Part shown: positions 1 through 64,000 of the stretch, in pieces
Layout of the letters: each line of letters begins with the position of its first letter
Numbering within the stretch: the stretch's first letter is position 1
Origin: Pyramidobacter sp. YE332
Lineage (GTDB): Bacteria; Synergistota; Synergistia; Synergistales; Dethiosulfovibrionaceae
Length of the DNA: 64,000 nucleotides
Direction: 5' to 3'
Assembly: GCF_033060595.1 (NCBI RefSeq)
Contig: NZ_CP133038.1
Location: 2,542,001 to 2,606,000 of the forward strand
Notes under the pieces: model-generated
Seen by the model: the letters and a program-made list of their open reading frames with translations, nothing else
What the model was told of the DNA's origin: nothing
The model's database searches: none
Position numbers and translations under genes: made by a program

Positions 1-653
1 AGAAATTCGACGAAGTGATCCGCCCGCTCGCCGGGCAGCTGAGCGACGAGCATGCGCAGGGAGCTGTTGGCGCTGTACTGGAAAGCGCGCGGCGGCGGCA
101 GGGAAGGCCGCTGCGGCGGCAGATTCTCCCATTGCAGGCTCCATACGCTCCGGGAGCTTTCCCAGCCCTGCCGTTTCAGCGACTCGAGCAGGCCGACGGG
201 ATCCTGCTCCAGCTGAAAAAGGCTGAGAGGCTCGCCGGCGTCGTCGCGACAGCTCCGTTCAGTACGGAATATCTCGCGCATGACCGTGCGCGAGACAACG
301 GCATAAGCCAGTCCTTTGGGCAGGATGACCAGGGGAAAGTCCAGCTCGTCGGCGAGGCTGAACGCCTGCGGCGGGATCGCGCTGATGAAACGTCCCAGCT
401 TGACGCCCAGCCCGGCGGCTCTGCCTGCGCTCAAGACGCGGATGATGCGGCAGATCTGCTCGGGATTGTTGCGGAAGGCGTAACCGGTCGTGAAGGAGAA
501 CGTGTCGGGGCGGCACCAGCCGGAAGGGTCGGGGATCTCGATGAAATCGATGAAGCGGACGCGGTTTCCCGTCCCTTTTTTGCCCGCAGCGATTTCATGG
601 CCGGCGAAAACGGGCAGCTCGAGCATGTCGGCAACGGTAAACATGACGGCCAT
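1..653 (-). CDS. PucR-family transcriptional regulator, N-terminal part (runs off window)
   Basis: The reading frame is open from the start codon to the window edge, giving about 217 residues of the N-terminal half. It opens MAVMFTVADMLELPVF and continues with a VRFIDFIEIPDPSGW-like stretch, the layout of the PucR N-terminal ligand-sensing domain (VxDxLxLPxFxGxxxVAG, then VRxxxxxExPDxxxW). The family normally ends in a C-terminal helix-turn-helix, which would lie outside the window. The start is the ATG one base after the stop of the upstream gene; a second ATG nine bases in (644) has a better-placed AGGATGG, so the true start is one of these two. The tight spacing suggests translational coupling. 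PucR proteins regulate purine or amino-acid catabolic genes; the target here is unknown. Confidence 0.75.
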   Translation of the reverse strand, partial: MAVMFTVADMLELPVFAGHEIAAGKKGTGNRVRFIDFIEIPDPSGWCRPDTFSFTTGYAFRNNPEQICRIIRVLSAGRAAGLGVKLGRFISAIPPQAFSLADELDFPLVILPKGLAYAVVSRTVMREIFRTERSCRDDAGEPLSLFQLEQDPVGLLESLKRQGWESSRSVWSLQWENLPPQRPSLPPPRAFQYSANSSLRMLVAQLPGERADHFVEF

Positions 654-654
654 C

Positions 655-1509
655 CTAGACCGGAAGTTCTCTGCGGCGGCTTCGGTACCAGCAGCCGCGG
701 TGCTCCGCGCCGGTCGGGCCGCAAGCGGTGTCAAGACAGCTTTTCAGCGACTTTGCGTCGCCCGCGCTTTTTTGAAAAACCGTGCCGGACAACGCCAGAA
801 TTTCGTTGAAGAACGCCTCGCCCTGAGGGCGTTCGTCAAAGCTCGCCAGCAGCGTGCAGCCGCCTTCCGCGCCCTGGATGCCGCCCCGCGCGACAATCTG
901 CACTTCCGCGGCGCCGAGGATCTTGCAGGCTTCCGCTTCGTTGATTACGCGGCCGGGGATGGGAATCAGACCTGCCGCCATGCCCATGGACAGATCGGGG
1001 GCGAGACGCGACGCGGCGGCCACGGCGTCGTCCAGCGAACAGGGCGCGTATTTTTCGAGTCCGGCCGCAACGATCATCTCCACGCCTTCGGCGGGAAGGC
1101 TCGTAAAAAAGTGCAGCGCTCCGCCGAAAGGGCTTCCGGCCAGCATCGCCGCGCGTCCGTGACGATCCACGAGGTTGGCGCCGATCACGCAGGCGTCGCC
1201 CGGCGAAAATCTCAATTTTCCGGAGGACCAAAGCTCGGCGTCCAGCGGCGCAGGAACGCCCCGATGCAGCAGAAGGCTGTGAGGGGCCGCGCAGTTTCCG
1301 GCGCAGGAACCGGCGCCGCGGCGGTCGATGCGCCCGCAGATCTTCAGCGGAACGCCGCAGACCGCTTCGGAAATCAGCGAAACGGTCGTGCCGCCCTTAA
1401 GGAGCAGCCGCCCCTCCGCCAGCGCCCTCCGAACGGCGGGCAGCGTCGATATCGCTTTGGCGATCAAACGCTTGCCCGCTTCGACAGTCAATGAAATCTG
1501 CACTTTCAC
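655..1509 (-). CDS. Conserved-looking protein of unknown function, coupled to PucR regulator
   Basis: A 284-residue protein starting at GTG, chosen because GGAGGGG sits a few bases upstream and the protein-like sequence (VKVQISLTVEAGKRLIAKAI) begins there. The longer frame toward 1743 has no ribosome site and reads as low-quality sequence. Glycine/alanine-rich segments alternate with hydrophobic strands (LLLKGGTTVSLI, MSMGMAAGLIPIPGRVI) and there are several cysteines (SCAGNC). I see no signal peptide, membrane helix or motif of a family I can name. It ends one base before the PucR-type regulator starts, so the two form one operon and the regulator may sense a compound handled by this protein. 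That link is inference. Confidence 0.6.
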   Translation of the reverse strand: MKVQISLTVEAGKRLIAKAISTLPAVRRALAEGRLLLKGGTTVSLISEAVCGVPLKICGRIDRRGAGSCAGNCAAPHSLLLHRGVPAPLDAELWSSGKLRFSPGDACVIGANLVDRHGRAAMLAGSPFGGALHFFTSLPAEGVEMIVAAGLEKYAPCSLDDAVAAASRLAPDLSMGMAAGLIPIPGRVINEAEACKILGAAEVQIVARGGIQGAEGGCTLLASFDERPQGEAFFNEILALSGTVFQKSAGDAKSLKSCLDTACGPTGAEHRGCWYRSRRRELPV

Positions 1510-1860
1510 GTGATCCCCTCCGTTCTCGAAAACTGGATTTTTTCCTGAAAACGAGCGACGGTCAGTCCGAATCACACCAGCCGCCGTCTCAAGCGCCCCT
1601 TTTCGACCGTTCCGCCGGAGGAAGATGCGCTTTCCCACGCGGGGCCGGTAGCTGTCGCCGCCGCTCAGCTCGACGGCGTTGGGACCCGCGGCGACCATCC
1701 CCAGTCCATGCCCCTTTGAGAGCTGCGCCATTCTGTGTGGCATTTTTCATTATATATTGTTCTTTCACTGTTTAAAATGGCCCAATCGCAAAATCTACAA
1801 GACTCAGGCTTATGGTCACAGGAAGAACGGTTGATAAAAGACAGAGCTTTAAATTGCCCT

Positions 1861-1889
1861 TTGACAAAGGAATCCAAGTCTGGTATATT
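1861..1889 (+). promoter_or_regulatory. Sigma-70 type promoter for the tRNA pair
   Basis: A perfect TTGACA (-35) is followed after 17 bases by TATATT (-10, 1884-1889), about 20 bases before the first tRNA base. It is the only obvious promoter ahead of the two tRNAs. Confidence 0.7.
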
Positions 1890-1908
1890 ACGTGTCGCGT
1901 TCGTGGAT

Positions 1909-1985
1909 GGGGTTGTAGCTCAGTCGGTTAGAGCGTCGGCCTGTCACGCCGAAGGTCGAGAGTTCGAGTCTCTTCAGCCCCGCCA
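1909..1985 (+). tRNA. tRNA-Asp (GTC)
   Basis: The cloverleaf folds with a seven-pair acceptor stem (GGGGTTG with CAGCCCC), a D-loop with AGTCGGTTAGAG, an anticodon loop CTGTCAC reading GTC, and a T-arm with GTTCGAGTC. The discriminator is G and the CCA end is encoded. Confidence 0.97.
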
Positions 1986-1993
1986 TTTTCCAC

Positions 1994-2068
1994 GCGGAAG
2001 TAGCTCAGGGGTAGAGCACAACCTTGCCAAGGTTGGGGTCGCGGGTTCAAATCCCGTCTTCCGCTCCA
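1994..2068 (+). tRNA. tRNA-Gly (GCC)
   Basis: Acceptor arms GCGGAAG and CTTCCGC pair fully. The D-loop is AGGGGTAGAG, the anticodon loop TTGCCAA reads GCC, the T-arm carries GGTTCAAATCC, and CCA is encoded. It follows tRNA-Asp by eight bases and is probably cotranscribed with it. Confidence 0.97.
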
Positions 2069-2077
2069 TTAAGAATG

Positions 2078-2109
2078 AAAGCCCTGCCGTCTGCACGGCG
2101 GGGCTTTTT
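2078..2109 (+). terminator. Rho-independent terminator after the tRNA pair
   Basis: GCCCTGCCGT pairs with ACGGCGGGGC around a short loop and is followed by five T residues. Confidence 0.85.
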
Positions 2110-2262
2110 CGTATTTTTCGTCGGGAGCGGCCGTTTGTTCCGTAAGGAAACTATACGTCTCGCCGGACTTTCCGACGCTGGGAATTCTCTTTTAAGGTTT
2201 TATCAGGTATGATAAGCGAGATCGCGGCAAAATAAACATCATGATAAGGAGCGGATCGATCC

Positions 2263-3147
2263 ATGCTTGAAAACATCGCAGCGCGTCTGCGCGTCACCCC
2301 CGAAGCGCTGAAAGAGGAACTGCGGACTTTTTTCGTCACCACTGTCGGCACCCTGCTCTACTGCGTCGGCACCGTTTTCTTCATCAAACCGGCAATGCTA
2401 CCCAACACGGGCGTCATGGGCGTTTGCCTGTTCCTCAACTACCTCAGTGACATTCCGCTGGGGCTCAGCAACGCCGTGTTCAACTTCGCGCTTTTCCTTT
2501 TCGCTTACAAGATGCTCCCCAAGCGCTTCTTCTACTGGACGCTCTACTCTACCGTCCTGATGTCGCTGGGCATGGAATTTTTTGCGCGTTTCCCCGCGCC
2601 GGTCATCGCCGACCGTATGCTACTGGTCGTCGTCGCGGCCGTGCTGCACGGCATCGCGCTGGCGACGGTGTTTTCAGGCGGCGGCTCCACCGGCGGCATC
2701 GACATCGTGTGCGTCGCGGTACGGCGCAAAACGGGCGTGGAGCTAGGCAACATTTCGATGCTGCTGAACTTCGCCGTGATCCTGCTGTTCTTCTGGGTCG
2801 TCTCGGTCGAGAACGTCGTCTACGGACTGCTGCTGTCCTACATCACGTCGCTGGTCATGAACGGCGACCTGCGGGCCTTTTCCTCGCGCAAGGAAGCCAT
2901 GATCATCACCAGCGAAGCGGAACTGGTGCGCAACTACATCGTCTACACGCTGCACCGCGGCGTGACGATCTTCGATGCCCGCGGCGGCTTCAACGCCGCC
3001 CCCCGTCACGTGCTGATCACCCTGCTCGCCCCGCGCCAAGAGATCCTGCTGAAGCTGTTCCTCAAAGAACACGACCCCAACGCCTTCCTGCGCCTTTCCG
3101 TCGCCTCGGAAGTGCTGGGCAAGGGATTCCAGAAGTGGGAAGAATAA
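2263..3147 (+). CDS. YitT family membrane protein (DUF161/DUF2179)
   Basis: A 294-residue protein with about five hydrophobic helices in the first 210 residues. It has the family repeats, including the glycine-rich GVMGVCLFLNYLSDIPLG and FSGGGSTGGIDIVC segments. A soluble C-terminal domain follows (VYTLHRGVTIFDARGG), typical of DUF2179. Length is normal for the family. AAGGAG lies about ten bases before the ATG. YitT proteins are widespread bacterial inner-membrane proteins of unsettled function. The gene is transcribed alone, downstream of the tRNAs. Confidence 0.9.
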   Translation: MLENIAARLRVTPEALKEELRTFFVTTVGTLLYCVGTVFFIKPAMLPNTGVMGVCLFLNYLSDIPLGLSNAVFNFALFLFAYKMLPKRFFYWTLYSTVLMSLGMEFFARFPAPVIADRMLLVVVAAVLHGIALATVFSGGGSTGGIDIVCVAVRRKTGVELGNISMLLNFAVILLFFWVVSVENVVYGLLLSYITSLVMNGDLRAFSSRKEAMIITSEAELVRNYIVYTLHRGVTIFDARGGFNAAPRHVLITLLAPRQEILLKLFLKEHDPNAFLRLSVASEVLGKGFQKWEE

Positions 3148-3257
3148 CTGAGCCAAATAGCATGTGTCATAAAACTGATGAATGCTTTATGTCGTCCGAT
3201 AAAAAGAGTTATTCGAGGTCTCCTTGAATAATATTTTGTTAATCAACGATGCTTCCG

Positions 3258-4127
3258 CTACATATATTTTTCAGGACGATAACCTAGGTCATAACTGTAC
3301 ACGTCAATCCGACGGTTCGCGAGACGGCTGTTTGTCGGATGGAAATATTTGCGCCTACTGTCACACAGATCAACGTCAGCGTAGATAACTCCTTCTTTCA
3401 TGAGCCCGGGCCCCGCAATTGGATTTCCCCATGGTCCGACAATAATACTCTGTCCGGGGAATTTCATCTTTCCTGTTTGTCCCACGCGGTTCGTGCCAGC
3501 AACAATGATGTGGTTGGAGAGAGCATTCGCCATGCACAGTACAGGAGCCATTGTCCAATAAGGATCCGGTAAAGCGCGTGTTTCCTTGACGTCACTCCAG
3601 TTGGATGGGACACAGACAATGTCTGCGCCCTGCAATGCAAGTATGCGAAACGTCTCTGGGTAATATGCATCAAGACAAATAATTACACCAATGCGACCTA
3701 TACGCGTATGAAACACTGGCAGACCGAGATTTCCCGGTTCAACCCAATAGACTTCATCTTCGCAGGGATGAAGCTTGCGATATTTGCCTACAAAACCGTC
3801 AGGTCCCACTAATATTGCAGTATTAAAGAGATCGTTTTCTTCCTTCTCCACCAATGAGGCGACAATATAAATGCCATGTTTACGAGCTATATTCTCCAGC
3901 ATCCGAGAGCTTCTTCCATTCGGCACCGCTTCCGCAAGCGCAAACACGTCGGAACGCCTGTCAAACACGCAACCGGTATTATACATTTCAGGCAGAACAA
4001 GCAGATTGGCCCCATTTTGACAGGCTTGCTCGATCATTCGCTGGGCGGTATCAAGATTCTGTCCCATATTTCCCTGTACAACATCCATCTGTACACAAGC
4101 TATTCTTGCTGGCGACTGACCGTTCAT
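3258..4127 (-). CDS. Carbon-nitrogen hydrolase (nitrilase superfamily amidase)
   Basis: A 289-residue enzyme with the full nitrilase catalytic triad in context: Glu47 (LVLPEMYN), Lys118 (KYRKLHP) and Cys151 (VIICLDAYYPE). It should hydrolyse a linear amide or N-carbamoyl substrate; the exact substrate cannot be read from sequence. The start at MNGQSPARIA is preferred because a GGGGGG tract lies nine bases upstream; starts further 5' have no ribosome site. It follows a sodium:solute symporter gene by 19 bases on the same strand, so importer plus amidase probably act on one imported amide. Base composition is more AT-rich than the flanking genes. Confidence 0.88.
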   Translation of the reverse strand: MNGQSPARIACVQMDVVQGNMGQNLDTAQRMIEQACQNGANLLVLPEMYNTGCVFDRRSDVFALAEAVPNGRSSRMLENIARKHGIYIVASLVEKEENDLFNTAILVGPDGFVGKYRKLHPCEDEVYWVEPGNLGLPVFHTRIGRIGVIICLDAYYPETFRILALQGADIVCVPSNWSDVKETRALPDPYWTMAPVLCMANALSNHIIVAGTNRVGQTGKMKFPGQSIIVGPWGNPIAGPGLMKEGVIYADVDLCDSRRKYFHPTNSRLANRRIDVYSYDLGYRPEKYM

Positions 4128-4146
4128 AATTATCATCCCCCCGCTC

Positions 4147-5558
4147 TTATTTTTCTTCCAGATAAGCGGGATTCTTCTTGTCCAATTTACTGAAAACAAT
4201 CATCGCCACGCCAGAAGCAAGGCAACCCCAGATCACATAAGGAATGACCGACTTAAAGTGCATAGAATAGGCACAGACTCCAACACCAAGGATCATGCCG
4301 GCGATGAGCCCATTCTTTGTGATAATTCCCTTACGGCGTAGCATATAGCCGAGGAAGATCGGGCAAACAAGCCCGGCAGCCGAATACGAATAGGTCAACA
4401 CGAGGAGGTTGAGTACCTGGGGAAAATACATAGCAATCAAAGCCGCTGCCGCCAGCACGATCACAGAGAGAACGCGGTTTATCTGTACAGCGGATTTCTC
4501 CGAGACTCGAGGATTCAGCACACGGTAAATATCACGATTCAAATTAACAACTACCGATTGGATACCAGAACTGATTGTGGAAAGAATCGTGCATACAACC
4601 AATCCAGAAAAGACCGCAACCGCCCATAGAGGTAATTCGTTCATCAACCATCCCGTTGCCATTTCCCGTTCAAGTCCAGGGTTCATGGAACGAACACTCA
4701 GTCCAACGACAATAGCCCAAACATAGGCTAACAGTGCACAGAAAGCAGAAATAGCTAGACTTTTAATAACCTTGTTCGTTTCTTTACAAGCAAGGATACG
4801 CTGATAATACATCTGATTTGTCAGTCCACCAGGAGTGAGTGAAAAAATCCATAAAATACTCGTAGATAAACCGACACTGAATAATGAGCTCGGGAACTGT
4901 ACAATATCCTGAGGAACTGTCCTCATCACATGTGACATGCCGCCAGCCATTCTCGCTGTTGCAATTGCTATCGTTGTACCGATGATAAACATCAGACAAC
5001 CAAAGACAAAATCCGTCCATGCTACTGTTTTAAGTCCGCTAGGCAATACAAAAAATACACACAGGACAGCCATAGCGCAAATCAAGATATTTAAGGGGAT
5101 ACCTGTAATTGTCGTATATAATTTTGCAAATGCTGTTAAATTTGAACAGCACCAGCCAAATGGAACAACGATAGTCATCAAGCCAGCCAGAATCCTCACA
5201 GTTTTGCTAGGACCTGAATAGTGCAGTAAAATTTCAGGAACAGTCGCAAACTTATGTTCGCGCAACCATTTAGCGACGAACATAAGAATAACAAAAGACA
5301 ACTGGCACAGAATGCCGTAAAGCATCACTGAATATCCGTTACTGAATCCATTGCCAACTTGTCCGACTAGAATTCCACCTCCCATTGCTGTAGCAAATTG
5401 TGTACCTACAACGACATACAGAGGAAGCTCGCGGCCGCCGACTTCCCAATCATCTACACTAACACTCTTTTTTCTGCCTTTCTTGTCATCAGCATGCTCA
5501 ATCCATAGGTTAATAGAAGCGTAGCAAGAATCGCAAAAACAATAACCACAGATTTCAT
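4147..5558 (-). pseudogene. Sodium:solute symporter (SSS family), frameshifted near the N-terminus
   Basis: The long frame (412 codons from 5385) contains the SSS core: many membrane helices, GVLP-like turns and a C-terminal KLDKKNP tail. The true start lies upstream at an ATG (5558) with AGGAGGCG. It encodes MKSVVIVFAILATLLLTYGL, the missing first helix, but runs into a stop after 34 codons. The two frames join if one base is added or re-read at a six-A run on the coding strand (T6 at 5468-5473). The joined protein reads KKSVSVDDWEVGGREL then VVVGTQFATAMGGG, the classical SSS N-terminus. This could be a real mutation, a phase-variable tract, slippage decoding or an assembly error. It likely imports the substrate of the downstream amidase. 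Confidence 0.8.
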
Positions 5559-5644
5559 ATTAACGCCTCCTAAATTATATTATGAACATCCGGTCATGCC
5601 AAAGCAGCTGTTCTAGCCCCTAAAATAATAAAGACTATATATTT

Positions 5645-6150
5645 TTAGTGGCACTTGACCTTCTGATACAGTTTTTTGAAAGCCGGATTTTTGCTGTAGC
5701 CCGTCCACAAAAGCCACCTTTTCAGATCTGCTTCTACCTCGTTGGTGTCTTCGATTTTTAGAAGCCGTCGAAGCGTTTCTTTCATACGGTATGCGCGACA
5801 GAGATGGCTGCTATTCTCAGCAATTGTGGCGATCCAGATCTGCTGCTTTTCCAGCTGATGTTCTGGTGCCTTGTCAAGAGTGTAGGCTACATTTTCGATT
5901 TTCTCCGCCCGTCCTCTTGTCGCCGCAACAAGCCAAGCTTTCGTATCGCCATTCGTCAGGCATTCCTTATCTCTGGGATGAGTCTGTGCAGCCAACAGAG
6001 TCTCGGCGTAAGCTGCGCTTCATGTCTCGTGCTTAACCTAATCCAGGGTGCCCATGGCTCATTTGACGGTGTGGAAAGGATCGATGCCGAGATTCATAAA
6101 GTGGTTAACACGTCTAGAACGCTCCGGTTCAATGACAAGGGAGGATATCT
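5645..6150 (-). pseudogene. Degenerate ISL3-family transposase relic
   Basis: The C-terminal part is still open (ATRGRAEKIENVAYTLDKA, then CRAYRMKETLRRLL and LKRWLLWTGYSKNPAFKKL), characteristic of ISL3-family transposases. Upstream, the same frame continues as NHFMNLGIDPFHTVK with in-frame stops, two of them TGA at positions expected to be Trp (VK*AMGTLD*V and HET*SAA). No intact ends are visible. The relic lies between the symporter and the opine-dehydrogenase-family gene inside the AT-rich island. Confidence 0.75.
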
Positions 6151-6268
6151 CCGTGCTGGCCATAATAGGGGCATGTACGATGGAGAAAGGTCAGTTATTC
6201 TCATACCAGTAATCAGAGCGAGCATGGATTCTAATACTGATTCTTAATAGAATAGTTTAACGACAGTC

Positions 6269-6391
6269 CTGAAGCACTCCAAGGGAGTCCAGTCGCTCGG
6301 GCCTGTCTCGCCGGCTGCGCAGTCCGTGCAATTCGCTTTGTGGATCTCCCTCGGAGCGCTATTGCTATTCAGCGTTTCAATTAAGAAATAG
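6269..6391 (+). pseudogene. Orphan 3' end of a membrane-protein gene
   Basis: An open stretch of 40 codons without a start ends in a hydrophobic helix (VQFALWISLGALLLFSVSIKK) and a stop. It looks like the C-terminus of a permease whose body was lost beside the ISL3 relic. I cannot name the family. Confidence 0.3.
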
Positions 6392-6410
6392 TTATTAACA
6401 CCAATTCAGA

Positions 6411-7502
6411 TCAACGGCTGCCAGTCTCAAAATAATGAATGATTTGTTCCCTCTCCATACTGTCAAGGCTAAGATTCTTTAAACAGCGACCGCTCGCTCG
6501 GAAATCTCGTTTATAGATTGCGCTTGTCAGCTGGATAACAGCGTCGATATTGGGCGTGGCAACGCCCGCTTTACGCCCCAGCTCGGAGATTGGCACAAGG
6601 CTCATTGGTACATCCTCAGTAATATAACGGGCATCAATTGTCTTTGGTGCCTTGATTGTGCTGTAGGCGGCATTATTCTGAATCAAATGATACAAATCCT
6701 CTCCATGAGTATCATACGATTCAACCAGCCATTCTTCTGCACTGAGGACGCTCACACCATAAGCAGCGGCAACGGCCATACGTTCATTGTCAATCTCTTT
6801 GACAAGAACAGTCACGGAAGGGGAAATCCCATCAAGGTAATAACGAAAACCACCAGTTTCACTCTCAACCCTACCGATATTCAGCAACAGCGGCGTTGGA
6901 TGGAAAAGCGCACCAATGTTAGAAAGACTTGTCTCCAGACAGTTCTTCGCTGCCACGAACTGTGGATAAAAAGGCCTGAGCATTGCCAATACCTGTTCCG
7001 TACGGTTTGCCGGAAGAGCTCCCAGAAGGATCTTTTTCTTTATACCGCTGATTTCCACAGACGAGGGCCCCGTCTTACGACAGGCATAGATCAGTGTCTG
7101 TGCCTCCGCAATGGTAACGTCAGCCTTGCAGCCCCGGCTACGGATTACATTGAGAAAATCCAAAGCTCCGCCAGTACGTCCAGGATTCAAGACAACAGTC
7201 TGTCCCTCTTCCAACGCATTGAAACAAGCTTCTGCAATCAACCGATGAGTAAAAGAAGGTGTGACAACCATGATCAAATGAATATCCTGAATGGCAAGAG
7301 GAATATCAGTCGTCACTAAATTCAACTGACAGTGCGATGTTCGCCCGTTCACGGTTAGATTAACGCCATTTGCTTGTTGAATGCCGGCAATGTACTGTGG
7401 AAAAGGGTCACATAGATTTACTTTTACGCCTTGGCTGGAAAGGTATGCGGCGATTGCCGTTCCGCCATTCCCTGCACCAATAACTGCAACACTCGCTTCC
7501 AT
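6411..7502 (-). CDS. NAD(P)-dependent octopine/nopaline dehydrogenase family protein (copy 1)
   Basis: A 363-residue oxidoreductase. The N-terminus has a Rossmann nucleotide site (VAVIGAGNGGTAIAAYL). The C-terminal half has the opine-dehydrogenase helical domain (FHPTPLLLNIGRVE, FRYYLDGISPSV, RYITEDVPMSLVPISELG). The family makes or cleaves N-(carboxyalkyl)amino acids (opines). GAGAGGAAG precedes the start. It lies 29 bases after a GltS-type symporter on the same strand, so the imported compound is probably its substrate; in this catabolic setting the oxidative cleavage direction is likely. A second family member lies at 23943-25031. Confidence 0.85.
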   Translation of the reverse strand: MEASVAVIGAGNGGTAIAAYLSSQGVKVNLCDPFPQYIAGIQQANGVNLTVNGRTSHCQLNLVTTDIPLAIQDIHLIMVVTPSFTHRLIAEACFNALEEGQTVVLNPGRTGGALDFLNVIRSRGCKADVTIAEAQTLIYACRKTGPSSVEISGIKKKILLGALPANRTEQVLAMLRPFYPQFVAAKNCLETSLSNIGALFHPTPLLLNIGRVESETGGFRYYLDGISPSVTVLVKEIDNERMAVAAAYGVSVLSAEEWLVESYDTHGEDLYHLIQNNAAYSTIKAPKTIDARYITEDVPMSLVPISELGRKAGVATPNIDAVIQLTSAIYKRDFRASGRCLKNLSLDSMEREQIIHYFETGSR

Positions 7503-7531
7503 AAAAAAGCTTCCTCTCGCATAAAATAGAC

Positions 7532-8914
7532 TTATCGCTGTTGTTTCTGAATGGCCCTATTCCAGAAGAACAAACGCATCACAACGATCAGGGCAATTGA
7601 AGCCGTACAGAGAGTCAACCCTGTCGCCAACGCGCCAAAGTTTTTGATAAAGTACGGATACATTGTCGTCACTAGCCCACCGCCGATAAAAGGGCTCATG
7701 AGAGGACACCCAAGAGCATAAATGGTTCCAGCATCCGTCTCCATCTTAGGATCGGACGTACGAAGCAGCATATAGCCAACGGCAGCTACTCCAGTAAATG
7801 CACCGAACCGAATGATGCCCTGCTCAAACCAACAATGGGAAAAAACGCGCGGGCTCAGCCAGAACAGCCAGAAATACATGAAGACTGTAATAATGACAGT
7901 AGCAATCAGCAGCGGCATCCAATATTCGACCACAACTGGAATCTTGATAGAAGCCATCGCTGCGACGATCAGAATTTCAAGGGCCATGCCTTGGATACGC
8001 TGAAAAGTGGCACGATCAAAAAGATCGTGGAGTGACGTATGCTGAATGACAATGTTGATCAACCACCCGCCAATCATGGCAAAAGGGAAAAGCGGCAATC
8101 CCTTGTACTTGAATATGGCGCCAAAACTCCACACGATCAGGCGCCCAACAATAACAGCGATACCAATAACGCCTAAATGAAGGGCAAAAGGTTCAACAAC
8201 ATCTTGACTGACCGTCATCTTGGCACTTGCCTCGCGATTACCTTCAGGATAGATCTCCCGCGAGTCTCCGCCGCTTGTTGCCCCAGTCAGAACTTTTGTG
8301 TATCTCTTACGAACTCCATAGTTGATAGCCCCCATACCGCCGAAAATACCGATAAGAAGGCCGATCGTAGCTACGGTAGGTGCCAAGGATGCACCATCAA
8401 TCCAGTTAAGCAACTTAGGATCTTCGAAAAGCGAGGCCATGCCACCCGCCGTTCCATGTCCGCCAGCAAAGCCGATCTCAAACAGGGAGCCAAACAGCGG
8501 GTTAACACCAAAAAACGGAGTAAACAAAACGACACACAACAGTGCGGTGACGCCCACCTGCATAAAACTATTCGACCATAGCCAAAGAAGCCCCGTGACG
8601 CTGTCATGCAGCGCATATTCTCCCGTCTTCTCTTTTTTCACTCCCAGCAACATACAAGAGAATACAATCGTGATCATTGAGCTTGGTAAAGCACCAATAG
8701 ATGTCATCATTGCAGCAGGGATAATTTTTAGCGCGTAGGGGCCTAAAGCCAAACCAATAACTCCAGCCAGTAGCGAAGCAGGAATAAAGGCTTTGCGTAA
8801 AAAATGTACTTTGAGTCGGATAAGACTGGCAACGACAAGTAACAGACCAACAATACTGATATATAGGAGCAGATTATTAATAGTGCCGCTCGTAATTTTT
8901 TCCAAAGGGAACAT
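7532..8914 (-). CDS. Sodium/glutamate-type symporter (GltS family)
   Basis: A 460-residue integral membrane protein with about eleven hydrophobic helices and the family signature GFAGGHGTAGGMA (E. coli GltS has a closely similar GGHGT motif). The start at MFPLEKITSG has AAAGGAGCT at good spacing; the longer frame from 8953 has none. It should move glutamate or a related anionic amino acid with sodium. Cotranscription with the opine-dehydrogenase-family gene suggests the substrate may be an opine or other N-substituted amino acid, which is inference. Confidence 0.85.
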   Translation of the reverse strand: MFPLEKITSGTINNLLLYISIVGLLLVVASLIRLKVHFLRKAFIPASLLAGVIGLALGPYALKIIPAAMMTSIGALPSSMITIVFSCMLLGVKKEKTGEYALHDSVTGLLWLWSNSFMQVGVTALLCVVLFTPFFGVNPLFGSLFEIGFAGGHGTAGGMASLFEDPKLLNWIDGASLAPTVATIGLLIGIFGGMGAINYGVRKRYTKVLTGATSGGDSREIYPEGNREASAKMTVSQDVVEPFALHLGVIGIAVIVGRLIVWSFGAIFKYKGLPLFPFAMIGGWLINIVIQHTSLHDLFDRATFQRIQGMALEILIVAAMASIKIPVVVEYWMPLLIATVIITVFMYFWLFWLSPRVFSHCWFEQGIIRFGAFTGVAAVGYMLLRTSDPKMETDAGTIYALGCPLMSPFIGGGLVTTMYPYFIKNFGALATGLTLCTASIALIVVMRLFFWNRAIQKQQR

Positions 8915-9096
8915 GTTTTGAGCTCCTTTCCTGAAATACGGCAAAAAATACAATTTTTATGTCACTTTGCACCTATAAAAACCAATATCATCGTATATTT
9001 ACTTACAAAACGCTCCTAAATAAAAGGCCGCTTAGAGAGAGAACAGAACTATTTCTATGCAAAACCTCATTCTTTCACTTGCAGCGGCCTCATTCT

Positions 9097-9120
9097 TTTA
9101 ATATCCTGAGCGATATTAAA
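9097..9120 (-). terminator. Stem-loop downstream of the OCD-family gene
   Basis: TTTAATATC and GATATTAAA form a nine-pair stem around a six-base loop just past the stop of the OCD-family gene. A T-rich stretch follows on the coding strand. Confidence 0.5.
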
Positions 9121-9158
9121 GGACCTATTTTATTTGCAAGGGGAAATTGACAAGCAGC

Positions 9159-10187
9159 CTACACCCAATAAGGAACCTTGGTTCCTATGCCTTTTTCCAC
9201 TGCTTTATGGTAGGCACGGGAAACTACTGCAATATCTTCAACCCCCATACCGACGGCGTTAAAGTAGATTGTTTCTTCGTCATTCTCACGCCCTTTCTTT
9301 TTACCGTTGATGATCTCACCAAGCTCAGCCGTGATCTGTTCATCCTTAAACAGACCATCTCGCCACATCAGCGCTACAGTGCTAATCATACGATGTTTGA
9401 TAGTTTCCCACGTATCAACGAAAACCTTGTCGGCCAGCCTGACGCAGTCATATGTGTATTCATAATCAGCATTATTGATCATGAGAGCGCCTTTTTTAAT
9501 CCATTCCGCCTGCACAACGGGCTCTGTCGCAATAGTTACGGTGCTGATAATATCGCTCTTCCTGCAGGCACCGGAAGCGTCTTGAACTGCCGTAACTTTA
9601 AGACCGGGATACTTTGCGGTCATTTCCGCGGCGTAGCTTTCGGCACGTTCAAATACAATGTCAGTAATATAAACTTCCTTGATGGACGGACGAACGACCA
9701 TAGCGGCTTCGAGCTGCGTACGCGACTGTGCTCCCGCACCGAATATCGTCATTGTTTGTGCGTTTTGCACCGCGAGGTACTTCATCGCCAATCCGGCAAC
9801 GGCGCCAGTACGCTTGGCGCTGACCGTAGTCGCGTCAGAAATACATACCGGCACTTTCGATATTGGATCATTCAGAATCACGGTTACGGTTGCACGTGGC
9901 AGTCCTTGTTTGTAGTTGTTGGGATTGCTGCCAATCCATTTAATGCCAGACATGTTGTATTCGCCACCGACAAAACCTGGCATGGCATTGATGCGCCCGT
10001 AAATGTTTTCTTCTTCGATGGTTTTTCCCCAATGAAGAACGATTTTACCGGCATTGATCGCTTCTCCCTTGTCAAGCATCGAGAGAACTCGTTCGATATC
10101 GTGAATAACATCCGGCATAGAATTGCCCGCGAGAGAATTGACCTCCTTATTGTTCAAAAATAGAATTTCAAGATGCGAAGTACTCAT
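9159..10187 (-). CDS. Ornithine cyclodeaminase/mu-crystallin family protein (copy 1)
   Basis: A 342-residue protein with the family pattern: an N-terminal region with GRINAMPGFVGG, the KRTGAVAGLA segment (family RTGA motif), then a Rossmann site TIFGAGAQSRTQLEAA. The family includes ornithine cyclodeaminase, ketimine reductases and SbnB-like amino-acid dehydrogenases, so the exact reaction is open. It is diverged from the two paralogues at 16.1-18.2 kb, which are much more like each other. AAAGGAGCG precedes the ATG. It is transcribed divergently from an RpiR regulator, the probable controller. Confidence 0.85.
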   Translation of the reverse strand: MSTSHLEILFLNNKEVNSLAGNSMPDVIHDIERVLSMLDKGEAINAGKIVLHWGKTIEEENIYGRINAMPGFVGGEYNMSGIKWIGSNPNNYKQGLPRATVTVILNDPISKVPVCISDATTVSAKRTGAVAGLAMKYLAVQNAQTMTIFGAGAQSRTQLEAAMVVRPSIKEVYITDIVFERAESYAAEMTAKYPGLKVTAVQDASGACRKSDIISTVTIATEPVVQAEWIKKGALMINNADYEYTYDCVRLADKVFVDTWETIKHRMISTVALMWRDGLFKDEQITAELGEIINGKKKGRENDEETIYFNAVGMGVEDIAVVSRAYHKAVEKGIGTKVPYWV

Positions 10188-10437
10188 TGCGTCGCGCTCC
10201 TTTTGGAATAAAATTTGCCGAACTGTCCCTGCAGCATCGTACGATGTAATTCAATATTAGCATAAAAATTTTTTCTTGCAACAAAAAATAAAATTATTTT
10301 GTATACATAGACAAAGATTTTTCGACTGAATGGAAAAAACTTTGTTGAAAACCTTGAGATCTTCATCTTCTGAGATATTCATGATGTGATTCAAGCGGAA
10401 ATTTGTTATGATGGACATAAATCGAGGTGGGGCTGTA
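10188..10437. promoter_or_regulatory. Divergent intergenic control region (OCD-family gene / rpiR-type gene)
   Basis: An AT-rich 250-base gap between two divergent starts. It includes A/T tracts around 10255-10320 and must hold promoters for both sides. RpiR-family regulators usually bind such regions. I could not define a convincing operator by eye. Confidence 0.4.
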
Positions 10438-11292
10438 ATGCAAAATTTCTTGGAAAAAATTCAAAAGAGACAATCTGCTTTTTCTCCCGCAGTGAGAAAA
10501 GTTGCAACCTACATCATGGAGCATTACAGTGACATTCCTTTTTGTACGATTACTGATGTAGCGACAGCTGCCGGCGTAAGCGTGACATCGGTGATAAAGT
10601 TTTGCACTGAAATGCAGTATTCCGCATTTTCGGAGTTCAAACAGGCAATGCGGGATCATATTCAGCAAACTTTGATTAGTCACTACAATATCAACGACGA
10701 TAATTTCACCGAGGCACACCAACAGAGCGTTTTGGATGAAGTAACAAGACTAGATATCGAGAATATTCACAGGACAATGAATAACCCGATTAATCAAGAA
10801 AATATAAAGAAATTTTTTCACCTAGCTGAAAAAGCTCATATTATCTATACGATGGGATTCCGAACCTCGGCAATCTTTGCAACCTACACAAGTTTATTGT
10901 TGCGTATGCAAGGACTTACGGTTTTTCCGATTACGCCCGGAATTGGCGATTATATCGACAAAATGCTTACGGTTCATTCTGACGATTTAGTTATGGCCTT
11001 TTCATTCAATCGTTATTCAAAAGACGTGGTCAAGATGCTCAAAACGCTGCATGACAGAAAAATTCCTATCGTTTTAGTGACGGATGACAAGCTTTCACCG
11101 TCATATGTTTATGCAGATTTAGTTTTTACATGTTCGACACGGACACAGAATTACGTAGCGTCCTATGTAGGCTGCATGTCGCTCCTCAATTCAATTTTTG
11201 CTTATGGTATTTCACATTACAAAAGCTACGTGAAATCTTTAAGTCAACTTGAACAGTTTTATTCTGACTACGAAACTTTTTACGAGCCGTAA
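10438..11292 (+). CDS. MurR/RpiR family transcriptional regulator (HTH + SIS domain)
   Basis: A 284-residue regulator. Residues 1-75 form the RpiR helix-turn-helix (AFSPAVRKVATYIMEHY, then ITDVATAAGVSVTSVIKFC). From about 115 on lies a SIS sugar-isomerase-like sensor domain (HIIYTMGFRTSAIFA, VMAFSFNRYSKDVVKML, IPIVLVTDD). The ATG was chosen because GAGGTGGGG lies seven bases upstream; an earlier ATG at 10408 lacks one. Its position opposite the OCD-family gene suggests it controls the 3.2-10.2 kb catabolic genes, probably responding to a phosphorylated or amino-acid-derived ligand. Confidence 0.88.
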   Translation: MQNFLEKIQKRQSAFSPAVRKVATYIMEHYSDIPFCTITDVATAAGVSVTSVIKFCTEMQYSAFSEFKQAMRDHIQQTLISHYNINDDNFTEAHQQSVLDEVTRLDIENIHRTMNNPINQENIKKFFHLAEKAHIIYTMGFRTSAIFATYTSLLLRMQGLTVFPITPGIGDYIDKMLTVHSDDLVMAFSFNRYSKDVVKMLKTLHDRKIPIVLVTDDKLSPSYVYADLVFTCSTRTQNYVASYVGCMSLLNSIFAYGISHYKSYVKSLSQLEQFYSDYETFYEP

Positions 11293-11400
11293 GCCCGAGA
11301 ATTCGATATAAACGTCAAGACACATTGAATGGAATCTGAACGTTATAAAGAAGAAAAATCTCCCGTCAAAAGGAAACTCCAACACACGCACATTCTCTGG

Positions 11401-11427
11401 GGAGTCGCTGATTTAATCAGCGACTCC
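11401..11427 (+). terminator. Perfect stem-loop after the RpiR-type gene
   Basis: GGAGTCGCTGATT and AATCAGCGACTCC form a thirteen-pair perfect hairpin with one loop base. The T run behind it is short, so termination efficiency is uncertain. Confidence 0.5.
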
Positions 11428-11506
11428 TTAATTCATAATGATTAATCCATCCAGCGCATCATATGCTTCCATAGTGATAGCTCTTTAAGATGATTGAAAA
11501 TTAACA

Positions 11507-11563
11507 AAGCCCGGGTTGGATCGTGGCGAACTAAATGTTCGACATGATCCAACATGGGCTTTG
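11507..11563. repeat. Inverted repeat with 17-base loop
   Basis: AAAGCCCGGGTTGGATCGTG and CATGATCCAACATGGGCTTT pair with few mismatches. It may be a bidirectional terminator or an insertion-sequence end, since it lies just outside the IS30 relic. Confidence 0.4.
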
Positions 11564-11588
11564 TCGTATCTCGTATCGATAAAAGCTT

Positions 11589-11636
11589 TTATTCGATCGC
11601 GGTGACGGCGTAGTCCTGATCCTCGACGGCTTTTTT
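11589..11636 (-). pseudogene. Scar of a heavy-metal-associated (HMA/CopZ-like) domain C-terminus
   Basis: The minus strand reads KKAVEDQDYAVTAIE and a stop, nearly identical in protein and DNA to the last 15 residues of the copper ATPase's terminal HMA domain at 25.74 kb. The rest of the domain is missing; IS30 relic sequence follows directly. It is best read as the tail of a second HMA gene or a duplicated fragment. Confidence 0.55.
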
Positions 11637-11658
11637 CCAACTTTTAGAAGGCAAATAG

Positions 11659-12320
11659 TCAAACCAAGCGCAACGAGGCAGAGTAGAAAACTTCGTAAGG
11701 AGATTTCCAGTGAAGACATTTACGAGGTCGAGAGTTCAAGCGTCTGACATACATCTGGATAACTTCATTAGGTATATCCGTGACATCCTTCTTCTTTGGA
11801 AAACATTCCCGTAACAATCCGTTGGTGTTTTCGTTCGTACCCCGCTGCCATGGCTGGTGTGGTTTCGGATAATAGAGTTTCGTTCCGCCCAGACCGGCGC
11901 CAATCTGTTCGAAATTGTAGAACTCGCAGCCACGATCCGGAGTGACGCTTTCATGGGGCAGATCTTTCAGCATATCGATGACGGTCCTGGCGACGCTCTT
12001 GAGGTACGTACAGACAAAAGCGCCGCTGGAGATGCAGCGGTAAATCGTCGCATAGCTGATGGAGATAGAGTTTTTTCTCTTCTTTCAAGCGTGTAGCGAT
12101 CTGTTCGGGAGACCACTGCCTGAAGTCCCGACTTTTACAAGGGAAACGAAGACAACCCCATGCAGCATCAAGAGTGAGCGCGTTTTTTTCAACCGCAAAT
12201 TTTACGGATAGTTCCTCCTGTCGCTTCCCGCACAGCAAGAGGCCATCTCAAAAGCCAATTAAGGCGGCCCTTTGCTTTTCTGTGATGAAATTTATCCAGT
12301 GTTGAAGCACTGCATGTAAG
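11659..12320 (-). pseudogene. Degenerate IS30-family transposase
   Basis: Two frames carry IS30 signatures. The first is RQWSPEQIATRLKEE, from the middle of the protein. The second (from 11973) is LTPDRGCEFYNF-like DDE sequence with PKPHQPWQRGTNENTNGLLR and a normal C-terminus. A frame change and an apparent internal deletion of most of the catalytic core separate them. The N-terminal part above 12240 is barely recognisable. It is unrelated at sequence level to the intact IS30-family copies at 44-47 kb. Confidence 0.75.
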
Positions 12321-12535
12321 CGGAACGAAATGGTATCCTTCGTCTTTAAAGACAGTTCTGCAGTTTGGAGACAGTCTCTTTATTCTGCGCCCCTGCCGGT
12401 CAAGAAGAATTTCAGAGCCGCCCATGCAGCTTCAGCGAGCTTTCAACTTCATCTTGCCGCCATTGTTGTTTTGTTGAAGGAGTACAAATCACATTGTTTT
12501 TTAAACAAGGCCCAGTATTATTGAGACAATTTTTG

Positions 12536-14140
12536 TTACCCCATCTCTTCCATGCGCTTATACCATACGTCCTTCAGCTGACGCGCAGTCTTCGTCGAGG
12601 CAAGTCCGCCAACCAGAGTGCCCCGAAGCTCGCGAGGCAGAAGCTGCTGTGTGTTGATCAGGGCATCCACGACTTCGTCCGGTGGAATGACACTCCTGAT
12701 GCCAGCAAGTGCCATATCGGCTGCAACGTAGGCATTCCCAACGCCAATCGCGTTGCGCTTGATACAGGGAATTTCGACAGGTCCTGCCACGGGGTCACAG
12801 ATAAGCCCCAGGATGTTCTTGAGGGCAAGCGCCATTGCCTCACAACACTGCAAAGGGGTTCCTCCGGCAAGTTGGACAAGGCCTGCCGCAGCCATCGCGC
12901 TGGCGACGCCGATTTCAGACTGACAACCGCCAAGAGCGCCCGATACCGGCGCGCGCTTGGCGATGAGCACGCCCGTCATGGCCGCGACGAGCAGGGCGTC
13001 AATGATTTGGTCCTCGCTGGAGTGGAGCTGCTCGGCAGAGGTCAGGAGGCAGCCGGGAATGACGCCGCACGAACCCGCCGTTGGCGAAGCGCAGACACAG
13101 CACATGCTGCCGTTGGCCTCCATGACGCCGATCGCGCGCGCGACAGCCGTGCCGACGATGGGGCCTGAGAGATTTTTGCCTTCGTTCACAAGCTTCATGA
13201 GCTTCGCACCGTCGTCGCCGGGCATGAAGCCGGCCACAAGGTTGTTTTTGCCAAGGCCGGCGACGACGGACGCCTTCATGGTTTTCCATGCCTCGAGCGT
13301 CTTTTTGCGGATCCACTCGCGCGTGACGCCGCTGCGCTGCGCTTCAAATTCCTCGGCCACCGCGGGGATCGAGGAAGCCTTTGCGCGGGCAAGAAGCTCA
13401 TCGAAGCTATTCACGATCGGTTCAGCGTTGACAAGCTTGAAGTTCCACAGGCCAGCCAGAGGATAGACCTTTGAAGCAAGGAGCTTCAGCTTCGCCATGG
13501 CGTCCTCGCTCAGGGACTTGTCCGAGATCGCCGTGTGGAAATAGACGCCGTCCTTCACGGTCGACACGCAGGACTGGAAGGTTGCGCCGACTGCGGCAGA
13601 GAGCTCGGCAGCGGTGTAGGCTTTGGAGGTGGAGAACAAAACGCCGTCCTCGCTGCCATGGAGTTCGACAGGAAAACCGTCGACCTCGCTCATCTGGATT
13701 TCGCCGCCGCCGATCGTCAGGCCGACAATCCGATAACGCTCCCCGTTCCGGGTCAGTTCTGTGTCGACAGTTGCCGGGCTGTGGCTTGTGTCGTCTGGGT
13801 AACGATGGACGACGACAGGGATCCCTTGCGCCTTGGCTGTCTGGAGCGCCGTTTTGATTCCCGGAGAATCCTCAAGCTGGCCCAGCAGGCCCGCAACAAC
13901 GCCGGAGTCACTGGCGTGGCCCTTGTACGTCATCGAGAGCGCGCCGTAGAAGTAAAGGTCGATCGTGTCCGGTGCGCCGCCAATCAATTGGCGGCACATG
14001 CGCCCGATACGCACCATGCCTGCCGTATGCGAGCTGGATGGCCCCGTCATGATCGGGCCGATGGAGTCAAAAAGGCTCGGAAGACGGTCGGTATTGCCGC
14101 CGCTGTTCGTGCACATACCACACTGGGTACAGATGCTCAT
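12536..14140 (-). CDS. L-serine ammonia-lyase, Fe-S type, fused beta-alpha chain (copy A)
   Basis: A 534-residue single-chain serine dehydratase. The beta domain (about 25-220) has GPSSSHTAGMVRIGRM. The alpha domain (about 270-530) has ASPTAGSCGVIPGC, KRAPVSGALGGCQSEIG and CDPVAGPVEIPC, which carry the expected 4Fe-4S cysteines. The enzyme deaminates L-serine (or a relative) to pyruvate and ammonia, a standard route for amino-acid fermenters. The start has GGAGGAATACAT in front. A cysteine-rich N-terminal tail (CTQCGMC) precedes the usual start of the family. It is followed 107 bases upstream by a paralogue of exactly the same length. Confidence 0.85.
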   Translation of the reverse strand: MSICTQCGMCTNSGGNTDRLPSLFDSIGPIMTGPSSSHTAGMVRIGRMCRQLIGGAPDTIDLYFYGALSMTYKGHASDSGVVAGLLGQLEDSPGIKTALQTAKAQGIPVVVHRYPDDTSHSPATVDTELTRNGERYRIVGLTIGGGEIQMSEVDGFPVELHGSEDGVLFSTSKAYTAAELSAAVGATFQSCVSTVKDGVYFHTAISDKSLSEDAMAKLKLLASKVYPLAGLWNFKLVNAEPIVNSFDELLARAKASSIPAVAEEFEAQRSGVTREWIRKKTLEAWKTMKASVVAGLGKNNLVAGFMPGDDGAKLMKLVNEGKNLSGPIVGTAVARAIGVMEANGSMCCVCASPTAGSCGVIPGCLLTSAEQLHSSEDQIIDALLVAAMTGVLIAKRAPVSGALGGCQSEIGVASAMAAAGLVQLAGGTPLQCCEAMALALKNILGLICDPVAGPVEIPCIKRNAIGVGNAYVAADMALAGIRSVIPPDEVVDALINTQQLLPRELRGTLVGGLASTKTARQLKDVWYKRMEEMG

Positions 14141-14247
14141 ATGTATTCCTCCATATTTTGTAATAAACCACGCGGGGCGGTCGTATGTTGAAAACGTTTT
14201 CTGTTTCACGCTGAATTTCGATCGTAAATTTCAATCGCCTGGCTCCG

Positions 14248-15852
14248 CTACATCGTCGCGAGCTTTTTGTACCACCAGTCTTTGAGCTCGTGAGCTTTTT
14301 TCGTCGCGCACAGCCCGCCGCTCATCATGCCGCGAAGCTCACGGGGCAGATACTGTTGTGTGTTGATCAGGGCGTCAAGGACCTCGTCAGGCGGGATGAT
14401 GCTCTCAATGCCGGCAAGGGCCATGTCGGCCGCGGCGAACGCATTCGCGACGCCGATAGCGTTGCGCTTGATGCACGGCACTTCGACAGGACCGGCGACC
14501 GGATCGCACACGAGCCCAAGGACATTTTTCAGCGCGAGAGCATACGCCTCCTGGACCTGCTTTGCCGATCCGCCGGCCAGCTGAACCAGTGCGGCTGCTG
14601 CCATAGCGGACGAAACGCCGATCTCGGACTGGCACCCGCCAAGGGCACCGGAAACGGGAGCGCGTTTTGCGATAAGGACGCCGGTCATTGCGCCGGCCAG
14701 GAGAGCGTCGATAATCTGGTCGTCGCTCGAACCAAGCTTTTCTGCCGCGGTCATCAAGCAGCCAGGCATGATGCCGCAGGAGCCTGCCGTCGGACAGGCG
14801 ACGACCTGACGCATGGAACCGTTACTCTCCATGACAGCAAGCGCACGTGCGATTGCTGTACCCACGACGGGGCCGGAAAGATTCTGATGCACGTCAACGA
14901 GATTCTTGAGCCTCGCGCCGTCGTCGCCAGGAGTCAGGCCGCCCAGCAGACGGTTATGACCAGCGAGGCCGTTCTCGACTGCCACCTTCATGGCATTCCA
15001 GGCGGTCAGCGTCTTTTTGCGCACCCACTCGCGGCTCACGCCGCTCCGGCGCTCTTCATACGCCTCCGCGGCAGAGGGGGCTGACGTCTTCTCAGCAAGG
15101 GCGAGCCAGCTGGCGAAGGTGTCGAACAGAGGAACCGGGTCTTTCAGTTTAAAATCCCACAGGTTGCGCAGAGGGTAAACGCGGATCGACGCGCCGCGAA
15201 GGGCGTTTATCTGCGGCTCTGTCAGGGCCGTCTCGGTCAGAACGGTGTGGAATGCTTTACCGTCGTACTCCGTGGCCGTCACGGACTGGACGGAACGGCC
15301 GAGGAACGCTTCGACTTCGCTTTGGCTGAAACGGCGGTCCGCAAGGAACAGCGCGCCGTCTTCAAAACCATGGAGCAGGACGGGCCAGCCGTCCACCTCC
15401 TGCATCTCGATCTCGCCGCCGCCTATGGACACGCCGGAGATGCGGTAATGGACGCCGTTCCGCACAAGCGCCATGTCGACGGTCATCGAGTTGCGCGTCG
15501 ATTCGGGGTCGGCATGATCGTGAACCGGAATGCCGCGTTCGGCGGCAATCCTGAGCATCTTCCCAATCAGGCCGGAGTCTTCGAGCTCACCGAGCAGACC
15601 AGCAACAACCGCGCCGTCGCTCGCATGGCCTTTGTACGTTGTCGAGAGCGCGCCGTAGAAATACAGATCGATCGCGTCCGGATTGCCTCCGATCAGCAAT
15701 CGTCCCATACGCCCGATACGCAGGACGCCCGCTGTGGCGGAGCTGGACGAACCGGTCATGACAGGTCCAATGGAATCGAAGAGGCTTGGCAGTCGGTCTG
15801 CACCGCCGCGATCACTGTTGATGCACGCGCCGCAAGTGCTGCAATCAGGCAT
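14248..15852 (-). CDS. L-serine ammonia-lyase, Fe-S type, fused beta-alpha chain (copy B)
   Basis: A 534-residue paralogue of copy A with the same domain order: a cysteine-containing N-terminal tail (CSTCGACINS), the beta motif TGSSSSATAGVLRIGRM, then alpha motifs CPTAGSCGIMPGC, GGCQSEIG and CDPVAGPVEVPC. In the beta motif the His of SSSHTAG is replaced (SSSSATAG), a difference from copy A that may shift substrate preference. GGAGGAATATCC precedes the ATG. It is the upstream gene of the pair, so both are probably cotranscribed. Adjacent OCD-family genes suggest a wider amino-acid degradation cluster. Confidence 0.83.
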   Translation of the reverse strand: MPDCSTCGACINSDRGGADRLPSLFDSIGPVMTGSSSSATAGVLRIGRMGRLLIGGNPDAIDLYFYGALSTTYKGHASDGAVVAGLLGELEDSGLIGKMLRIAAERGIPVHDHADPESTRNSMTVDMALVRNGVHYRISGVSIGGGEIEMQEVDGWPVLLHGFEDGALFLADRRFSQSEVEAFLGRSVQSVTATEYDGKAFHTVLTETALTEPQINALRGASIRVYPLRNLWDFKLKDPVPLFDTFASWLALAEKTSAPSAAEAYEERRSGVSREWVRKKTLTAWNAMKVAVENGLAGHNRLLGGLTPGDDGARLKNLVDVHQNLSGPVVGTAIARALAVMESNGSMRQVVACPTAGSCGIMPGCLMTAAEKLGSSDDQIIDALLAGAMTGVLIAKRAPVSGALGGCQSEIGVSSAMAAAALVQLAGGSAKQVQEAYALALKNVLGLVCDPVAGPVEVPCIKRNAIGVANAFAAADMALAGIESIIPPDEVLDALINTQQYLPRELRGMMSGGLCATKKAHELKDWWYKKLATM

Positions 15853-16079
15853 GGATATTCCTCCAAAATGACTTAAACGAAGTGAAAAGCATAACATAAA
15901 TTTATCTAATAATATATATAAAACAGCGCTGAAAAAGGGCTGCGGCACGAAATATCGCGCGACAGCCCCAGATCATCGCAAGCCTGGCACCCTGCAGACG
16001 ACCTTCCAGAGTTCAAATCAACTGCGATTCGCGTTGGAAACCTCGGGGTGAAGCTCCGGAAGAGTAGTGCGCTGCGTTG

Positions 16080-17084
16080 TTATACGAACTCGTACTCTCC
16101 GCCAACGCCCTTTTCCTTGGCACGCTCAAGCACGATGCCGCCGACAGCAACGTCCATCGAACCGGTGCCGATCGGCAGGCAGAGAATGCGCTCATGGCTC
16201 TCTTCGACCGGGACGACACTCTTCTTGTTGGCGACGACTTCACCGATCGTAGCATACACGTCGCTCTCCTTGAGCTCGCCCTTCTCATAAAGGCCGCTCA
16301 GAGCACCGCGGTGCATGCACTGTTCGATGTGGTCGACAATGATTTTGTCGGCGTTCTTGATAAACTTGTCCTCGCACTCCTGGTAGGAGCCCATCGGGAA
16401 CAGGATCTGGCCGGGCTTGATCCACTCGTCCTTGACGTACTTGTCCTTGGACTGGGTGACGCAGACAATGATGTCTGCATCTTTGCAGACCTCTTCCGGC
16501 GTCTTCGCGATGACGATGTTGCCGTCCTTCACAAGGTGCGCGCAGTCGGCCTTATACTTCTCAGACGCAGCGGGGAACACGTCGTACACGACGACCTTGT
16601 TCAGCGTAAAGCGCTCGGCGAACGCCATGGTCTGGGTGTGCCCCTGCATGCCGGCGCCGTAAAGCCCCAGCGTAATATTGCGCTTCTTCGTGAGATAGCA
16701 CGAAGCGACGGCAGACTGGGCGCCGGTGCGCAAGTTCGTGATGTGAGCGCTGTCCATGACGCCGATAAACTGGAGCGTCGGAGCGTCGACCAGCATAAGC
16801 AGGGCAGAGACATAGGGCAGGTCCATGAGCGGACGCATGCCGAGGTTGCCGCCAGCCCACTTCAGGCCCGCAATGTCCTCGAAGCCGATGAACGCGGGCA
16901 TGGCGTTCATGAAGCCCTTGTACGGCGGGTATTCGGCAGTTTCGCCAAGGTCAAGGTTCACCTTGGCGGGGTTAATAACGGTACCTTCGCCCATGCCGTG
17001 GTATGTCTTCTCGACGACGTCCACGACGTCTTTCATCGTGATGAGGCTCTTGATCATATCCTGGCTCAGCAGACGGGTTTTCAT
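16080..17084 (-). CDS. Ornithine cyclodeaminase/mu-crystallin family protein (copy 2)
   Basis: A 334-residue NAD-binding protein with INPAKVNLDLGE, the substrate-side FMNAMPAFIG, THE RTGAQSAVAS segment and a Rossmann site GLYGAGMQGHTQTMAF. It is closely similar along its whole length to copy 3 next door, so a tandem duplication is likely. AGGAGGAACG lies ahead of the ATG. Ornithine cyclodeaminase turns ornithine into proline and ammonia, but family members also reduce ketimines or deaminate other diamino acids. Context with serine dehydratases favours an amino-acid catabolic role. Confidence 0.85.
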   Translation of the reverse strand: MKTRLLSQDMIKSLITMKDVVDVVEKTYHGMGEGTVINPAKVNLDLGETAEYPPYKGFMNAMPAFIGFEDIAGLKWAGGNLGMRPLMDLPYVSALLMLVDAPTLQFIGVMDSAHITNLRTGAQSAVASCYLTKKRNITLGLYGAGMQGHTQTMAFAERFTLNKVVVYDVFPAASEKYKADCAHLVKDGNIVIAKTPEEVCKDADIIVCVTQSKDKYVKDEWIKPGQILFPMGSYQECEDKFIKNADKIIVDHIEQCMHRGALSGLYEKGELKESDVYATIGEVVANKKSVVPVEESHERILCLPIGTGSMDVAVGGIVLERAKEKGVGGEYEFV

Positions 17085-17228
17085 GTGAAACGTTCCTCCT
17101 TATGGGGAAACCTGCGCGACAGCAGGTTCTAAAGGCTTTTGGCAGGGGCCGAAGCGCCACGCTGATCACGGCGGTTGGACAAGAATCCGGCAGCGGCCCG
17201 GGAAATCACTCTTTTCAGTCCAGCGGTT

Positions 17229-18236
17229 TTACACGAACTGGAAGCTGCCACCGATACCCTTCGCGATGGCGCGCTGGTAGATGACGCCGCCGACAGCTAC
17301 ATCCTGAGCGCCGGTGCCAATCGGGATACAAATCGTGCGCTCAGCAGGGCGGTCTTCGACGTATGCGAGTTTCTTTTTGCCAGCAACAAGTTCGCCGATC
17401 GTACAGTAGATGTCCTTCTCGGAAAACTTGCCCTCGGACACCACGTGTTTCAAGGCACCGCGGTGTAGGCACTGGCCGATGTGGTCAACGACGATCTTGT
17501 CAGCGTTGAGAATGAACTCGTCCGTACACTCCTGCCAGCTGCCCATCGGGAAGAAGACTTGCTTCGGCCTAATCCAACTGTCTTCGACGATCGGTTTCTG
17601 GGCCTGGGTGACAGCGACAATAGCATCACAGTCTTCGACCACGTCACGCGGAACAGAGCAGATCTCAATGTTGCCATTCTTCACGTACTGAGCAACATCT
17701 TTCTTGAACTTCTCGGCAGCCGGTGTGTAAACATCATACACCTTGATCTTGTTGAGCGTAAAGATTTCAGCAAATGCCATAACCTGCGTACGAGCCTGCA
17801 TTCCAGCGCCGTACAGACCGAACGTGATGTTCCGCTTCTTCGTGAGGTACTTCATTGCAACGGCAGATTGAGCGCCAGTACGGTAATTCGTAATCATCGC
17901 GCTATCCATGACGGACTTGAACTGGAGCGTCACGGGGTCAACGAGGAACATCATCGAAGAAATGTAGGGCAGTCCGAGGGCTTTTCGTTTACCGAGCGCG
18001 CCGCCAGCCCACTTGATGCCGGCAACGTTCTCCCAGCCGATGTAGGCCGGCATGGCGTTCATGTAGCCCGCATAGGGCGGGTATGGGCTGGTCTCGCCAA
18101 GGTCAAGGTTGACCTTGGTCGGGTTGATGACGTTTCCTTCGCCCATGCCGCGGAAGTTCTTTTCCACGATTTCGACAACATCTTTCATTGTAATCAAGCT
18201 CATGGCTTCCTTCTGGCTCAGCAACAACGTTTTCAT
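17229..18236 (-). CDS. Ornithine cyclodeaminase/mu-crystallin family protein (copy 3)
   Basis: A 335-residue close paralogue of copy 2, with NYRTGAQSAVAMKYL and GLYGAGMQARTQVMAF motifs and the same C-terminal GTGAQDVAVGG segment. GGAGGAATC precedes the ATG. The gap to copy 2 is 144 bases and both read in the same direction as the cysteine-desulfidase-family gene upstream. Keeping two similar copies suggests different substrates or dosage. Which substrate each uses cannot be told from sequence. Confidence 0.85.
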   Translation of the reverse strand: MKTLLLSQKEAMSLITMKDVVEIVEKNFRGMGEGNVINPTKVNLDLGETSPYPPYAGYMNAMPAYIGWENVAGIKWAGGALGKRKALGLPYISSMMFLVDPVTLQFKSVMDSAMITNYRTGAQSAVAMKYLTKKRNITFGLYGAGMQARTQVMAFAEIFTLNKIKVYDVYTPAAEKFKKDVAQYVKNGNIEICSVPRDVVEDCDAIVAVTQAQKPIVEDSWIRPKQVFFPMGSWQECTDEFILNADKIVVDHIGQCLHRGALKHVVSEGKFSEKDIYCTIGELVAGKKKLAYVEDRPAERTICIPIGTGAQDVAVGGVIYQRAIAKGIGGSFQFV

Positions 18237-18389
18237 GCACAGATTCCTCCTTGCGGAAAAGTAAGACCGTCAAACTGAAAACCATATAGACGCAAAATAG
18301 AGTAAAACGTTTGAACGTTACGGCAACGCAACGGGACCGCAGGCCTAGCACAACGCCCAGCCAGCGGAAAGACTTTAGACGCAACGCAT

Positions 18390-19691
18390 CTACGACGGCT
18401 TGGCTGAGTCAATCTTGTTGCGCTCGTAGAGCAGGCGACACATCGTCTGATCGGCACCCGCTGTGCCTTCCTTGGCCATGCGCCCCACAAGGTGGACAGT
18501 CTCATCCGCTGTGTTGCAGACAAAACCATCGCCGCCCTTGACAAAGTGACCGTTCATCGCCATGTAGGAGCTCTCAATCGCGACGCCGGAGGACATGGAC
18601 AACTTCAGCGCACAACCATGCTTCGCACCGTCACACAAAATGCCAAACACAGAACCTACGACGTTACGTATCGCGCCATCAACTTCTTTCGTGCCACCGC
18701 CTAGCAACATCACCATGCCGCCTGCGATACCGACACTCGACGCCAGCGCGCACGCGCAGAACATTGAGAGACGACCAATCAGACTCTTCATCTGTACACA
18801 GAGCAGGAAACTCGCTGCAAGAGCGCGCATGATCTCTTCTTCCGATTTGCCAAGACTCTCCCCCATGGAAATTAACGGCATAGAACATGTGATACCGACA
18901 TTACCACTCGTTGCGCAACTCATCGTCGGATATTCAAGTCCCTGCATGCGAGCATCAGAAGCCGCCGCCGCATAGCTCTTAGCTTTCGTAATTGGGGAAG
19001 GCCACGGGATCTCGAGAATTCCGTTGCCGAAATTTTCGCCAACACCCGGCTTATACCCCTGCTCGGCGATAATCTTGTTCATTCCGATGGCCTCGCGGCA
19101 GATGCTGATTTCCTCAATCGGGACCTGTTTCGCGAAGTCAATGATCTCGCTGATTTTATAGTCAAGGATCGTGTCATGCGAACGGTCAACAACAGAATCA
19201 AAGTTCTTCTCGTACTGTCCTTCAATGAGCTTGCCGTTCAATTCGCGGAAAATGATATTCGTGTGCGTTTTGCCGACAAGCACGTGTCCTTCGCCCTTGT
19301 CTGTCGCAACCCATGCTTCAATATAGAGGCCAACGCTGTCAAAATCCCACTGAATCTTGACGTCAACGTTCGGCAGGAAGGCCTTGGCTTTTGCTGCATC
19401 GGACGGCGTCACATCCTTGAGTACTTCAAGCCCCGCCGATGAAACGCCGGCGATAGCGCCCAACGATGCGGCGATCTCAATACCACGCATGTCAATACCT
19501 GGGATACCGACGGCAACGTTCTTGATGTACGAGTCTTTGTCCATAACAATGCGAACCTTTTTCGGTTCGCCGCCTACAGTATCCTTTGCGGCAGCCGCAG
19601 CAAACGCAACAGCTACAGGTCCCGTACAGCCAAGGGCCGGTCTGACTTCCTTGTTGAGAATGGTAAGTAGAATACTTTGACGATTTACCAT
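18390..19691 (-). CDS. L-cysteine desulfidase / UPF0597 family protein (CyuA-like)
   Basis: A 433-residue protein that begins with the family's typical RQSILLTILNKEVRPALGCTGPVAVAFA and continues with GKTHTNIIF, PTMSCATSGNVGITCSMPL and GGGTKEVDGAIRN. Cysteines in these positions are the likely ligands of an Fe-S cluster. Characterised relatives break L-cysteine into pyruvate, ammonia and sulfide. The family is distantly related to the serine dehydratase alpha chain, which fits the cluster. The ATG was chosen after AAAGGGA; the frame extends further upstream without support. A divergent FadR-type regulator starts 279 bases away. Confidence 0.8.
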   Translation of the reverse strand: MVNRQSILLTILNKEVRPALGCTGPVAVAFAAAAAKDTVGGEPKKVRIVMDKDSYIKNVAVGIPGIDMRGIEIAASLGAIAGVSSAGLEVLKDVTPSDAAKAKAFLPNVDVKIQWDFDSVGLYIEAWVATDKGEGHVLVGKTHTNIIFRELNGKLIEGQYEKNFDSVVDRSHDTILDYKISEIIDFAKQVPIEEISICREAIGMNKIIAEQGYKPGVGENFGNGILEIPWPSPITKAKSYAAAASDARMQGLEYPTMSCATSGNVGITCSMPLISMGESLGKSEEEIMRALAASFLLCVQMKSLIGRLSMFCACALASSVGIAGGMVMLLGGGTKEVDGAIRNVVGSVFGILCDGAKHGCALKLSMSSGVAIESSYMAMNGHFVKGGDGFVCNTADETVHLVGRMAKEGTAGADQTMCRLLYERNKIDSAKPS

Positions 19692-19970
19692 CGACAAAAA
19701 TCCCTTTCCTATAAAATGTACAAAATTATTCAATTTGTGCTGCCACTGACACATGAAAGCTTAGGGAATATGTTCCCAGCCTTTTTGTTAGTTTGATATT
19801 AGCTCGATATTATTCTGCACAGTGATTAATAATATATTTCACAACGTTTCGATGCCTTGCGTGAGTTTTTGATGTGTGCTACGATTATAATCTACTTACA
19901 GAACGAAACAGTGCAAAAAGAGAATAATCAATAACACATTTTAAATGCAAATCTGATGGAGCGTGTTTTT

Positions 19971-20657
19971 ATGATTCGACCGCTGGAGAAAGGTACCTAT
20001 TACACTGAAATTATTGCCCAGCTGAAAAAAGAGATTGCAAACGGCACGTGGAAACTTGGCGAACGCTTGCCTGGAGAGCTCGCCCTCGCGAAGCAGTTCA
20101 ATGTGAGCCGCAGTAGCATCCGCGAGGCACTTAAAGCTCTGGCTTACGCTGGCATCGTCGAATCAAAACCCGGGCGAGGCACATTTCTACTCCACGTACT
20201 CGATGCTCCTGAAGCGGACGACTTCGACGACAGTGCTTACGCGAAGCTCATTGAAGTCCGCAAGCTTATTGAGGGACAGGCCGCGTACTGGTGCGTACAG
20301 CGCGCCACGCCACAACAGATTCAGAAACTTGAAGCTATCCTCCGCGAAGGAGAGGAGGACGGGGACGCCGCACTTAACGTGGCACATATGAAGTTCCACG
20401 CCGCGATTGCCAGGCTAGCCGACAATCCGTACCTGACGCGCATGATCGACTCACTGAACGGTGAAATCAAGCGCCAGAAAGAGGTGAATTTCAAGATGTT
20501 GCCACGAGAAGACCGCAAGGAGCACTGGAAAGTTCTTGAGGCGATCAAGTCCGGCGATCCATCTCTGGCCCGCCGCGTCATGGTGAAGCACGTCGAGGTC
20601 TTCTGGAAAAAGGGGTACAAGCACGCTCCTGCGACAGAAGAGACACAAGAACAATAA
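19971..20657 (+). CDS. GntR family regulator, FadR/FCD subfamily
   Basis: A 228-residue regulator. Residues 10-75 form a GntR winged helix (LPGELALAKQFNVSRSSIREALKAL region, then GIVESKPGRGTFL). Residues 90-215 form an all-helical FCD ligand domain with its metal-binding pattern (VRKLIEGQAAYW, MKFHAAIARLADN, KEHWKVLEAIKSGD). The ATG at 19971 has GGAG nine bases upstream; a GTT-separated earlier ATG is less likely. FCD regulators usually repress nearby catabolic genes until a small acid or amino acid binds. The likely targets are the divergent cysteine-desulfidase-family/OCD genes and the TRAP genes. Confidence 0.9.
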   Translation: MIRPLEKGTYYTEIIAQLKKEIANGTWKLGERLPGELALAKQFNVSRSSIREALKALAYAGIVESKPGRGTFLLHVLDAPEADDFDDSAYAKLIEVRKLIEGQAAYWCVQRATPQQIQKLEAILREGEEDGDAALNVAHMKFHAAIARLADNPYLTRMIDSLNGEIKRQKEVNFKMLPREDRKEHWKVLEAIKSGDPSLARRVMVKHVEVFWKKGYKHAPATEETQEQ

Positions 20658-20683
20658 ACGCACTAATCAACACGTTGTTTTCT

Positions 20684-20713
20684 AAGAGCGCGCCCTCAAT
20701 TTGAGAGCGCGCT
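20684..20713. terminator. Stem-loop between convergent gntR-type and dctP genes
   Basis: GAGCGCGCCCTCAA pairs with TTGAGAGCGCGCTT around a minimal loop, between two convergent genes. It can act in both directions. Confidence 0.65.
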
Positions 20714-20764
20714 TATTCTTATGAATCTCGATTTCATCAACAATTCAATTCAGATAAAAAGATG

Positions 20765-21751
20765 TTAGTCAACGATCGTTGCAAGGATTTCTTCATAGCC
20801 CTTCTTGCCACAGATTTGCTCAAGGACCGGAAATGTCGCCTTGCGTCCGACCTCGGAAAAGTGCTCAAGCTGTTCGGGCGTCGGACGGTAAACCTTAATG
20901 CCTTTTTCTTCAAGCTTCTTGAGATAGCTTTCAGTCTCAGGCGGGGCAACGGCCCAACGCTCAGCTTCGAAGTCCGCAGCAGCCTTGTCAAGAGTGGCAC
21001 GATCAGCATCGGACAGTCCGTCGTACAGCTCCTTGTTAATGATGAGCGGCCAACACTCAAAGTGCGTGTTGATGGGAATCTCAGCCTTCATTATGTCCTT
21101 GAAGTTCACGTAGTGGTTTTCAGCACCGGCACCGAAGATGCCCTCAACCATGCCAGTCTGAGCCGCAGTAAAGAACTCGGAGAATGGAAGTGGCGTGGCC
21201 TGAAAACCAAAGGCGTCAGCAAGCGCTTCCCACTGCTTCGTGCTCGGCACACGAACCTTCAGGTTCTTCTTCTCGGTATCAAGCGGATTGGCGACATCTT
21301 TGGTCAGAGCGATACCGCCAAAGTAAATCGGCCAATAGGCAAGGACCTTAACATTCTGTTTCTCGAGAATCTCTTCGCAGAAAGCTGTGAACTTTGCTCC
21401 CTTGCTGTAGTTCTTCTTCGCTGTCTCCCAGTCCTTGACAAGGTAAGGTTGAATGAAGGCGGACAGACGTTTGTCGACCTGCCAGCTCATGGAACCACAC
21501 TGCATCTCGACCGAGCCGAGAGAGACAAGCTCCTGCACTGTCGTGTAGTCGCCGAGAACGCTGTTCGGATAAATCTGGATATCAATGCGGCCGTCGGTGC
21601 CCTTCTTCACGTCGTCAACGAACTTATGAACCGCGATATCAATCGCTGAACCTTCGGGACGAATCGTGGCAAGCTTCCACGGCGCGGCAACTGCGGCTGT
21701 ACCCATGTAGAAAACAGCGAAAGCAGCAAACAGAACGTTCAACTTTTTCAT
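20765..21751 (-). CDS. dctP: TRAP transporter solute-binding protein (DctP family)
   Basis: A 328-residue protein with an N-terminal signal peptide (hydrophobic segment ending TAAVAA) and the DctP fold. Recognisable parts are WKLATIRPEGSAIDIAV, IDIQIYPNSVLGDYTTVQEL, KNLKVRVPSTKQWEALADAF and a Q-T-GMVEG motif. The arginine of LKVRVP usually binds the substrate carboxylate. It captures an organic acid, keto acid or amino-acid derivative in the periplasm and hands it to DctQM. The gene closes a cluster with dctM and dctQ and an opine-dehydrogenase-family gene. Confidence 0.92.
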   Translation of the reverse strand: MKKLNVLFAAFAVFYMGTAAVAAPWKLATIRPEGSAIDIAVHKFVDDVKKGTDGRIDIQIYPNSVLGDYTTVQELVSLGSVEMQCGSMSWQVDKRLSAFIQPYLVKDWETAKKNYSKGAKFTAFCEEILEKQNVKVLAYWPIYFGGIALTKDVANPLDTEKKNLKVRVPSTKQWEALADAFGFQATPLPFSEFFTAAQTGMVEGIFGAGAENHYVNFKDIMKAEIPINTHFECWPLIINKELYDGLSDADRATLDKAAADFEAERWAVAPPETESYLKKLEEKGIKVYRPTPEQLEHFSEVGRKATFPVLEQICGKKGYEEILATIVD

Positions 21752-21882
21752 GTAAAACCCTCCTCAACAAAAATAGAATATGTGCGTTACGCACGGTACA
21801 TTGAAGCCAGTAAAAATATTGGAACTGAACAGCCCGACGTTACGAGGACAAGAAAAACGTGCCTCGCGACAGTTTTATTTTT

Positions 21883-23187
21883 TTACACGTAACCAAAAAC
21901 ACGCGGGAGGAAAAGGGACAGTGCCGGCCAGTAGGTCGTAGCAAGCATGACCGGCAGGTAGCCTAGCAGGAACAGACAGACGTACGGCAGGATATCAGAA
22001 AACTCAACCTTGCCGACGCGCATGCCGAGATACAACAACGAGGCGTAAGGCGGAGTCAGGCAGCCAATGCCGAGGTTAACGCCAAAGATAGCCGCGTAAT
22101 GCACGGGGTGGATACCAATTGACATCGCCAGCGGCTGGAGCAACGGCGCCACAAGAATGATGCCTGTCGTGTCATTGACAATCATGCCAACAAAGAGCAA
22201 CAGGGCATTGATGAGGAGAAGTATTAGAAACTTGTTCTGCGTGATGCCGAAAATTGACCCCATGATGGCCTGAGGAACCTGAAGCCTAACATACGTCTGG
22301 CTCAACATCATCGAACACATAATCATGACCATGATTGTGCCCGCCGATACAGCAGAGTCCTTCGTGATTTGGAATGTATTCTTTGGTTTCAAACCCTTGT
22401 AAATCAAAAAGCCGACAGGGAAGCAGTAAACTGTAGCGACGGCCGCCGCTTCGGTTGGCGTCGTCGCGCCGGAATAGATACCGCCGAGAATAATAAGGGG
22501 CATTAGAATGGCCGGCAGAGCCTTCCAGCCTTTACTGATAATTTGGCGACGTTTCTCCTGTTTAGAAAGCGGAGGAAGAAGCTTCATATCAAGTTTGTGA
22601 CAGATAAGCATGTTGATTGCACAGAAAATGATGATTGTCAGGATTCCGGGGCCTACAGTGGACAGGAAACAGGCAAGGACGTTCGTGTTAGTAACCCAAC
22701 CGAAGATGATCATTGGCGTTGAGGGTGGGATCAGCGTGCCGAGAATCGACGAAGCTGTAATCAGCGCCGTAGCGCAAGAACGTGGATAACCTCGCTTCAC
22801 CATCTCGGGAATCAACATGCTACCCGTCGCGGCAAGACCAGTGAATGCGCTGCCGGAAATGGCGCCCATGATGCCGCAAGTAACAATCGCAACGATGCCG
22901 AGACCGCCCTTGACGCGACCAACGAAAACATCAACGAAGTCAAGCAGGTATTTTGCTATGCCTGACCCGCTCATTAGCGAGCCTGCATAGATGAACAGCG
23001 GCACACACAGCAACGACGGGCTTAAAATCTGCTGGAGCCCCCACATCATCATACCCTTCATCGAGATATCACCAAATGTAACCATGAACAACAACGCTCC
23101 GCTAAAACAAAATGCGATCGGCACGCCCAAAGACAGCAGGATCATCAGGATTAAAAGGGAAATAATCGAAAGAGTCACGCCGTCCAT
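21883..23187 (-). CDS. dctM: TRAP transporter large permease (DctM family)
   Basis: A 434-residue membrane protein with about twelve hydrophobic segments and family motifs GVPIAFCFSGALL, AISGSAFTGLAATGSMLIPEM, IPPSTPMIIFG and GCLTPPYASLLYLG. AGGAGGT lies seven bases before the ATG. Together with the small subunit it forms the sodium-driven translocation unit. The start directly follows the dctQ stop, so the two are translationally coupled. Confidence 0.93.
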   Translation of the reverse strand: MDGVTLSIISLLILMILLSLGVPIAFCFSGALLFMVTFGDISMKGMMMWGLQQILSPSLLCVPLFIYAGSLMSGSGIAKYLLDFVDVFVGRVKGGLGIVAIVTCGIMGAISGSAFTGLAATGSMLIPEMVKRGYPRSCATALITASSILGTLIPPSTPMIIFGWVTNTNVLACFLSTVGPGILTIIIFCAINMLICHKLDMKLLPPLSKQEKRRQIISKGWKALPAILMPLIILGGIYSGATTPTEAAAVATVYCFPVGFLIYKGLKPKNTFQITKDSAVSAGTIMVMIMCSMMLSQTYVRLQVPQAIMGSIFGITQNKFLILLLINALLLFVGMIVNDTTGIILVAPLLQPLAMSIGIHPVHYAAIFGVNLGIGCLTPPYASLLYLGMRVGKVEFSDILPYVCLFLLGYLPVMLATTYWPALSLFLPRVFGYV

Positions 23188-23730
23188 TTAGGCCACCTCC
23201 TGATGTTTCGGGACAAGGGCGTCCGTAGGCGTCATCCGGTACTGCTGAACGCACTCCTGCATTTCGACGATTGTGTAGAACAGCATAAGAGCAAACGCAA
23301 TGAATACCGTCACTTCATAGTAGATCATTGGGATAAATAGGATATCCGTCTTCTTACCGACGCGGAGAGCATACTTGAGGTAATCCCAGCCCCACCACGT
23401 GAGCCAGCACAGGATAACTGTCGAAGCAATAGAGGCAATGATACGAATAGCGTAAATACTACGTACCCTCTTGCAAAAGATCTCTAGTACTCTCGCAACA
23501 AGCTGCCCCTTTTCGGAAGAGGCTTTCACGGCGGCCATCAAGTACAACCATGTCGTTGGAAAGTTGTTAAGCTCTTCGATGCCCATAAGCGGCGAGCGCA
23601 GAACATATCTCATAACAACCTGGACAAACATGAGCGCCGTAACCGCGAGCAGAGCGATGACAATAACCGCATCAATGACATGGTCAAGCCCACGAATCCA
23701 TTTTGCTCGAACAATTGTCATACTTTTCAT
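23188..23730 (-). CDS. dctQ: TRAP transporter small permease (DctQ family)
   Basis: A 180-residue protein with four hydrophobic helices (VIDAVIVIALLAVTALMFVQ, the second near PTTWLYLMAAV, then two more) and the DctQ-type GIEELNNF segment. AAGGAGGGG precedes the ATG. It ends immediately before the dctM start. Confidence 0.9.
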   Translation of the reverse strand: MKSMTIVRAKWIRGLDHVIDAVIVIALLAVTALMFVQVVMRYVLRSPLMGIEELNNFPTTWLYLMAAVKASSEKGQLVARVLEIFCKRVRSIYAIRIIASIASTVILCWLTWWGWDYLKYALRVGKKTDILFIPMIYYEVTVFIAFALMLFYTIVEMQECVQQYRMTPTDALVPKHQEVA

Positions 23731-23942
23731 GTTTCCCCTCCTTATGTCGTGAACGCTCTTCTATTTTTAAGCCCATGAAAGTCGCAACAGGATAGAATAA
23801 TGGACACAAAACCACTGAGCTGCAAAAATGACGAAACCCAAAATATATGTTTTCCGACGCCCACATGCTTCCTCAAGTACCATGCGCTTGAATTGAAAAA
23901 CTATTTCAGACTTGAAACAAGTGCAGAACCTACAGAATTAGC

Positions 23943-25031
23943 CTATGTCAGCATATTGATGATTTCGTCGATAGACTTGTCGGCAATGCCTATAGACTCG
24001 AGCGTTGTGCCTTGATGCCAGTAATCGGTACCATGCAGCTGCGAACAGAAGTTAACAATCAACTCCGCCCTCGGTGACCTCGTTCCTGCCTTGCGCGCGA
24101 TGCAGGCGATCGGCATGATGACCCCCGGCACGTCTTCTGTAATATAACGGCTACGAACGCTCTGACCAACGAGATCAGAATACGGCGTCTCAGGGCTGTG
24201 CACATACTCGAAAATATTCTTGCTGCTATTGTTGCCGTAGTACATCTTCATCAGCTCAAGAAAACCATCAAGCTTAAAACCGCAGGCCGCACCAATTGCG
24301 ACACGTTCCTTGTCCAGTTCGTGCATTTGCTCGCTGATGAGTGGCGTGATCCCGTCGATGTAGTGACGCCATGTGTCACCGCGCTGCTCAATCGCACCCC
24401 AGTTCAGAATCACGGGATACGGATGCATTGTAAAATTGATGTTGGACATGTCGAGTGCAAGGATGTGATCGGCCTTCTTGTACTTGACGTATCCGGCAAA
24501 TGCAGAGTTCAGGATGTCAAGTATTTCCGGGGCCGCTGAAGCCGGCGACGTAGCGAGGTAGATAGCCGTCTTGCGCTTGTTGATGTTTACCTTGTCAACA
24601 GCACAAATGCGGCAGGCGTAGGGCTGAGTCTCTACCGTAGAAATCGAGATTCGAGCCTTGCAGCCCATTTTGCTCATCATCGTCTTGAGACGGTACGCAC
24701 CGAAGTTGCCCGGCACGATGACGATATGCTGACCGTCCTTGAGGAACGGAATCATCTTTTCAAAGATAGGCCCGTGAGCGAACGAGGGTACGTTCACAAC
24801 GACAATCGAAGCGCCATCCATAGCTTCTTTGATATCGCGCGTCACAGCGTGAAGGTGTCCTGTGACCTGAATGTCTCCGACGAGGGAAATCGTTTTTTTC
24901 TCGTGTAGTGTCGGGAAATCCGGCACATTATCAAGCGGCTCCCACATGACAATCGGATAACCAGCGGCGCTAATCTGAGCGCACCATGCACGTGCCCCGT
25001 TGCCGCTGCCAAGCATTGCAAATCTCAACAT
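23943..25031 (-). CDS. NAD(P)-dependent octopine/nopaline dehydrogenase family protein (copy 2)
   Basis: A 362-residue protein with Rossmann motif FAMLGSGNGARAWCAQI and the C-terminal opine domain (MHPYPVILNWGAIEQ, WRHYIDGITPLIS, SRYITEDVPGVIMPIA). The start follows GAGGAGG at seven bases; an upstream TTG is possible but poorer. It is clearly homologous to copy 1 at 6.4 kb but far diverged, so this is not a recent duplication. It is the first gene of a likely operon with dctQMP, 212 bases upstream of dctQ. The TRAP system therefore probably imports the opine-like substrate or exchanges its keto-acid product. Confidence 0.85.
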   Translation of the reverse strand: MLRFAMLGSGNGARAWCAQISAAGYPIVMWEPLDNVPDFPTLHEKKTISLVGDIQVTGHLHAVTRDIKEAMDGASIVVVNVPSFAHGPIFEKMIPFLKDGQHIVIVPGNFGAYRLKTMMSKMGCKARISISTVETQPYACRICAVDKVNINKRKTAIYLATSPASAAPEILDILNSAFAGYVKYKKADHILALDMSNINFTMHPYPVILNWGAIEQRGDTWRHYIDGITPLISEQMHELDKERVAIGAACGFKLDGFLELMKMYYGNNSSKNIFEYVHSPETPYSDLVGQSVRSRYITEDVPGVIMPIACIARKAGTRSPRAELIVNFCSQLHGTDYWHQGTTLESIGIADKSIDEIINMLT

Positions 25032-25154
25032 ATCCAATCCTCCTCGCTAAAAATATAGAACAAACTGCCATGCGACTACAAAACGCCGAGAATCACAGGA
25101 ACATGGCTGCCGTAAGTCATGTTCTTTGAGAAGTCGCGGCCTATAAAAGTTATT

Positions 25155-25197
25155 TATGCCGTGATATTGTCTGACAGTCAGACAATATCACGGCATA
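25155..25197. promoter_or_regulatory. Perfect 43-base palindrome upstream of the opine-dehydrogenase/TRAP operon
   Basis: Two 21-base arms (starting TATGCCGTGATATTGTCTGA) mirror each other around a single A at 25176. It lies about 125 bases upstream of the operon start. The inner TTGTCTGACAGTCAGACAA has the look of a dimeric repressor site, and a FadR-type regulator is encoded nearby. It could instead be a terminator-like hairpin. Confidence 0.5.
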
Positions 25198-25534
25198 CGT
25201 TCTTTGTCAAGAAAAGATTTTCATGCATTGTAATTATCTTCAATAAAAAGGCGCACCTCAAAAGTTCTCTTCAATACTAACGCCTAATATTGTTTCTTGG
25301 CAAAACAAGCTAATATTACCGCAGCTTATAACATGTCTAAATTGATCTAAAATGGCTTAAAACATGAAAATTACTGAGAACAAAAAAGCGAAAATTAAAC
25401 TGGCATACAAGAACAATTGATATAAAAGGACCAAGTTAAGACTGAAAAAAAATCAGCTACCCAGAGATGCATCAGACCAAGAAGGGCGCCCCGTGACATT
25501 TCGGCATGAAAGCCCATCGTCCGTTGACGCTGAG

Positions 25535-25594
25535 ACGTCAAGAACAAGAGAGGGCGAAGTCCGTACGGACTTCGCCCTCTCTTGTTCTTGACGT
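25535..25594. terminator. Perfect 60-base palindrome with no loop
   Basis: Thirty bases starting ACGTCAAGAACAAGAGAGGG are followed at once by their exact reverse complement, then TTTTC. In RNA this makes a very strong hairpin. It stands about 150 bases past the copA stop and could terminate copA transcription or block transcription from the other side. DNA cruciform formation is also possible. The remaining gap between 25038 and 25741 is AT-rich and shows no gene. Confidence 0.6.
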
Positions 25595-25741
25595 TTTCTT
25601 AAGACGCAGAAGCCCGAAGCGGTGACAGGCAGCGTTTTCGTTCCTCAGGCCGCTGGAGAGTACGCCAGACATGGCCAGATCGCAATGCCCCAAGTTCATC
25701 GAGATCCGGCCATTTTTTATCCGTTCTTTTTTGTGAAAAGT

Positions 25742-25951
25742 TCACTTCACCGCGGTAACGGCGTAGTCCTGGTCCTCGACGGCTTTTTTCAACACGGCGT
25801 CGGGGACGTCCTTGCTCAGCGTGACGACGGCGGTGCCTTTTTCGTGGCTGACTTCGGCGGAGGCGACGCCTTCCACGGCTTCCAGGGCCTTTTTGACGCG
25901 GGCTTCGCAGTGTCCGCACATCATGCCTTCAACGTTCAGTGTCTTGGTCAT
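25742..25951 (-). CDS. Possible internally initiated CopZ-like chaperone (69 aa) from the 3' end of copA
   Basis: Within the copA frame an ATG follows AAAAGGAG at nine bases. Translation from it gives a complete free-standing HMA domain (MTKTLNVEGMMCGHC, ending DYAVTAVK), the exact size of a CopZ chaperone. The linker just before it (KENGP) is short and charged. The same mRNA could therefore yield both a pump with a tethered chaperone and a free chaperone. No direct evidence of use exists in sequence beyond the ribosome site. Confidence 0.45.
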   Translation of the reverse strand: MTKTLNVEGMMCGHCEARVKKALEAVEGVASAEVSHEKGTAVVTLSKDVPDAVLKKAVEDQDYAVTAVK

Positions 25952-28279
25952 TGGTCCATTCTCCTTTTCCGATTCGATCTGATCCAGCCCCACGGGCCGG
26001 ATTTTTTTATCCTTTTTCGCGCTGCGCAGGTCGAAGAAGTTCAGCCGGAGCGCGTTGGATACGACGCAGAAGCTCGACAGGCTCATGGCCGCGGCGCCGA
26101 ACATGGGGCTCATCTTCCAGCCCAGCAGGGAGATCCAGGCGCCGGCCGCCAGCGGGATGCCGACGACGTTGTAGAAGAAAGCCCAGAACAGGTTCTCGTG
26201 GATGTTGCGCAGCGTGGCGCGGCTCAGGCGCACGGCGGCGGGAACGTCGCTGAGGCGGCTGTTCATCAGTACGACGTCGGCGGCGTCGATGGCGACGTCG
26301 GTGCCGGCGCCGATGGCGATGCCGGTGTCGGCGCGGGTGAGGGCGGGGGCGTCGTTGATGCCGTCGCCGACCATGGCGGTCTTGCCGCGTTTCTGCAGCT
26401 CGCGGATCACGGCTTCCTTACCGTCGGGCAGCACGCCCGCCACGACCTGATCGACGCCGGCCTGCGCGCCGATGGCGCGAGCGGTGCGTTCGTTGTCGCC
26501 GGTGAGCATGACGACGCGGATGCCCATGTCCTGAAGTTCCTTCACGGCCTGCGGGCTGTCTTCCTTGATGGTATCGGCCACGGCGATGACGCCCATGAAC
26601 CTTCCGCCGCGCGTGAAAAGCAGCGGTGTCTTGCCCTGTCCCGCCAGCGCTTCGGCCTTGGCATTCATCTCTTCGGGCACGGCGGCGCGGCCGGCGATAA
26701 ATGCGAGGCTGCCGCCGAGCAGTTCTTCGCCGTTCAACGTGGCGGTCAGGCCGTTGCCGGGCAGGGCGCGGAAGTCGCCCACCTCCGCCGCGGTCAGGCC
26801 TTCGTCGCAGCTTTTCCGCATCACGGCGCGGGCCAGCGGGTGCTCGCTCTTGCTTTCCAGCGCGCAGGCCAGCTCGAGCAGTTCCCGTTCGCTCGCGCCC
26901 CCGGCGGGCAGAAGGTCGGTCACTTCCGGCTCGCCGCTGGTGATGGTGCCGGTCTTGTCGAGCGCCACGATCTGCACGCGGCCGGCGGCCTCGAGCGAGG
27001 CGGCGGTCTTGAAGAGGATCCCGTGGCGCGCGCCCATGCCGTTGCCGACCATGATCGCCACGGGCGTGGCCAGCCCCAGCGCGCAAGGGCAGGAGATGAC
27101 CAGCACGGAAATGCCGCGGGCCAGAGCGAAACCGAACTCTTCGCCCAGCAGCCACCACACGGCGACGGTCAACAGGGCAACGGCGATCACGGCGGGGACG
27201 AAGACGCCCGACACCTTGTCGGCAACTTTGGCAATCGGCGCTTTGGTGGCCGCGGCGTCGCTGACCATGCGGATGATCTGCGACAGCGTGGTGTCCTCGC
27301 CGACGCGGGCGGCGCGGCAGCGGAGGTAGCCGGACTGGTTCACCGTGGCGGCGCTGACTTTGTCGCCGGGAGCCTTGTCGACGGGAACGCTTTCGCCGGT
27401 GAGCGCCGCTTCGTTGACGGCGGAATGGCCGTCGAGGATCACGCCGTCGACGGGCACGTTCTCGCCGGGATGGACGGCGAACTCGTCGCCGACCTGCACG
27501 CGGTCGATCGGCACGACAGTCTCGGCGCCGTCTCGAAGCAGCGTGGCGGTTTGGGGAGCCAGTTTCATCAGCCCTTTGAGGGCGTCGGTGGTGCGTCCCT
27601 TGGAGCGGGCCTCGAGCATTTTGCCGACGGTGATCAGCGTCAGGATCATGGCCGCCGACTCGAAATAGAACTCGTGCAGATAGCGCGCCGCCGCGGCCGC
27701 GTCGCCCCGCGCCTGCGCGCCGGTCATCAGGAACAAAGCCGCGACGCTGTAGGCGAACGACGCCGCCGAACCGAGCGCCACCAGCGTGTCCATGTTGGGC
27801 GCGCCGTGCATCAGCCCCTTGAAGCCGCTGGTGAAAAACTTCTTGTTGACGAGCATGACGACGGCCGCCAGGATCATCTGCGCCAGTCCCGCGGCGACGG
27901 GATTGCCGTCGAAGAACTGCGGCAGCGGCCAGCCCCACATCGAATGTCCCATGGAAAGGTACATCAGCGCCCCCAGGAAGCCCAGCGACGCGAAAAGGCG
28001 GCGTTTGAGCGCCGGCGTCTCGCGGTCTTTCAGCGCCTCCTCGTCTTCGGCCAGCTTCGCCGCGGCGGAGGGCTTCGCGGCGCCCTTGAGCGAGGCGCCG
28101 TAGCCCGCCTCTTCCACGGCTCTGACGATCGCCGCTTCGGACGCCGTTCCCTCCACGCCCATGGAGTTGGTCAGCAGGCTGACGGAAACGGAGCTGACGC
28201 CGGGCACCTTCGACACGGCCTTTTCCACGCGGGCGCTGCAGGCCGCGCAGCTCATGCCCGTGACGTTGTATTGCTCCAT
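25742..28279 (-). CDS. copA: Copper-exporting P1B-type ATPase with N- and C-terminal HMA domains
   Basis: An 845-residue pump. Residues 1-70 form an HMA domain with GMSCAAC (Cys11, Cys14). The membrane core has the copper-specific ISCPCALGLATP motif, phosphorylation site DKTGTITSG, TGES in the actuator and GDGINDAPAL. An extra HMA domain follows the last helix (MCGHC, Cys788 and Cys791). The start has a modest AAGAGG. It exports cytosolic Cu(I). It follows csoR on the same strand, so copper should relieve repression of both. The C-terminal domain is unusual because copper chaperones are normally a separate gene or an N-terminal fusion. Confidence 0.93.
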   Translation of the reverse strand: MEQYNVTGMSCAACSARVEKAVSKVPGVSSVSVSLLTNSMGVEGTASEAAIVRAVEEAGYGASLKGAAKPSAAAKLAEDEEALKDRETPALKRRLFASLGFLGALMYLSMGHSMWGWPLPQFFDGNPVAAGLAQMILAAVVMLVNKKFFTSGFKGLMHGAPNMDTLVALGSAASFAYSVAALFLMTGAQARGDAAAAARYLHEFYFESAAMILTLITVGKMLEARSKGRTTDALKGLMKLAPQTATLLRDGAETVVPIDRVQVGDEFAVHPGENVPVDGVILDGHSAVNEAALTGESVPVDKAPGDKVSAATVNQSGYLRCRAARVGEDTTLSQIIRMVSDAAATKAPIAKVADKVSGVFVPAVIAVALLTVAVWWLLGEEFGFALARGISVLVISCPCALGLATPVAIMVGNGMGARHGILFKTAASLEAAGRVQIVALDKTGTITSGEPEVTDLLPAGGASERELLELACALESKSEHPLARAVMRKSCDEGLTAAEVGDFRALPGNGLTATLNGEELLGGSLAFIAGRAAVPEEMNAKAEALAGQGKTPLLFTRGGRFMGVIAVADTIKEDSPQAVKELQDMGIRVVMLTGDNERTARAIGAQAGVDQVVAGVLPDGKEAVIRELQKRGKTAMVGDGINDAPALTRADTGIAIGAGTDVAIDAADVVLMNSRLSDVPAAVRLSRATLRNIHENLFWAFFYNVVGIPLAAGAWISLLGWKMSPMFGAAAMSLSSFCVVSNALRLNFFDLRSAKKDKKIRPVGLDQIESEKENGPMTKTLNVEGMMCGHCEARVKKALEAVEGVASAEVSHEKGTAVVTLSKDVPDAVLKKAVEDQDYAVTAVK

Positions 28280-28314
28280 CGCGAAAACCTCTTTTCCCGC
28301 AAAAAAAATCGCCG

Positions 28315-28620
28315 TCACTTCATCAGCTTCTGCAGCGTCGCCAGCAGCTCGTCGATCGTTTTCTCCCGCCCTGCCCGGATGTCGTCGAGCACGCAGGAAC
28401 GGATGTGGTTCGCCAACAGCTCGCGGTTGAAGGCGTTCATCGCCGCCGTGACGGCCGAACACTGGATCAGGATCTCCGGACAATAGGCGCTCTTTTCCAC
28501 CATGCCCTTGATGCCGCGGATCTGTCCCTCGATGCGGCTGAGGCGGTTGATCAGCTTGCGGTACTCTTCGGGCGAGCGCTCCTTGGTACGGCGGACGTTT
28601 TCGCAGTTGTTTTCTTTCAT
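28315..28620 (-). CDS. csoR: Copper-sensing repressor, CsoR family
   Basis: A 101-residue all-helical repressor. The Cu(I) ligands Cys47 (AYCPE), His72 and Cys76 (NHIRSC) form the C-H-C set typical of CsoR rather than formaldehyde-sensing FrmR. The basic helix has RLSRIEGQIRGIKGM. AAGGAGGG lies ten bases before the ATG. It is the first gene of the csoR-copA operon and should repress it when copper is low. Confidence 0.92.
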   Translation of the reverse strand: MKENNCENVRRTKERSPEEYRKLINRLSRIEGQIRGIKGMVEKSAYCPEILIQCSAVTAAMNAFNRELLANHIRSCVLDDIRAGREKTIDELLATLQKLMK

Positions 28621-28660
28621 GTCTTCAATTCCCTCCTTGTTTCATTTCAGACACACAATA

Positions 28661-28675
28661 TACCCATATAAGGTA
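28661..28675 (-). promoter_or_regulatory. Candidate CsoR operator
   Basis: TACCCATATAAGGTA is an imperfect palindrome about 40 bases upstream of csoR. It resembles known CsoR operators, which are C-tract/G-tract inverted repeats of the TACC...GGTA type. Confidence 0.5.
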
Positions 28676-28724
28676 TTTGTCAAGCGCCCGACGGCAAAAC
28701 TGTGCGCAGCACGTCATAAGCCCG

Positions 28725-29210
28725 TCATTTCGCGCTTACGGACGCCCTCAGAGGGATCACGGCGATGGCGTTGAAAGGGCTGCCGTCGAGCAGCAGCGTG
28801 GAGGTGGCGAGATAGACGAAGCAGTCGGTCTCGCCGTCGTAAAAGCGCACGACCTTCATCTTGCGGAAGATGGCCGAGCGGGACTTGAACACCTGCGTCT
28901 CCTTTTTCTGGCGTGTGTCGGGAACGATGGGCTCGCGCCCGGTCCGCACGATGGAGAGCGAGAACCGCGCCGGATCCTCGGCCAGCCCCAGGGCGCCCGA
29001 GACGCCGCCGGACTTGGCGTAGGAGACGTAGCACACGATCGAGGGAAAATCAGGATCGCGGAACGCTTCGACGACGACTTTGTGATTTGGCCCCACCAGT
29101 TTGAAAGCCGTGTCCACTTCGCCGACTTCCCAGCGCTCTCTCGGCGCGCTGCTTCCCGGCAGGGCGAAAGTCAGGCACAAAATGACGGCAACGATCAGTT
29201 TCTTTTTCAT
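28725..29210 (-). CDS. creA: CreA family exported protein
   Basis: A 161-residue protein with a signal peptide (LIVAVILCLTFALPGSSA) and the CreA family body: FKLVGPNHKVVVEAF, CYVSYAKSGGVSGALGLAEDP, KMKVVRFYDGE and GSPFNAIAVIPL. Length equals that of E. coli CreA. The function of CreA is unknown. GGAGGAAG precedes the ATG. The neighbour upstream is a VWA protein with its own terminator between, so this is probably a single-gene unit. Confidence 0.88.
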   Translation of the reverse strand: MKKKLIVAVILCLTFALPGSSAPRERWEVGEVDTAFKLVGPNHKVVVEAFRDPDFPSIVCYVSYAKSGGVSGALGLAEDPARFSLSIVRTGREPIVPDTRQKKETQVFKSRSAIFRKMKVVRFYDGETDCFVYLATSTLLLDGSPFNAIAVIPLRASVSAK

Positions 29211-29238
29211 TTTCGACTTCCTCCGATTTGAATGAAAC

Positions 29239-29275
29239 GTGCCGGAGAACTCTTTGCGAAAGAGTTCTCCGGCAC
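29239..29275. terminator. Terminator hairpin between VWA gene and creA
   Basis: GTGCCGGAGAACTCTTT and its exact complement form a seventeen-pair stem with a three-base loop. It lies 15 bases past the VWA gene stop. Confidence 0.75.
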
Positions 29276-29290
29276 TTATTCTACACGACG

Positions 29291-30100
29291 TTATTTCTTT
29301 TCGGGCGCCGGAGCCTTTTTCCAGCTGCCGTCGAGCTGCCCTTTCTCGCGAAGCATTTTCACCGCTTCGCCGGCGCTCTCATAGACGGCGCCCACGCCCT
29401 TGGAATCGGCGGCGTAGTCCATGGCGGCTTCTTTGCGGATGCCCAGCGAACCGGCTTCGGCCACGGAATCGATGTTGGCGCCCATGAAGATGAACTGCCA
29501 GCCGTACTTTTCCTGCGCGTCGGAGACAAGCTTCTTGACGGCGGCGCGGCTGAACTCGCGGCTGGCGTTTTCCAGCCCGTCGGTCATGATCATAAAGATC
29601 ACCAACTCCGACTTGGGACAGGTCCCGTTTTTCTTGAAGTCGCCGTCCACCTGCAAAACCGTCCGCCCCACCGCGTCGAGCAGCGCCGTGCTGCCGCGGG
29701 CGAAGTACTCCTTCTCGGTGAGCGCCGCCACGTCCTTGATCGGCTTGTCGCTGTAAAGGATCTCGTACTGGTGGTCGAACAGCACCGTGGTAACCACGGC
29801 CGAAGCGACTTCCTGGCGCTGCTTGTCGATGAAGCTGTTGTAGCCGCCGATGGTGTCGCCGGTGAGGTGCTGCATCGAGCCGGAACGGTCGAGGATGCAG
29901 ACGATGTGCACCTTGTCCTTGTCAAGCGGCGGACATTTGTCGCTGTGATCGTGGGACAGTTCGGGCAGCTTCCCGTCGCGCGGCAGGATCTCGTTCGGCC
30001 GCTGCTGGACCTGCTGAGGCGCAGGCGGCACGGCGGCAAAGGCGGCCGCGGCCGTCAGGACGGAGCACAGGGAAAGACACAGAGCGCAAAGCTTTTTCAT
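29291..30100 (-). CDS. Exported von Willebrand factor A domain protein
   Basis: A 269-residue protein with a signal peptide (LCALCLSLCSVLTAAAAFAA) and one VWA domain. The metal site is visible: DRSGSM (MIDAS), a Thr in ARGSTALLDAVG, and MTDGLEN. The rest (WQFIFMGANIDSV) fits the Rossmann-like fold. The C-terminus is Lys/Pro-rich. VWA domains bind metal and mediate protein contacts; no partner is evident nearby. AAGGAGAG precedes the ATG. Confidence 0.85.
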   Translation of the reverse strand: MKKLCALCLSLCSVLTAAAAFAAVPPAPQQVQQRPNEILPRDGKLPELSHDHSDKCPPLDKDKVHIVCILDRSGSMQHLTGDTIGGYNSFIDKQRQEVASAVVTTVLFDHQYEILYSDKPIKDVAALTEKEYFARGSTALLDAVGRTVLQVDGDFKKNGTCPKSELVIFMIMTDGLENASREFSRAAVKKLVSDAQEKYGWQFIFMGANIDSVAEAGSLGIRKEAAMDYAADSKGVGAVYESAGEAVKMLREKGQLDGSWKKAPAPEKK

Positions 30101-30197
30101 GAATCAATCTCTCCTTTCGGATCGTTTCCTTGATTTTAGATTTACGACGCGGAACGTGAAACTGAACTGATTGTAAAGCCAATCCCGGCAGATCTCA

Positions 30198-31070
30198 TCA
30201 CCCGTTCGGGTGAACTTCCGCCCACAGAGCTTCGGCGCCGAGCAGCGGCGCGTCCTCGCCGAGGAGCGCCAGCCGTATCTCCGGCCCCGGGCGGTACACG
30301 GGCGAGAGCAGCGGCTGCATGTAGTCGCGCAGGTCGTCGAGCAAACCGTCGAGATGCGACAGGCCGCCGCCGACGACGATCGCCTCGGGGTCGAGCAGAT
30401 GGGTCAGCGTCGTAAAGGCGCAGGCCAGCGCGCGCAGTCCCTCGGCGAAAGGACGAGCCAGCCAGGCGTTCTCGCGCTGTTCCCAGAGGGTTCTCATGTC
30501 GCCCCCATAGCCGTATTTCTCGCCGGCGCGTTCCAGAACGTCGGCGGAAAAAAAGCTTTCCACGTGGCCGCGCCCGCCGCAGCCGCAGCCGCGGTCCTCC
30601 AGCAGCGGGAAGTGGCCGATCTCGCCGGTGCGGCCGAGCCGGCCGCGCACGAGCCGTCCGCCGACGATCACGGCGCCGCCCACGCCGGTGCCCAGCGCGC
30701 AGAAGACGAAGTCTTTCAGCCCCCGCGCCGCGCCGCCACGCATCTCGCCTAAGGCCGCGCAGTCGCAGTCGTTGGCGAGGGACGTTTCGCGCCCGGTCAG
30801 TTCGCCAAGGGCATAGTCCGTCAGCCCGTCCCAGCCGTTCAGGTTCGGGCAGCAGCCGATGCTCCGGCCGTCGAGCACCATACCCGGCACGCCCATGACC
30901 AGCGGCGCGTCGCCGGCTTCCAGTTCCGCCAGCAGCGCCGCCAGCGCCGCACAGACAGCTGACGGCGTGCGCGGCGGCGGCGTCGGCACGGTCTTTTTGC
31001 GCAGCACGCGCCCGCTTTCGACCAGCCCGGCCGTCAGCGTGTGCCCGCCAAGATCCGCCGCGGCGATCAT
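30198..31070 (-). CDS. ROK family sugar kinase/regulator-type protein
   Basis: A 290-residue protein with an ATP-binding start (AAADLGGHTLTAGLV), GVPGMV, the substrate segment NLNGWDG, catalytic LANDCDCAALGE, ATPase motif CALGTGVGGAVIV and the ROK zinc motif GCGCGGRGHVE. There is no N-terminal DNA-binding domain, so it is a kinase-type ROK, probably phosphorylating a hexose. Its ATG overlaps the stop of the thioesterase gene by four bases, so the pair is coupled. Confidence 0.88.
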   Translation of the reverse strand: MIAAADLGGHTLTAGLVESGRVLRKKTVPTPPPRTPSAVCAALAALLAELEAGDAPLVMGVPGMVLDGRSIGCCPNLNGWDGLTDYALGELTGRETSLANDCDCAALGEMRGGAARGLKDFVFCALGTGVGGAVIVGGRLVRGRLGRTGEIGHFPLLEDRGCGCGGRGHVESFFSADVLERAGEKYGYGGDMRTLWEQRENAWLARPFAEGLRALACAFTTLTHLLDPEAIVVGGGLSHLDGLLDDLRDYMQPLLSPVYRPGPEIRLALLGEDAPLLGAEALWAEVHPNG

Positions 31071-31816
31071 GGCCGCGCGCTCCCCACTTCGGCCCAGCGC
31101 GTCGAGAACTGGGCGATCAGCTCGCCGCCGTCGCTGCGGATCTCGTGACGGAAGTCCAGGCCGTCCTGCTGCGTCGTCACCGTCAGGTCCATGCCGTAGA
31201 CGGCTTCATGCTTGTAGAGGATGTCGGCCTCGACGAGGCCGCAGCTCATGTAGACCTCGCGCGGCACGGCTTCGGCGGCCCAGCTCAGATAATAGGCGTT
31301 GTTGACGTGGCCGTTTGCGTCCAGCTCGCCGAGACGCACGTGCAGCCGCACGGACCGATCGGCGCGCTCCAGCCTTTTCGGCGCCACGAAGACCGGCTCG
31401 AACGGCGTCTCCTCGGCCTTTTCCATGAACACCTCCGGCAGGCGGCGGCTCAACCGCACGGGACGCCGCGAGGCCAGATCGACGAAGATCCACATGCTGT
31501 CGGCGAGCCCGGTCTGCTTTCCCCGCCCGTCGAGCAGCCGGAAGCGGCGCACCGAATAGAGATCGCGCAACGGCATGTGCCCTGTGTTGATCGCGCCCGC
31601 GTCGCCGCTCATCAGCGGCCGGTCGAGGCGGATCGAATACTGGTGCAGCATCCATGCGCAGCCGCAACGCCAGTAGTCGGGCGGCGGATTCATGGCGTCG
31701 ACGGCGCCGTCCGCCGCGTCCTGAAGCATGTTCAGCAGGTGAAACGGTTTCAGCGCGCGGCAGGGCGTCACCTCCGACTGGGGGACCGCGAATTTTTTCG
31801 TGAACATCAGGGCCAT
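31067..31816 (-). CDS. Acyl-ACP thioesterase (hotdog fold)
   Basis: A 249-residue protein with two hotdog halves. The first has RALKPFHLLNMLQDAADGA and MLHQYSIRLDRP. The second has the signature LGELDANGHVNNAYYLSWAAEA, whose Asn and His are the usual catalytic residues. It releases fatty acids from acyl carrier protein. GAGAGGAAG precedes the ATG at about seven bases. Confidence 0.88.
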   Translation of the reverse strand: MALMFTKKFAVPQSEVTPCRALKPFHLLNMLQDAADGAVDAMNPPPDYWRCGCAWMLHQYSIRLDRPLMSGDAGAINTGHMPLRDLYSVRRFRLLDGRGKQTGLADSMWIFVDLASRRPVRLSRRLPEVFMEKAEETPFEPVFVAPKRLERADRSVRLHVRLGELDANGHVNNAYYLSWAAEAVPREVYMSCGLVEADILYKHEAVYGMDLTVTTQQDGLDFRHEIRSDGGELIAQFSTRWAEVGSARP

Positions 31817-32005
31817 GGGCTATCTTCCTCTCTCCGGGCCGATTCTAAATGAACGGCGGCAAACGGACATTGTCCTTTCCGACAATTTTACCACGCCGCG
31901 ATCCCGGCGCGTCCGCCGCGCCGGTTCCAAAAAACGGAATGCCGAGCAGATCCCGCCGACAGCGCGTCCCCCGATGGTTCGGCCGTCATCGGGGGACGCG
32001 CAAAA

Positions 32006-32021
32006 TGTTCCACGTGGAACA
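32006..32021. other. parS: parS-like chromosome partition site 1
   Basis: TGTTCCACGTGGAACA is a perfect 16-base palindrome that matches the ParB-binding site used in many bacteria. It stands in the gap between the thioesterase and NhaC genes. A second identical copy lies 4.4 kb away. Confidence 0.85.
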
Positions 32022-32087
32022 TCATCGTTCGTTCGTCAAATTCAGTTTCCTGCGTCCTTACGGTCCGCTTGGGGCGAGCCGCGCGTT

Positions 32088-33764
32088 TCAATCCCGCGTT
32101 TCGGCGCCGGCGGGAGCGTAGTCATCGACGCGGCCGGACACGGCGAAGAAGGCCGCCGCGACCAGCGCCGCCCCGACTGCCAGCGACAGCCAGTGATTCA
32201 GGCCGAGGGCAATGCAGAGATAGCTTGCCGCCGCCCCCACGCCCGCCAGAAGCGCGTAAGGAAGCTGCGTCTTGACGTGGTCGATGTGATCGGCGCCGCA
32301 GAACATGGACGACATGATCGTCGTATCGCTGATGGGACTGCAGTGATCGCCGAAGACGGCGCCGGCGAACACGGCGCCGACGGTGGGCAGCATGTAGGTC
32401 GTCACGTCGATGCCGGCTGCGGCCGAAACTTTGGCCAGCAGCGGCACGACGATAGGCATCAGGATTCCCATCGTGCCGTAGGACGTGCCTGTGCAGAAGG
32501 AGATGACCATGCCCGTCAGGAAGGTCAGCAGCGGGATCCAGCCGGGGGCGAGAAAGTCCTTCGTGACCGAGACGAGATACGCCGCCGTGCCGACGGATTT
32601 GATCGAAGCGCTGATGCCCCAGGCGTAGATGAGGATCATCGAACCGACGAAGACCGCCTGGCCGCCCTTGAGAAAGCCGCGGAACAGGCGGCTCAGGCTG
32701 GCCGCGCGCTGAAGACGGAACAGCGCCAGCGTCATCACCGCCGCGGCGTAAGAACCGTAGATCAGCGCCAGCGAGCTGTCGGAGTTGGCCATGGCTTCGC
32801 TCAGCCCCGCTTTTGGAAAACCTCCCGTGACCAGCAGCATGCCGACGATGAAAACCACGAGAAACACGACCGGCAGCACGAAGTTGACGACGCGGTCGGG
32901 CGCGTTTTCGGCCGGCTCGAGGTCGGGATCTCCGGCCGCACTCGTCAACGGCATGGCGCCGTCGCGAAGGACTTTGCCGGTGCTGCGGGCGCGGCGCTCG
33001 GCGGCCAGCATCGGCCCAAAATCGCGGCGGCTCAGAACCACCAGCGTCACCAGCAGAAGAGCGATCAGATTGTAGAACACGAACGGGATGGACCGAAGAT
33101 ACGTGTTGTAAGCGCTGCCCTGAATGCCGAGCTCGCCGTACTGTTTGCCGATCTGGCCGACCATATAGGCCACCCAGGACGAGACGCCGGCGATGGCCGC
33201 CACCGGAGCGGCCGTGCTGTCCACGAGATAGGACAGTTTTTCCTTCGACACCCGGTAGCTGTCGGAAATGGGACGCATCGTCGTGCCGACCACGGCGGCG
33301 GTCACGTAGTCCTCAAAAAAAATCACGATCCCGGCCAGCTCGGTGAACAGCATGGCGCTGCGGCTGCTCCTGACCTTGCGCGACAGGGCGTTGACGGCGG
33401 CGCGCACCCCGCCGCCCGCCTGCATGACGCCGACCATGCCGCTCATGACGATGCACGTCATGAAGATGCGGGCGCCCCACGGATCACCGAGCGAGTTCCA
33501 GATGTTCTCGATGGCCGCGCCAAAACCGTAAATCGGATTCCAGCCGTTGACCATGGTGCCGGCGATCCAGCTGCCGACGAACAGCGAGGGAATGACCTCG
33601 TGCGTGGTCAGGCAGAGCACGATGGCGACCACAGGCGGCAGCAGCGACAGAACCCCGAAGTAAGGCGAGGCCGCTTCGTCCGCGGCGGCACACGCCGTTC
33701 CGCAAAGCGCCGCCACGAGAGCGGCCGCGACGAAAAGCACCAGAGAAATTCGACGGTGAGACAT
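32088..33764 (-). CDS. NhaC-family antiporter, probable lysine transporter
   Basis: A 558-residue membrane protein with a leading hydrophobic segment and about twelve helices. It has NhaC-family stretches such as TELAGIVIFFEDYVTAAVVG, ISDSYRVSKEKLSYLVDSTAAP and FCTGTSYGTMGI. GAGGAGG lies eight bases before the ATG. It starts 31 bases after lysA and shares its T-box leader. NhaC-type proteins in lysine regulons have been predicted as lysine transporters (LysW), and that role is more likely here than plain sodium/proton exchange. Confidence 0.85.
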   Translation of the reverse strand: MSHRRISLVLFVAAALVAALCGTACAAADEAASPYFGVLSLLPPVVAIVLCLTTHEVIPSLFVGSWIAGTMVNGWNPIYGFGAAIENIWNSLGDPWGARIFMTCIVMSGMVGVMQAGGGVRAAVNALSRKVRSSRSAMLFTELAGIVIFFEDYVTAAVVGTTMRPISDSYRVSKEKLSYLVDSTAAPVAAIAGVSSWVAYMVGQIGKQYGELGIQGSAYNTYLRSIPFVFYNLIALLLVTLVVLSRRDFGPMLAAERRARSTGKVLRDGAMPLTSAAGDPDLEPAENAPDRVVNFVLPVVFLVVFIVGMLLVTGGFPKAGLSEAMANSDSSLALIYGSYAAAVMTLALFRLQRAASLSRLFRGFLKGGQAVFVGSMILIYAWGISASIKSVGTAAYLVSVTKDFLAPGWIPLLTFLTGMVISFCTGTSYGTMGILMPIVVPLLAKVSAAAGIDVTTYMLPTVGAVFAGAVFGDHCSPISDTTIMSSMFCGADHIDHVKTQLPYALLAGVGAAASYLCIALGLNHWLSLAVGAALVAAAFFAVSGRVDDYAPAGAETRD

Positions 33765-33795
33765 CACAAAGACCTCCTCGAAAATCGAAATCGGC

Positions 33796-35106
33796 TCATA
33801 CCGTTTTACCGGATCCAGCGGCGGCGTTCCGCCGCGAATTCCCCGCCCACTCCAGCTGACCGCTCAGCAGCTCGTCGAGCGTCTGCCGGCGCACCGCCAC
33901 GCGGGCCTGTCCGTCGCGGGCGAAGATCACGGCGGGGCGCAGGGCGCAGTTGTAGGTGCTGAACATGGAATAATTGTAGGCGCCCGTCAGCGGCACGGCC
34001 AGCACGTCGCCGCGGCGCAGCTCCGGCACGGGAGTGTCGAGCGTCAGCACGTCGCCCGTCTCGCAGCACGGCCCGGCGATCGCGGCGCGGCGGTCTGCGG
34101 GGCGTTCCGTGTCGTTGACCAAGAGCACCCCGTATTCCGCCTGGTAAAGCTGCGGGCGCGGGTTGTCCGTCATGCCGCCGTCCACCGCCACGTAGGTGCG
34201 CACGCCGGGGATCTCCTTGACGCCCTGTACCGTGTAGAGCGTAATTCCCGCCTCGCCCGCTATCCACCGTCCCGGCTCGAAGGCGACTTCGGGACGCTCC
34301 AGACCCAGCTCGGCGCAGCGCGCGTCGACGCGGTCGAGGATGGCGGCGACAAAGCGTTCCGCCGGCGCTCCGGCCTCGCCGGGACGCTCGGGAATGGCGA
34401 AGCCGCCGCCGAGGTCGAGCTCGCGCGCCGCGAAGCCCGTCGCTTCGCGCAGCTTCAGCATGATCTCCGTCATGCGGTCCGCCGCCCGCAGATAGGTTTC
34501 GACGTCGCGGATCTGGCTGCCGACGTGGACGTGCAGCCCCGCCAGGTCGAGCCCCGACGCGCCGAGGGCGAAGCGCACGGCGCGCTCCAGATGCGCCAGA
34601 GGCACGCCGAACTTGCAGTCCTTCTGCGCCGTCTGGATGGAACGGTGCGTACGCGCCTCGATGCCGGGGCTGAGGCGCAGCAGGATCTTCTGCCGGGCGC
34701 CGCGTTTCGCGCAGAGGCGCGCCAGCAGCGCCAGCTCGTCTTCGCTGTCGACCGCCACCGCGCCGACGCCGCGTTCCAGCCCGGCGGCGAGGAACTCTTC
34801 CGTCTTGGCGTTGCCGTGCAGCGTCACGCGCTCCGTCGGGAAGCCCGCCGCGCAGGCGATATGGAACTCGCCCGGCGACACGGTGTCGAGGCACAGCCCT
34901 TCTTCGTCGATCAGGCGGGCCATGGCGGCGTTCAGAAAAGCCTTGCCGGCGTAGCAGACGCGCGCGCTCCGCCCCGCTGCCGCGGCGCGCAGCCGCCGGC
35001 AGCGGTCGCGCAGCATCGTTTCGTCCATCACGTACAGCGGCGTGCCGTATCGTTCGGCCAGCGTCACCGTATCGCAGCCGCCCCAGATCAAATGATTCAT
35101 CGTCAT
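33796..35106 (-). CDS. lysA: Diaminopimelate decarboxylase
   Basis: A 436-residue fold-III PLP enzyme that makes lysine in the last step of the pathway. Seen motifs: the PLP lysine in CYAGKAFLN, HGNAKT, KFGVP, LHVHVGSQI, glycine-rich LDLGGGFAIP, AFEPGRWI, and the catalytic CCETGD with YNYSMFSTYN near the end. AAGGGATGGG sits just before the ATG (MTMNH); an ATG six bases further is an alternative. The long leader upstream carries T-box elements. Confidence 0.93.
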   Translation of the reverse strand: MTMNHLIWGGCDTVTLAERYGTPLYVMDETMLRDRCRRLRAAAAGRSARVCYAGKAFLNAAMARLIDEEGLCLDTVSPGEFHIACAAGFPTERVTLHGNAKTEEFLAAGLERGVGAVAVDSEDELALLARLCAKRGARQKILLRLSPGIEARTHRSIQTAQKDCKFGVPLAHLERAVRFALGASGLDLAGLHVHVGSQIRDVETYLRAADRMTEIMLKLREATGFAARELDLGGGFAIPERPGEAGAPAERFVAAILDRVDARCAELGLERPEVAFEPGRWIAGEAGITLYTVQGVKEIPGVRTYVAVDGGMTDNPRPQLYQAEYGVLLVNDTERPADRRAAIAGPCCETGDVLTLDTPVPELRRGDVLAVPLTGAYNYSMFSTYNCALRPAVIFARDGQARVAVRRQTLDELLSGQLEWAGNSRRNAAAGSGKTV

Positions 35107-35130
35107 CCCATCCCTTCGGAAAAGTTCATA

Positions 35131-35525
35131 AAAAAGCGCGTCCCTGTGTATTTTTCGCAAATACACAGGGACGCGCTTCTCATTTTCGGCACGCGGTACC
35201 ACCCTGCTTGAACGCAGCCGTCCTGCCGGGAGGACCGTGACAGCGCGGGAAGCAAAAAGGCTCGTCCCCGCGCTGTAGGGACGAGCCTGAAATCAGTCTC
35301 GCGGTACCACCCTTCTTGGACGCATCGCTGCATCCCGCTCGGACCCGATCACGAGGGTCAATCCGGGAAATCTACTCCGGCGTCGAATGCGCTTTTTCAA
35401 TCCCAGCTCCCCGGGCCTTGCCCGCCGGATTCTTTCACGCGGAAACCCTTTCAGCCTGTGGGATCTCCTCTCTGGCACCGTGAAAATGACGAATCGACGG
35501 GATCCGGTTCATCGCCTTTATCCCT
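35131..35525 (-). promoter_or_regulatory. Lysine T-box leader with two T-box/terminator units
   Basis: On the minus strand the conserved T-box sequence AGGGTGGTACCGCG occurs twice (about 35299-35313 and 35192-35206). Each is followed by a strong terminator with a T tail (35259-35287 and 35136-35176). One Stem I precedes the first copy: lower helix AGGCGATGAA with TTCGACGCC, upper helix GATCCC with GGGATT. Between them the specifier loop GAAAAAGCGCA holds an AAA lysine codon (35393-35395). The second unit has room only for the antiterminator/terminator, not a Stem I. Uncharged tRNA-Lys should promote readthrough into lysA and the transporter. Confidence 0.85.
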
Positions 35526-35807
35526 ATTCATCTGTTGCTGAAAATTATAACCGCAGTTTCCCGTCTGTCAAGGGCGAAATCGAAATAATTTTTCACTGTT
35601 CCGTCAATTCCGACAGCCATTTTTCGCAAGCGTTTTTTCCCGGCCGCCGCGGCGAAACCGCCGTCGCTTCAGCCTGATACTGGAAAAAAGGCGGTGTTTG
35701 TGGTATTTTATTATAAAGAAGAGGGTCTTTATTCCGTGGCTGCACTCATTTTTCCCGGACGATCTGCGTAAAAATCCATTCTCAAGAGGCAGGAGGGACT
35801 GATTCAC

Positions 35808-36422
35808 ATGACAGCACGCATCATCACCATCGGTCGCGAATACGGCAGCGGCGGACGCAGCATCGGCGAACGGACTGCCCAAATGCTGGGGTACGGATTC
35901 TACGACAAGGTCCTGATCGACCTCGCCGCCAAGAAGAGTGGTTTTGCCATCGATTACATCAGAAACACCGAAGAGCAGGTCACGCCCAACTATTTGTTCA
36001 ACCTGGCCGCCAACGGCTATTACGCCAACTCGATGTTCATCAACGACGGACTGCCCGCCTCGGACAACCTCTTCATCCTGCAGAGCAAGATCATCCGCGA
36101 ACTGGCCGAGAAAGCTCCCTGCGTCATCGTCGGGCGCTGCGCCGATTACATCCTGCGCGACCGCACCGACTGCCTGAACGTGTTCATCCACGCGCCGCTG
36201 GCCGACCGCGTCGCCCGCGCCGTCGGCGAATACGGTCTGCCCGCGGAGGGCGCCGAAAAAACCGTGCAGCGCAACGACAAGATCCGCTCCAAGCACTACC
36301 AGTATTACGCCGGCAGCAAATGGGGCCATATCCATCGCTACCACCTCACACTCAACAGCAGCGCCTTCGGCTGCGAGGCCGCCGCGGCCCTGATCGTCGA
36401 GACCGCGCGGCGGTTCGGGTAA
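35808..36422 (+). CDS. Cytidylate kinase-like family protein
   Basis: A 204-residue P-loop-like protein beginning with ARIITIGREYGSGGRSIGE, the degenerate nucleotide-binding start of the cytidylate-kinase-like family. It continues with YGFYDKVLIDLAA, CVIVGRCADYILRD and a C-terminal lid (NDKIRSKHYQYYAG). GGAGGG lies upstream of the ATG. Members are small nucleotide-binding proteins of unproved substrate, not the main Cmk. It stands alone on the plus strand with a parS-like site just after its stop. Confidence 0.85.
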   Translation: MTARIITIGREYGSGGRSIGERTAQMLGYGFYDKVLIDLAAKKSGFAIDYIRNTEEQVTPNYLFNLAANGYYANSMFINDGLPASDNLFILQSKIIRELAEKAPCVIVGRCADYILRDRTDCLNVFIHAPLADRVARAVGEYGLPAEGAEKTVQRNDKIRSKHYQYYAGSKWGHIHRYHLTLNSSAFGCEAAAALIVETARRFG

Positions 36423-36451
36423 AACTGGCCGCAGACAAAGACGAATCAAAA

Positions 36452-36467
36452 TGTTCCACGTGGAACA
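36452..36467. other. parS: parS-like chromosome partition site 2
   Basis: A second exact TGTTCCACGTGGAACA, in the intergenic gap downstream of the cytidylate-kinase-like gene. I noticed no third copy in the window. Confidence 0.85.
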
Positions 36468-36540
36468 CTCGGTTTGGAATGACGGATGACGCTTCTTTGC
36501 AAACTATTGACTGAAAATAAGGTGTCGCTTTTCGACAACG

Positions 36541-36590
36541 AACGAGCCGCCGCGGGGGATCTTTTTGCGTCCCCGCGGCGGCTCGTTTTT
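36541..36590. terminator. Bidirectional terminator between cytidylate-kinase-like gene and thiC
   Basis: A GC-rich stem (ACGAGCCGCCGCGGGG with its complement) closes around a short loop and ends in T5 on the plus strand. It abuts the thiC stop codon on the other strand. Confidence 0.75.
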
Positions 36591-37902
36591 ACAGAATGTC
36601 GATGTACTCGCCGGCCAGCGCCTTGTTCATGCTGCGCACGGCGCAGAATTTGCCGCACATGCTGCAGGTTTCGCTGTGGTCGTCTTCGGGGGCCCGGCTT
36701 GCGCGGATGGCTTTGGCGGTCTCCGGATCGACGGCTTCCAGCCACTGCGCGTCCCAATCGAGCTTGCGCCGCGCCGCGGCCATGCGGTCGTCCTGCTCGC
36801 GCGCGCCGGGAATGCCCTTGGCGATGTCGGCGGCGTGGGCGGCGATGCGGCTGGCGATGATGCCCTGTTTGACGTCGTCCACGTTGGGCAGGGCCAGATG
36901 TTCGGCGGGCGTGACGTAGCACAGGAAGGCCGCGCCGTTGGCCGCCGCCACCGCGCCGCCGATGGCGGCGGTGATGTGGTCGTAACCGGGGGCGATGTCG
37001 GTGACGAGGGGGCCGAGCACGTAGAACGGCGCGCCCCGGCAGATGGTCTGTTGCACTTTCATGTTGGCGGCGATCTGATCCAGCGGCACGTGCCCCGGGC
37101 CTTCGACCATGACCTGAACGTCCTTCGCCCAAGCGCGGCGGGTCAATTCACCGAGGCGGACGAGCTCCTCGATCTGGCAGACGTCGGTGGCGTCGGCAAG
37201 ACAGCCGGGGCGGCAGGCGTCGCCGAGGCTGATGGTGACGTCGTGCTCGCGGCAGATGTCGAGGATCTCGTCGAAATGTGAGTAGAACGGATTTTCCTCG
37301 CCGGTCATGCTCATCCAGACGAAAACGAGGCTGCCGCCGCGGCTGACGATGTTCATCGCCCGTCCGCAGTTTCTGATCTGCTCGATGGTCTTGCGCGTGA
37401 TGCCGCAGTGGAGCGTGACGAAATCGACGCCGTCCTCCGCGTGCAGGCGCACCACGTCGACGAAGTCCTGAGCGCTGAGCGTGGCGAGGTCGCGCCGGTA
37501 ATGGATGACCGCGTCGTACACGGGCACGGTGCCGATCATGGCGGGACACTCGCCGCACAGTTTGCGGCGGAAAGGCTGCGTGTCGCCGTGGCTGGACAGG
37601 TCCATGATGGCTTCGGCGCCCATATTCACGGCGCTCATGACTTTCTGCATTTCCACGTCGTAGTCCTTGCAGTCGCGGCTGACGCCGAGATTGACGTTGA
37701 TCTTGGTTTTGAGCATGCTGCCGACGCCGTTAGGGTCGAGGCCCCGATGCCCGCGGTTGGCGGGGATCACGGCTGTGCCTTCGGCCATCCAGCCCATCAG
37801 TTCCCGAACGCTGCGGCGTTCTTTTTTCGCGACGATCTCCATCTCCGGCGTGGCGATGCCGCGGCGCGCCGCTTCCATTTGCGTGTGGTAATTTCGCTCC
37901 AT
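36589..37902 (-). CDS. thiC: Phosphomethylpyrimidine synthase
   Basis: A 437-residue radical-SAM-type enzyme converting aminoimidazole ribotide to hydroxymethylpyrimidine phosphate for thiamine. Motifs: NLGVSRDC, SSHGDTQPFRR, HCGITRKTIEQI, ISLGDACRPGC, VMVEGPGHVPLDQI, GPLVTDIAPGYDHIT, and the C-terminal Fe-S motif CSMCGKFC. The length matches the short bacterial form. AGGAGTCCGTCAT precedes the ATG. A TPP riboswitch and terminator lie directly upstream. Confidence 0.96.
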   Translation of the reverse strand: MERNYHTQMEAARRGIATPEMEIVAKKERRSVRELMGWMAEGTAVIPANRGHRGLDPNGVGSMLKTKINVNLGVSRDCKDYDVEMQKVMSAVNMGAEAIMDLSSHGDTQPFRRKLCGECPAMIGTVPVYDAVIHYRRDLATLSAQDFVDVVRLHAEDGVDFVTLHCGITRKTIEQIRNCGRAMNIVSRGGSLVFVWMSMTGEENPFYSHFDEILDICREHDVTISLGDACRPGCLADATDVCQIEELVRLGELTRRAWAKDVQVMVEGPGHVPLDQIAANMKVQQTICRGAPFYVLGPLVTDIAPGYDHITAAIGGAVAAANGAAFLCYVTPAEHLALPNVDDVKQGIIASRIAAHAADIAKGIPGAREQDDRMAAARRKLDWDAQWLEAVDPETAKAIRASRAPEDDHSETCSMCGKFCAVRSMNKALAGEYIDIL

Positions 37903-37980
37903 ATGACGGACTCCTTTCCTGCTTCCGCTGCGGACAGCGGATTTTCCGCGGAACCGGCGCTTTTGCCCGAACGAAAAACA

Positions 37981-38014
37981 AGGGAGCGGACTCCTCGTGC
38001 GGAGCCCGCTCCCT
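37981..38014 (-). terminator. Riboswitch-controlled terminator of thiC
   Basis: On the minus strand GGGAGCGGGCTCC and GGAGTCCGCTCCC pair around a six-base loop and run into TTGTTTTT. It lies between the TPP aptamer and the thiC start. Confidence 0.85.
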
Positions 38015-38029
38015 CCATTTTTTTCTGCG

Positions 38030-38118
38030 TCTTCCTCCGCGGGCATTATCCCAACAGGTTCACGGGTCGGAACGCCAGTTCCCTCTCAGCCTGCGTGACG
38101 CAAGCTCCCCGGTTCGCT
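38030..38118 (-). promoter_or_regulatory. TPP riboswitch (THI element)
   Basis: The minus strand carries the conserved THI-box core: CTGAGAGGGAACT, then ACCCGTGAACCTG, then GGATAATGCC. The closing helix sits around GGGGAGC. TPP binding should favour the terminator and lower thiC expression. Confidence 0.95.
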
Positions 38119-38197
38119 CTTCGTTTGATGCAGGACCAGTCTAGCAGGCCGCGGCCGATTTGACAAGCGCCCCGCGGCGGCAAAAGGCGAAAAATTT

Positions 38198-39379
38198 CTA
38201 TTTCCCGCGGCTTTTGCCGTAATCGAGCGCCAGCGCCGACAGCAGCTTCACGCCCAACGGCACGACGGCGTCGTCGACGCGGAACTCGGCGCTGTGATGC
38301 GGCGTGTCGGTGCCCATGCCGAGGTTGAAGTACGCGGCGGGGATTTTTTCGCCGTAGTAGCTGAAATCCTCGGATCCCATGGCGAACTCGCGTTCCACAA
38401 GACGATCCTCAAGCCCTTCGGCTTTCGCCACGTCCAGGATCCAGTCGGTGACGTCGGGATCGTTGACGGTGACCGGATAGACTTTTTCGTACTTCAGATC
38501 GGCCGTGCAGTTCCACGCCGCGGCGATGCCGTCGACGATGCGGTGGAAGCGTTCGGGCATGGCTTCGCGCGTTTCCATGTCGGAGCAGCGCACGGTGCCG
38601 CACATCGTGCAGGTATCGGGAATGACGTTGCGGGCTTCGCCGGCTTTGATGGCGCCGATGCCGACGACAACGGGTTCGAGCGCGCTCACTTCCTGCGGCG
38701 CGATGGCCGTCAGCGCCGGCACCAGGGCCGCCGCGCAGAGCATCGGATTGACGGCGCGGTGGGGGCTGGCGCCGTGGCCGCCCTTGCCACGGATGACGAT
38801 GTCCCAGATGTCGGCGGAGGCCATCATCGGCCCTTTCTTCCAGCCGATTTTACCGGCCGGCATCTGGCTCTGCACGTGCTCGCCGATGATCGCGTCGACG
38901 CCTTCGAGCGCGCCGTCGGCGATCACCGCGGGCGCGCCGGAGCCGGGGCCCGCTTCCTCGGCGGGCTGGAACAGGAACCTCACCGCGCCGCAAAGTTCGT
39001 CCCGGTGCTCCTGCACCACCTGAACGACGCCGGCGAGGATAGCCGCGTGGGCGTCGTGCCCGCAGGCGTGCATGACGCCCGCGCATTCGGACGCGACGTC
39101 GTGGGACGGATCCTCGGCGACGGGCAGCGCGTCGATGTCGGCGCGGATCATCAGCGTCGGTCCGGGCTTGGCCCCCTTGATCTCGGCGACGAGGCCGCAC
39201 TGAGTGCCCTTGAATCCTTTTTTGATCACGGAAACGCCGAGTTCCGCCATCCGGGCGGTGATTTTTTTCGTCGTCTCCACCTCGCGCCAGGAAAGTTCCG
39301 GGTGACGGTGAAGCTCGCGGCGCAAGGCCACGGCCGCTTCGGAAGCGCGTGTGACGCTGTCCTGCCTGTCTGCCATCAT
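38198..39379 (-). CDS. M20 family metallo-amidohydrolase (aminoacylase/carboxypeptidase type)
   Basis: A 393-residue enzyme with the M20D pattern: LRRELHRHPELSW, RADIDALPV, MHACGHDAHAA (two metal ligands), FQPAEE (catalytic Glu), the dimer-domain GKGGHGASPH, and GSEDFSYY near the end. It should cleave an N-acylated amino acid or a small peptide. AAGGAGTC precedes the start. The gene follows a membrane protein by 66 bases under a common aromatic-rich leader, so its substrate may be an aromatic amino-acid derivative; that is inference. Confidence 0.88.
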   Translation of the reverse strand: MMADRQDSVTRASEAAVALRRELHRHPELSWREVETTKKITARMAELGVSVIKKGFKGTQCGLVAEIKGAKPGPTLMIRADIDALPVAEDPSHDVASECAGVMHACGHDAHAAILAGVVQVVQEHRDELCGAVRFLFQPAEEAGPGSGAPAVIADGALEGVDAIIGEHVQSQMPAGKIGWKKGPMMASADIWDIVIRGKGGHGASPHRAVNPMLCAAALVPALTAIAPQEVSALEPVVVGIGAIKAGEARNVIPDTCTMCGTVRCSDMETREAMPERFHRIVDGIAAAWNCTADLKYEKVYPVTVNDPDVTDWILDVAKAEGLEDRLVEREFAMGSEDFSYYGEKIPAAYFNLGMGTDTPHHSAEFRVDDAVVPLGVKLLSALALDYGKSRGK

Positions 39380-39445
39380 AAAAGACTCCTTTCGAATCGT
39401 TTGAATTGTCGGCCCCGCGCCGCGGAGCCGCTTTCAGCCGCAAAA

Positions 39446-40612
39446 CTAGAAAAACTTGACGAGGAACGCCGCCAGGAACACGGAGGCGATGGTGACCGTG
39501 GTGAATCCGGCGATGAGCATCTTGGGAAGCACGTGCGAGAGGACGAACTCCCGCTCTTCGTCGCTGCCGCCCAGCTGAGCGGCGACTTCCTCGGAGATGA
39601 TCAGCGTGCCGGGGAAACCGATCATGCACGTGGCGCTCAGCGCCGCGGAAAGGCCCCAGCTGTACTTGAATATTTTACTCAAAAGGATGGAAGCGATAAA
39701 GATGCCGGCGACCGTGGCACCGAAAACGATGAACAGCGGCCCGAGCAGATCGAGGATCATGCGCGGCGTCGCCTTGGCCAGCCTGATGTAAATGGGGATC
39801 ATGATCGCGAACATGACCATGCCGTTCGCGTTGCCCAGCGTCATGATGTTCGTCTCGATGAAGCCCAGCTCGTGAAAGACGATGCCGAAAAGCAGCGCCA
39901 TCACAAAAGGATGCACGGCGTCGCCCAGCAAGGACGCGGCCTTGAAGCTGAGCCAGGCGACGGCGAACGCTTTGGCGATGTAAACGTAGCTGGTCTGCCA
40001 GCGCTGGGGCATCGGCGGGATCAGTTTCTCCCACTTGGACGTGCCGGGCTGCCCCGCCGCCAGCGCGCGCTCGCCGGCGGCGAAACGGGCCTTGAGCTTT
40101 TTGCCCTCGTGCAGCAGGCAGTTGGAAGCGATGGGAATGCCGAAGAACCCCTGCACCGTCAGCAGCATCGTCACGAACACGCCGATCGCCGTCAGCCCCT
40201 TGGCGTCGGCCGCCTCGGTCATGATCAGCCCGGCCACGACGCCGCCCGACACCGGGCCGGTCGCCGCCACGGCATAGTCCCAGCCGATGAAAGGCGACGC
40301 GGCCAGTAGGATCGCGCCGGCGCCGGCGCACATGCCGAGGAACGACACCGCCACCGTCCTCCACTCCTCCCGCAGCTTGCGGGCATCCATCATGCTGCCC
40401 ATCTGCACCATCAGCAGGGCGATGAACGACGTGGCCAGCGGCACCATCTTGCTGTCCTCGAAAAGAGTCGTCGGCACCCCGCTCCAGAACAAAGCCAGGA
40501 AAATCACCGAGCAGATGAACATCATGCTCACGCGGGCACGGGTCTTCATCGCCAGAAGGTTCGCCGCAGCGTACACGAGAGCGATGACCGTCAATGCGCT
40601 TAACTGATCCAT
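39446..40612 (-). CDS. Multi-pass membrane protein, putative transporter of unknown family
   Basis: A 388-residue protein with about ten hydrophobic helices. Glycine-rich reentrant-like segments occur in the middle (ATGPVSGGVVAGLIMTEAAD) and end (CMIGFPGTLIISEEVAAQ), which recall the two-hairpin design of GltS-like carriers, but I cannot assign a family. GAAAGGTGGGG precedes the ATG. It is the first structural gene behind a leader-peptide attenuator and lies just upstream of an M20 hydrolase. An importer of an amino-acid derivative is the simplest reading. Confidence 0.65.
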   Translation of the reverse strand: MDQLSALTVIALVYAAANLLAMKTRARVSMMFICSVIFLALFWSGVPTTLFEDSKMVPLATSFIALLMVQMGSMMDARKLREEWRTVAVSFLGMCAGAGAILLAASPFIGWDYAVAATGPVSGGVVAGLIMTEAADAKGLTAIGVFVTMLLTVQGFFGIPIASNCLLHEGKKLKARFAAGERALAAGQPGTSKWEKLIPPMPQRWQTSYVYIAKAFAVAWLSFKAASLLGDAVHPFVMALLFGIVFHELGFIETNIMTLGNANGMVMFAIMIPIYIRLAKATPRMILDLLGPLFIVFGATVAGIFIASILLSKIFKYSWGLSAALSATCMIGFPGTLIISEEVAAQLGGSDEEREFVLSHVLPKMLIAGFTTVTIASVFLAAFLVKFF

Positions 40613-40721
40613 AAATACCCCACCTTTCGGGAATTGGCAACGAAAATTTTTTCAAGCGCTTATTTTACGCAAAACGCCTCTCCGGAAAAGGCGTTTCGGT
40701 AAAAACGGGAGAATAAAAAAA

Positions 40722-40747
40722 GACCGGCTCCCGCATGGGGACCGGTC
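40722..40747 (-). terminator. Attenuator terminator between leader peptide and membrane protein gene
   Basis: On the minus strand GACCGGTCCCC and GGGAGCCGGTC pair, followed by seven T residues. The stretch TCAAGG just before the stem can pair with CCTTGA inside the leader reading frame, which would unseat part of the stem. That is the layout of transcription attenuation. Confidence 0.75.
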
Positions 40748-40770
40748 CTTGATCTTTGCGCCACGACGCG

Positions 40771-40857
40771 TTAAACGTCGGACCTCAAGGGGATTCCCAC
40801 GCCATGGACGCCGTAATAAAAGCTAAAGTAGAACTGCTGCGAGCTCATTCTTCTCAT
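40771..40857 (-). CDS. Phe/Tyr-rich leader peptide (28 aa)
   Basis: A short frame begins MRRMSSQQFYFSFYYG and ends SDV before a stop, with six aromatic residues within seven codons. GGAG lies upstream, though at a long spacing of about twelve bases. The stop is 24 bases before the terminator stem and the frame's ATC CCC TTG region overlaps a possible antiterminator arm. Ribosome stalling at the aromatic codons when charged tRNA-Phe or tRNA-Tyr is short would allow readthrough into the membrane protein and M20 genes. Confidence 0.6.
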   Translation of the reverse strand: MRRMSSQQFYFSFYYGVHGVGIPLRSDV

Positions 40858-41046
40858 GACGCGGGAACGCTCCTTTCTTTCTCAGTTAACGCCGCGCACC
40901 GCGACGAAAATATTTTTACACCCGGACACTAAAAAGTCAATACCTGAACAAGGCAAAGCTCCGGCATTTTTACTTTCTTCTTCCACGAGGCGGCCCTGTC
41001 CCGCCAGCAGGGCGCGCTTCGGCCGGCTCTTACGGACCGTTCCCTC

Positions 41047-42036
41047 TTATGCGCCGCTCATGACGCGGGCCGCCCAGCCGGAGTCCTGCAGGATCGCGCG
41101 CCCTACGCCGATCAGGTCGGCCTTCCCTTCCCACAGCAGTTTTTCCGCGCCGGCGCCGGTGACGACGCCGCCGGTCAGCAGCACGGGGACGGAAACCTTT
41201 TCCTTCACCGCCGCGGAAAGCCGGCTGAAATAGCCCTCGCCGTCCAGCCCCGGCACGATGTAACCGCACATGCCGCCGGACAGGCTGATCATGTCGACGC
41301 CGCAGCGCTCGAAGAATGCCGCCGCCCGCGCGCCGTCCTCCGCTGTCGCTCCGCCGGGCATGTAATCGCCGGCGCCCAGGCGCAACGCCACGAGGTAATC
41401 GTCGCCGACGGCCTCGCGTACCGCGGCGATCACACGGCCGTGCAGGCGCACGCGGTTTTCCGGCGAAATGCCGTATTCGTCGCCGCGCCGGTTCGTCAAC
41501 GGCGAATAAAATTGGTCGAGCAGATAGCCGTGAGCCGAATGGAGCTCCACGCCGTCAAAGCCCGCCTCTTTCGCGCGGCGGGCGGCCGCGGCGAAATCGC
41601 GGACGATTTTGTCCAGCCCGGCCGCGTCCAGCGCCACGGGGACGCGCGTGCCGCGGCGCGGGTTCGTCACCGCCGAAGCGCCGTACGCCGGCAGCCCCGT
41701 CACCTCTTCTTTCGCCAAGCTGCCGGCGTGGTTCAGCTGAGCCACGAGCGGCGAGCCGTTGGCGTGCACCGTCCGTACCAGCCGGCTCAGCCCTTCAACG
41801 TCGCTGTCGCGCGAGATCGAAAGCTGGCACGGACTCGCCTGCCCTTCCGGACTGACGTAGCAGTGCTCCGTTTCGACCAGGCCGATGAATCCGCCGCGGG
41901 ACTTCTCGTCGTACCAGGCCAGCGTCGCCGCCGTCACCGCGCCGCGATCGGCCTTTTCCGTCGCCATGGGCGGCATCACCAGACGGTTTTTCAGCGTCAC
42001 GTTTTTGATCGTCACAGGTTCCCGCAAAAGTCGCAT
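41047..42036 (-). CDS. NADH:flavin oxidoreductase, Old Yellow Enzyme family
   Basis: A 329-residue TIM-barrel FMN enzyme. Motifs include LKNRLVMPPMAT at the start, QLNHAGS, the active-site segment DGVELHSAHGYLLDQFYSPLTNRR (histidine pair region), and LLTGGVVTGAGAEKLL near the phosphate site. Only the short barrel is present, without the C-terminal Fe-S/FAD domains of 2,4-dienoyl-CoA reductase. It reduces activated double bonds or similar; the substrate is unknown. AGAGGCG precedes the ATG. Confidence 0.9.
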   Translation of the reverse strand: MRLLREPVTIKNVTLKNRLVMPPMATEKADRGAVTAATLAWYDEKSRGGFIGLVETEHCYVSPEGQASPCQLSISRDSDVEGLSRLVRTVHANGSPLVAQLNHAGSLAKEEVTGLPAYGASAVTNPRRGTRVPVALDAAGLDKIVRDFAAAARRAKEAGFDGVELHSAHGYLLDQFYSPLTNRRGDEYGISPENRVRLHGRVIAAVREAVGDDYLVALRLGAGDYMPGGATAEDGARAAAFFERCGVDMISLSGGMCGYIVPGLDGEGYFSRLSAAVKEKVSVPVLLTGGVVTGAGAEKLLWEGKADLIGVGRAILQDSGWAARVMSGA

Positions 42037-42176
42037 CTACATCGCCTCTTTCAGCACCGATTTTGTGAAGAAAAACAGCTCGGCTTTCATTATGGGGCAG
42101 CCGGCCTCCGATTTCAAGACCGGAACGAAGCGACAAAAAACGGCGCCCGAATCGCTTCGGACGCCGTACATTCGTC

Positions 42177-42252
<76 letters not shown>

Positions 42253-42384
42253 AGATGCGTCACCCGTGTCCCGGATGACTCGTGCATATTAGCACGACTC
42301 CATCAAAATTGCAAGAGGGCACAATATTCCCCCGCGCCCAACGGATCGCGGTTCAACGAACGGAACGGGGCGCTGCGTCTTTCC

Positions 42385-43599
42385 CTAATGGATCTTCAGG
42401 TACTTTTCGGGCACTTCGATGTCGGTCATGTGCTGCGGGCCGGCGCCGAGCATGTAGGTGTCCTGAAGGATGAGGATATGGTTTTTCGACTCCACGTCGG
42501 TCTGCGCGTCGGCGTAGTAGCGTCCCTTCCACGAGGAGTTCGGCGACTCGGCGTCGAAGAATTTGATGACTTTGGGGATCTCGAAGTAACGGCGGAACTT
42601 CTGGTGCGTGACGCCCTGCTCGATGCAGTCGATCGCGAATTCGCCCAGCGCCTTGGAGGTGGTGAAGCCCAGAGAGTAGGCCCAGACGCCCATGCGTCCG
42701 CCGGCGCCGCGCGCGATCACGGTGTCTTCGACGCGCTTGAGGATCGCTTCGAAGTTACCGCTCACGTCGGCGAGATCGAGCCCCAGCGCGCCGGGATAGC
42801 CCATCAACGGCGAGGGCAGGTCGGCCTCGATGAAATAGCCGCCGTGCTCGACGATGCTCTTCAGCATCGGTTCGGTCTGCGCGTCGTTGGTGCAGAAGAA
42901 GGCCGTGTCCTTGCCGTACTTGTCGATCCAAGTGGGCATCTTTTCGAGGATGAACTGCTGCGCGCCGGCAACGCCCACGTCGCTGGTGGGATCGGGAGCG
43001 GTCTCGAAGTGGAAGCCGAGGCCGATGTCCTTGCAGGTCTGCTCCATGATCATGCGGCGGCGGGAAAGAAGCTCGTAGCTCATGTGGCGGGGGAAGGAGA
43101 TGTGCACGAAGTGCTTGCACCCCAGGCGCTTGGCCAGGACGATGTTCAGATAGCCGCGCGACAGGTTGTCGTTGCCCACGGTGAGATCGGAGATGCTGTC
43201 GATGACGCTGGGATCCTCATGGGCTTCGCCGACGAAGAGCAGCATCTCGGGACGCTTCTCGCGGATACGGCGGAACGCCTCGGTGGTGCCGGGGATGCCC
43301 TGGTTGACGATGACCGCCTTCATCAACGGGTCGTCGGCAAAAGCCGCGATCTGGGAAATGGTCGTCTCCTGCTCGGTCATGAAGCTGTCGGGATAGGTTA
43401 CGTGCTTGATCATGCCGCCGTCGGTGACGTCGCCGTATTTCTGGATCAGCGCTTCGGCGCCGCGAAGGTCGTCCTCCGATTGCGAGACCGTGCCCGTGCA
43501 GATGCCGATGTGGAACTTCGCCGGCTCGGCCGCGCAGGCCGCCCCCGCGAACACCGCCGCGCCCAAAAGCAACGCCGCTGCCAGATGGTATTTTTTCAT
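42385..43599 (-). CDS. DUF3798 family periplasmic protein (copy 1)
   Basis: A 404-residue exported protein with a signal peptide (LAAALLLGAAVFAGAACAA) and a periplasmic-binding-like fold. Conserved parts are FHIGICTGTVSQSEDDLRGA, HVTYPDSFMTEQETTISQI, HISFPRHMSYELLSRRR and TNDAQTEPMLKSI. DUF3798 proteins resemble sugar- or basic-protein-binding receptors; the ligand is unknown. AAAGAGGGGG precedes the ATG. A close paralogue of the same layout lies at 47.8-49.0 kb, and the insertion sequences stand between them. No ABC or other permease gene is adjacent. Confidence 0.88.
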   Translation of the reverse strand: MKKYHLAAALLLGAAVFAGAACAAEPAKFHIGICTGTVSQSEDDLRGAEALIQKYGDVTDGGMIKHVTYPDSFMTEQETTISQIAAFADDPLMKAVIVNQGIPGTTEAFRRIREKRPEMLLFVGEAHEDPSVIDSISDLTVGNDNLSRGYLNIVLAKRLGCKHFVHISFPRHMSYELLSRRRMIMEQTCKDIGLGFHFETAPDPTSDVGVAGAQQFILEKMPTWIDKYGKDTAFFCTNDAQTEPMLKSIVEHGGYFIEADLPSPLMGYPGALGLDLADVSGNFEAILKRVEDTVIARGAGGRMGVWAYSLGFTTSKALGEFAIDCIEQGVTHQKFRRYFEIPKVIKFFDAESPNSSWKGRYYADAQTDVESKNHILILQDTYMLGAGPQHMTDIEVPEKYLKIH

Positions 43600-43858
43600 A
43601 TTTTTTGCCCCCTCTTTCAACTGTTAAAAGATAAATTACGAGCCACGTGGCAATTTTAATCTATTTTAAATTAACGGTCAAGAAGGGCGACATAAACATT
43701 TTTACGATAAAATATTTCTGAAATTCTTCAAGGTAAATGCAACGCAACATCCGGTACCCCGTTGCATTAAATCTGAATTAAAAGGAGCTTGCATTTAGTC
43801 TGAATTGATGAAAGAACTTTCTTACGAGACAACAGATCTCGGAAAGGAGTTCATCATC

Positions 43859-45088
43859 ATGAACAAACATTTGACTCTGGCTGAAAGAAAAGCCATTGAA
43901 AGCGCCCTCAACCGGCGAGAATCTCTCAGAAGTATTGCCTCAACAGTTCTGAAGTCGCCGAGTACGATCTCCAGAGAGATCAGAAAACATGCAGAGACTG
44001 TCTTCAAAGGCTGTTATGGCCGGACAGCAAACTGCTGCCTTCACCGGTATGACTGCTCCGTTACTTCCCTTTGTAACACCTCTCCGAAATGCCGTTCACT
44101 GTGTTTCCGGTGCTCAAGATGTAATACGATGTGTCCTGACTTTAAGGAGGAGGTCTGCCCGCAGCTTTCGGTTCCTCCGTATGTCTGTAACGGCTGCCCC
44201 AACCGTCACCGCTGCACTTTAAAAAAACGGATCTATTCTGCTAAATCTGCAAATGACTCTTACGAGAAAACTTTGCATGAGGCTCGTGAAGGCTTCAATA
44301 TCTCCGATGCCGAGCTTGCAGATATTGATTCTTTTTTCTCTCCTCTCATCAAACAGGGGCAGTCTCTCTATCATATTATCCGTAATAATCGAGATACTGT
44401 TCCCTGTTCTGAAAGTACCGCCAGACGGCTCCTGCTTTCGGGTATTTTAGAGGCACGGAAAATAGACTTGCCCCGAGCTGTCCGTTTTAAGAAGAGAAAG
44501 GGAAAAAGAAATAACATGAAGGTGGATAAAAAATGTCGTGAAGGCCGTACCTACAATGATTTTCTCTCTTTTTCGGAGAAACATCCGGACATGCTTATTA
44601 CCGAAATCGACAGTGTCGTTGGCACCGCAGGAGGAAAAGTTCTTCTGACTGTCATCTTAAGAAACTGCAACTTTATGCTGGCTTTTTTGAGAGATAAAAA
44701 TACTGCTCAATCTGTTGAGCAGATTTTTACAATGCTCTTCACTCTTCTGGGCAGGAAACGCTATAAGTCCATGTTTCAGGTCCTTCTTGCTGACAACGGT
44801 ACAGAGTTTTCCAATCCGACGGCTATCGAAAAAGGTCCGGACGGAGAAAGAAAATCATATATGTTCTATTGCAATCCACAAGCACCGCAGGAAAAAACGA
44901 AGGTTGAAAATAATCATACTCTCATTCGAAGGATCCTTCCCAAGGGAACAACTTTCGACAATTTATCCCAAACTGATATCAACCTGATGATGTCTCATAT
45001 AAACTCATTGAAATTCTTCAAGGTAAATGCAACCCAACATCCGGTACCCCGTTGCATTAAATCTGAATTAAAAGGAGCTTGCATTTAG
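43859..45088 (+). pseudogene. IS30-family transposase, 3'-truncated copy
   Basis: Identical to the full copy at 46031 except for a few substitutions (for example Ala for Val near codon 58) up to the codons for MSHINS. There the frame runs into the left-end sequence of the next IS copy and ends in an unrelated tail (LKFFKVNATQHPVPRCIKSE). The lost part is the last 40 or so residues of the transposase, so the protein is probably inactive. The HTH (LTLAERKAIESALNRRESLR) and DDE residues remain. AAGGAG precedes the ATG. Confidence 0.85.
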
Positions 45089-45967
45089 GGCTTGTTTAAA
45101 AAACGTCAAAGTTGCCTAAATCGATCCAATCGCTTAAACTTTTCTCATGGAAGAGAGAAGATATGAACTGACCTCCAGCGAGTGGAATCGAATCAAGAGA
45201 ATGCTGCCGCCCGAACACCCGAAATCAGGTCAACGTGGACGCCCGGCAAAATACGATAACCGCAGGATCATCAATGGGATTCTGTGGCTTGCCAGAAGTG
45301 GAGCGCCATGGAGAGATCTTCCGGAGCGTTACGGCAAATGGCAGGCAGTTTACGCACGTTTCAGGCTGTGGAAACAGCGGGGAATATTCGAGGCGATCTT
45401 TGCCGCCCTAAGCGCTGATGCCGACATGGAAAATCTCTCTATCGACTCCACGTCCTGCAAAGTACATCAAAGTGCCAACGGGAGAGGGAAAACCCCGGAA
45501 GGGGGAAAAAAGGGGCTCAAGCGATTGGCATGTCCAGAGGCGGCAAGAATACGAAAATTCATGCGATAGTAGATGGTTTAGGCAATCCGCTGGCGCTCCT
45601 GCTCAGTCCCGGCAATGACCACGATTCCCGCCATGCCGTGTCCTTGCTCGGGCAAGCGGAAATCAGAGGGAGCAACGTCATCGGCGATAAGGCTTACGGT
45701 TCGCAAGCCATCAGAGAGTACATTACTTCTCGGGAGGGAAGTTACACTATCCCGCCGAAGAGCGATAATCCCGAACCGTGGTTTATAGATGAGCATGTTT
45801 ACAAGGAACGACACTTGGTTGAATGTTTCTTTCAGAAAATCAAATGGTTCCGTAGAATTTTCACCCGCTATGACAAACTTGACGCTTCGTTTTTCGCTTT
45901 TGTTCTTGTCGCTGCCAGTGTTATTTTATTGAAATAATACAAGCTGAAATGTTTTTTAAACAAGCCC
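45088..45967 (+). mobile_element. IS5-family insertion sequence (880 bp)
   Basis: Terminal inverted repeats are 17 bases and perfect (GGGCTTGTTTAAAAAAC). It is flanked by TA duplicated at 45086-45087 and 45968-45969. Removing it restores the same left-flank sequence as in front of the first IS30-type copy (GCATTTAGTCTGAATTG), which proves insertion into the second copy's left end. A related end sequence (GTTTTTTAAACAAGGCCC) stands alone near 12.5 kb. Confidence 0.9.
45147..45937 (+). CDS. IS5-family transposase made by -1 frameshifting (orfA-orfB)
   Basis: Two overlapping frames (45147-45569 and 45530-45937) encode the halves of one DDE transposase. The first ends its family homology at KTPEGGKKG and the second continues AIGMSRGGKNTKIHAIVDG. 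The overlap has the heptamer A AAA AAG at 45506-45512 in the exact phase needed for -1 slippage. Catalytic residues: first Asp in SIDSTSCK, second in IGDKAYGS, Glu in HLVECFFQKIKWFRR. The fused product would be about 263 residues. Confidence 0.88.
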
Positions 45968-46030
45968 TAGTCTGAATTGATGAAAGAACTTTCTTACGAG
46001 ACAACAGATCTCGGAAAGGAGTTCATCATC

Positions 46031-47323
46031 ATGAACAAACATTTGACTCTGGCTGAAAGAAAAGCCATTGAAAGCGCCCTCAACCGGCGAGAATCTCTCA
46101 GAAGTATTGCCTCAACGGTTCTGAAGTCGCCGAGTACGATCTCCAGAGAGATCAGAAAACATGCAGAGACTGTCTTCAAAGGCTGTTATGGCCGGACAGT
46201 AAACTGCTGCCTTCACCGGTATGACTGCTCCGTTACTTCCCTTTGTAACACCTCTCCGAAATGCCGTTCACTGTGTTTCCGGTGCTCAAGATGTAATACG
46301 ATGTGTCCTGACTTTAAGGAGGAGGTCTGCCCGCAGCTTTCGGTTCCTCCGTATGTCTGTAACGGCTGCCCCAACCGTCACCGCTGCACTTTAAAAAAAC
46401 GGATCTATTCTGCTAAATCTGCAAATGACTCTTACGAGAAAACTTTGCATGAGGCTCGTGAAGGCTTCAATATCTCCGATGCCGAGCTTGCAGATATTGA
46501 TTCTTTTTTCTCTCCTCTCATCAAACAGGGGCAGTCTCTCTATCATATTATCCGTAATAATCGAGATACTGTTCCCTGTTCTGAAAGTACCGCCAGACGG
46601 CTCCTGCTTTCGGGTATTTTAGAGGCACGGAAAATAGACTTGCCCCGAGCTGTCCGTTTTAAGAAGAGAAAGGGAAAAAGAAATAACATGAAGGTGGATA
46701 AAAAATGTCGTGAAGGCCGTACCTACAATGATTTTCTCTCTTTTTCGGAGAAACATCCGGACATGCTTATTACCGAAATCGACAGTGTCGTTGGCACCAC
46801 AGGAGGAAAAGTTCTTCTGACTGTCATCTTAAGAAACTGCAACTTTATGCTGGCTTTTTTGAGAGATAAAAATACTGCTCAATCTGTTGAGCAGATTTTT
46901 ACAATGCTCTTCACTCTTCTGGGCAGGAAACGCTATAAGTCCATGTTTCAGGTCCTTCTTGCTGACAACGGTACAGAGTTTTCCAATCCGACGGCTATCG
47001 AAAAAGGTCCGGACGGAGAAAGAAAATCATATATGTTCTATTGCAATCCACAAGCACCGCAGGAAAAAACGAAGGTTGAAAATAATCATACTCTCATTCG
47101 AAGGATCCTTCCCAAGGGAACAACTTTCGACAATTTATCCCAAACTGATATCAACCTGATGATGTCTCATATAAACTCATACGGGAGGAAAAAATTTAAC
47201 GGAAAATCTCCTGCAGAGATCTTTATCAACCTGTATGGCGAGGATGTATTGCATTTACTCGGACTCGAACTTATTCCGCCACAGGATATCTGTTTAAAGC
47301 GGACTCTTCTCGCCGGTAAATAA
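46031..47323 (+). CDS. IS30-family transposase, full-length copy
   Basis: A 430-residue transposase. An N-terminal HTH (LTLAERKAIESALN, then LKSPSTISREIRKH) is followed by a cysteine-rich zinc-binding stretch (CSRCNTMCPDF, CNGCPNRHRC) and a DDE core: TEIDSVVG, LADNGTEFSN and NNHTLIRRILPKGTTFD. The C-terminus YGRKKFNGKSPAEIF is normal. AAGGAG lies nine bases before the ATG. It is the likely source of activity for the truncated copy. Confidence 0.92.
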   Translation: MNKHLTLAERKAIESALNRRESLRSIASTVLKSPSTISREIRKHAETVFKGCYGRTVNCCLHRYDCSVTSLCNTSPKCRSLCFRCSRCNTMCPDFKEEVCPQLSVPPYVCNGCPNRHRCTLKKRIYSAKSANDSYEKTLHEAREGFNISDAELADIDSFFSPLIKQGQSLYHIIRNNRDTVPCSESTARRLLLSGILEARKIDLPRAVRFKKRKGKRNNMKVDKKCREGRTYNDFLSFSEKHPDMLITEIDSVVGTTGGKVLLTVILRNCNFMLAFLRDKNTAQSVEQIFTMLFTLLGRKRYKSMFQVLLADNGTEFSNPTAIEKGPDGERKSYMFYCNPQAPQEKTKVENNHTLIRRILPKGTTFDNLSQTDINLMMSHINSYGRKKFNGKSPAEIFINLYGEDVLHLLGLELIPPQDICLKRTLLAGK

Positions 47324-47702
47324 CGGCTCCTTTTTAATTTCTTGATTGCATTAACTCTGAACTGAAAATTTTGCTTTCAGTTGAGGATCACTTTTGTATG
47401 CACTTTTTTCGGACAATTTCCTCGTAACAGCTTTTCATCCCCTTGAATTTGTTCCGTTAGCGCAATCTTGATCGTTATTATGTGTTCGTAATGACTGCTT
47501 GCTGCTTTTGTCCTGTCAAAGTAAATGCAACCCTGTCGCATTTACTTTGACGAGGTTGCATTTACTCTGAAAATTTACCGATAAAATATTTCCGCCGCAA
47601 GCGACGCCGCAAAGCACATGCAAAGCCACATCCGCAGCGAGCCGATTTTTCTCGAACCATACGGCAAGACCAAAACGAAACAAATCCCGTGGAACAAAAA
47701 AA

Positions 47703-47739
47703 CGGGGAGCGCTCTTTATTCGAAAAAGAGCGCTCCCCG
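47703..47739 (-). terminator. Terminator of DUF3798 copy 2
   Basis: CGGGGAGCGCTCTTT pairs with its complement around a short loop; on the minus strand seven T residues follow. Confidence 0.85.
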
Positions 47740-47750
47740 CTGCCGCGCGC

Positions 47751-48956
47751 CTAGTGGATCTGCAGATATTTTTCGGGAATCTCGACTTCGGTCATGCGCT
47801 GCGGCCCGACGCCAAGCGTGTAGGTGTCCTGAAGGAGCAGCACGTGATTTTTCGCCTCCACGCCCGTCTGGGCGTCGGCATAGCAGCGCCCTTTCCATGA
47901 CGAGCTCCCCGATTCCTCGTTGAAGAAACCGATCACTTTCGAAACGGTGAAGTAACGCCGGAACTTCTGATGCGTGACGCCCCGATCGGCGCAGTCGATC
48001 GCGAATTCGCCCAGCGCCTTCGTCGTGGAAAAGCCGAGTGGATAGCGCCACAATCCCATGCGGCCCTTTCCGCCGCGCGCCACCACAGTATCCTCGAGGC
48101 GCTTCAGGATCGCGTCGAAATCCCCCGCCGCGTCGGACAGGTCGAGCCCCAGCGCGCCGGGAAAACCGATCAGGGGCGAATCGCCCTCGATGAAATAGCC
48201 GCCGAGCTCGAGAACGCACTTGAGCAACGGCTCCGACTGCGCGTCGTTTGTGCAGAAAAACGCCGTATCCTTGCCGTATTTGTCGAGCCAGCTGGGCATC
48301 TTTTCGAGAATGAACTGCTGCGCGCCCGCCACGCCCACGTCGCTGGTAGGATCGGGAGCGGTTTCGAAATGGAACTCGACGCCGATGTCCCTGCAGGTCT
48401 GCTCGATGATCTTACGACGGCGCGAAAGCAGCTCGTAACTCATATGACGCGGGAAGGAGATATGCACGTAATGCTTGCACCCCAGCCGCTTGGCGAGAAC
48501 CACGTTCAGATAGCCGCGCGAAATCATGTCGTTGCCCGTAGACAGATCGGCGACGCTGTCGATCACCTGAGGATCCTCCTGCGGGTCGCCGCTGAACAGC
48601 AGAATATCCGGCCGCTTTTCGCGGATGCGCCGGAACGCTTCCGTCGTGCCCGGAATGGCCTGATTGACGACGACGGCCCTCATCAGCGGATCGTCGGCGA
48701 AAGAAGCGATCTGTGAGATCGTCGTCTCCTGCTCCGTCATGAAATTGTCGGGATAGGTCACGTGATTGACGATGCCGCCGTGCATCACGTCGCCGTATTT
48801 TCTGATCAGCGCTTCGGCGCCGCGCAATTCGTCTTCCGACTGCGAAACGGTTCCCGTGCAGACGCCGATGTGGAACTTCGCCGGCTCCGCCGCAAAAGCC
48901 GTTCCCGAGCACCAAGCCGCTCCCAGAACCAACGCCGCTGCAAAATATTTTCTCAT
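47751..48956 (-). CDS. DUF3798 family periplasmic protein (copy 2)
   Basis: A 401-residue paralogue of copy 1, similar along the whole length after the signal peptide (ALVLGAAWCSGTAFAA). Shared segments are FHIGVCTGTVSQSEDELRGA, MTEQETTISQIASFADD, KYVHISFPRHMSYELLSRRR-like sequence and TNDAQSEPLLK. AAAGAGGTGG precedes the ATG. It has its own strong terminator. Before the insertion sequences arrived, the two paralogues would have been only about 260 bases apart. Confidence 0.88.
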   Translation of the reverse strand: MRKYFAAALVLGAAWCSGTAFAAEPAKFHIGVCTGTVSQSEDELRGAEALIRKYGDVMHGGIVNHVTYPDNFMTEQETTISQIASFADDPLMRAVVVNQAIPGTTEAFRRIREKRPDILLFSGDPQEDPQVIDSVADLSTGNDMISRGYLNVVLAKRLGCKHYVHISFPRHMSYELLSRRRKIIEQTCRDIGVEFHFETAPDPTSDVGVAGAQQFILEKMPSWLDKYGKDTAFFCTNDAQSEPLLKCVLELGGYFIEGDSPLIGFPGALGLDLSDAAGDFDAILKRLEDTVVARGGKGRMGLWRYPLGFSTTKALGEFAIDCADRGVTHQKFRRYFTVSKVIGFFNEESGSSSWKGRCYADAQTGVEAKNHVLLLQDTYTLGVGPQRMTEVEIPEKYLQIH

Positions 48957-49176
48957 ACCTTCCGCCACCTCTTTCCATAAATTTTGCTCCGCGCCACAGA
49001 GTAATTTTAATATATTGAACATAAAGAGGCAATCTTCGGCAAAAAACTACGGCCCCACCCGGCAGATGCCGCAGCGCGCCTGATTCCGACAAAAACAAAA
49101 AAGAGCCCGGCGCAATGTCGGACTCCCTTGCGAATTCAGCCGCGCCACCGCAGCTGCGGGGAAGATCAACCAAAGA

Positions 49177-49386
49177 TCAATCCTTGGCGGGAATCACGTG
49201 AATCGCCTTGATCAACAAATGCACCCTGTCGCCGGGATTCAGATCCAGCTCGGCCACTGAATCACTTGTCAGCACGGAACTGAGTTTGCCTGCGGCATCA
49301 AGGGTGCATTCGATCTGCGACATAATCTCGCCCTTCTTCACCGCCTGGACCGTCGCCATCAGGTCGTTGCGAACGCCGTATTTCAT
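49177..49386 (-). CDS. Small TOBE/Mop-domain protein (molybdate/tungstate binding)
   Basis: A 69-residue single-domain protein: KYGVRNDLMATVQAVKKGEIMSQIEC, then LTSDSVAELDLNPGDRVHLLIKAIHV. This is the TOBE/Mop fold seen in molybdopterin- or molybdate-binding proteins, here freestanding. AAGGAGGC precedes the ATG. No molybdate transport gene is nearby. Confidence 0.82.
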   Translation of the reverse strand: MKYGVRNDLMATVQAVKKGEIMSQIECTLDAAGKLSSVLTSDSVAELDLNPGDRVHLLIKAIHVIPAKD

Positions 49387-49549
49387 AAAAAAGCCTCCTT
49401 CGATTTTATTTTGACCATAAATCAATATTAAACTATCATCGCCTCACCCGATTGTCAATGAATCTCTTATAAATATTATTCTTTTAAGAATAGATATCCA
49501 AACGCCGCCCAACATTTTTGCAGTTCAATCGCCGGCTCCGGACAAAAAA

Positions 49550-49573
49550 GTTCCGGCTCTTTCGAACCGGAAC
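49550..49573 (-). terminator. Terminator of the DUF4236 gene
   Basis: GTTCCGGTTCGAAAGAGCCG forms a compact stem on the minus strand, followed by a run of six T residues. Confidence 0.75.
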
Positions 49574-49590
49574 CCGTCTCTCCGAAAAAA

Positions 49591-49905
49591 TCATTTCGCG
49601 CCGCCCAAAAATCCACCGAGGAACGGCCCCGCATACTGCCAGATCAGATAAACCGCGATCACGATCAGCATGACGATCTTGAGAACCCGCTTGAAACCGG
49701 CGGTTCCCGCGTTCTTGGGCATCACGTCGCCCAACTTCTTGCGATAAGAAACGCCCTTGCCCAGGCCGAGATTTCCGAAGATGCCGTTCGTGCCGACGTT
49801 GATGCTCTTCCCCTTCGGCCCGATCGTGGCGCTGACGCCGGTTTTGCTGATGTTGATGCTGATGCCGGGCAGAATTTTGATGCTCTTTTTAAAGCGCAAC
49901 CCCAT
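49591..49905 (-). CDS. DUF4236 domain protein with C-terminal membrane helix
   Basis: A 104-residue protein. The first 55 residues are a DUF4236 domain (GLRFKKSIKILPGISINIS, GVSATIGPKGKSINVG). Residues 75-98 form one hydrophobic helix (VLKIVMLIVIAVYLIW), and the end is glycine-rich. AAGGAGG lies eight bases before the ATG. The family has no known function and is often found as short membrane-anchored proteins. Confidence 0.8.
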   Translation of the reverse strand: MGLRFKKSIKILPGISINISKTGVSATIGPKGKSINVGTNGIFGNLGLGKGVSYRKKLGDVMPKNAGTAGFKRVLKIVMLIVIAVYLIWQYAGPFLGGFLGGAK

Positions 49906-50270
49906 GTTGTCCAGCCTCCTTCGAATATATCCGCGCCCCGCAAAAACGCGCGTCCGCAAAACAGCCCTCCATATACGACTCAATTTGTACATAAATTATA
50001 ACTTACGGCAAGACGCTGTCAAATAAGTTTTCCGTGGAAGAACGCCATGAAGGAAGCCCCCGTCAGACCTTCAGTGCCAGCTGTTTCTCGCCGTTATGGA
50101 TACCCCGGCGGCAGCCCGTTGTAACGGCACGTGGTGTCGAAGATAAGTCGAGGACAAAGAGACAATTACCGTTTCAGGCCCATCTTCTCATCCAAGAAAA
50201 ACTTGGCGATGCTGAACGCGCAGCCTCTTTTGATAGTGCAACGAACTGTAGAAAAGGAGATGAAAAAGAT
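49906..50270. other. Intergenic stretch without a recognisable gene
   Basis: Between DUF4236 and the broken antitoxin I see only a ribosome-binding site (AAAAGGAGATG, at 50252) for the latter and low-quality open frames. The part at 50040-50200 may be decayed coding sequence that I could not identify. Confidence 0.4.
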
Positions 50271-50363
50271 ATGGCTTTTTCATTCGGCTGACCGATGAAA
50301 AAAAACATCTTGCCGCCAGCTACGTGAAGCTGCATTCGATGTTCATCGGAGAAGTCTTTAAAA

Positions 50364-52166
50364 CCTAGATTCCCGTAACCCCACACTAGAAAAAGACAAC
50401 CAGCCCAGCTGAATCCCGCTAAGACACTGAGTTTTGGCGGGTTAATTCTTGTCTTTTTCATCGTTACGTATTATCATACGTAACTAGATAAGGAGGCAGG
50501 AAGATGGCTTTGGTGAAGCAGCTAGATAAAAGAAGCGGGATCACGTATGTTTACGAATCGGTATCGTATTGGGACAAGGAGAAGAAGCAAGGGCGCTCCA
50601 AGCGAAGGTTGGTAGGCAGATTAGATCTCCAAACGGGTGAAGTCGTAGCGACAGATGGTCGTGGGAAACGTCGCAGCACACAGGCAGCGGATCCTCCTGC
50701 CAAGCAAGGGGCGGTTCCCGTGTCGACACCCGATCGACTCTTCTTCGGAGCGACCTACCTGTTTGACCAGATCGGGGAAGTGACCGGAGTGACGGAAGAT
50801 CTCAAGGCCTGCTTCCCCGGGCAGTACAAGCAACTCCTCTCCATCGCCTACTACCTTATCCTGGAAGACCAGAATCCGCTCTTTCGTTTTAAGAAGTGGG
50901 GCAAGCTCCACCGCCATCCTTACGGCAAGGATATCCCTTCCCAGCGGAGTTCTGAATTATTCCAGTCCATAACGGAAGAAGGCAAGATGAAGTTCTTCCG
51001 TCTCCAAGGGAAAAGGCGTGTGGAAAAAGAGTACTGGGCTTATGACAGCACCTCTATTTCCAGCTATTCCGAAGCCCTGAGAGAAGTCCGGTACGGGAAC
51101 AACAAGGACGGTGAGAAACTGCCGCAGGTGAATCTGGCTCTACTGTTTGGCGAAAAGTCCGGCTTGCCCTTCTATTACCGGAAACTGGCCGGAAACATTC
51201 CGGATGTGAAGACCATTCGCGAGCTGCTGAGGGAACTGGACATTCTTGGTTACTCCAAGGTGAAGCTCGTCATGGACAGGGGGTATTACAGTGCGGACAA
51301 CATTAATGCCTTATACAAAGCGCATGTGAAATTTTTGTGTGGAATCTCAACCGCTCTGAGCTTTGCCAAAGATTTCATCCGTGAGCTTGGATCCCAAAAG
51401 GACCGTTACGCCGCCTACAACAGCAGGCTGGAACTGTATGTGTTCAGCAAGACGATCGCCTGGGACTACGAACAGGAAAGGCCGTATAAGGGAGATGTTC
51501 TGAGCGGAAAGAGAAGAATGTATCTGCACCTGTACTTCAATCCCGACAAACTGGCGGATGACGGCAAAGCTTTGAACCGCAGGTTGGACAGCCTCAAGGA
51601 GGAACTGCTGAGCGGTCACCGAAAACCGGAACACGAAAAGGACTACCGAAAATATTTCAAGGTGAAAGAAACTCCCAAACGCGGCATTGCGCTTGACTAT
51701 AAGCAAGAAGCGATGGACGCGGCCTGCGAGCGCTACGGTTTCTTCGCCCTCATTAGCAACGAAGTCAAAGATCCCGTAACAGCCATCCAGCTTTACCGGA
51801 TGCGCGACGTGGTCGAAAAGGCATTCTGGAACGTGAAAGAACGATTGAATCTGCGAAGAACCCTGGTTTCTTCCGAAAGAGCGCTTGAAGGCAAGTTTTT
51901 TGTCGAGTTTCTCTCACTTATTTACCTTTCCTACCTCAAGAAAAAAATGGAAGAAAACGGACTATATGCAGATTACACCATGCACGAGTTACTCGACGAA
52001 CTGGATGTCATTGAGTGCTTTACAGAGCCCGGGAAGGCCCTATACCAGGAGAAGTGCTCATGAAACAGGAAGAGATCTACAGAGCGATGGGCGTGACACC
52101 TCTCTTGGCTAAACCAGAAAGTTGAGTTAACGATGAACTCCTAGGGTGGTGTTTCGGGAATCCAGG
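50364..52166 (+). mobile_element. IS1634-family insertion sequence (1803 bp) with TTAAAA target duplication
   Basis: Imperfect inverted ends (CCTAGATTCCCG at the left, CGGGAATCCAGG at the right, similarity extending about 26 bases). TTAAAA is present on both sides (50358-50363 and 52167-52172). It lies inside the antitoxin reading frame. Confidence 0.9.
50504..52063 (+). CDS. IS1634-family transposase
   Basis: A 519-residue transposase with DDE core residues in AYDSTSISSYS, KLVMDRGYYSADNINAL and MRDVVEKAFWNVKERLNLRR. AAGGAGGC lies before the ATG. At the 3' end the stop overlaps an ATG whose frame gives KQEEIYRAMGVTPLL, which is the usual C-terminus of the family. The last 20 or so residues have therefore been shifted out of frame. 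The element may still be active, as this tail is short. Confidence 0.9.
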   Translation: MALVKQLDKRSGITYVYESVSYWDKEKKQGRSKRRLVGRLDLQTGEVVATDGRGKRRSTQAADPPAKQGAVPVSTPDRLFFGATYLFDQIGEVTGVTEDLKACFPGQYKQLLSIAYYLILEDQNPLFRFKKWGKLHRHPYGKDIPSQRSSELFQSITEEGKMKFFRLQGKRRVEKEYWAYDSTSISSYSEALREVRYGNNKDGEKLPQVNLALLFGEKSGLPFYYRKLAGNIPDVKTIRELLRELDILGYSKVKLVMDRGYYSADNINALYKAHVKFLCGISTALSFAKDFIRELGSQKDRYAAYNSRLELYVFSKTIAWDYEQERPYKGDVLSGKRRMYLHLYFNPDKLADDGKALNRRLDSLKEELLSGHRKPEHEKDYRKYFKVKETPKRGIALDYKQEAMDAACERYGFFALISNEVKDPVTAIQLYRMRDVVEKAFWNVKERLNLRRTLVSSERALEGKFFVEFLSLIYLSYLKKKMEENGLYADYTMHELLDELDVIECFTEPGKALYQEKCS

Positions 52167-52293
52167 TTAAAAGGGCCCTGTTTGACCGCATCGAGGAATA
52201 CGATATTACCGTCGTCAAAGATGCTTACGATGAATACATAAAAAGCGGCAAAAAGAGTCGGCCGATCAGAGGCTCTGGAAAGAAGTCAATTTT

Positions 52294-52565
52294 ATGAGAT
52301 ACGACGTCTAAACAATTCCCCAATTCGACCGGGAGTTAAAAACTCGACAAATATATGCAGCTCATGATCAGGTCATGGATCAAAAAAACTTGTTGAATGC
52401 GGAGACCTAAGGATCCATGGGAAAGAGCCTGCAGGCAATCGCAAAGGACAATAACGGCATCGAATCAGAGATTATCATCTAATTTGCTTCATCGACGGTT
52501 ATGAATTGATTATTTCAGCCCTGAACGTCAGACATCAGCGAGAAGTTCACAAAAATGAGCTTGTG
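52294..52565 (+). pseudogene. RelE/ParE-type toxin gene, decayed
   Basis: It begins MRYDV then a stop. Three frames together rebuild a RelE toxin: FDRELK, LDKYMQLMIRSWIKK, then ECGDLRIHGK and NRKGQ*RHRIRDYHLICFID, then GYELIISALNVRHQREVHK. The stop TAA replaces the tryptophan expected in the GxWRYRIGDYR motif. The gene overlaps the end of the antitoxin frame as in typical type II pairs. Confidence 0.82.
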
Positions 52566-52678
52566 ATAATTGCCCCCGGTTGCGGATCCACTTCCGTTGC
52601 CAGGGGCATCTGTGCCAACGTCAACGTTCAAGGATGAGTCATAGCTTACGACCACTGGCGGATATGTGCAAAGGGTTA

Positions 52679-52694
52679 GGCCGCACGTGCGGCC
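52679..52694. repeat. Perfect 16-base palindrome beside the CRISPR array
   Basis: GGCCGCACGTGCGGCC lies 13 bases outside the trailer end of the array. It may end transcription of the array, but no T run follows in that direction. Confidence 0.4.
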
Positions 52695-52706
52695 GTCGCT
52701 TTTAGG

Positions 52707-52978
52707 AGCCCATCTCCGCGTGAGCGGAGGTTTGTACATCAAGGACAAACGCGGAAGAAAACGGCAAGGTCCATCTCCGCGTGAGCGGAGTTTTGCACGG
52801 GAAGCCTCCGAAAACAACATCAACTGGAGGTCCATCTCCGCATGAGCGGAGGTTTGCCAGAGCGGCCTGCGCTTTTTCAAGCTCGCTCAGGTCCATCTCC
52901 GCATGAGCGGAGGTTTGCAGAGCCCCTGCCGCTGCAGATAATCGATCAAAGGTCCATCTCCGCATGAGCGGAGGTTTG
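52707..52978 (-). CRISPR. CRISPR array: 5 repeats of 28 nt, 4 spacers of 33 nt (type I-E-style repeat)
   Basis: Repeats start at 52707, 52768, 52829, 52890 and 52951, an exact 61-base period. On the minus strand each reads CAAACCTCCGCTCATGCGGA then GATGGACC, a hairpin repeat with the GATGGACC-like 3' end seen in type I-E arrays. The first and second repeats (low coordinates) have variants, so they mark the old trailer end, and the leader should lie at 52979 upward. Spacers differ from each other. The array is transcribed in the same direction as the neighbouring cmr operon. Confidence 0.95.
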
Positions 52979-53504
52979 TCTTCAGTGTGTATCATGTTCA
53001 ACTTATCTCTTCAACGCAGTTCCCAAGGAATTTCCTGGTCGCCGTACGATAGGGCACAGATCTGCACCATGGACAGCAACAGCATTCACCACATATATAA
53101 AAAGTGCAGCGCTGTTTGCGCAAAGCACATCGGAGGGCTTCCTTCGGAAACACGATGTTCATATCGACAGACACTGTGTGTTATCTGTGTCGTCTGGCCC
53201 TGAAATTATCTGAATGTTCCGCCGCATAATTTGGGCAACTATTCTTTCTACAAGACGGGCCGTCTGCACTTAGAGCTGTCGTCATCCATTTCTTCTTCCA
53301 AACGCGTGACGGCGTTCATCAACTATCCACGTACGATTCTCGCATAACATTTCGCCGTCAAGGCAAGCCTATATTTTTAACGCCAACGAGTCTCAAGGAG
53401 CTCCGCTCTTACGACGGAAACAACATGTTTGCAGTGCGGGCAAAAAACGCGCTGTCCATCGGCAGAGATACGGATGTCAAACTCCTTCGCGCCAATAGAA
53501 GAAA
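52979..53504 (-). other. Presumed CRISPR leader plus decayed sequence with a zinc-ribbon-like scrap
   Basis: No intact gene. The first 100 bases beyond the last repeat should include the leader. Further on, the minus strand at 53377-53495 reads KEFDIRISADGQRVFCPHCK and on to a stop (ETRWR). It is a possible start-less remnant with a CPHC motif. I looked for cas1, cas2 or cas6 sequence and found none. Confidence 0.4.
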
Positions 53505-54608
53505 TTATGGTTCTTCGATGAGCTTCAGGGTGTAAATCTTTTTTTCGAGATCACACGCGATGACTTCAGCCCGAAAAGTTTCCCCCTCACGAGCGTGGGG
53601 AATTCCCGGAGAAAAGCTGACGTTCTGCGCGCTGTCTTCGTCGACAAGTTTATATCGAGGCTTAATCTTCCCTTTGACTTTACGGGAACCGCAGCACATT
53701 GCTTCAACGATGTCGCCCTCGATATACCTCATGCCGCCCTTTCGGGCCATTTCCCGCAGAGTCTCCCGGCTTGCTTCCTGCGCTGACTGCTGACGGTTCA
53801 GCCGTCCGTATCCGGAACTGCGCTTCGCGCCAACGCCGCGTTCGCCCAAGACATGCTCGAACAGTTTCTCGATTCCCGCCAGAAGGTCTTTTTTCCTGCC
53901 GGCGTCGGGTTCTTCGCAGTCGCAACCGACCAGAAACGTACCTCTGACGGAAACGAAGCTGACGGGAACGGGGTCGTCAAAATCGCTGGGGACAGCAGGC
54001 TCTTGCTTGCTGTAATAGCCGCTGTGATGGCACGTGACGACGTCGTCGTGAAGACAGTTTTCAAGGCTCTCGGGGGTGATCCAGGCGTCGTGAAAGCGCA
54101 CGTATCCCTTCGCCGACGCTCCGTCCGCGGCGGCGCTTCCGAAGATAACTTTGCTGTTTTCGAGCCACGCGGCGGCGGCCTCCCCGCCGGGCGCAGCGTT
54201 TTTCAGCGCCTCGGCGCAGTAAGCGGCAAGAACGCCCTTCAGAGAGCTGGCGGGAATGATGGGAACGCCATACGTGTGTTCCAGGGAAAGTCCGTTTTCC
54301 AACACGTTTTTTCCGCCCAGGCCGACGGCCAGAGGCGCCGTCGTGCGGAACTCGAGCAGCATAGCTCCAGCGGCCTTAAAGGCGTTTTCACGCCGCCGAT
54401 AGGACGTTTCATAAACGTCTTTCGCACATTTCAGCGCCTTTTTCATCTGCTCGTAAAGCCTCGTACGAGCCATGATCGCGCTATCCCCGCCGCGGGCATC
54501 TTTGCTCGCGTCTTCTATTTCTGCCAGAAAACGCTCCATGACCAGCGAAGCATTTGAAGCGCCGTCATCCTTGCACAAGCAATCAAGCGCTTTTCGGCAA
54601 CTGTTCAT
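53505..54608 (-). CDS. cmr6: Type III-B RAMP protein Cmr6 with C-terminal extension
   Basis: A 367-residue protein. The RAMP part is clear: LEFRTTAPLAVGLGG, YGVPIIPASSLKGVLAAYCAE, VRFHDAWITP and the glycine-rich GVGAKRSSGYGRL. Cmr6 caps the backbone of the Cmr complex. After about residue 295 come 70 further residues (YIEGDIVEAMCCGSRKVKG, then ACDLEKKIYTLKLIEE) resembling an OB/S1-like beta domain. The start overlaps the cmr5 stop by ATGA. It is the last gene of the operon. Confidence 0.9.
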   Translation of the reverse strand: MNSCRKALDCLCKDDGASNASLVMERFLAEIEDASKDARGGDSAIMARTRLYEQMKKALKCAKDVYETSYRRRENAFKAAGAMLLEFRTTAPLAVGLGGKNVLENGLSLEHTYGVPIIPASSLKGVLAAYCAEALKNAAPGGEAAAAWLENSKVIFGSAAADGASAKGYVRFHDAWITPESLENCLHDDVVTCHHSGYYSKQEPAVPSDFDDPVPVSFVSVRGTFLVGCDCEEPDAGRKKDLLAGIEKLFEHVLGERGVGAKRSSGYGRLNRQQSAQEASRETLREMARKGGMRYIEGDIVEAMCCGSRKVKGKIKPRYKLVDEDSAQNVSFSPGIPHAREGETFRAEVIACDLEKKIYTLKLIEEP

Positions 54609-54988
54609 CGGGGGCCTCCGTTTTCCGCGCCGTCAAGGCTTTCGCAGCAGCGTTTGATCCAGGCGGCAGCTTCCAATGCCCGGCGGCTCAGACGCATGTA
54701 CTCCTTCAAATCGGCTTCTCTGGCGCTCGCGACCAAGTCGTCGGAACATCCCGTTTCGACGTTTTGCAAAACTTCCTGCAAACCTTCAAGGTACTTGGTC
54801 TGTCCCTTCGCGTCGGCAAACGTCGCCGCCTGGACGAGGCCGCAGCTGTGGATCAAGCACGGGAACGAAAGGGCAAAGCGTTTATAGTCTTCATATTTCC
54901 CGCCTGCGCAAACTTTTTTCACGGCGGTAAAAGCGGCCCGCGCCATTTTTTGCCCGTTGGTCAGCATAACTTCATCTTTTTCACTCAT
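54605..54988 (-). CDS. cmr5: Type III-B small subunit Cmr5
   Basis: A 127-residue helical protein with NGQKMARAAFTAVKKVC, YKRFALSFPCLIHSCGLVQA and KYLEGLQEVL, the recognisable Cmr5 pattern. It lines the target-RNA channel. The start (MSEKDE) overlaps the cmr4 end by eight bases. Confidence 0.92.
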   Translation of the reverse strand: MSEKDEVMLTNGQKMARAAFTAVKKVCAGGKYEDYKRFALSFPCLIHSCGLVQAATFADAKGQTKYLEGLQEVLQNVETGCSDDLVASAREADLKEYMRLSRRALEAAAWIKRCCESLDGAENGGPR

Positions 54989-55901
54989 GAAGCTCACCGG
55001 CCTTTTCGATGTCCTTGAACAGGCAGCGGACGTGCCCCTTGCCGGTAGTCGCTTTGCCGCCCAGCTGCAGGGAGAGCTCGGAACCGCAGAATTGCTTTAA
55101 AAGCTCCCCGCTCGTGGGCGTTTCGTCCTCCGGCGCGCCGTAAATTTTATCGCACCAGACCCGGCCGACAAGGAGCGTCTCGACCGGCAGCGTTTCCTCA
55201 TACCACAGCGCCCCGTCGGCAGCCGCGCCGGTTTCCTGGTCGACCTTGATGTGCGGCGTCACTTCCGTCCCGGCTTCGCACAGGAAGGTAAAGATGTCGT
55301 CGTGGACGACGGCGAAGCGCGCTTTAAAAGTTTTTTTCCAGCCTTCGTCATCGCCGAACAGTGTCTGGGCGATTTTTTCCGCCCAGTTTTCGGCGTTTTC
55401 GTTAAAAGCCGAGGCAAGGTCAAGCTCTTCAAGATACATCTTCCCGCCCGGCTCTTTGGTAAGCGCCGTGTCTTGAGCCGTAAAAGCCTGAAATTCGTCA
55501 GGAAGAATCACGGGCGGCGCGGAGCGCTCTTTGACGTCGCGGGCACAGCGCTCCAGGCAGAAGGGCGACGTTATCCAGGCGAAGGTGCCGTAAAAGCTGC
55601 GCACGGGCAGGCAGAGGATATGCGCGTCAGTGAAGACGAGCGAACCGGAATTGCTGCAATCATCGCCCGTCGCGCCGAAAGCGATCCTGGCATCGCCTTC
55701 TCGTTTTTCCGAATTGTTGGAAACGTTGTGATGGGCGGCAATCACGCCTTTGACGCTGCTGCCGGGGATATAGGGCCAGTTGGTCACCTTCTCGCGCACG
55801 ACCGGCAGATCGATATAGCCAAGTCCGCGTCCCGCGCCGATATGAATCGGGCTGAGCGCATGAAGCCAATAACTTTTTTCAACGAAAGTTTTTTCTCCCA
55901 T
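54981..55901 (-). CDS. cmr4: Type III-B backbone RNase Cmr4 (Cas7 group)
   Basis: A 306-residue RAMP protein. The N-terminus HALSPIHIGAGRGLGYIDLP carries Asp31, matching the catalytic Asp that cuts target RNA every six bases. Further motifs are PYIPGSSVKGVIAAHH, SGSLVFTDAHILCLPVRS and the C-terminal GGKATTGKGHVRC. AGGGGAGAGG precedes the ATG, 15 bases after cmr3. Confidence 0.94.
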   Translation of the reverse strand: MGEKTFVEKSYWLHALSPIHIGAGRGLGYIDLPVVREKVTNWPYIPGSSVKGVIAAHHNVSNNSEKREGDARIAFGATGDDCSNSGSLVFTDAHILCLPVRSFYGTFAWITSPFCLERCARDVKERSAPPVILPDEFQAFTAQDTALTKEPGGKMYLEELDLASAFNENAENWAEKIAQTLFGDDEGWKKTFKARFAVVHDDIFTFLCEAGTEVTPHIKVDQETGAAADGALWYEETLPVETLLVGRVWCDKIYGAPEDETPTSGELLKQFCGSELSLQLGGKATTGKGHVRCLFKDIEKAGELHE

Positions 55902-55915
55902 GTTCGTCCTCTCCC

Positions 55916-57061
55916 CTATTTATGTTCTCGCCAGCCGCCCCACAACGCCAGGCCGAATCCGTCGAGCCGATCCTGCGGCTCGTCGCAGACGGAACGGAGC
56001 CAGACCCGATCAGGGACAAAGTTCCCCGCAACAACTTCGAAAAAATAGACGCTGCCGGCCGGGACCATGCGCCGCATGGGCTTGGGGCCGGTTCTGCCCT
56101 TTTCGTGACACCAGCCGGAAAGAGGCTGCCAGCGACCGACAACGGCGGATACCAGCCGCACCCGCACATCCGTACCAGGCAAAATTCCTTCGCGAGGCGG
56201 GGTCTTATCCCCGCCGATCCAGCCGGGATACCAGCCGTTCGCAAACAGCGCCGGCGTCGCCAAGATCATGCGGATCCGGTCACCACCGCGCAGACAGTCC
56301 AGGCAGGGGGGGCAGCGCCATGCCGCGTCGTCATCTGTCTGCCGAAAATCGGCAAGACGACGCATCCCGCCGACGGGAGCGGTAAAATCTCCAAGCAAGC
56401 GGGCCGCTCGTTCGTCGATCTCCAGTGCCGCCGCAATGGAGGCGTATGTTCTCTCCGCCGTCCGGTGCACGAAATCGAGTCCCGTGGAAGAAAAGATCTT
56501 CCCGTCGCCGGCAGCGCCCGTTTCCGGCGCGATGCTGACGTGAGTACGTTCGTCCTTGGGAATGTCGTCGAGCCAGTCGTCGCCGAAATCAACGCGCCCG
56601 TCGCGCCCGTAGCGCTCCGTCAGTCCTCTTTTTCCCTCGCACAGCCAGCGGGCGTAAAGATCCAGCGACCAGTATCCGCCCCGTTTTTGGGGCTTGAAGT
56701 TTTCCTCGGTATCGGGCGACGGCAGCAAAAGCCCTTCAAGCGGCATGTCCGCAGACTGCTCGTCTTCTAACTCCGCAGGAAGGAGCTGGTACGGCTTGCC
56801 TTCCTGAGTCTGGACGAAATCCAGAGGCCGGGGAAAATAAAATTTGCCACCGATCTCGGGAAACGGACCGCGCACAGCGATCGAGCGCAGATATGACGGA
56901 GTCTCCCCGGTCAGCTTCCAGAGCGCGGTGCGCACGGAACCGGCGGCCACCGTCTGCGTCAGCCAGTCAAGGGAACGGACGCGCGCGCCGCCGCCTCCGG
57001 AGCCGAAGGTGCGCGCATCGCGAGCAATCAGCGGCTCGATGGGAATCATCCGGTATTTCAT
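55916..57061 (-). CDS. cmr3: Type III-B protein Cmr3 (Cas5 group)
   Basis: A 381-residue RAMP protein with MIPIEPLIARDARTFGSGGG (family start), GSVRTALWKL, RGPFPEIGGKFYFPRPLDF, the central VSIAPETGAAGDGKIFSSTG, and PVGGMRRLADF. It binds the crRNA 5' tag region with Cas10. The start overlaps the Cas10 C-terminal frame by ATGA. The start at 57061 is chosen over a longer frame because of that overlap and the family alignment. Confidence 0.93.
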   Translation of the reverse strand: MKYRMIPIEPLIARDARTFGSGGGGARVRSLDWLTQTVAAGSVRTALWKLTGETPSYLRSIAVRGPFPEIGGKFYFPRPLDFVQTQEGKPYQLLPAELEDEQSADMPLEGLLLPSPDTEENFKPQKRGGYWSLDLYARWLCEGKRGLTERYGRDGRVDFGDDWLDDIPKDERTHVSIAPETGAAGDGKIFSSTGLDFVHRTAERTYASIAAALEIDERAARLLGDFTAPVGGMRRLADFRQTDDDAAWRCPPCLDCLRGGDRIRMILATPALFANGWYPGWIGGDKTPPREGILPGTDVRVRLVSAVVGRWQPLSGWCHEKGRTGPKPMRRMVPAGSVYFFEVVAGNFVPDRVWLRSVCDEPQDRLDGFGLALWGGWREHK

Positions 57062-57675
57062 CGTTCGGCCTCCTTCTGCGGAGTCGGCTTCCGCGTATAG
57101 CGGCGGGCAAACGCAATCCACTGGCCGACGACAAGCTCATCGGCGAGTTCTTTGACCCCCGCGCCATCCCCGAGCTTGCGTCCGATGTAGCGGGCGATTT
57201 CCGCCTCGTTTTCGGCGGAAAGGTCCGTGTCCTTGCGCGCGAAAATGCGCATGACGTCGGCTTTCACAGCTTCGGCCAGCGACTCTCTGTCGTCCCAGTT
57301 CTCGTAAAAGCGGGCCGTCTCGAGCAGTTCGTGCGGGAACTTATCGGGAATCTCGCCTCCGGCAAAGCGGTCGCCCCACCAGTCAAGCCGTTCGGCCAGA
57401 GAACGCTGAACCAAAGGCTTCTCTCGTCCGTCGTTTTCGCTGGCAGCGGGCCACTGCTCGCGCACCGTTACGGCAATGTTGCCGCGAGCGCGGACGGCAA
57501 CGGCCAGTCCGTTCCGATCCCTGCCGACGGCGGCTTCGCCGTGGAGCCCGTTCTTGGCGTCGCTCTCGGCGCGGCGGGCAAACTTGAGCAGCAACTCCAG
57601 ATCTTCCAGAGCATGAGCGATGGAAACGCCGATGGAAAGCGTCGGCCGGCAGCCGAAAGGAACGTCGGAACTCAT
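57058..57675 (-). CDS. cmr2: Cas10/Cmr2, C-terminal fragment
   Basis: A 205-residue frame that continues Cas10 after the GGDD-bearing fragment. It opens with PFGCRPTLSIGVSIAHALEDLELLL, the strand and helix that follow GGDD in Palm2, and then the helical D4 domain (LDWWGDRFAGGEIPDKF, ARFYENW, ARYIGRKLG). It starts with an ATG that overlaps the previous stop as ATGA. Either ribosomes reinitiate here and two chains assemble, or one base has been lost or gained and the gene is broken. Confidence 0.88.
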   Translation of the reverse strand: MSSDVPFGCRPTLSIGVSIAHALEDLELLLKFARRAESDAKNGLHGEAAVGRDRNGLAVAVRARGNIAVTVREQWPAASENDGREKPLVQRSLAERLDWWGDRFAGGEIPDKFPHELLETARFYENWDDRESLAEAVKADVMRIFARKDTDLSAENEAEIARYIGRKLGDGAGVKELADELVVGQWIAFARRYTRKPTPQKEAER

Positions 57676-58934
57676 GATATGCCGAATTCGGACCGCAGTT
57701 CCCTGGCGCAGTCAAGAGCGGTATCCAACGGCAGGAAGGCAAGCACGTCATCTCCTCCGGTGTAAACGGTAACGCCGTAATGTCCCTTGATGACGTTTCT
57801 GGCCCGACAGGCAAAATCGGCAAGCTTTTTTGAAAAGCAACGGTGCGATTCGGCGTCTTTCATGTTGTCCAGAATCGCTCCCATGCGGTCTCCGTCGGCG
57901 CTGAGCACGGCAAGATACGGCTCGCAGGGGCGGTCGCAGGGCTTCAGTTTCGACAGCACGCCGACAATTTTACGGCACTGCTCCGCAACTCTCTCAGCTA
58001 CGTCCTTCCCTTCGTTTTCGGCATCCTTTTTCATGCCGGCATAGCGTCCGCGCATCAGCGCTTCGCCGCCGTAAGGGAATTTCTCGTAAAAATCCGCCCC
58101 CACCGCGGAGAGAACGCCGCACAAATTCAGTTCCTCGCATGCCTCGAGGATCGTCTTGCGGTCCGCTTCTTTCATCTTGCCAGCCGCGGCAAACACGCCG
58201 CGCACCCAGGGATCGACGGCAACGCGGGAAACAGGAGGAAAATTCTTCGCGTCGGAGATGCGCTTGATCACGCCGATGGCGTCGAGCGCCTCGTTCCGCT
58301 TGAGGCGCAGCGTGCGGGTCATGGCGCGCTGCTGCGCGTCGGAAAGACTCTTGCCATCTTTGAACACGCTCTCGCGCAGTCCGTCCAGCGAGCTTTTGGC
58401 CACGCGATCCGCGCACGGGGAAGGGCTAAAGTCACGGATGTTCTTGCGCGCGGCCAGAAGTTTGGCCGCGGTTCTGCGTGCTTCGTCGTACGGACGTCCG
58501 TCGAGAGGCGTCCAGACGCAGTAAAATTCGATAATATCGTCCAGCTGCCCGTTCCAGCGCTCCATGACGACGAGATCTCCGACTTTTCCGCCCTCTTTGC
58601 CAAGCGGCGTGTCGAGCGCTTCGCGCCCGTACTCAGCCAGCCGCGCCTCCGCGGCCTTCTTTGCCTCGTTTTTGATGCGCCCCAGTTCCTCGGCGTCGGC
58701 GGCAGTCACTTTGGCAAGGATCACGTTGGCGATGCCGTCCGACAAGGACGAGTCTTGCACAGCGTCGGGAAAAATCAGAGATCCGCCCAGATCCCTCACG
58801 CAGCAGGCCACGGCCTTGCTCAGCTCGGAAAGCATCCGCGACCCCATCCAGAGGTCGTGCGTGCGGCGCGCGGCGGCGATAAAATCCTGCACGGGGCCGA
58901 TGGCGATCTGCAGTAAATAGTTCCGTTCGCTCAC
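57672..58934 (-). CDS. cmr2: Cas10/Cmr2, N-terminal fragment with GGDD cyclase motif, no HD domain
   Basis: A 420-residue frame that begins directly with Palm1 (LLQIAIGPVQDFIAAARRTH, DLWMGSRMLSELSKAV). The N-terminal HD nuclease domain of many Cas10 proteins is absent. Palm2 has SADGDRMG (345-352) and YTGGDDVLAF (GGDD 393-396), the catalytic motif for cyclic oligoadenylate synthesis. It stops 24 residues later (SEFGIS). GTG start, overlapping the cmr1 stop by GTGA. With the next frame it makes up a Cas10 of about 620 residues. Confidence 0.92.
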   Translation of the reverse strand: MSERNYLLQIAIGPVQDFIAAARRTHDLWMGSRMLSELSKAVACCVRDLGGSLIFPDAVQDSSLSDGIANVILAKVTAADAEELGRIKNEAKKAAEARLAEYGREALDTPLGKEGGKVGDLVVMERWNGQLDDIIEFYCVWTPLDGRPYDEARRTAAKLLAARKNIRDFSPSPCADRVAKSSLDGLRESVFKDGKSLSDAQQRAMTRTLRLKRNEALDAIGVIKRISDAKNFPPVSRVAVDPWVRGVFAAAGKMKEADRKTILEACEELNLCGVLSAVGADFYEKFPYGGEALMRGRYAGMKKDAENEGKDVAERVAEQCRKIVGVLSKLKPCDRPCEPYLAVLSADGDRMGAILDNMKDAESHRCFSKKLADFACRARNVIKGHYGVTVYTGGDDVLAFLPLDTALDCARELRSEFGIS

Positions 58935-60154
58935 TTCCCCGTCACCTCCTTAAAACCTTTTTCTCTTAAATAGGCGCGGAACGCCTCCAACGCGTTGCCG
59001 GTGCTGGAACGATTTTCCATCGGAGAACCCTTGTAATTCGCGAACTTTGCCCCCTGGTAGTCGCTGCATTCTTTATCCAGTTTATTCAGTCTTCCCCCAA
59101 GTTTGTTTCCGCTCAACCTCAGACCACAGGAAAGATCCGGTTCGGGCAGAAAGACAGCCATGCTCAGAACACGGCCATCCTTCAAGCGCAGCGGACGCAG
59201 AATCACCGGGCTGCTCATGCGCTGCGCACCGACAGGGAGCAGCTGCTGGCACGACTTCGGATCGCCCGACGTCTTAAATCTAAAGCCGATCGGCATGCCG
59301 AAGACCGCGCGGGGGAAACCGTACGGATGATCCGGTGGATAAACAGCCTCATGTCTGGGATCGCGCTGGCCCGTCAGCTTACGGATCGTGTCCGCCTCGG
59401 GCCAGCGCGAGCGGCCGCGTGTCCCGTTTCGCCCTACGTCTTTTCCCTGCCTAAACTCGCGCAAACACCCGACAGCCTCCTTCCAAGCGACAATGCTTTG
59501 CTTGGAGTCGCACTCTTTCGTCCACACGCGCAGTCCGCACGAGACGGCCAAAGCGCGCGCTTCTTCTTCGTTCTCAAAAGCCAGTTCAGGGCAGAAAACC
59601 GCCCCGCAGCCACGCCGCGTGCGCGCGCCGACGCCGCCGAAATTGGCCCAGGCGCGCAGACTGCGTTCCAACTGTTCCTTGAGCTCGGAGCACAGCTGCG
59701 GCTCGCAGACGACGCCCAGATCAAAATTAAACTCGGGAAGGACTCCTGATTTATCCCTAAACGGGAAGAGGGCGTACTGAGCGTCCTTCACCGGTTTCAA
59801 TACGACAGACTGGCCTGCCCCCTCTTTTATGAACACTCCGACGCGGCTGGTATGCTGCAAAGCGGCTTTGTCCCCGTCGGATGACGCCGCGAACACTCCG
59901 CCCCAGAGCGCGCATTCCTTTTCTTTCAACGCGTTGCCCCGCAGGCCGCGAACGCCGTGCAGCAACCGCCACCAAAAGCGCAGCTGCCCCCGTATGGAAG
60001 GCGCCCGCACGGGAAATTCTCTGCCAACCTCTCCGGCCTTGGCGCCGCCGCCGAACATGGGCGTGATGACGCTGCACGCGTAAACCTTGCATTCCCGCGC
60101 GGGCAAGGCCCCCAATCGAAGCGCTCCGCCAAGTTTTTCCGCCATACTCCTCAC
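58931..60154 (-). CDS. cmr1: Type III-B RAMP protein Cmr1
   Basis: A 407-residue RAMP protein. The family hallmark VRAPSIRGQLRFWWRLL is intact, preceded by CSVITPMFGGGA, and a GGVGARTRRGCGAV stretch follows. Cmr1 sits at the 3' end of the crRNA. GTG at 60154 has GGAGGAGG seven bases upstream; an in-frame ATG (MAEK) lies three codons later. It is the first gene of the operon cmr1-cas10-cmr3-cmr4-cmr5-cmr6, all joined by overlaps of a few bases or gaps under 15. Confidence 0.92.
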   Translation of the reverse strand: MRSMAEKLGGALRLGALPARECKVYACSVITPMFGGGAKAGEVGREFPVRAPSIRGQLRFWWRLLHGVRGLRGNALKEKECALWGGVFAASSDGDKAALQHTSRVGVFIKEGAGQSVVLKPVKDAQYALFPFRDKSGVLPEFNFDLGVVCEPQLCSELKEQLERSLRAWANFGGVGARTRRGCGAVFCPELAFENEEEARALAVSCGLRVWTKECDSKQSIVAWKEAVGCLREFRQGKDVGRNGTRGRSRWPEADTIRKLTGQRDPRHEAVYPPDHPYGFPRAVFGMPIGFRFKTSGDPKSCQQLLPVGAQRMSSPVILRPLRLKDGRVLSMAVFLPEPDLSCGLRLSGNKLGGRLNKLDKECSDYQGAKFANYKGSPMENRSSTGNALEAFRAYLREKGFKEVTGK

Positions 60155-60414
60155 TCTGCCGCCTCCTCCCAAACAGACAAAACAACCGCGCACACCGCGG
60201 ACGGCGCGCTGCGCCCGACACCTTTCGACCTTGTCCTGCCGTATTTCATTTCAGCAAGTCAAATATACTCTAACATATTAAAAATTTTTGAGCCCACCGC
60301 GTCCATGCTCCCGCAAATACCATGCGCATTCCGCTTGATCCCCGGAGGCGCCACGCCGAATCCGCGCCTCGACGCGGCGTTGCCTGCGCGCCTGCCGTCT
60401 GGGGCGCTCATCGA
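60155..60414 (-). promoter_or_regulatory. Promoter region of the cmr operon with motif shared with the CARF-RelE gene
   Basis: On the minus strand AATATGTTAGAGTATATT lies at about 60263-60280, roughly 110 bases before cmr1. Nearly the same string, in the same orientation to its gene, occurs before the CARF-RelE gene. The rest (60290-60410) is GC-rich with no gene. Confidence 0.5.
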
Positions 60415-62616
60415 TCAAGAGCCCGTTCGCTCGACAACGTGAGCCTTGAACCGCAGCACGTCTTTCAGCAGTTTCTCGACGCTTCGATATTCTTTTCGAA
60501 TGTCTTTTTCGATTTCTGGCAGCGTGCCGTTTTCAGCGTTTCCATCCAGGCCGTAAATGTCGATTCTCACGCAGTCGCCTGAATCCCACACCGGCAGCAC
60601 AAAGCCCACCTGACGGTGTTTGTCGAAATGAAGCGCCTGTTCGCGCTTGAACGCGTAACGGTTCGCCAGCGACAGCGCCAGAAAGCGCCGCAACGACTGA
60701 GGATCACGCTGCACGGCCAGCCAGCCTTCCGTTTTTTTCATACCTCCCAGCGTCCGGAAAACGCCTTTGTAAATTTCTTTGCACAGGTATTTCATTCTGT
60801 CCACGTCGCTTTTTTCCTGCGTCAATTTCTGCACATTGACTTTCAGACCCTTAGGCAGCGCATCCGCGTACCCTTCAAGCTGGCGGCCGACAAAATTCGC
60901 TTCGTTTTCCGTGCGCCGATGCCGCGCTTCCATGTACTCCTGACTGACCGTGCGGTCGGCCTGCACGTCGCAGGCGTCGATAATACGCATCAGCGCCGTC
61001 AGCCGCAGAAAACGCTGAATTATCGCATCCCGCGTTTCCCCGGTCCGGACATGTCGAAAATCCTCCACGCGCAAAATCTTGTCAAGCCTCTCTTCAAGCG
61101 GTTCCAGCGTCTGTTTAAAGTCGTCCGGACACAGCGTTTCGCCAACCGGTTCAACGACCTCATTCGCCTGCGCTGTGCCGTCGGCGCAGCACAGTTTCGT
61201 GTAATGACGGTGATATTCGGCTACCAGCGGGACATAACGGGCCAGAAACGCCTGCTTTTCCCCGTTCTCGTCAAGCGGTCTTCCAGGCGCTCCGCCCGGT
61301 CTGAAATAGCGATCGGGCTCCTCGCGCAGCAGCGACGCCGTCAGCAGATGGTGCATCTCGCGCACCGCCGAGGGAAACAGGCCGAGCGGAAAATCTTTGT
61401 CGCATCCGCGCTCCGAGGCCCCCGCGTAGGTCAGAGCCGTGTGGCCGATGTCATGCAGGTAAATCGACGCGATCAGCAGCGCCAACATCTCGGGATGCTC
61501 GTCGTCGAAACCAGCTTTTTTCAGAGGTTCTTCCGCGCAGCGAAACAGATTGACGGTGAACTCCATCAGACGTTTGGAATGCCGGCGGCTGTGCTCGACC
61601 GTTTCCGGGATCTGGTCGCCCAGCCACAGGTGTTCCCACTTGCAGACCAAAAGATTTTCGAGATATTCCGCCCATTTCCTGCCTTCGCCGCCGCAGCGCC
61701 GCAGCCGCTCGAACAGAGCCTGCCCCGTGCCGAACGGCCTTTTGCGCATCGCATCATAACTTTTAATTAGGGCCCCCGCCATTTTCCCAGAATCCCGCAC
61801 CCACTGCGGCAAAGAGGGCGCCTGCATCATCTCCGGGTTTCTGTCGAGCGCTCTGAGCATATTGATCTCCTCGTCCAGCGCGGCGTAAGCATATCCCAGC
61901 GGCATGCTCATCAGCTCATACGCCTCGGGAGAATCTTCAAACGTATACAGACAAGGCAGCCCATGAAGCTGCGCGTATGCGGCGGCAAACGCGGAAATCG
62001 CCTTGTAGCCGCCTGTGGAACAGATCACGACCTCTTCCCCGTTCTCCTTCTTCTCAAGACATTCGTCAAATTCACGATAGAGATCGACAACAGACTGGTT
62101 GAAGCTCTCCTTGTCCCGAACGTCGATGGCGACCGGACGTATACCTCCCTTTTCGCCCTTTTTCCCCTCTTCGCAGACCAGCTTCTTGATTCTTCCTTTA
62201 AAGCAGAGTCTGACCAGTCTTTCGAGAAATACCCGAACACAGAGCGCCGTCAGTTTCGACACCGCCGTTTCCGAGGGAAGCAGAAGGACGTGCAGCCGCT
62301 CGAACGCAGCTTCGCCATCCCTCTCAAGGATGCGCCGCAGCCAGCGGTACAGCGTCTGCACTTCCGCCGAAGGGAAACGAAAATCCCGTTTGTCCAGCGC
62401 CTTTTTTTCCTCGCCAGACAACGATGAAGAATCCAGTATCTTCATCAAAAGCTCCGTCTTGGGAGACGCCGAACCTCCGATAAGTTCCCTGACGCCTTTC
62501 TCAGAAGCGTCGCAAAGGCGTTTCGCCTCCTGCTCCTTTTTTTCCGCACTCAGATTCTTGTCCAGCCAGAATGCAGCGGACATTCCCACCGTGCAAATCA
62601 CCGTAACGCGCTTCAT
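60415..62616 (-). CDS. CARF-HD fusion protein, candidate cyclic-oligoadenylate effector
   Basis: A 733-residue protein. Residues 1-240 form a CARF-like Rossmann domain: VTVICTVGMSAAF at the start and EEVVICSTGGYKAISAFAAA (CSTGG 199-203), the usual ligand-binding loop of the APE2256/TIGR02619-type CARF group. After a helical linker, residues 335-560 hold an HD phosphohydrolase-like domain: His342 (EHSRRH), His388-Asp389 (YLHDIGH), His422/423 (REMHHLL), His469/471 (AEYHRHY) and Asp547/550/554 (RIIDACDVQADR). All expected metal ligands are present. The C-terminal 150 residues are unassigned. It is upstream of cmr1 on the same strand. Confidence 0.82.
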   Translation of the reverse strand: MKRVTVICTVGMSAAFWLDKNLSAEKKEQEAKRLCDASEKGVRELIGGSASPKTELLMKILDSSSLSGEEKKALDKRDFRFPSAEVQTLYRWLRRILERDGEAAFERLHVLLLPSETAVSKLTALCVRVFLERLVRLCFKGRIKKLVCEEGKKGEKGGIRPVAIDVRDKESFNQSVVDLYREFDECLEKKENGEEVVICSTGGYKAISAFAAAYAQLHGLPCLYTFEDSPEAYELMSMPLGYAYAALDEEINMLRALDRNPEMMQAPSLPQWVRDSGKMAGALIKSYDAMRKRPFGTGQALFERLRRCGGEGRKWAEYLENLLVCKWEHLWLGDQIPETVEHSRRHSKRLMEFTVNLFRCAEEPLKKAGFDDEHPEMLALLIASIYLHDIGHTALTYAGASERGCDKDFPLGLFPSAVREMHHLLTASLLREEPDRYFRPGGAPGRPLDENGEKQAFLARYVPLVAEYHRHYTKLCCADGTAQANEVVEPVGETLCPDDFKQTLEPLEERLDKILRVEDFRHVRTGETRDAIIQRFLRLTALMRIIDACDVQADRTVSQEYMEARHRRTENEANFVGRQLEGYADALPKGLKVNVQKLTQEKSDVDRMKYLCKEIYKGVFRTLGGMKKTEGWLAVQRDPQSLRRFLALSLANRYAFKREQALHFDKHRQVGFVLPVWDSGDCVRIDIYGLDGNAENGTLPEIEKDIRKEYRSVEKLLKDVLRFKAHVVERTGS

Positions 62617-62831
62617 ACGCTGCCCTTCTTCCTCGACGAGCCAGCCGTCCGACGACTGCCCGTTTCATGCCGTCGAAAACTTTTACAGTTACGCCGCTTC
62701 AACAGACAAAAGGTTGTTTTTTCGTGATTTTTCAATCTTAAGCAGTTATACCTAATATATGTTAGTATAATACTATGCGTCCAAACTTTTCTCAAGAAAA
62801 AATTTTCATCGCGTTCGAAAGGATCGTGCTC
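62617..62831 (+). promoter_or_regulatory. Divergent promoter region between CARF-HD and CARF-RelE genes
   Basis: AT-rich. TATATGTTAGTATAATACT (62756-62774) includes a strong TATAAT and matches the cmr operon motif (TATGTTAG then TATA). It lies about 60 bases before the CARF-RelE ATG. A weak inverted repeat TATAC...GTATA frames it. Confidence 0.5.
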
Positions 62832-63950
62832 ATGAGAACAATTTATGTGGTAACCTGCGGCACAAGCATTCTTACTAACGGGGCGTCGGAGACCGATCGG
62901 ATTTTTCTGCGCGAAAACGCCAACAAGCTTGAACAGGACTATTCCCCGGAGGAGCGCGACCGGCTTGAAAATATCGCCGCTTCGCGGCGCGAGACTCTGC
63001 TCGGGGAAAGCGACGAAGCCCGGATATGCCGCTGTTCCGCCGAACTGAACGGCTTCCTCAACTACCGCCGCACCAGTCCCGCAGCGCAGAACAGCGCCGG
63101 AGACATGGCGTACTTCGTCTGTACCGACACGTTTCAGGGCAAACTGACCGCTCGAATCCTCGCCGACTGGAGCAGAAAACGCGGAATGGCAGCCGACGTC
63201 GTAAAAGTCGAGGACCTGAATACCGCTTCCGTCGAATCGTTTCACCGCGGCGTCAACAACCTCATCGAATGGTGCCGCACCACGCTGTCTGCAGCCCGGG
63301 AGAGCGGCTCCCGCATCGTTTTCAACCTGATCGGCGGTTTCAAAACGCTGCAGGGATACATGCAGACGCTGGGAATGATCTATGCTGACGAGATCTTCTA
63401 CATTTTTGAATCAGGGCACGAGATCATCACCATCCCCCGTCTGCCGCTCGACATCTCCTCCGCGGCCCAAAAGGCGATCCGCACCCACCTTGCCGTCGTA
63501 CGCCGCATGAATTACCGCGATCTGCCCGCCGCAGAGTGCGCCGGCCTGCCGGAAACCATGCTGACTGTCATGGACGGACAATGTATTCTGTCGGTATGGG
63601 GCAAAGTGATCTTCGACGAGGTCAAGAAAGAACTGTACCAAGAGAAACTGCAGCCGCCAATGATCGATTCGTTCGAGTTCTCCCCCGGGGCGAAAAATGA
63701 CGCCGAAAAGCTCGATCCGCAGCAAAGAAGAAGGCTGAATGACGCCATCGACAACTTCGGCGCCTGTCTGGAAACGGGACAAAATCTGCAAAGACTCGAC
63801 TTCCGCGCACTGAAAGGGAATCCCAAGCCTCCGTCCACGCACGAATTCAACATATGGAGCACGCAAAACGGCTGGCGCGCCTTCTGTCATTACGAACAAG
63901 ACCGTCGAAAATGGGTCATCGACCGCTTCGCCGTCGGCATCGGCCACTGA
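62832..63950 (+). CDS. CARF-wHTH-RelE protein, Cami1-like ribosome-dependent mRNA interferase
   Basis: A 372-residue protein. Residues 1-200 are a CARF domain: IYVVTCGTSILTNGA at the start, FVCTDTFQGKLTARIL in the middle and IVFNLIGGFKTLQGYMQT (GGFKT 168-172). Residues about 205-275 look like a winged helix (AQKAIRTHLAVVRRMNY, LSVWGKVIFDEVKKEL). Residues 278-372 are RelE-like: AEKLDPQQRRRLNDAIDNF, RALKGNPKPPSTHEFN, GWRAFCHYE and WVIDRFAVGIGH. This order is that of Cami1, which cA4 activates to cut A-site mRNA. AAAGGA precedes the ATG at 62832. It is divergent from the CARF-HD gene. Confidence 0.85.
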   Translation: MRTIYVVTCGTSILTNGASETDRIFLRENANKLEQDYSPEERDRLENIAASRRETLLGESDEARICRCSAELNGFLNYRRTSPAAQNSAGDMAYFVCTDTFQGKLTARILADWSRKRGMAADVVKVEDLNTASVESFHRGVNNLIEWCRTTLSAARESGSRIVFNLIGGFKTLQGYMQTLGMIYADEIFYIFESGHEIITIPRLPLDISSAAQKAIRTHLAVVRRMNYRDLPAAECAGLPETMLTVMDGQCILSVWGKVIFDEVKKELYQEKLQPPMIDSFEFSPGAKNDAEKLDPQQRRRLNDAIDNFGACLETGQNLQRLDFRALKGNPKPPSTHEFNIWSTQNGWRAFCHYEQDRRKWVIDRFAVGIGH

Positions 63951-64000
63951 TACAGCGGCCGTGACGGGCGTGGCGCCTGAAAAAGAGTTCCAACGGAAAC

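Follow-up and report, generated by a model that had tools for sequence, protein, structure and literature searches.

A type III-B cas10 gene divided inside Palm2 by a recent single-base frameshift in a rumen Pyramidobacter species

Frameshifted cas10 alleles are already known from type III CRISPR systems. In Staphylococcus epidermidis, single-base frameshifts in cas10 are selected during plasmid transfer and represent a route to the loss of type III immunity; the escaper alleles of strain RP62a have a laboratory origin in plasmid conjugation, and the transconjugants carrying them are defective for CRISPR immunity (PMC3784566). No natural two-chain or split Cas10 was described in the literature we searched, which mostly comprised papers available without subscription. 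Two chains encoded by overlapping frames could in principle both be obtained by termination-reinitiation, as at ATGA gene pairs, and when the Shine-Dalgarno (SD) sequence was removed from E. coli gene pairs, one pair lost reinitiation entirely and three others showed a drop of 60-90% (PMC6728339).

The window analyzed here, a 64,000-nucleotide stretch of the genome of Pyramidobacter sp. YE332, carries a type III-B Cas10/Cmr2 gene that shares its domain order, GGDD motif, cmr1-6 context, and associated CARF effectors with described members of this family (TIGR02577; PDB 9arw, 3w2v, 4w8y). Whereas a sister gene from another genome of the same genus (G009) is a full-length member of type III-B Cas10/Cmr2, the window gene is broken inside Palm2 by one base. 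As in the RP62a escaper alleles, the change is a single-base deletion in cas10; unlike them, the window allele is common to two natural isolates and terminates, as it happens, in an ATGA overlap. This overlap has the same geometry as the ATGA gene pairs mentioned above and offers a possible route to both chains, but the window pair was born from one broken gene and the SD pairing of its second start is weak.

The type III-B (Cmr) gene set of the window is complete, with Cmr1, Cmr2 in two pieces, Cmr3, a RAMP protein at the cmr4 position, Cmr5, and Cmr6 encoded on the minus strand in the order cmr1, cmr2, cmr3, cmr4, cmr5, cmr6. Two CARF genes precede the operon: that of CARF-HD, on the minus strand as well, and the divergently oriented one of CARF-RelE. 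The CARF-HD protein is expected to act as receptor for the cyclic oligoadenylate made by Cas10. The features of the locus are as follows:

62775..63950, plus strand: CARF-RelE ancillary effector, 391 aa, intact (PDLC01934 CARF_RelE, E=2e-118)
60415..62616, minus strand: CARF-HD ancillary effector, 733 aa, intact (PDLC01933 CARF7--CARF_HD, 1123 bits)
58931..60193, minus strand: cmr1, intact, GTGA overlap with cmr2 (RAMPs, TIGR01894)
57672..58934, minus strand: cmr2/cas10 N-terminal fragment, 420 aa, GTG start, from the Cmr2_N region into Palm2 as far as the helix after the GGDD hairpin (PF12469; PF22335 positions 1-82 of 133; TIGR02577 positions 354-463)
57679..57680, minus strand: site at which the alignment with the unbroken sister gene (G009, locus L005) shows the one-base difference, four bases upstream of the ATGA
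57672..57675, minus strand: ATGA overlap, combining the stop of the first fragment and the start of the second
57058..57675, minus strand: cmr2/cas10 C-terminal fragment (cmr2C), 205 aa, remainder of Palm2 from the PTLSIGVSIAH strand onward and C-terminal domain (TIGR02577 positions 477-510; PDLC01422 positions 367-493)
55916..57061, minus strand: cmr3, intact, ATGA overlap with cmr2C (PF09700)
54981..55901, minus strand: cmr4, intact, assigned from gene order and a RAMPs match
54605..54997, minus strand: cmr5, intact (PF09701)
53505..54608, minus strand: cmr6, intact (TIGR01898)
52706..52978, minus strand: CRISPR array beside cmr6, 5 I-E-like 29-nt repeats with 32-nt spacers

The preliminary description of this locus had proposed a Cas10 split into two ATGA-overlapping frames inside Palm2, and both minus-strand frames, with the overlap joining them, are indeed found among the open reading frames of the window. 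The 420-aa frame ends in YTGGDDVLAFLPLDTALDCARELRSEFGIS followed by its stop, the 205-aa frame begins with MSSDVPFGCRPTLSIGVSIAH, and the junction reads GGCATATCATGAG. The GGDD cyclase motif is present in the first chain (YTGGDDVLAF). Placement of the break between the GGDD loop and the next core strand, leaving Palm2 incomplete in each chain, is borne out by the family profile, which divides there: an uninterrupted single-chain Palm2 is absent from the window (profile break at 463/477) and present in G009, where the sister protein matches positions 2-510 in one chain. The helix after the GGDD hairpin and the PTLSIGVSIAH strand are presumptive assignments made by reference to the general palm/GGDEF fold. 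Both the alignment and a survey of the phylum place the break site in a loop of variable length and sequence among relatives, and the junction keeps essentially all native residues. An AlphaFold model of a Fretibacterium homologue, based on a three-sequence alignment, was set aside (mean pLDDT 44).

Further 4-nt overlaps occur in the operon at cmr1/cmr2 (GTGA), cmr2C/cmr3 (ATGA), and cmr5/cmr6 (ATGA), and the resemblance of the junction to other couplings, also pointed out originally, is thus real. As evidence of a designed coupling, the ATGA is weak. Of the 1884 ways to delete a single base from the intact sister gene, 765 (40.6%) lead to a stop that overlaps the native frame in an ATGA, and in 86% a start codon of the native frame lies no more than 20 nt from the new stop. 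The overlap appears because the new TGA arises in the shifted frame at an internal Met codon that was already there, and a Met codon followed by A automatically gives TGA in one shifted frame. Only 3.4% of one-base deletions are as clean as the observed one (ATGA with 12 nt or less of shifted sequence), a figure that is post hoc since the finding was picked for its clean look.

Comparison with relatives shows that the split is real and derived, a single-base frameshift so far confined to one rumen Pyramidobacter species. This follows from the continuous cmr2 of G009 (629 aa; DNA 98% identical to the window), which has one extra base relative to the window between 57679 and 57680, four bases before the ATGA, and from the outgroup genes (L012, G002, and G005), all three of which are continuous through the same loop. 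A search of 188 Synergistota genomes with TIGR02577 yielded 39 with a match, and the frame beyond the GGDD motif was read in 29 of the loci returned. In the window genome and in strain C12-8 (G011), a stop occurs 23 residues past GGDD, while 26 of the 27 other Palm2-bearing loci examined have a frame extending at least 200 residues past GGDD and the remaining one leaves its contig. Across the 188 genomes, a Palm2 break at this point was seen only in these two strains of one species and was not met in diverged lineages; a split-gene search of plasmids and a junction-pattern scan of viral contigs likewise returned no match. The locus is therefore not an established split architecture but the result of a real, recent one-base frameshift. 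Among the origins first considered, the recent frameshift is the one upheld by the same-genus relative and the outgroups, whose continuous genes speak against a long-established split, and looking for the same split in relatives turned up nothing beyond YE332 and C12-8. The cmr2C fragment differs between the window and G009 by 1 synonymous and 6 nonsynonymous codons, too few for a relaxed-selection test, and the genes of the two split strains show zero differences, too few for a test of selection on both chains.

Strain YE332 is a cattle-rumen isolate with a genome of 2,795,328 bp in two contigs, and it was assembled from PacBio RS II reads only (PMC11008178), a method prone to single-base indels. 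This had made a base-calling or assembly error a natural candidate for the origin of the split, yet the probability of such an error is now vanishingly small: strain C12-8 (locus L011; contig NZ_MUHX01000040, name NODE_..._cov_751), assembled independently, is identical to the window over 2277 bp, junction included, as well as in each of the nine reading frames of cas and CARF genes, and the site is free of homopolymer runs. The neighbouring CRISPR arrays differ (5 vs. 24 repeats), which indicates that these are different strains, with a published average nucleotide identity of 99.01% (PMC11008178). The presence of the same junction in a separately sequenced strain thus excludes a base-calling error. 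Restoration of a full-length Cas10 through slippage or programmed ribosomal frameshifting is also very improbable. While the downstream frame is −1 relative to the upstream frame, as in bacterial −1 frameshifting, the junction includes neither a slippery heptamer nor a homopolymer, and the continuous relatives need no such signal; we rejected this candidate on the lack of a slippery motif.

Our preferred reading, to which we assign a probability of about 75%, is that the frameshifted cmr2 yields little or no complete cyclase, that signalling is lost or strongly reduced, and that this loss is tolerated. The main product would be a 420-aa Cas10 ending after the GGDD hairpin and the next helix and lacking both the end of Palm2 and the C-terminal domain, without which the first chain should not be a complete cyclase alone. 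At the Met codon turned start codon, reinitiation would probably be poor at best, so that little or no complete cyclase would be formed. The anti-SD pairing ahead of this second ATG amounts to −3.5 kcal/mol, compared to −17.8 for cmr2, −11.8 for cmr3, and a mean of −5.4 kcal/mol for arbitrary internal start codons. A second, compensating Cas10 was sought in the genome and not found; with cmr2 as the only detectable Cas10, cyclic-oligoadenylate signalling is most likely lost or much reduced, and the target-activated signal to CARF-HD and CARF-RelE would be affected to that extent. Type I-C and type I-E cas operons are present in the genome, hence the loss of III-B function need not remove CRISPR immunity. 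Tolerance of the loss may be due to these two systems, and losing a costly type III response could also be neutral or even favoured.

Some observations nevertheless run counter to a loss of signalling. No decay is visible in the remaining operon or in either effector gene, all of which are the same in the two strains; translation can be coupled at ATGA pairs even where no strong SD is present; and native residues are nearly all kept around a break located in a length-variable loop, an outcome as clean as only 3.4% of deletions would give. It is thus conceivable, if unlikely, that Cas10 functions as two chains, with reinitiation at the overlapping ATG and assembly of the fragments in the Cmr complex. 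Palm2 would then be complete but nicked in a surface loop, the second frame supplying the rest in trans. Equally doubtful is the corollary that this arrangement was created freshly by one mutation and that the Cmr complex still makes cyclic oligoadenylates. The position of the break in a loop that varies in both length and sequence among relatives, together with the near-absence of lost native residues, makes a two-chain Cas10 possible, and the ATGA coupling like those of cmr2/cmr3 and cmr5/cmr6 is consistent with it. So is the intact remainder of the locus, a point on which the preliminary description was right: none of the other cmr genes or the two CARF genes is interrupted, and C12-8 has the same sequences. 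Against a two-chain Cas10 stand its derivation within one species, with no other occurrence in the 188-genome phylum survey, the weak anti-SD pairing ahead of the second start, and the ease with which an ATGA arises (41% of random one-base deletions).

If the preferred reading of a plain loss is correct, the locus would be another natural type III system devoid of its signalling subunit while the complex and effector genes are intact, and annotation based on gene presence would score such a locus as complete. Should the two chains instead reassemble, Cas10 would prove to tolerate a break at this point, and the case would show how a single mutational step can give rise to split enzymes.

Further observations concern Cas10 loci and effector genes of the phylum. 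The cmr2 of G009 includes a 12-bp in-frame tandem duplication (VRDRVRDL; L005 around 1635-1650), absent from the window and the outgroups. In G007, a genome of the same family, Cas10 has a large in-frame internal deletion (L016 6325-7518; 397 aa vs. 567 in G005), Cmr3 is apparently frameshifted (L016 5369-6328), and a second cluster of RAMP-like genes adjoins. The Cmr2-type Cas10 match of another Synergistota genome, G096 (L056), is spread over two frames of 322 and 265 aa with stop codons inside, which suggests repeated Cas10 loss in the phylum. Relative to their G009 counterparts, the window's CARF-HD and CARF-RelE each show 95% identity and exceed cmr3-cmr5 in divergence; nonsynonymous changes make up about half of the altered codons.

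The CRISPR array beside cmr6 is a contracted version of the 24-repeat array of C12-8 (L015 about 14200-15660). All four window spacers are found in the C12-8 array in the same order, as spacers 3, 21, 22, and 23, so that the 17 intervening spacers are missing in the window, while the difference of two spacers on the leader side reflects either gain in C12-8 or loss in the window. No spacer of the window or C12-8 array is shared with G009. Despite the type III-B effector next to them, the repeats beside the Cmr operon resemble type I-E ones (29 nt, ATGGACC end). A distinct I-E cas operon, which has CCCCGC-type repeats of its own, is located at genome position about 45-54 kb (L059). Elsewhere in the window, a DDE transposase gene (50504-52063) lies inside a segment (50364-52166) that G009 lacks; in that genome the flanking stretches, corresponding to 49176-50363 and to 52167 onward, adjoin directly. 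Window position 52112 is where the C12-8 contig breaks off, which would fit the presence of the same repeated element in that strain.

Follow-up and report, generated by a model that had tools for sequence, protein, structure and literature searches.

Cami1, a ribosome-dependent RNase in which a CARF sensor is joined to a RelE effector, is described in the excerpted text of PMC11229360 as dimeric and activated by cA4. The joining of a CARF sensor to an HD domain has also been noted: HD is listed among the CARF-fused RNases in an excerpt of a 2013 paper (PMC3710099), and a list of cOA effectors from 2025 names 'DNases of the PD-(D/E)xK and HD families' in the excerpted part (PMC12669027). PADLOC holds models for it as well, and the CARF-HD architecture is thus already catalogued. 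Among the literature matches listed (titles and abstracts), none was an experimental test of CARF-HD. The original prediction, made from the DNA letters, had called such fusions rare and poorly characterised; the literature matches agree with it as to experiments, and these earlier records count against it. The class stands listed as a presumed type III nuclease effector, and the conserved residues given below provide a set to mutate.

The window analysed here, 64,000 nucleotides from Pyramidobacter sp. YE332, contains one such gene, which lies between the cmr1-cmr6 genes and a divergent CARF-RelE gene (Table 1). Its 733-codon ORF begins with ATG, and the protein covers positions 1-669 of the 670 in the PADLOC profile. 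The homologue in genome G003 is 93% identical with dN/dS values of 0.034/0.098, and the gene is under purifying selection. The full-length profile match, the G003 homologue and these substitution rates rule out a chance ORF. A phage or plasmid origin was rejected as well, given that no relatives were found in 50,697 phage and 72,556 plasmid records, among 23 pattern hits in viral contigs or in PHROGs.

Table 1. Features of the type III-B locus and of the CARF-HD protein (positions in the window).
Feature	Position	Strand	Evidence
CARF-HD fusion gene, 733 aa	60415..62616	-	ORF; PADLOC PDLC01933 CARF7--CARF_HD, residues 1-731, 1123 bits
CARF sensor domain, residues 1-292, motifs GxS (S13) and TGGxK (K205)	61741..62616	-	fold match, profile, conservation
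HD domain with helical bundle, residues 313-668	60613..61680	-	HD-CE 36.7 bits; conservation; GppA HD half Z 13.5-13.8
C-terminal strand-strand-helix-strand unit, residues 670-733, continuous with HD half	60418..60609	-	secondary structure of the models
Divergent CARF-RelE gene, Cami1-type, 391 aa	62775..63950	+	PDLC01934 CARF7--CARF_RelE 393.5 bits
cmr1	58931..60193	-	TIGR01894 53.7 bits, cut-off 28.65
cas10/cmr2, N-terminal piece	57672..58934	-	TIGR02577 145.5 bits; Pfam; GGDD at residue 393
cas10/cmr2, C-terminal piece, other frame	57058..57675	-	PADLOC Cas10 1.2e-10
cmr3	55916..57121	-	Pfam Cas_Cmr3 191 bits
cmr4	54981..55901	-	TIGR02580 217.5 bits
cmr5	54605..54997	-	Pfam Cas_Cmr5 73 bits
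cmr6	53505..54608	-	TIGR01898 110 bits
Short CRISPR array, five repeats, 61-base spacing	52708..52978	+	repeat search

The cmr genes form a type III-B operon that adjoins the CARF-HD gene downstream on the same strand, which bears out the predicted type III CRISPR setting. cas10 is split into pieces of 420 and 205 codons, the start of the second overlapping the stop of the first (ATGA). Compared to G003, in which cas10 is a single ORF, the split is a one-base deletion, and it is shared by the near-identical strain L028. Because cas10 is split, the cOA signal may go unmade in Pyramidobacter sp. YE332. It is conceivable, if unlikely, that the whole locus is decaying in this strain and that CARF-HD is a silent leftover; just five repeats of the array type are present in the assembly, with no further match to the repeat elsewhere at up to 2 mismatches. 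However, both the CARF-HD and the CARF-RelE genes are intact, with dN below dS against G003, and the ATGA overlap could allow coupled translation of the two cas10 pieces. The GGDD motif of Cas10 is kept in all eight distinct loci examined. It is noted that no HD family was found in Cas10 of the Pyramidobacter locus and six Synergistota homologues, each of which begins at Cmr2_N.

The first domain had been predicted as CARF with a CSTGG loop, and the profile and fold matches agree. Pfam Cas_APE2256 (PF09651) matches residues 83-232 with 54 bits (cut-off 24.8), and the NCBIfam CRISPR-associated domain TIGR02619 scores 34.1 bits, slightly below its cut-off of 37.45. The CSTGG(YK) loop comprises residues 199-205. 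In the predicted model, residues 2-292 adopt the CARF folds of Cami1 and Sis0811 with Z of 16-17; the match to Cami1 has a Z of 16.8 over 236 aa at 3.5 Å, and those to Sis0811 / SSO1393 range from 14.9 to 16.1. The CARF profile matches Cami1 at 7e-14. The two residues of the CARF site that mark a Crn1-type ring nuclease are both invariant, the serine (S13) in 16/16 and the lysine (K205) in 17/17 aligned sequences. By our reading they are the counterparts of S12 and K169 of Sis0811, mutated in PDB 7pqa. As the Ser and Lys that carry mutations in the ring-nuclease structures of Sis0811 are kept, the CARF half may slowly break down its own activator.

The second half has no match to any RelE model of Pfam or NCBIfam and carries an HD domain in its place. 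Pfam HD-CE (PF24391) matches residues 337-474 above its cut-off of 27; among the Thermotogota members as whole proteins, L042 and L046 score below it, and L047 is not matched at E ≤ 0.01. As originally predicted, the set of proposed ligands, His / His-Asp / His / His / Asp, is complete in the sequence. H346, H388, D389, H422 and H469 are identical in 19/19 aligned sequences from three phyla and D550 in 18/18, and by our reading of the alignment D550, not D547, would be the Asp ligand. H342, H392, R419, R470 and D547 are also conserved. The conserved basic and polar residues of this half (R419, R470, R555, R565, K657, Q335, Q552 and Q660) would suit a phosphate-rich small ligand.

The best fold matches to residues 313-733 of the predicted model are the HD halves of GppA and exopolyphosphatases, mostly with Z of 12.3-13.8 (GppA, Z 13.5 over 186 aa at 3.6 Å; one exopolyphosphatase at 9.9), where a Z under about 13 can mean a common arrangement and values around 13 carry little weight in a helical fold such as this one. 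Phosphodiesterases form the next group, at Z of about 10. Foldseek gave no match for the HD half at E ≤ 0.001 in the PDB or viral models. The extra C-terminus of 150 residues noted in the original prediction is real; in the secondary structure of the models it prolongs the helical bundle, with a strand-strand-helix-strand unit as its last part. A separate domain of unknown kind is not favoured here, as the GppA/PPX fold match continues through it.

We propose that CARF-HD is an ancillary effector of the type III-B system that acts as a cA4-gated nucleotide phosphohydrolase, with a probability of roughly 0.46. The Cmr complex would detect foreign RNA, whereupon Cas10 would make a cyclic oligoadenylate, most likely cA4. 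Once bound to the CARF half, probably by spanning a dimer, cA4 would release the HD half, a putative metal-dependent phosphohydrolase that would then hydrolyse a small nucleotide (dNTP, NTP or nucleotide polyphosphate), and growth or phage replication would stall as a result. The ligand, the gating through a dimer, the substrate class and the physiological outcome are what we infer for this protein. In broader terms, sequence and model suggest a protein of two parts, one probably sensing the CRISPR alarm molecule and the other probably hydrolysing a phosphate-containing molecule.

Of the three activities originally considered for the HD half, a nucleotide phosphohydrolase is favoured over a nuclease only mildly. 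Weak matches to a substrate class, the filing of HD effectors as DNases or RNases and the split cas10 all count against the phosphohydrolase. The solved sequences that best match the HD profile are 2o6i (E 0.0057, 64 positions), which we take to be the dNTPase EF1143, and then PDE4D (E 0.007). The 2o6i alignment takes in the EHSR..HS and HDxGH motifs; it should be mentioned that unrelated beta-lactamases appear at E 0.011-0.015 in the same search, which places an E of 0.006 near noise. A cOA-gated HD nuclease that cuts DNA or RNA, like Cas3 and the HD domains of many Cas10 proteins, is less likely and yet a strong rival. HD effectors are called nucleases in the published lists as excerpted (PMC12669027, PMC3710099), although this label is an annotation, and a separate HD nuclease would complement a Cas10 that has no HD of its own. 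However, among 18 HD sequences compared with the HD families of Pfam at E ≤ 1, all 18 touch HD-CE and 11 the general HD family, and only one touches Cas3_HD, at an E of 0.13 that speaks faintly for a nuclease. Chains of the Cas3, Cas10-HD and SAMHD1 types are absent among the 50 fold matches listed; the matches listed, GppA/PPX and phosphodiesterases, point away from a nuclease and are compatible with one all the same.

The third activity, a second-messenger phosphodiesterase with which the HD half would end the signal by hydrolysing cOA itself, appears improbable. Cyclic-nucleotide phosphodiesterases are the second fold group of the HD half, and its H342xxxH346 and HDxxH392 presumably resemble the class I phosphodiesterase motif. 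Yet the CARF half, with its ring-nuclease Ser and Lys, could plausibly end the signal by itself, and a second terminator seems redundant; a CARF sensor on a signal eraser would give self-limitation only.

The neighbourhood of CARF-HD in other genomes adds a further element. Thirty Synergistota genomes have a PDLC01933 match, and 20 of them were counted as carrying CARF-HD, including G012, whose contig lacks a CARF part, and the broken copies of G115 and G116. Eight weak matches of ≤ 45.4 bits, to other CARF proteins or to fragments, were left out, as were G005 and G007, which have a stand-alone HD only. A divergent single-chain beta-beta' RNA polymerase (RNAP) is encoded in 14 Synergistota genomes, and in 13 of them its gene follows CARF-HD closely downstream on the same strand, with one small ORF in between in two of these, G008 and G009. 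The hypergeometric probability of the co-occurrence is 3e-14 with phylogeny ignored, and it becomes 2e-13 with G005 and G007 included. With the first possible start taken, six of the ten loci measured show an overlap of 4-17 bases between the two frames, and in two the frames abut. In Thermotogota, 14 genomes hold both genes against 3.7 expected, six have the RNAP without CARF-HD, and five have CARF-HD without the RNAP. At a threshold of E 1e-70, our own choice, no fused RNAP was matched in 7 of the 20 Synergistota CARF-HD genomes, those of the genus Pyramidobacter included; it is absent from the Pyramidobacter sp. YE332 genome and from both Caldiserica genomes.

CARF-HD might accordingly be a cOA-gated partner of this dedicated polymerase that acts in transcription, the Pyramidobacter copy being a remnant or re-used; this is a tentative reading, compatible with phosphohydrolase, nuclease and terminator chemistries alike. 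The downstream linkage, the overlapping or abutting frames and the Thermotogota co-occurrence speak for it, and the Synergistota genomes without the RNAP, the Thermotogota singles and the two Caldiserica genomes speak against it. From the Pyramidobacter loci it would seem that CARF-HD is able to function when no RNAP is present.

The DFDGD motif of the fused RNAP is intact in 12/12 examined. It might be a phage enzyme. Of its 53 matches in phage records, the 12 listed have at most 58% coverage and 25-32% identity, some falling under rpoB/rpoC-type features; its PHROG matches include function-unknown families, at 140 and 116 bits, as well as families of RNA polymerase beta. A small ORF between the RNAP and a neighbouring AAA+ gene encodes a protein without known relatives whose N-terminal stretch is acidic; a sigma factor was considered and dropped, no Pfam family being above cut-off in 10/10. 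The AAA+ protein has an ATPase domain of the sigma-54-activator type, and no HTH was found in the 10 scanned. Of 10 RNAP-bearing genomes examined, six have a sigma-54 DNA-binding match at an E below 0.1 and four (G045, G076, G100 and G185) have none. An ordinary sigma-54 activator was set aside on this count, although incomplete assemblies could hide a sigma-54.

It is possible, though we hold it only tentatively, that RNAP, small acidic protein, AAA+ protein and CARF-HD make up an as yet undescribed module for transcription in type III CRISPR systems, in which cOA-bound CARF-HD would alter the nucleotide pool or transcripts upon detection of phage RNA. The private RNAP would keep immune genes or crRNAs transcribed even with the host enzyme hijacked or starved. 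As four of the ten genomes have no sigma-54 match, it may be the private polymerase that the AAA+ protein serves. In the Pyramidobacter lineage the sensor-hydrolase would have been retained and the polymerase either lost or never acquired. Among the literature matches listed, none described a fused RNAP next to type III genes; an earlier mention in supplements or in the 2020 CARF classification is possible. This association outweighs the Pyramidobacter CARF-HD copy itself in importance: a private single-chain RNAP whose catalytic motif is intact, found next to CARF-HD and further type III genes in two phyla, would constitute a CRISPR accessory of a new kind.

Returning to cA4-gated phosphohydrolase activity as the preferred reading, we have compared CARF-HD to the known systems. 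It has the same domain order as CARF7--CARF_HD over the whole length, with no difference in kind; many Synergistota relatives of this class have RNAP and AAA+ neighbours, whereas the Pyramidobacter copy does not. The CARF and HD parts of CARF7--CARF_CYTH_HD (PDLC01929) align with it at 222 bits. The Thermotogota members that score best with PDLC01929 have about 200 extra N-terminal residues, after which the model match begins. From the name of the model a CYTH domain was expected there; Pfam detected none in 3/3 (L042, L046 and L047), and the idea was dropped. The absence of this triphosphate-type domain lowers confidence in the phosphohydrolase reading. The C-terminal HD half of GppA and exopolyphosphatases is the best fold for residues 313-733, yet at 11-18% identity. 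To our knowledge that half is not the catalytic part of PPX/GppA; in contrast, the HD ligand set of CARF-HD is complete. With 2o6i and the class I phosphodiesterases CARF-HD has a short motif match (E 0.006-0.007), local over 64-123 profile positions and close to unrelated entries. Cas3 and Cas10 HD nucleases have the HD superfamily and the CRISPR setting in common with it. Sis0811 / SSO1393, of the CARF ring-nuclease type, are alike in CARF fold and, unlike CARF-HD, are without an effector half. Cami1 is nearest in both CARF fold and profile match, and GxS and TGGxK are common to both proteins; its effector is RelE where CARF-HD has HD, and the Cami1-like gene of this locus is the divergent neighbour at 62775-63950.

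The CARF-HD open reading frame is intact in the window (coordinates are collected in the table), with dN 0.034 and dS 0.098 against genome G003, and a protein 100% identical to its product is present in Pyramidobacter sp. C12-8 (locus L028). The PADLOC model CARF7--CARF_HD covers residues 1-731 with 1123 bits, and two Pfam families score above cut-off, Cas_APE2256 at residues 83-232 for the CARF part and HD-CE at residues 337-474 for the HD part. The gene is separated by 221 bases from the downstream cmr genes on the same strand. The repeat of the CRISPR array beyond them has no match at ≤2 mismatches elsewhere in the assembly. It should be mentioned that the near-duplicates listed in the table are perhaps mobile elements.

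Features of the window and, with locus handles (L), of fetched loci of relatives
Feature	Location	Strand	Description
CARF-HD gene	60415-62616	-	ORF, ATG start, 733 residues
cmr1, cas10, cmr3, cmr4, cmr5, cmr6	3' of CARF-HD, in that order	-	
cas10	57058-58934	-	two frames, 420 + 205 codons
CRISPR array	beyond cmr genes		five repeats, 61-base spacing
CARF-RelE gene	158 bases upstream of CARF-HD, divergent		PDLC01934 (CARF7--CARF_RelE), 393.5 bits
IS1634-family transposase	50504-52063		about 0.6 kb ahead of CRISPR array
Near-duplicates, 300 bases (99%)	43796-44095; 45968-46267		at starts of neighbouring ORFs
HD relatives without CARF	L023:8365-9744; L024:7646-9016; L025:1409-2791		
Two different CARF-HD genes, Caldiserica contig	L044:6065-8218; L044:12101-14188		about 4 kb apart
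Thermotogota members	L042:3333-6482; L046:1435-3486; L047:8891-11731		extra ~200 N-terminal residues
Short Cas10 of genome G011	L100:14328-15518		397 aa; Cmr2_N and palm near each other
ORF between CARF-HD and polymerase	L014:8960-9415; L017:9435-9932		152-165 aa
Polymerase + small ORF + AAA+ row	L014, L016-L021, L029, L031, L033, L035-L039, L043, L047, L133-L148		CARF-HD, cmr, cas6 or CARF genes frequently adjacent (Synergistota, Thermotogota)

The original prediction that the first domain folds as a CARF is borne out by an AlphaFold2 model of the whole protein (built from 19 sequences; mean pLDDT 81.4, pTM 0.73), in which residues 2-292 match Cami1 (8phb; Z 16.8, 236 aa, 3.5 Å) as well as Sis0811, a ring nuclease (7pq3; Z 16.1, 232 aa, 4.3 Å). 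Conservation was assessed in alignment A2, where the window protein is joined by 18 others drawn from Synergistota, Thermotogota and Caldiserica; these include partial sequences and close relatives of one another. In the CARF half, S13 (16/16) and K205 (17/17) are conserved and, by our reading, would be the counterparts of S12 and K169 of Sis0811, which according to PDB titles are both mutated in 7pqa, S12 also in 7pq6. The cA4-bound Cami1 structure 8phj has an alanine at the position of this serine in apo Cami1, which suggests that the serine may have been removed so that cA4 stays intact. Cami1 is the nearest CARF to CARF-HD, and it responds to cA4 (PMC11229360).

In the HD half, H342, H346, H388, D389, H392, R419, H422, H469 and R470 are identical in 19/19 sequences, as are D547, D550, Q552, R555, R565, E572, K657 and Q660 in all 18 that reach them. 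The candidate ligands are predicted to lie on consecutive helices, in the order typical of HD domains. In the stand-alone HD relatives P0009 and P0010 the metal ligands are kept, with H342 replaced by Arg and H392 by Tyr. Two conserved histidines are substituted in the L023 and L024 relatives, and the L023 gene adjoins glycogen-type genes and a DUF3089 gene.

Residues 313-726 of the full-length model align with GppA (6pbz; Z 13.8, 187 aa, 3.8 Å). When the HD half was modelled alone (18 sequences, pLDDT 86.4, pTM 0.89), GppA was matched again (Z 13.5, 186 aa, 3.6 Å; a Z of about 13 counts as weak among helical folds), along with exopolyphosphatases (Z 12.3-12.9, one at 9.9) and next class I phosphodiesterases (about 10); Foldseek with this model returned no match at E ≤ 0.001. 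Sequence leads were weak and local, namely the HD protein 2o6i (E 0.0057), which is the dNTPase EF1143, and PDE4D (E 0.007); beta-lactamases, which are unrelated, came close behind in the same search (E 0.011-0.015). The conserved basic residues, taken together with the GppA/PPX fold, tilt towards a small phosphate-rich substrate. On this ground we propose, at slightly under even odds (about 0.46), that CARF-HD is a nucleotide phosphohydrolase gated by cyclic oligoadenylate (cOA), which would be activated when cOA binds. The main rival, that the HD half is a nuclease, accords with published lists that class HD effectors as nucleases (PMC12669027 and PMC3710099), and we regard it as only mildly less likely. 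A CYTH domain in Thermotogota members was considered as support for the phosphohydrolase and dropped, Pfam CYTH being absent from L042, L046 and L047; the odds for that reading were lowered slightly on this account. CARF_CYTH_HD is the best PADLOC model for these members, and its match begins past their extra N-terminal residues, which Pfam does not recognise. In the L042 protein, residues 869-1049 at the C-terminus form a second CARF.

As to the source of the signal, GGDD is kept in the Cas10 of 8/8 distinct loci (the window and seven others; L148 was left out as it repeats L029). The window's Cas10 and six Synergistota homologues begin at Cmr2_N (residues 4-7), and no HD family matches any of them at E ≤ 0.01. 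This combination suggests that the Synergistota type III systems should act via a second messenger. The L047 Cas10 (Thermotogota) carries some 180 residues ahead of Cmr2_N, FHDP among them, and may retain an HD. The two pieces of the window's cas10 overlap as ATGA; relative to G003, one base is deleted at the break, and G003 has a 12-base insert elsewhere. The split is identical in L028.

The first search for relatives revealed a gene for a divergent single-chain β-β′ RNA polymerase (1437-1709 codons) after CARF-HD in seven loci (L014, L016-L021). Rpb2_6, Rpb1_2 and Rpb1_5 are found in 7/7 polymerases scanned and DFDGD in 12/12. Downstream come first an ORF encoding 281-360 aa, in which no Pfam family passes its cut-off (10/10), and then an AAA+ gene; its product contains a sigma-54-activator ATPase domain, with HTH families absent at E ≤ 0.01 (10/10). 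Measured from the first possible start, the CARF-HD and polymerase frames overlap by 4-17 bases in 6/10 loci, abut in two, and are parted in two by 460-461 bases holding a small ORF. The L014 copy of the intervening 152-165 aa ORF has no Pfam or PADLOC match.

In the reverse search, at E 1e-70, the polymerase was found in 14/185 Synergistota genomes, and CARF-HD lies immediately 5′ of it on the same strand in 13 (with the small ORF between in G008 and G009); in the 14th, G093, the polymerase is at a contig start. Thirteen of the 20 CARF-HD genomes share it against 1.5 expected (hypergeometric 3e-14, phylogeny not corrected). The 103 Thermotogota genomes include 20 with the polymerase and 19 with the CARF-HD type; the two occur together in 14, where 3.7 would be expected (5e-9). 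The AAA+ gene is beside the polymerase in 14/14 fetched Thermotogota loci, with a same-strand ORF between in 13. CARF-HD adjoins the polymerase in L140 and L141, as in Synergistota; L139 and L142 have it on the far side of the AAA+ gene, and other loci have it elsewhere or lack it. Of six polymerase loci from genomes without CARF-HD, three have a cas6 or CARF gene in the fetched stretch; the other three have none there by the queries used. CARF-HD and polymerase identities correlate (r 0.96; 12 loci, 66 pairs), which might also arise purely from the genomes' common descent.

Against a fixed bond between the two genes, 7/20 Synergistota CARF-HD genomes (G000, G003, G138, G011, G012, G071, G116) have no polymerase match at threshold; the G012 and G116 loci are on short contigs, and in G071 CARF-HD is directly ahead of cmr1, as in the window. 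The window's genome has a single rpoB-type match, canonical, and no fused polymerase. In the tree, the window's pair clusters with the polymerase-bearing L033, L029, L016 and L031 (support 0.998), its exact position among them being weak (0.367), so the polymerase was likely lost in this lineage.

The CARF-HD architecture itself is already known: the fusion was recorded in 2013 (PMC3710099) and has a PADLOC model, and the 2025 classification (PMC12669027) lists HD effectors; the phrase "RNA polymerase" is absent from its main text. Among the matches listed in literature searches there was no experimental test of CARF-HD. The interest lies in CARF-HD as an enzyme and in the polymerase module beside its relatives.
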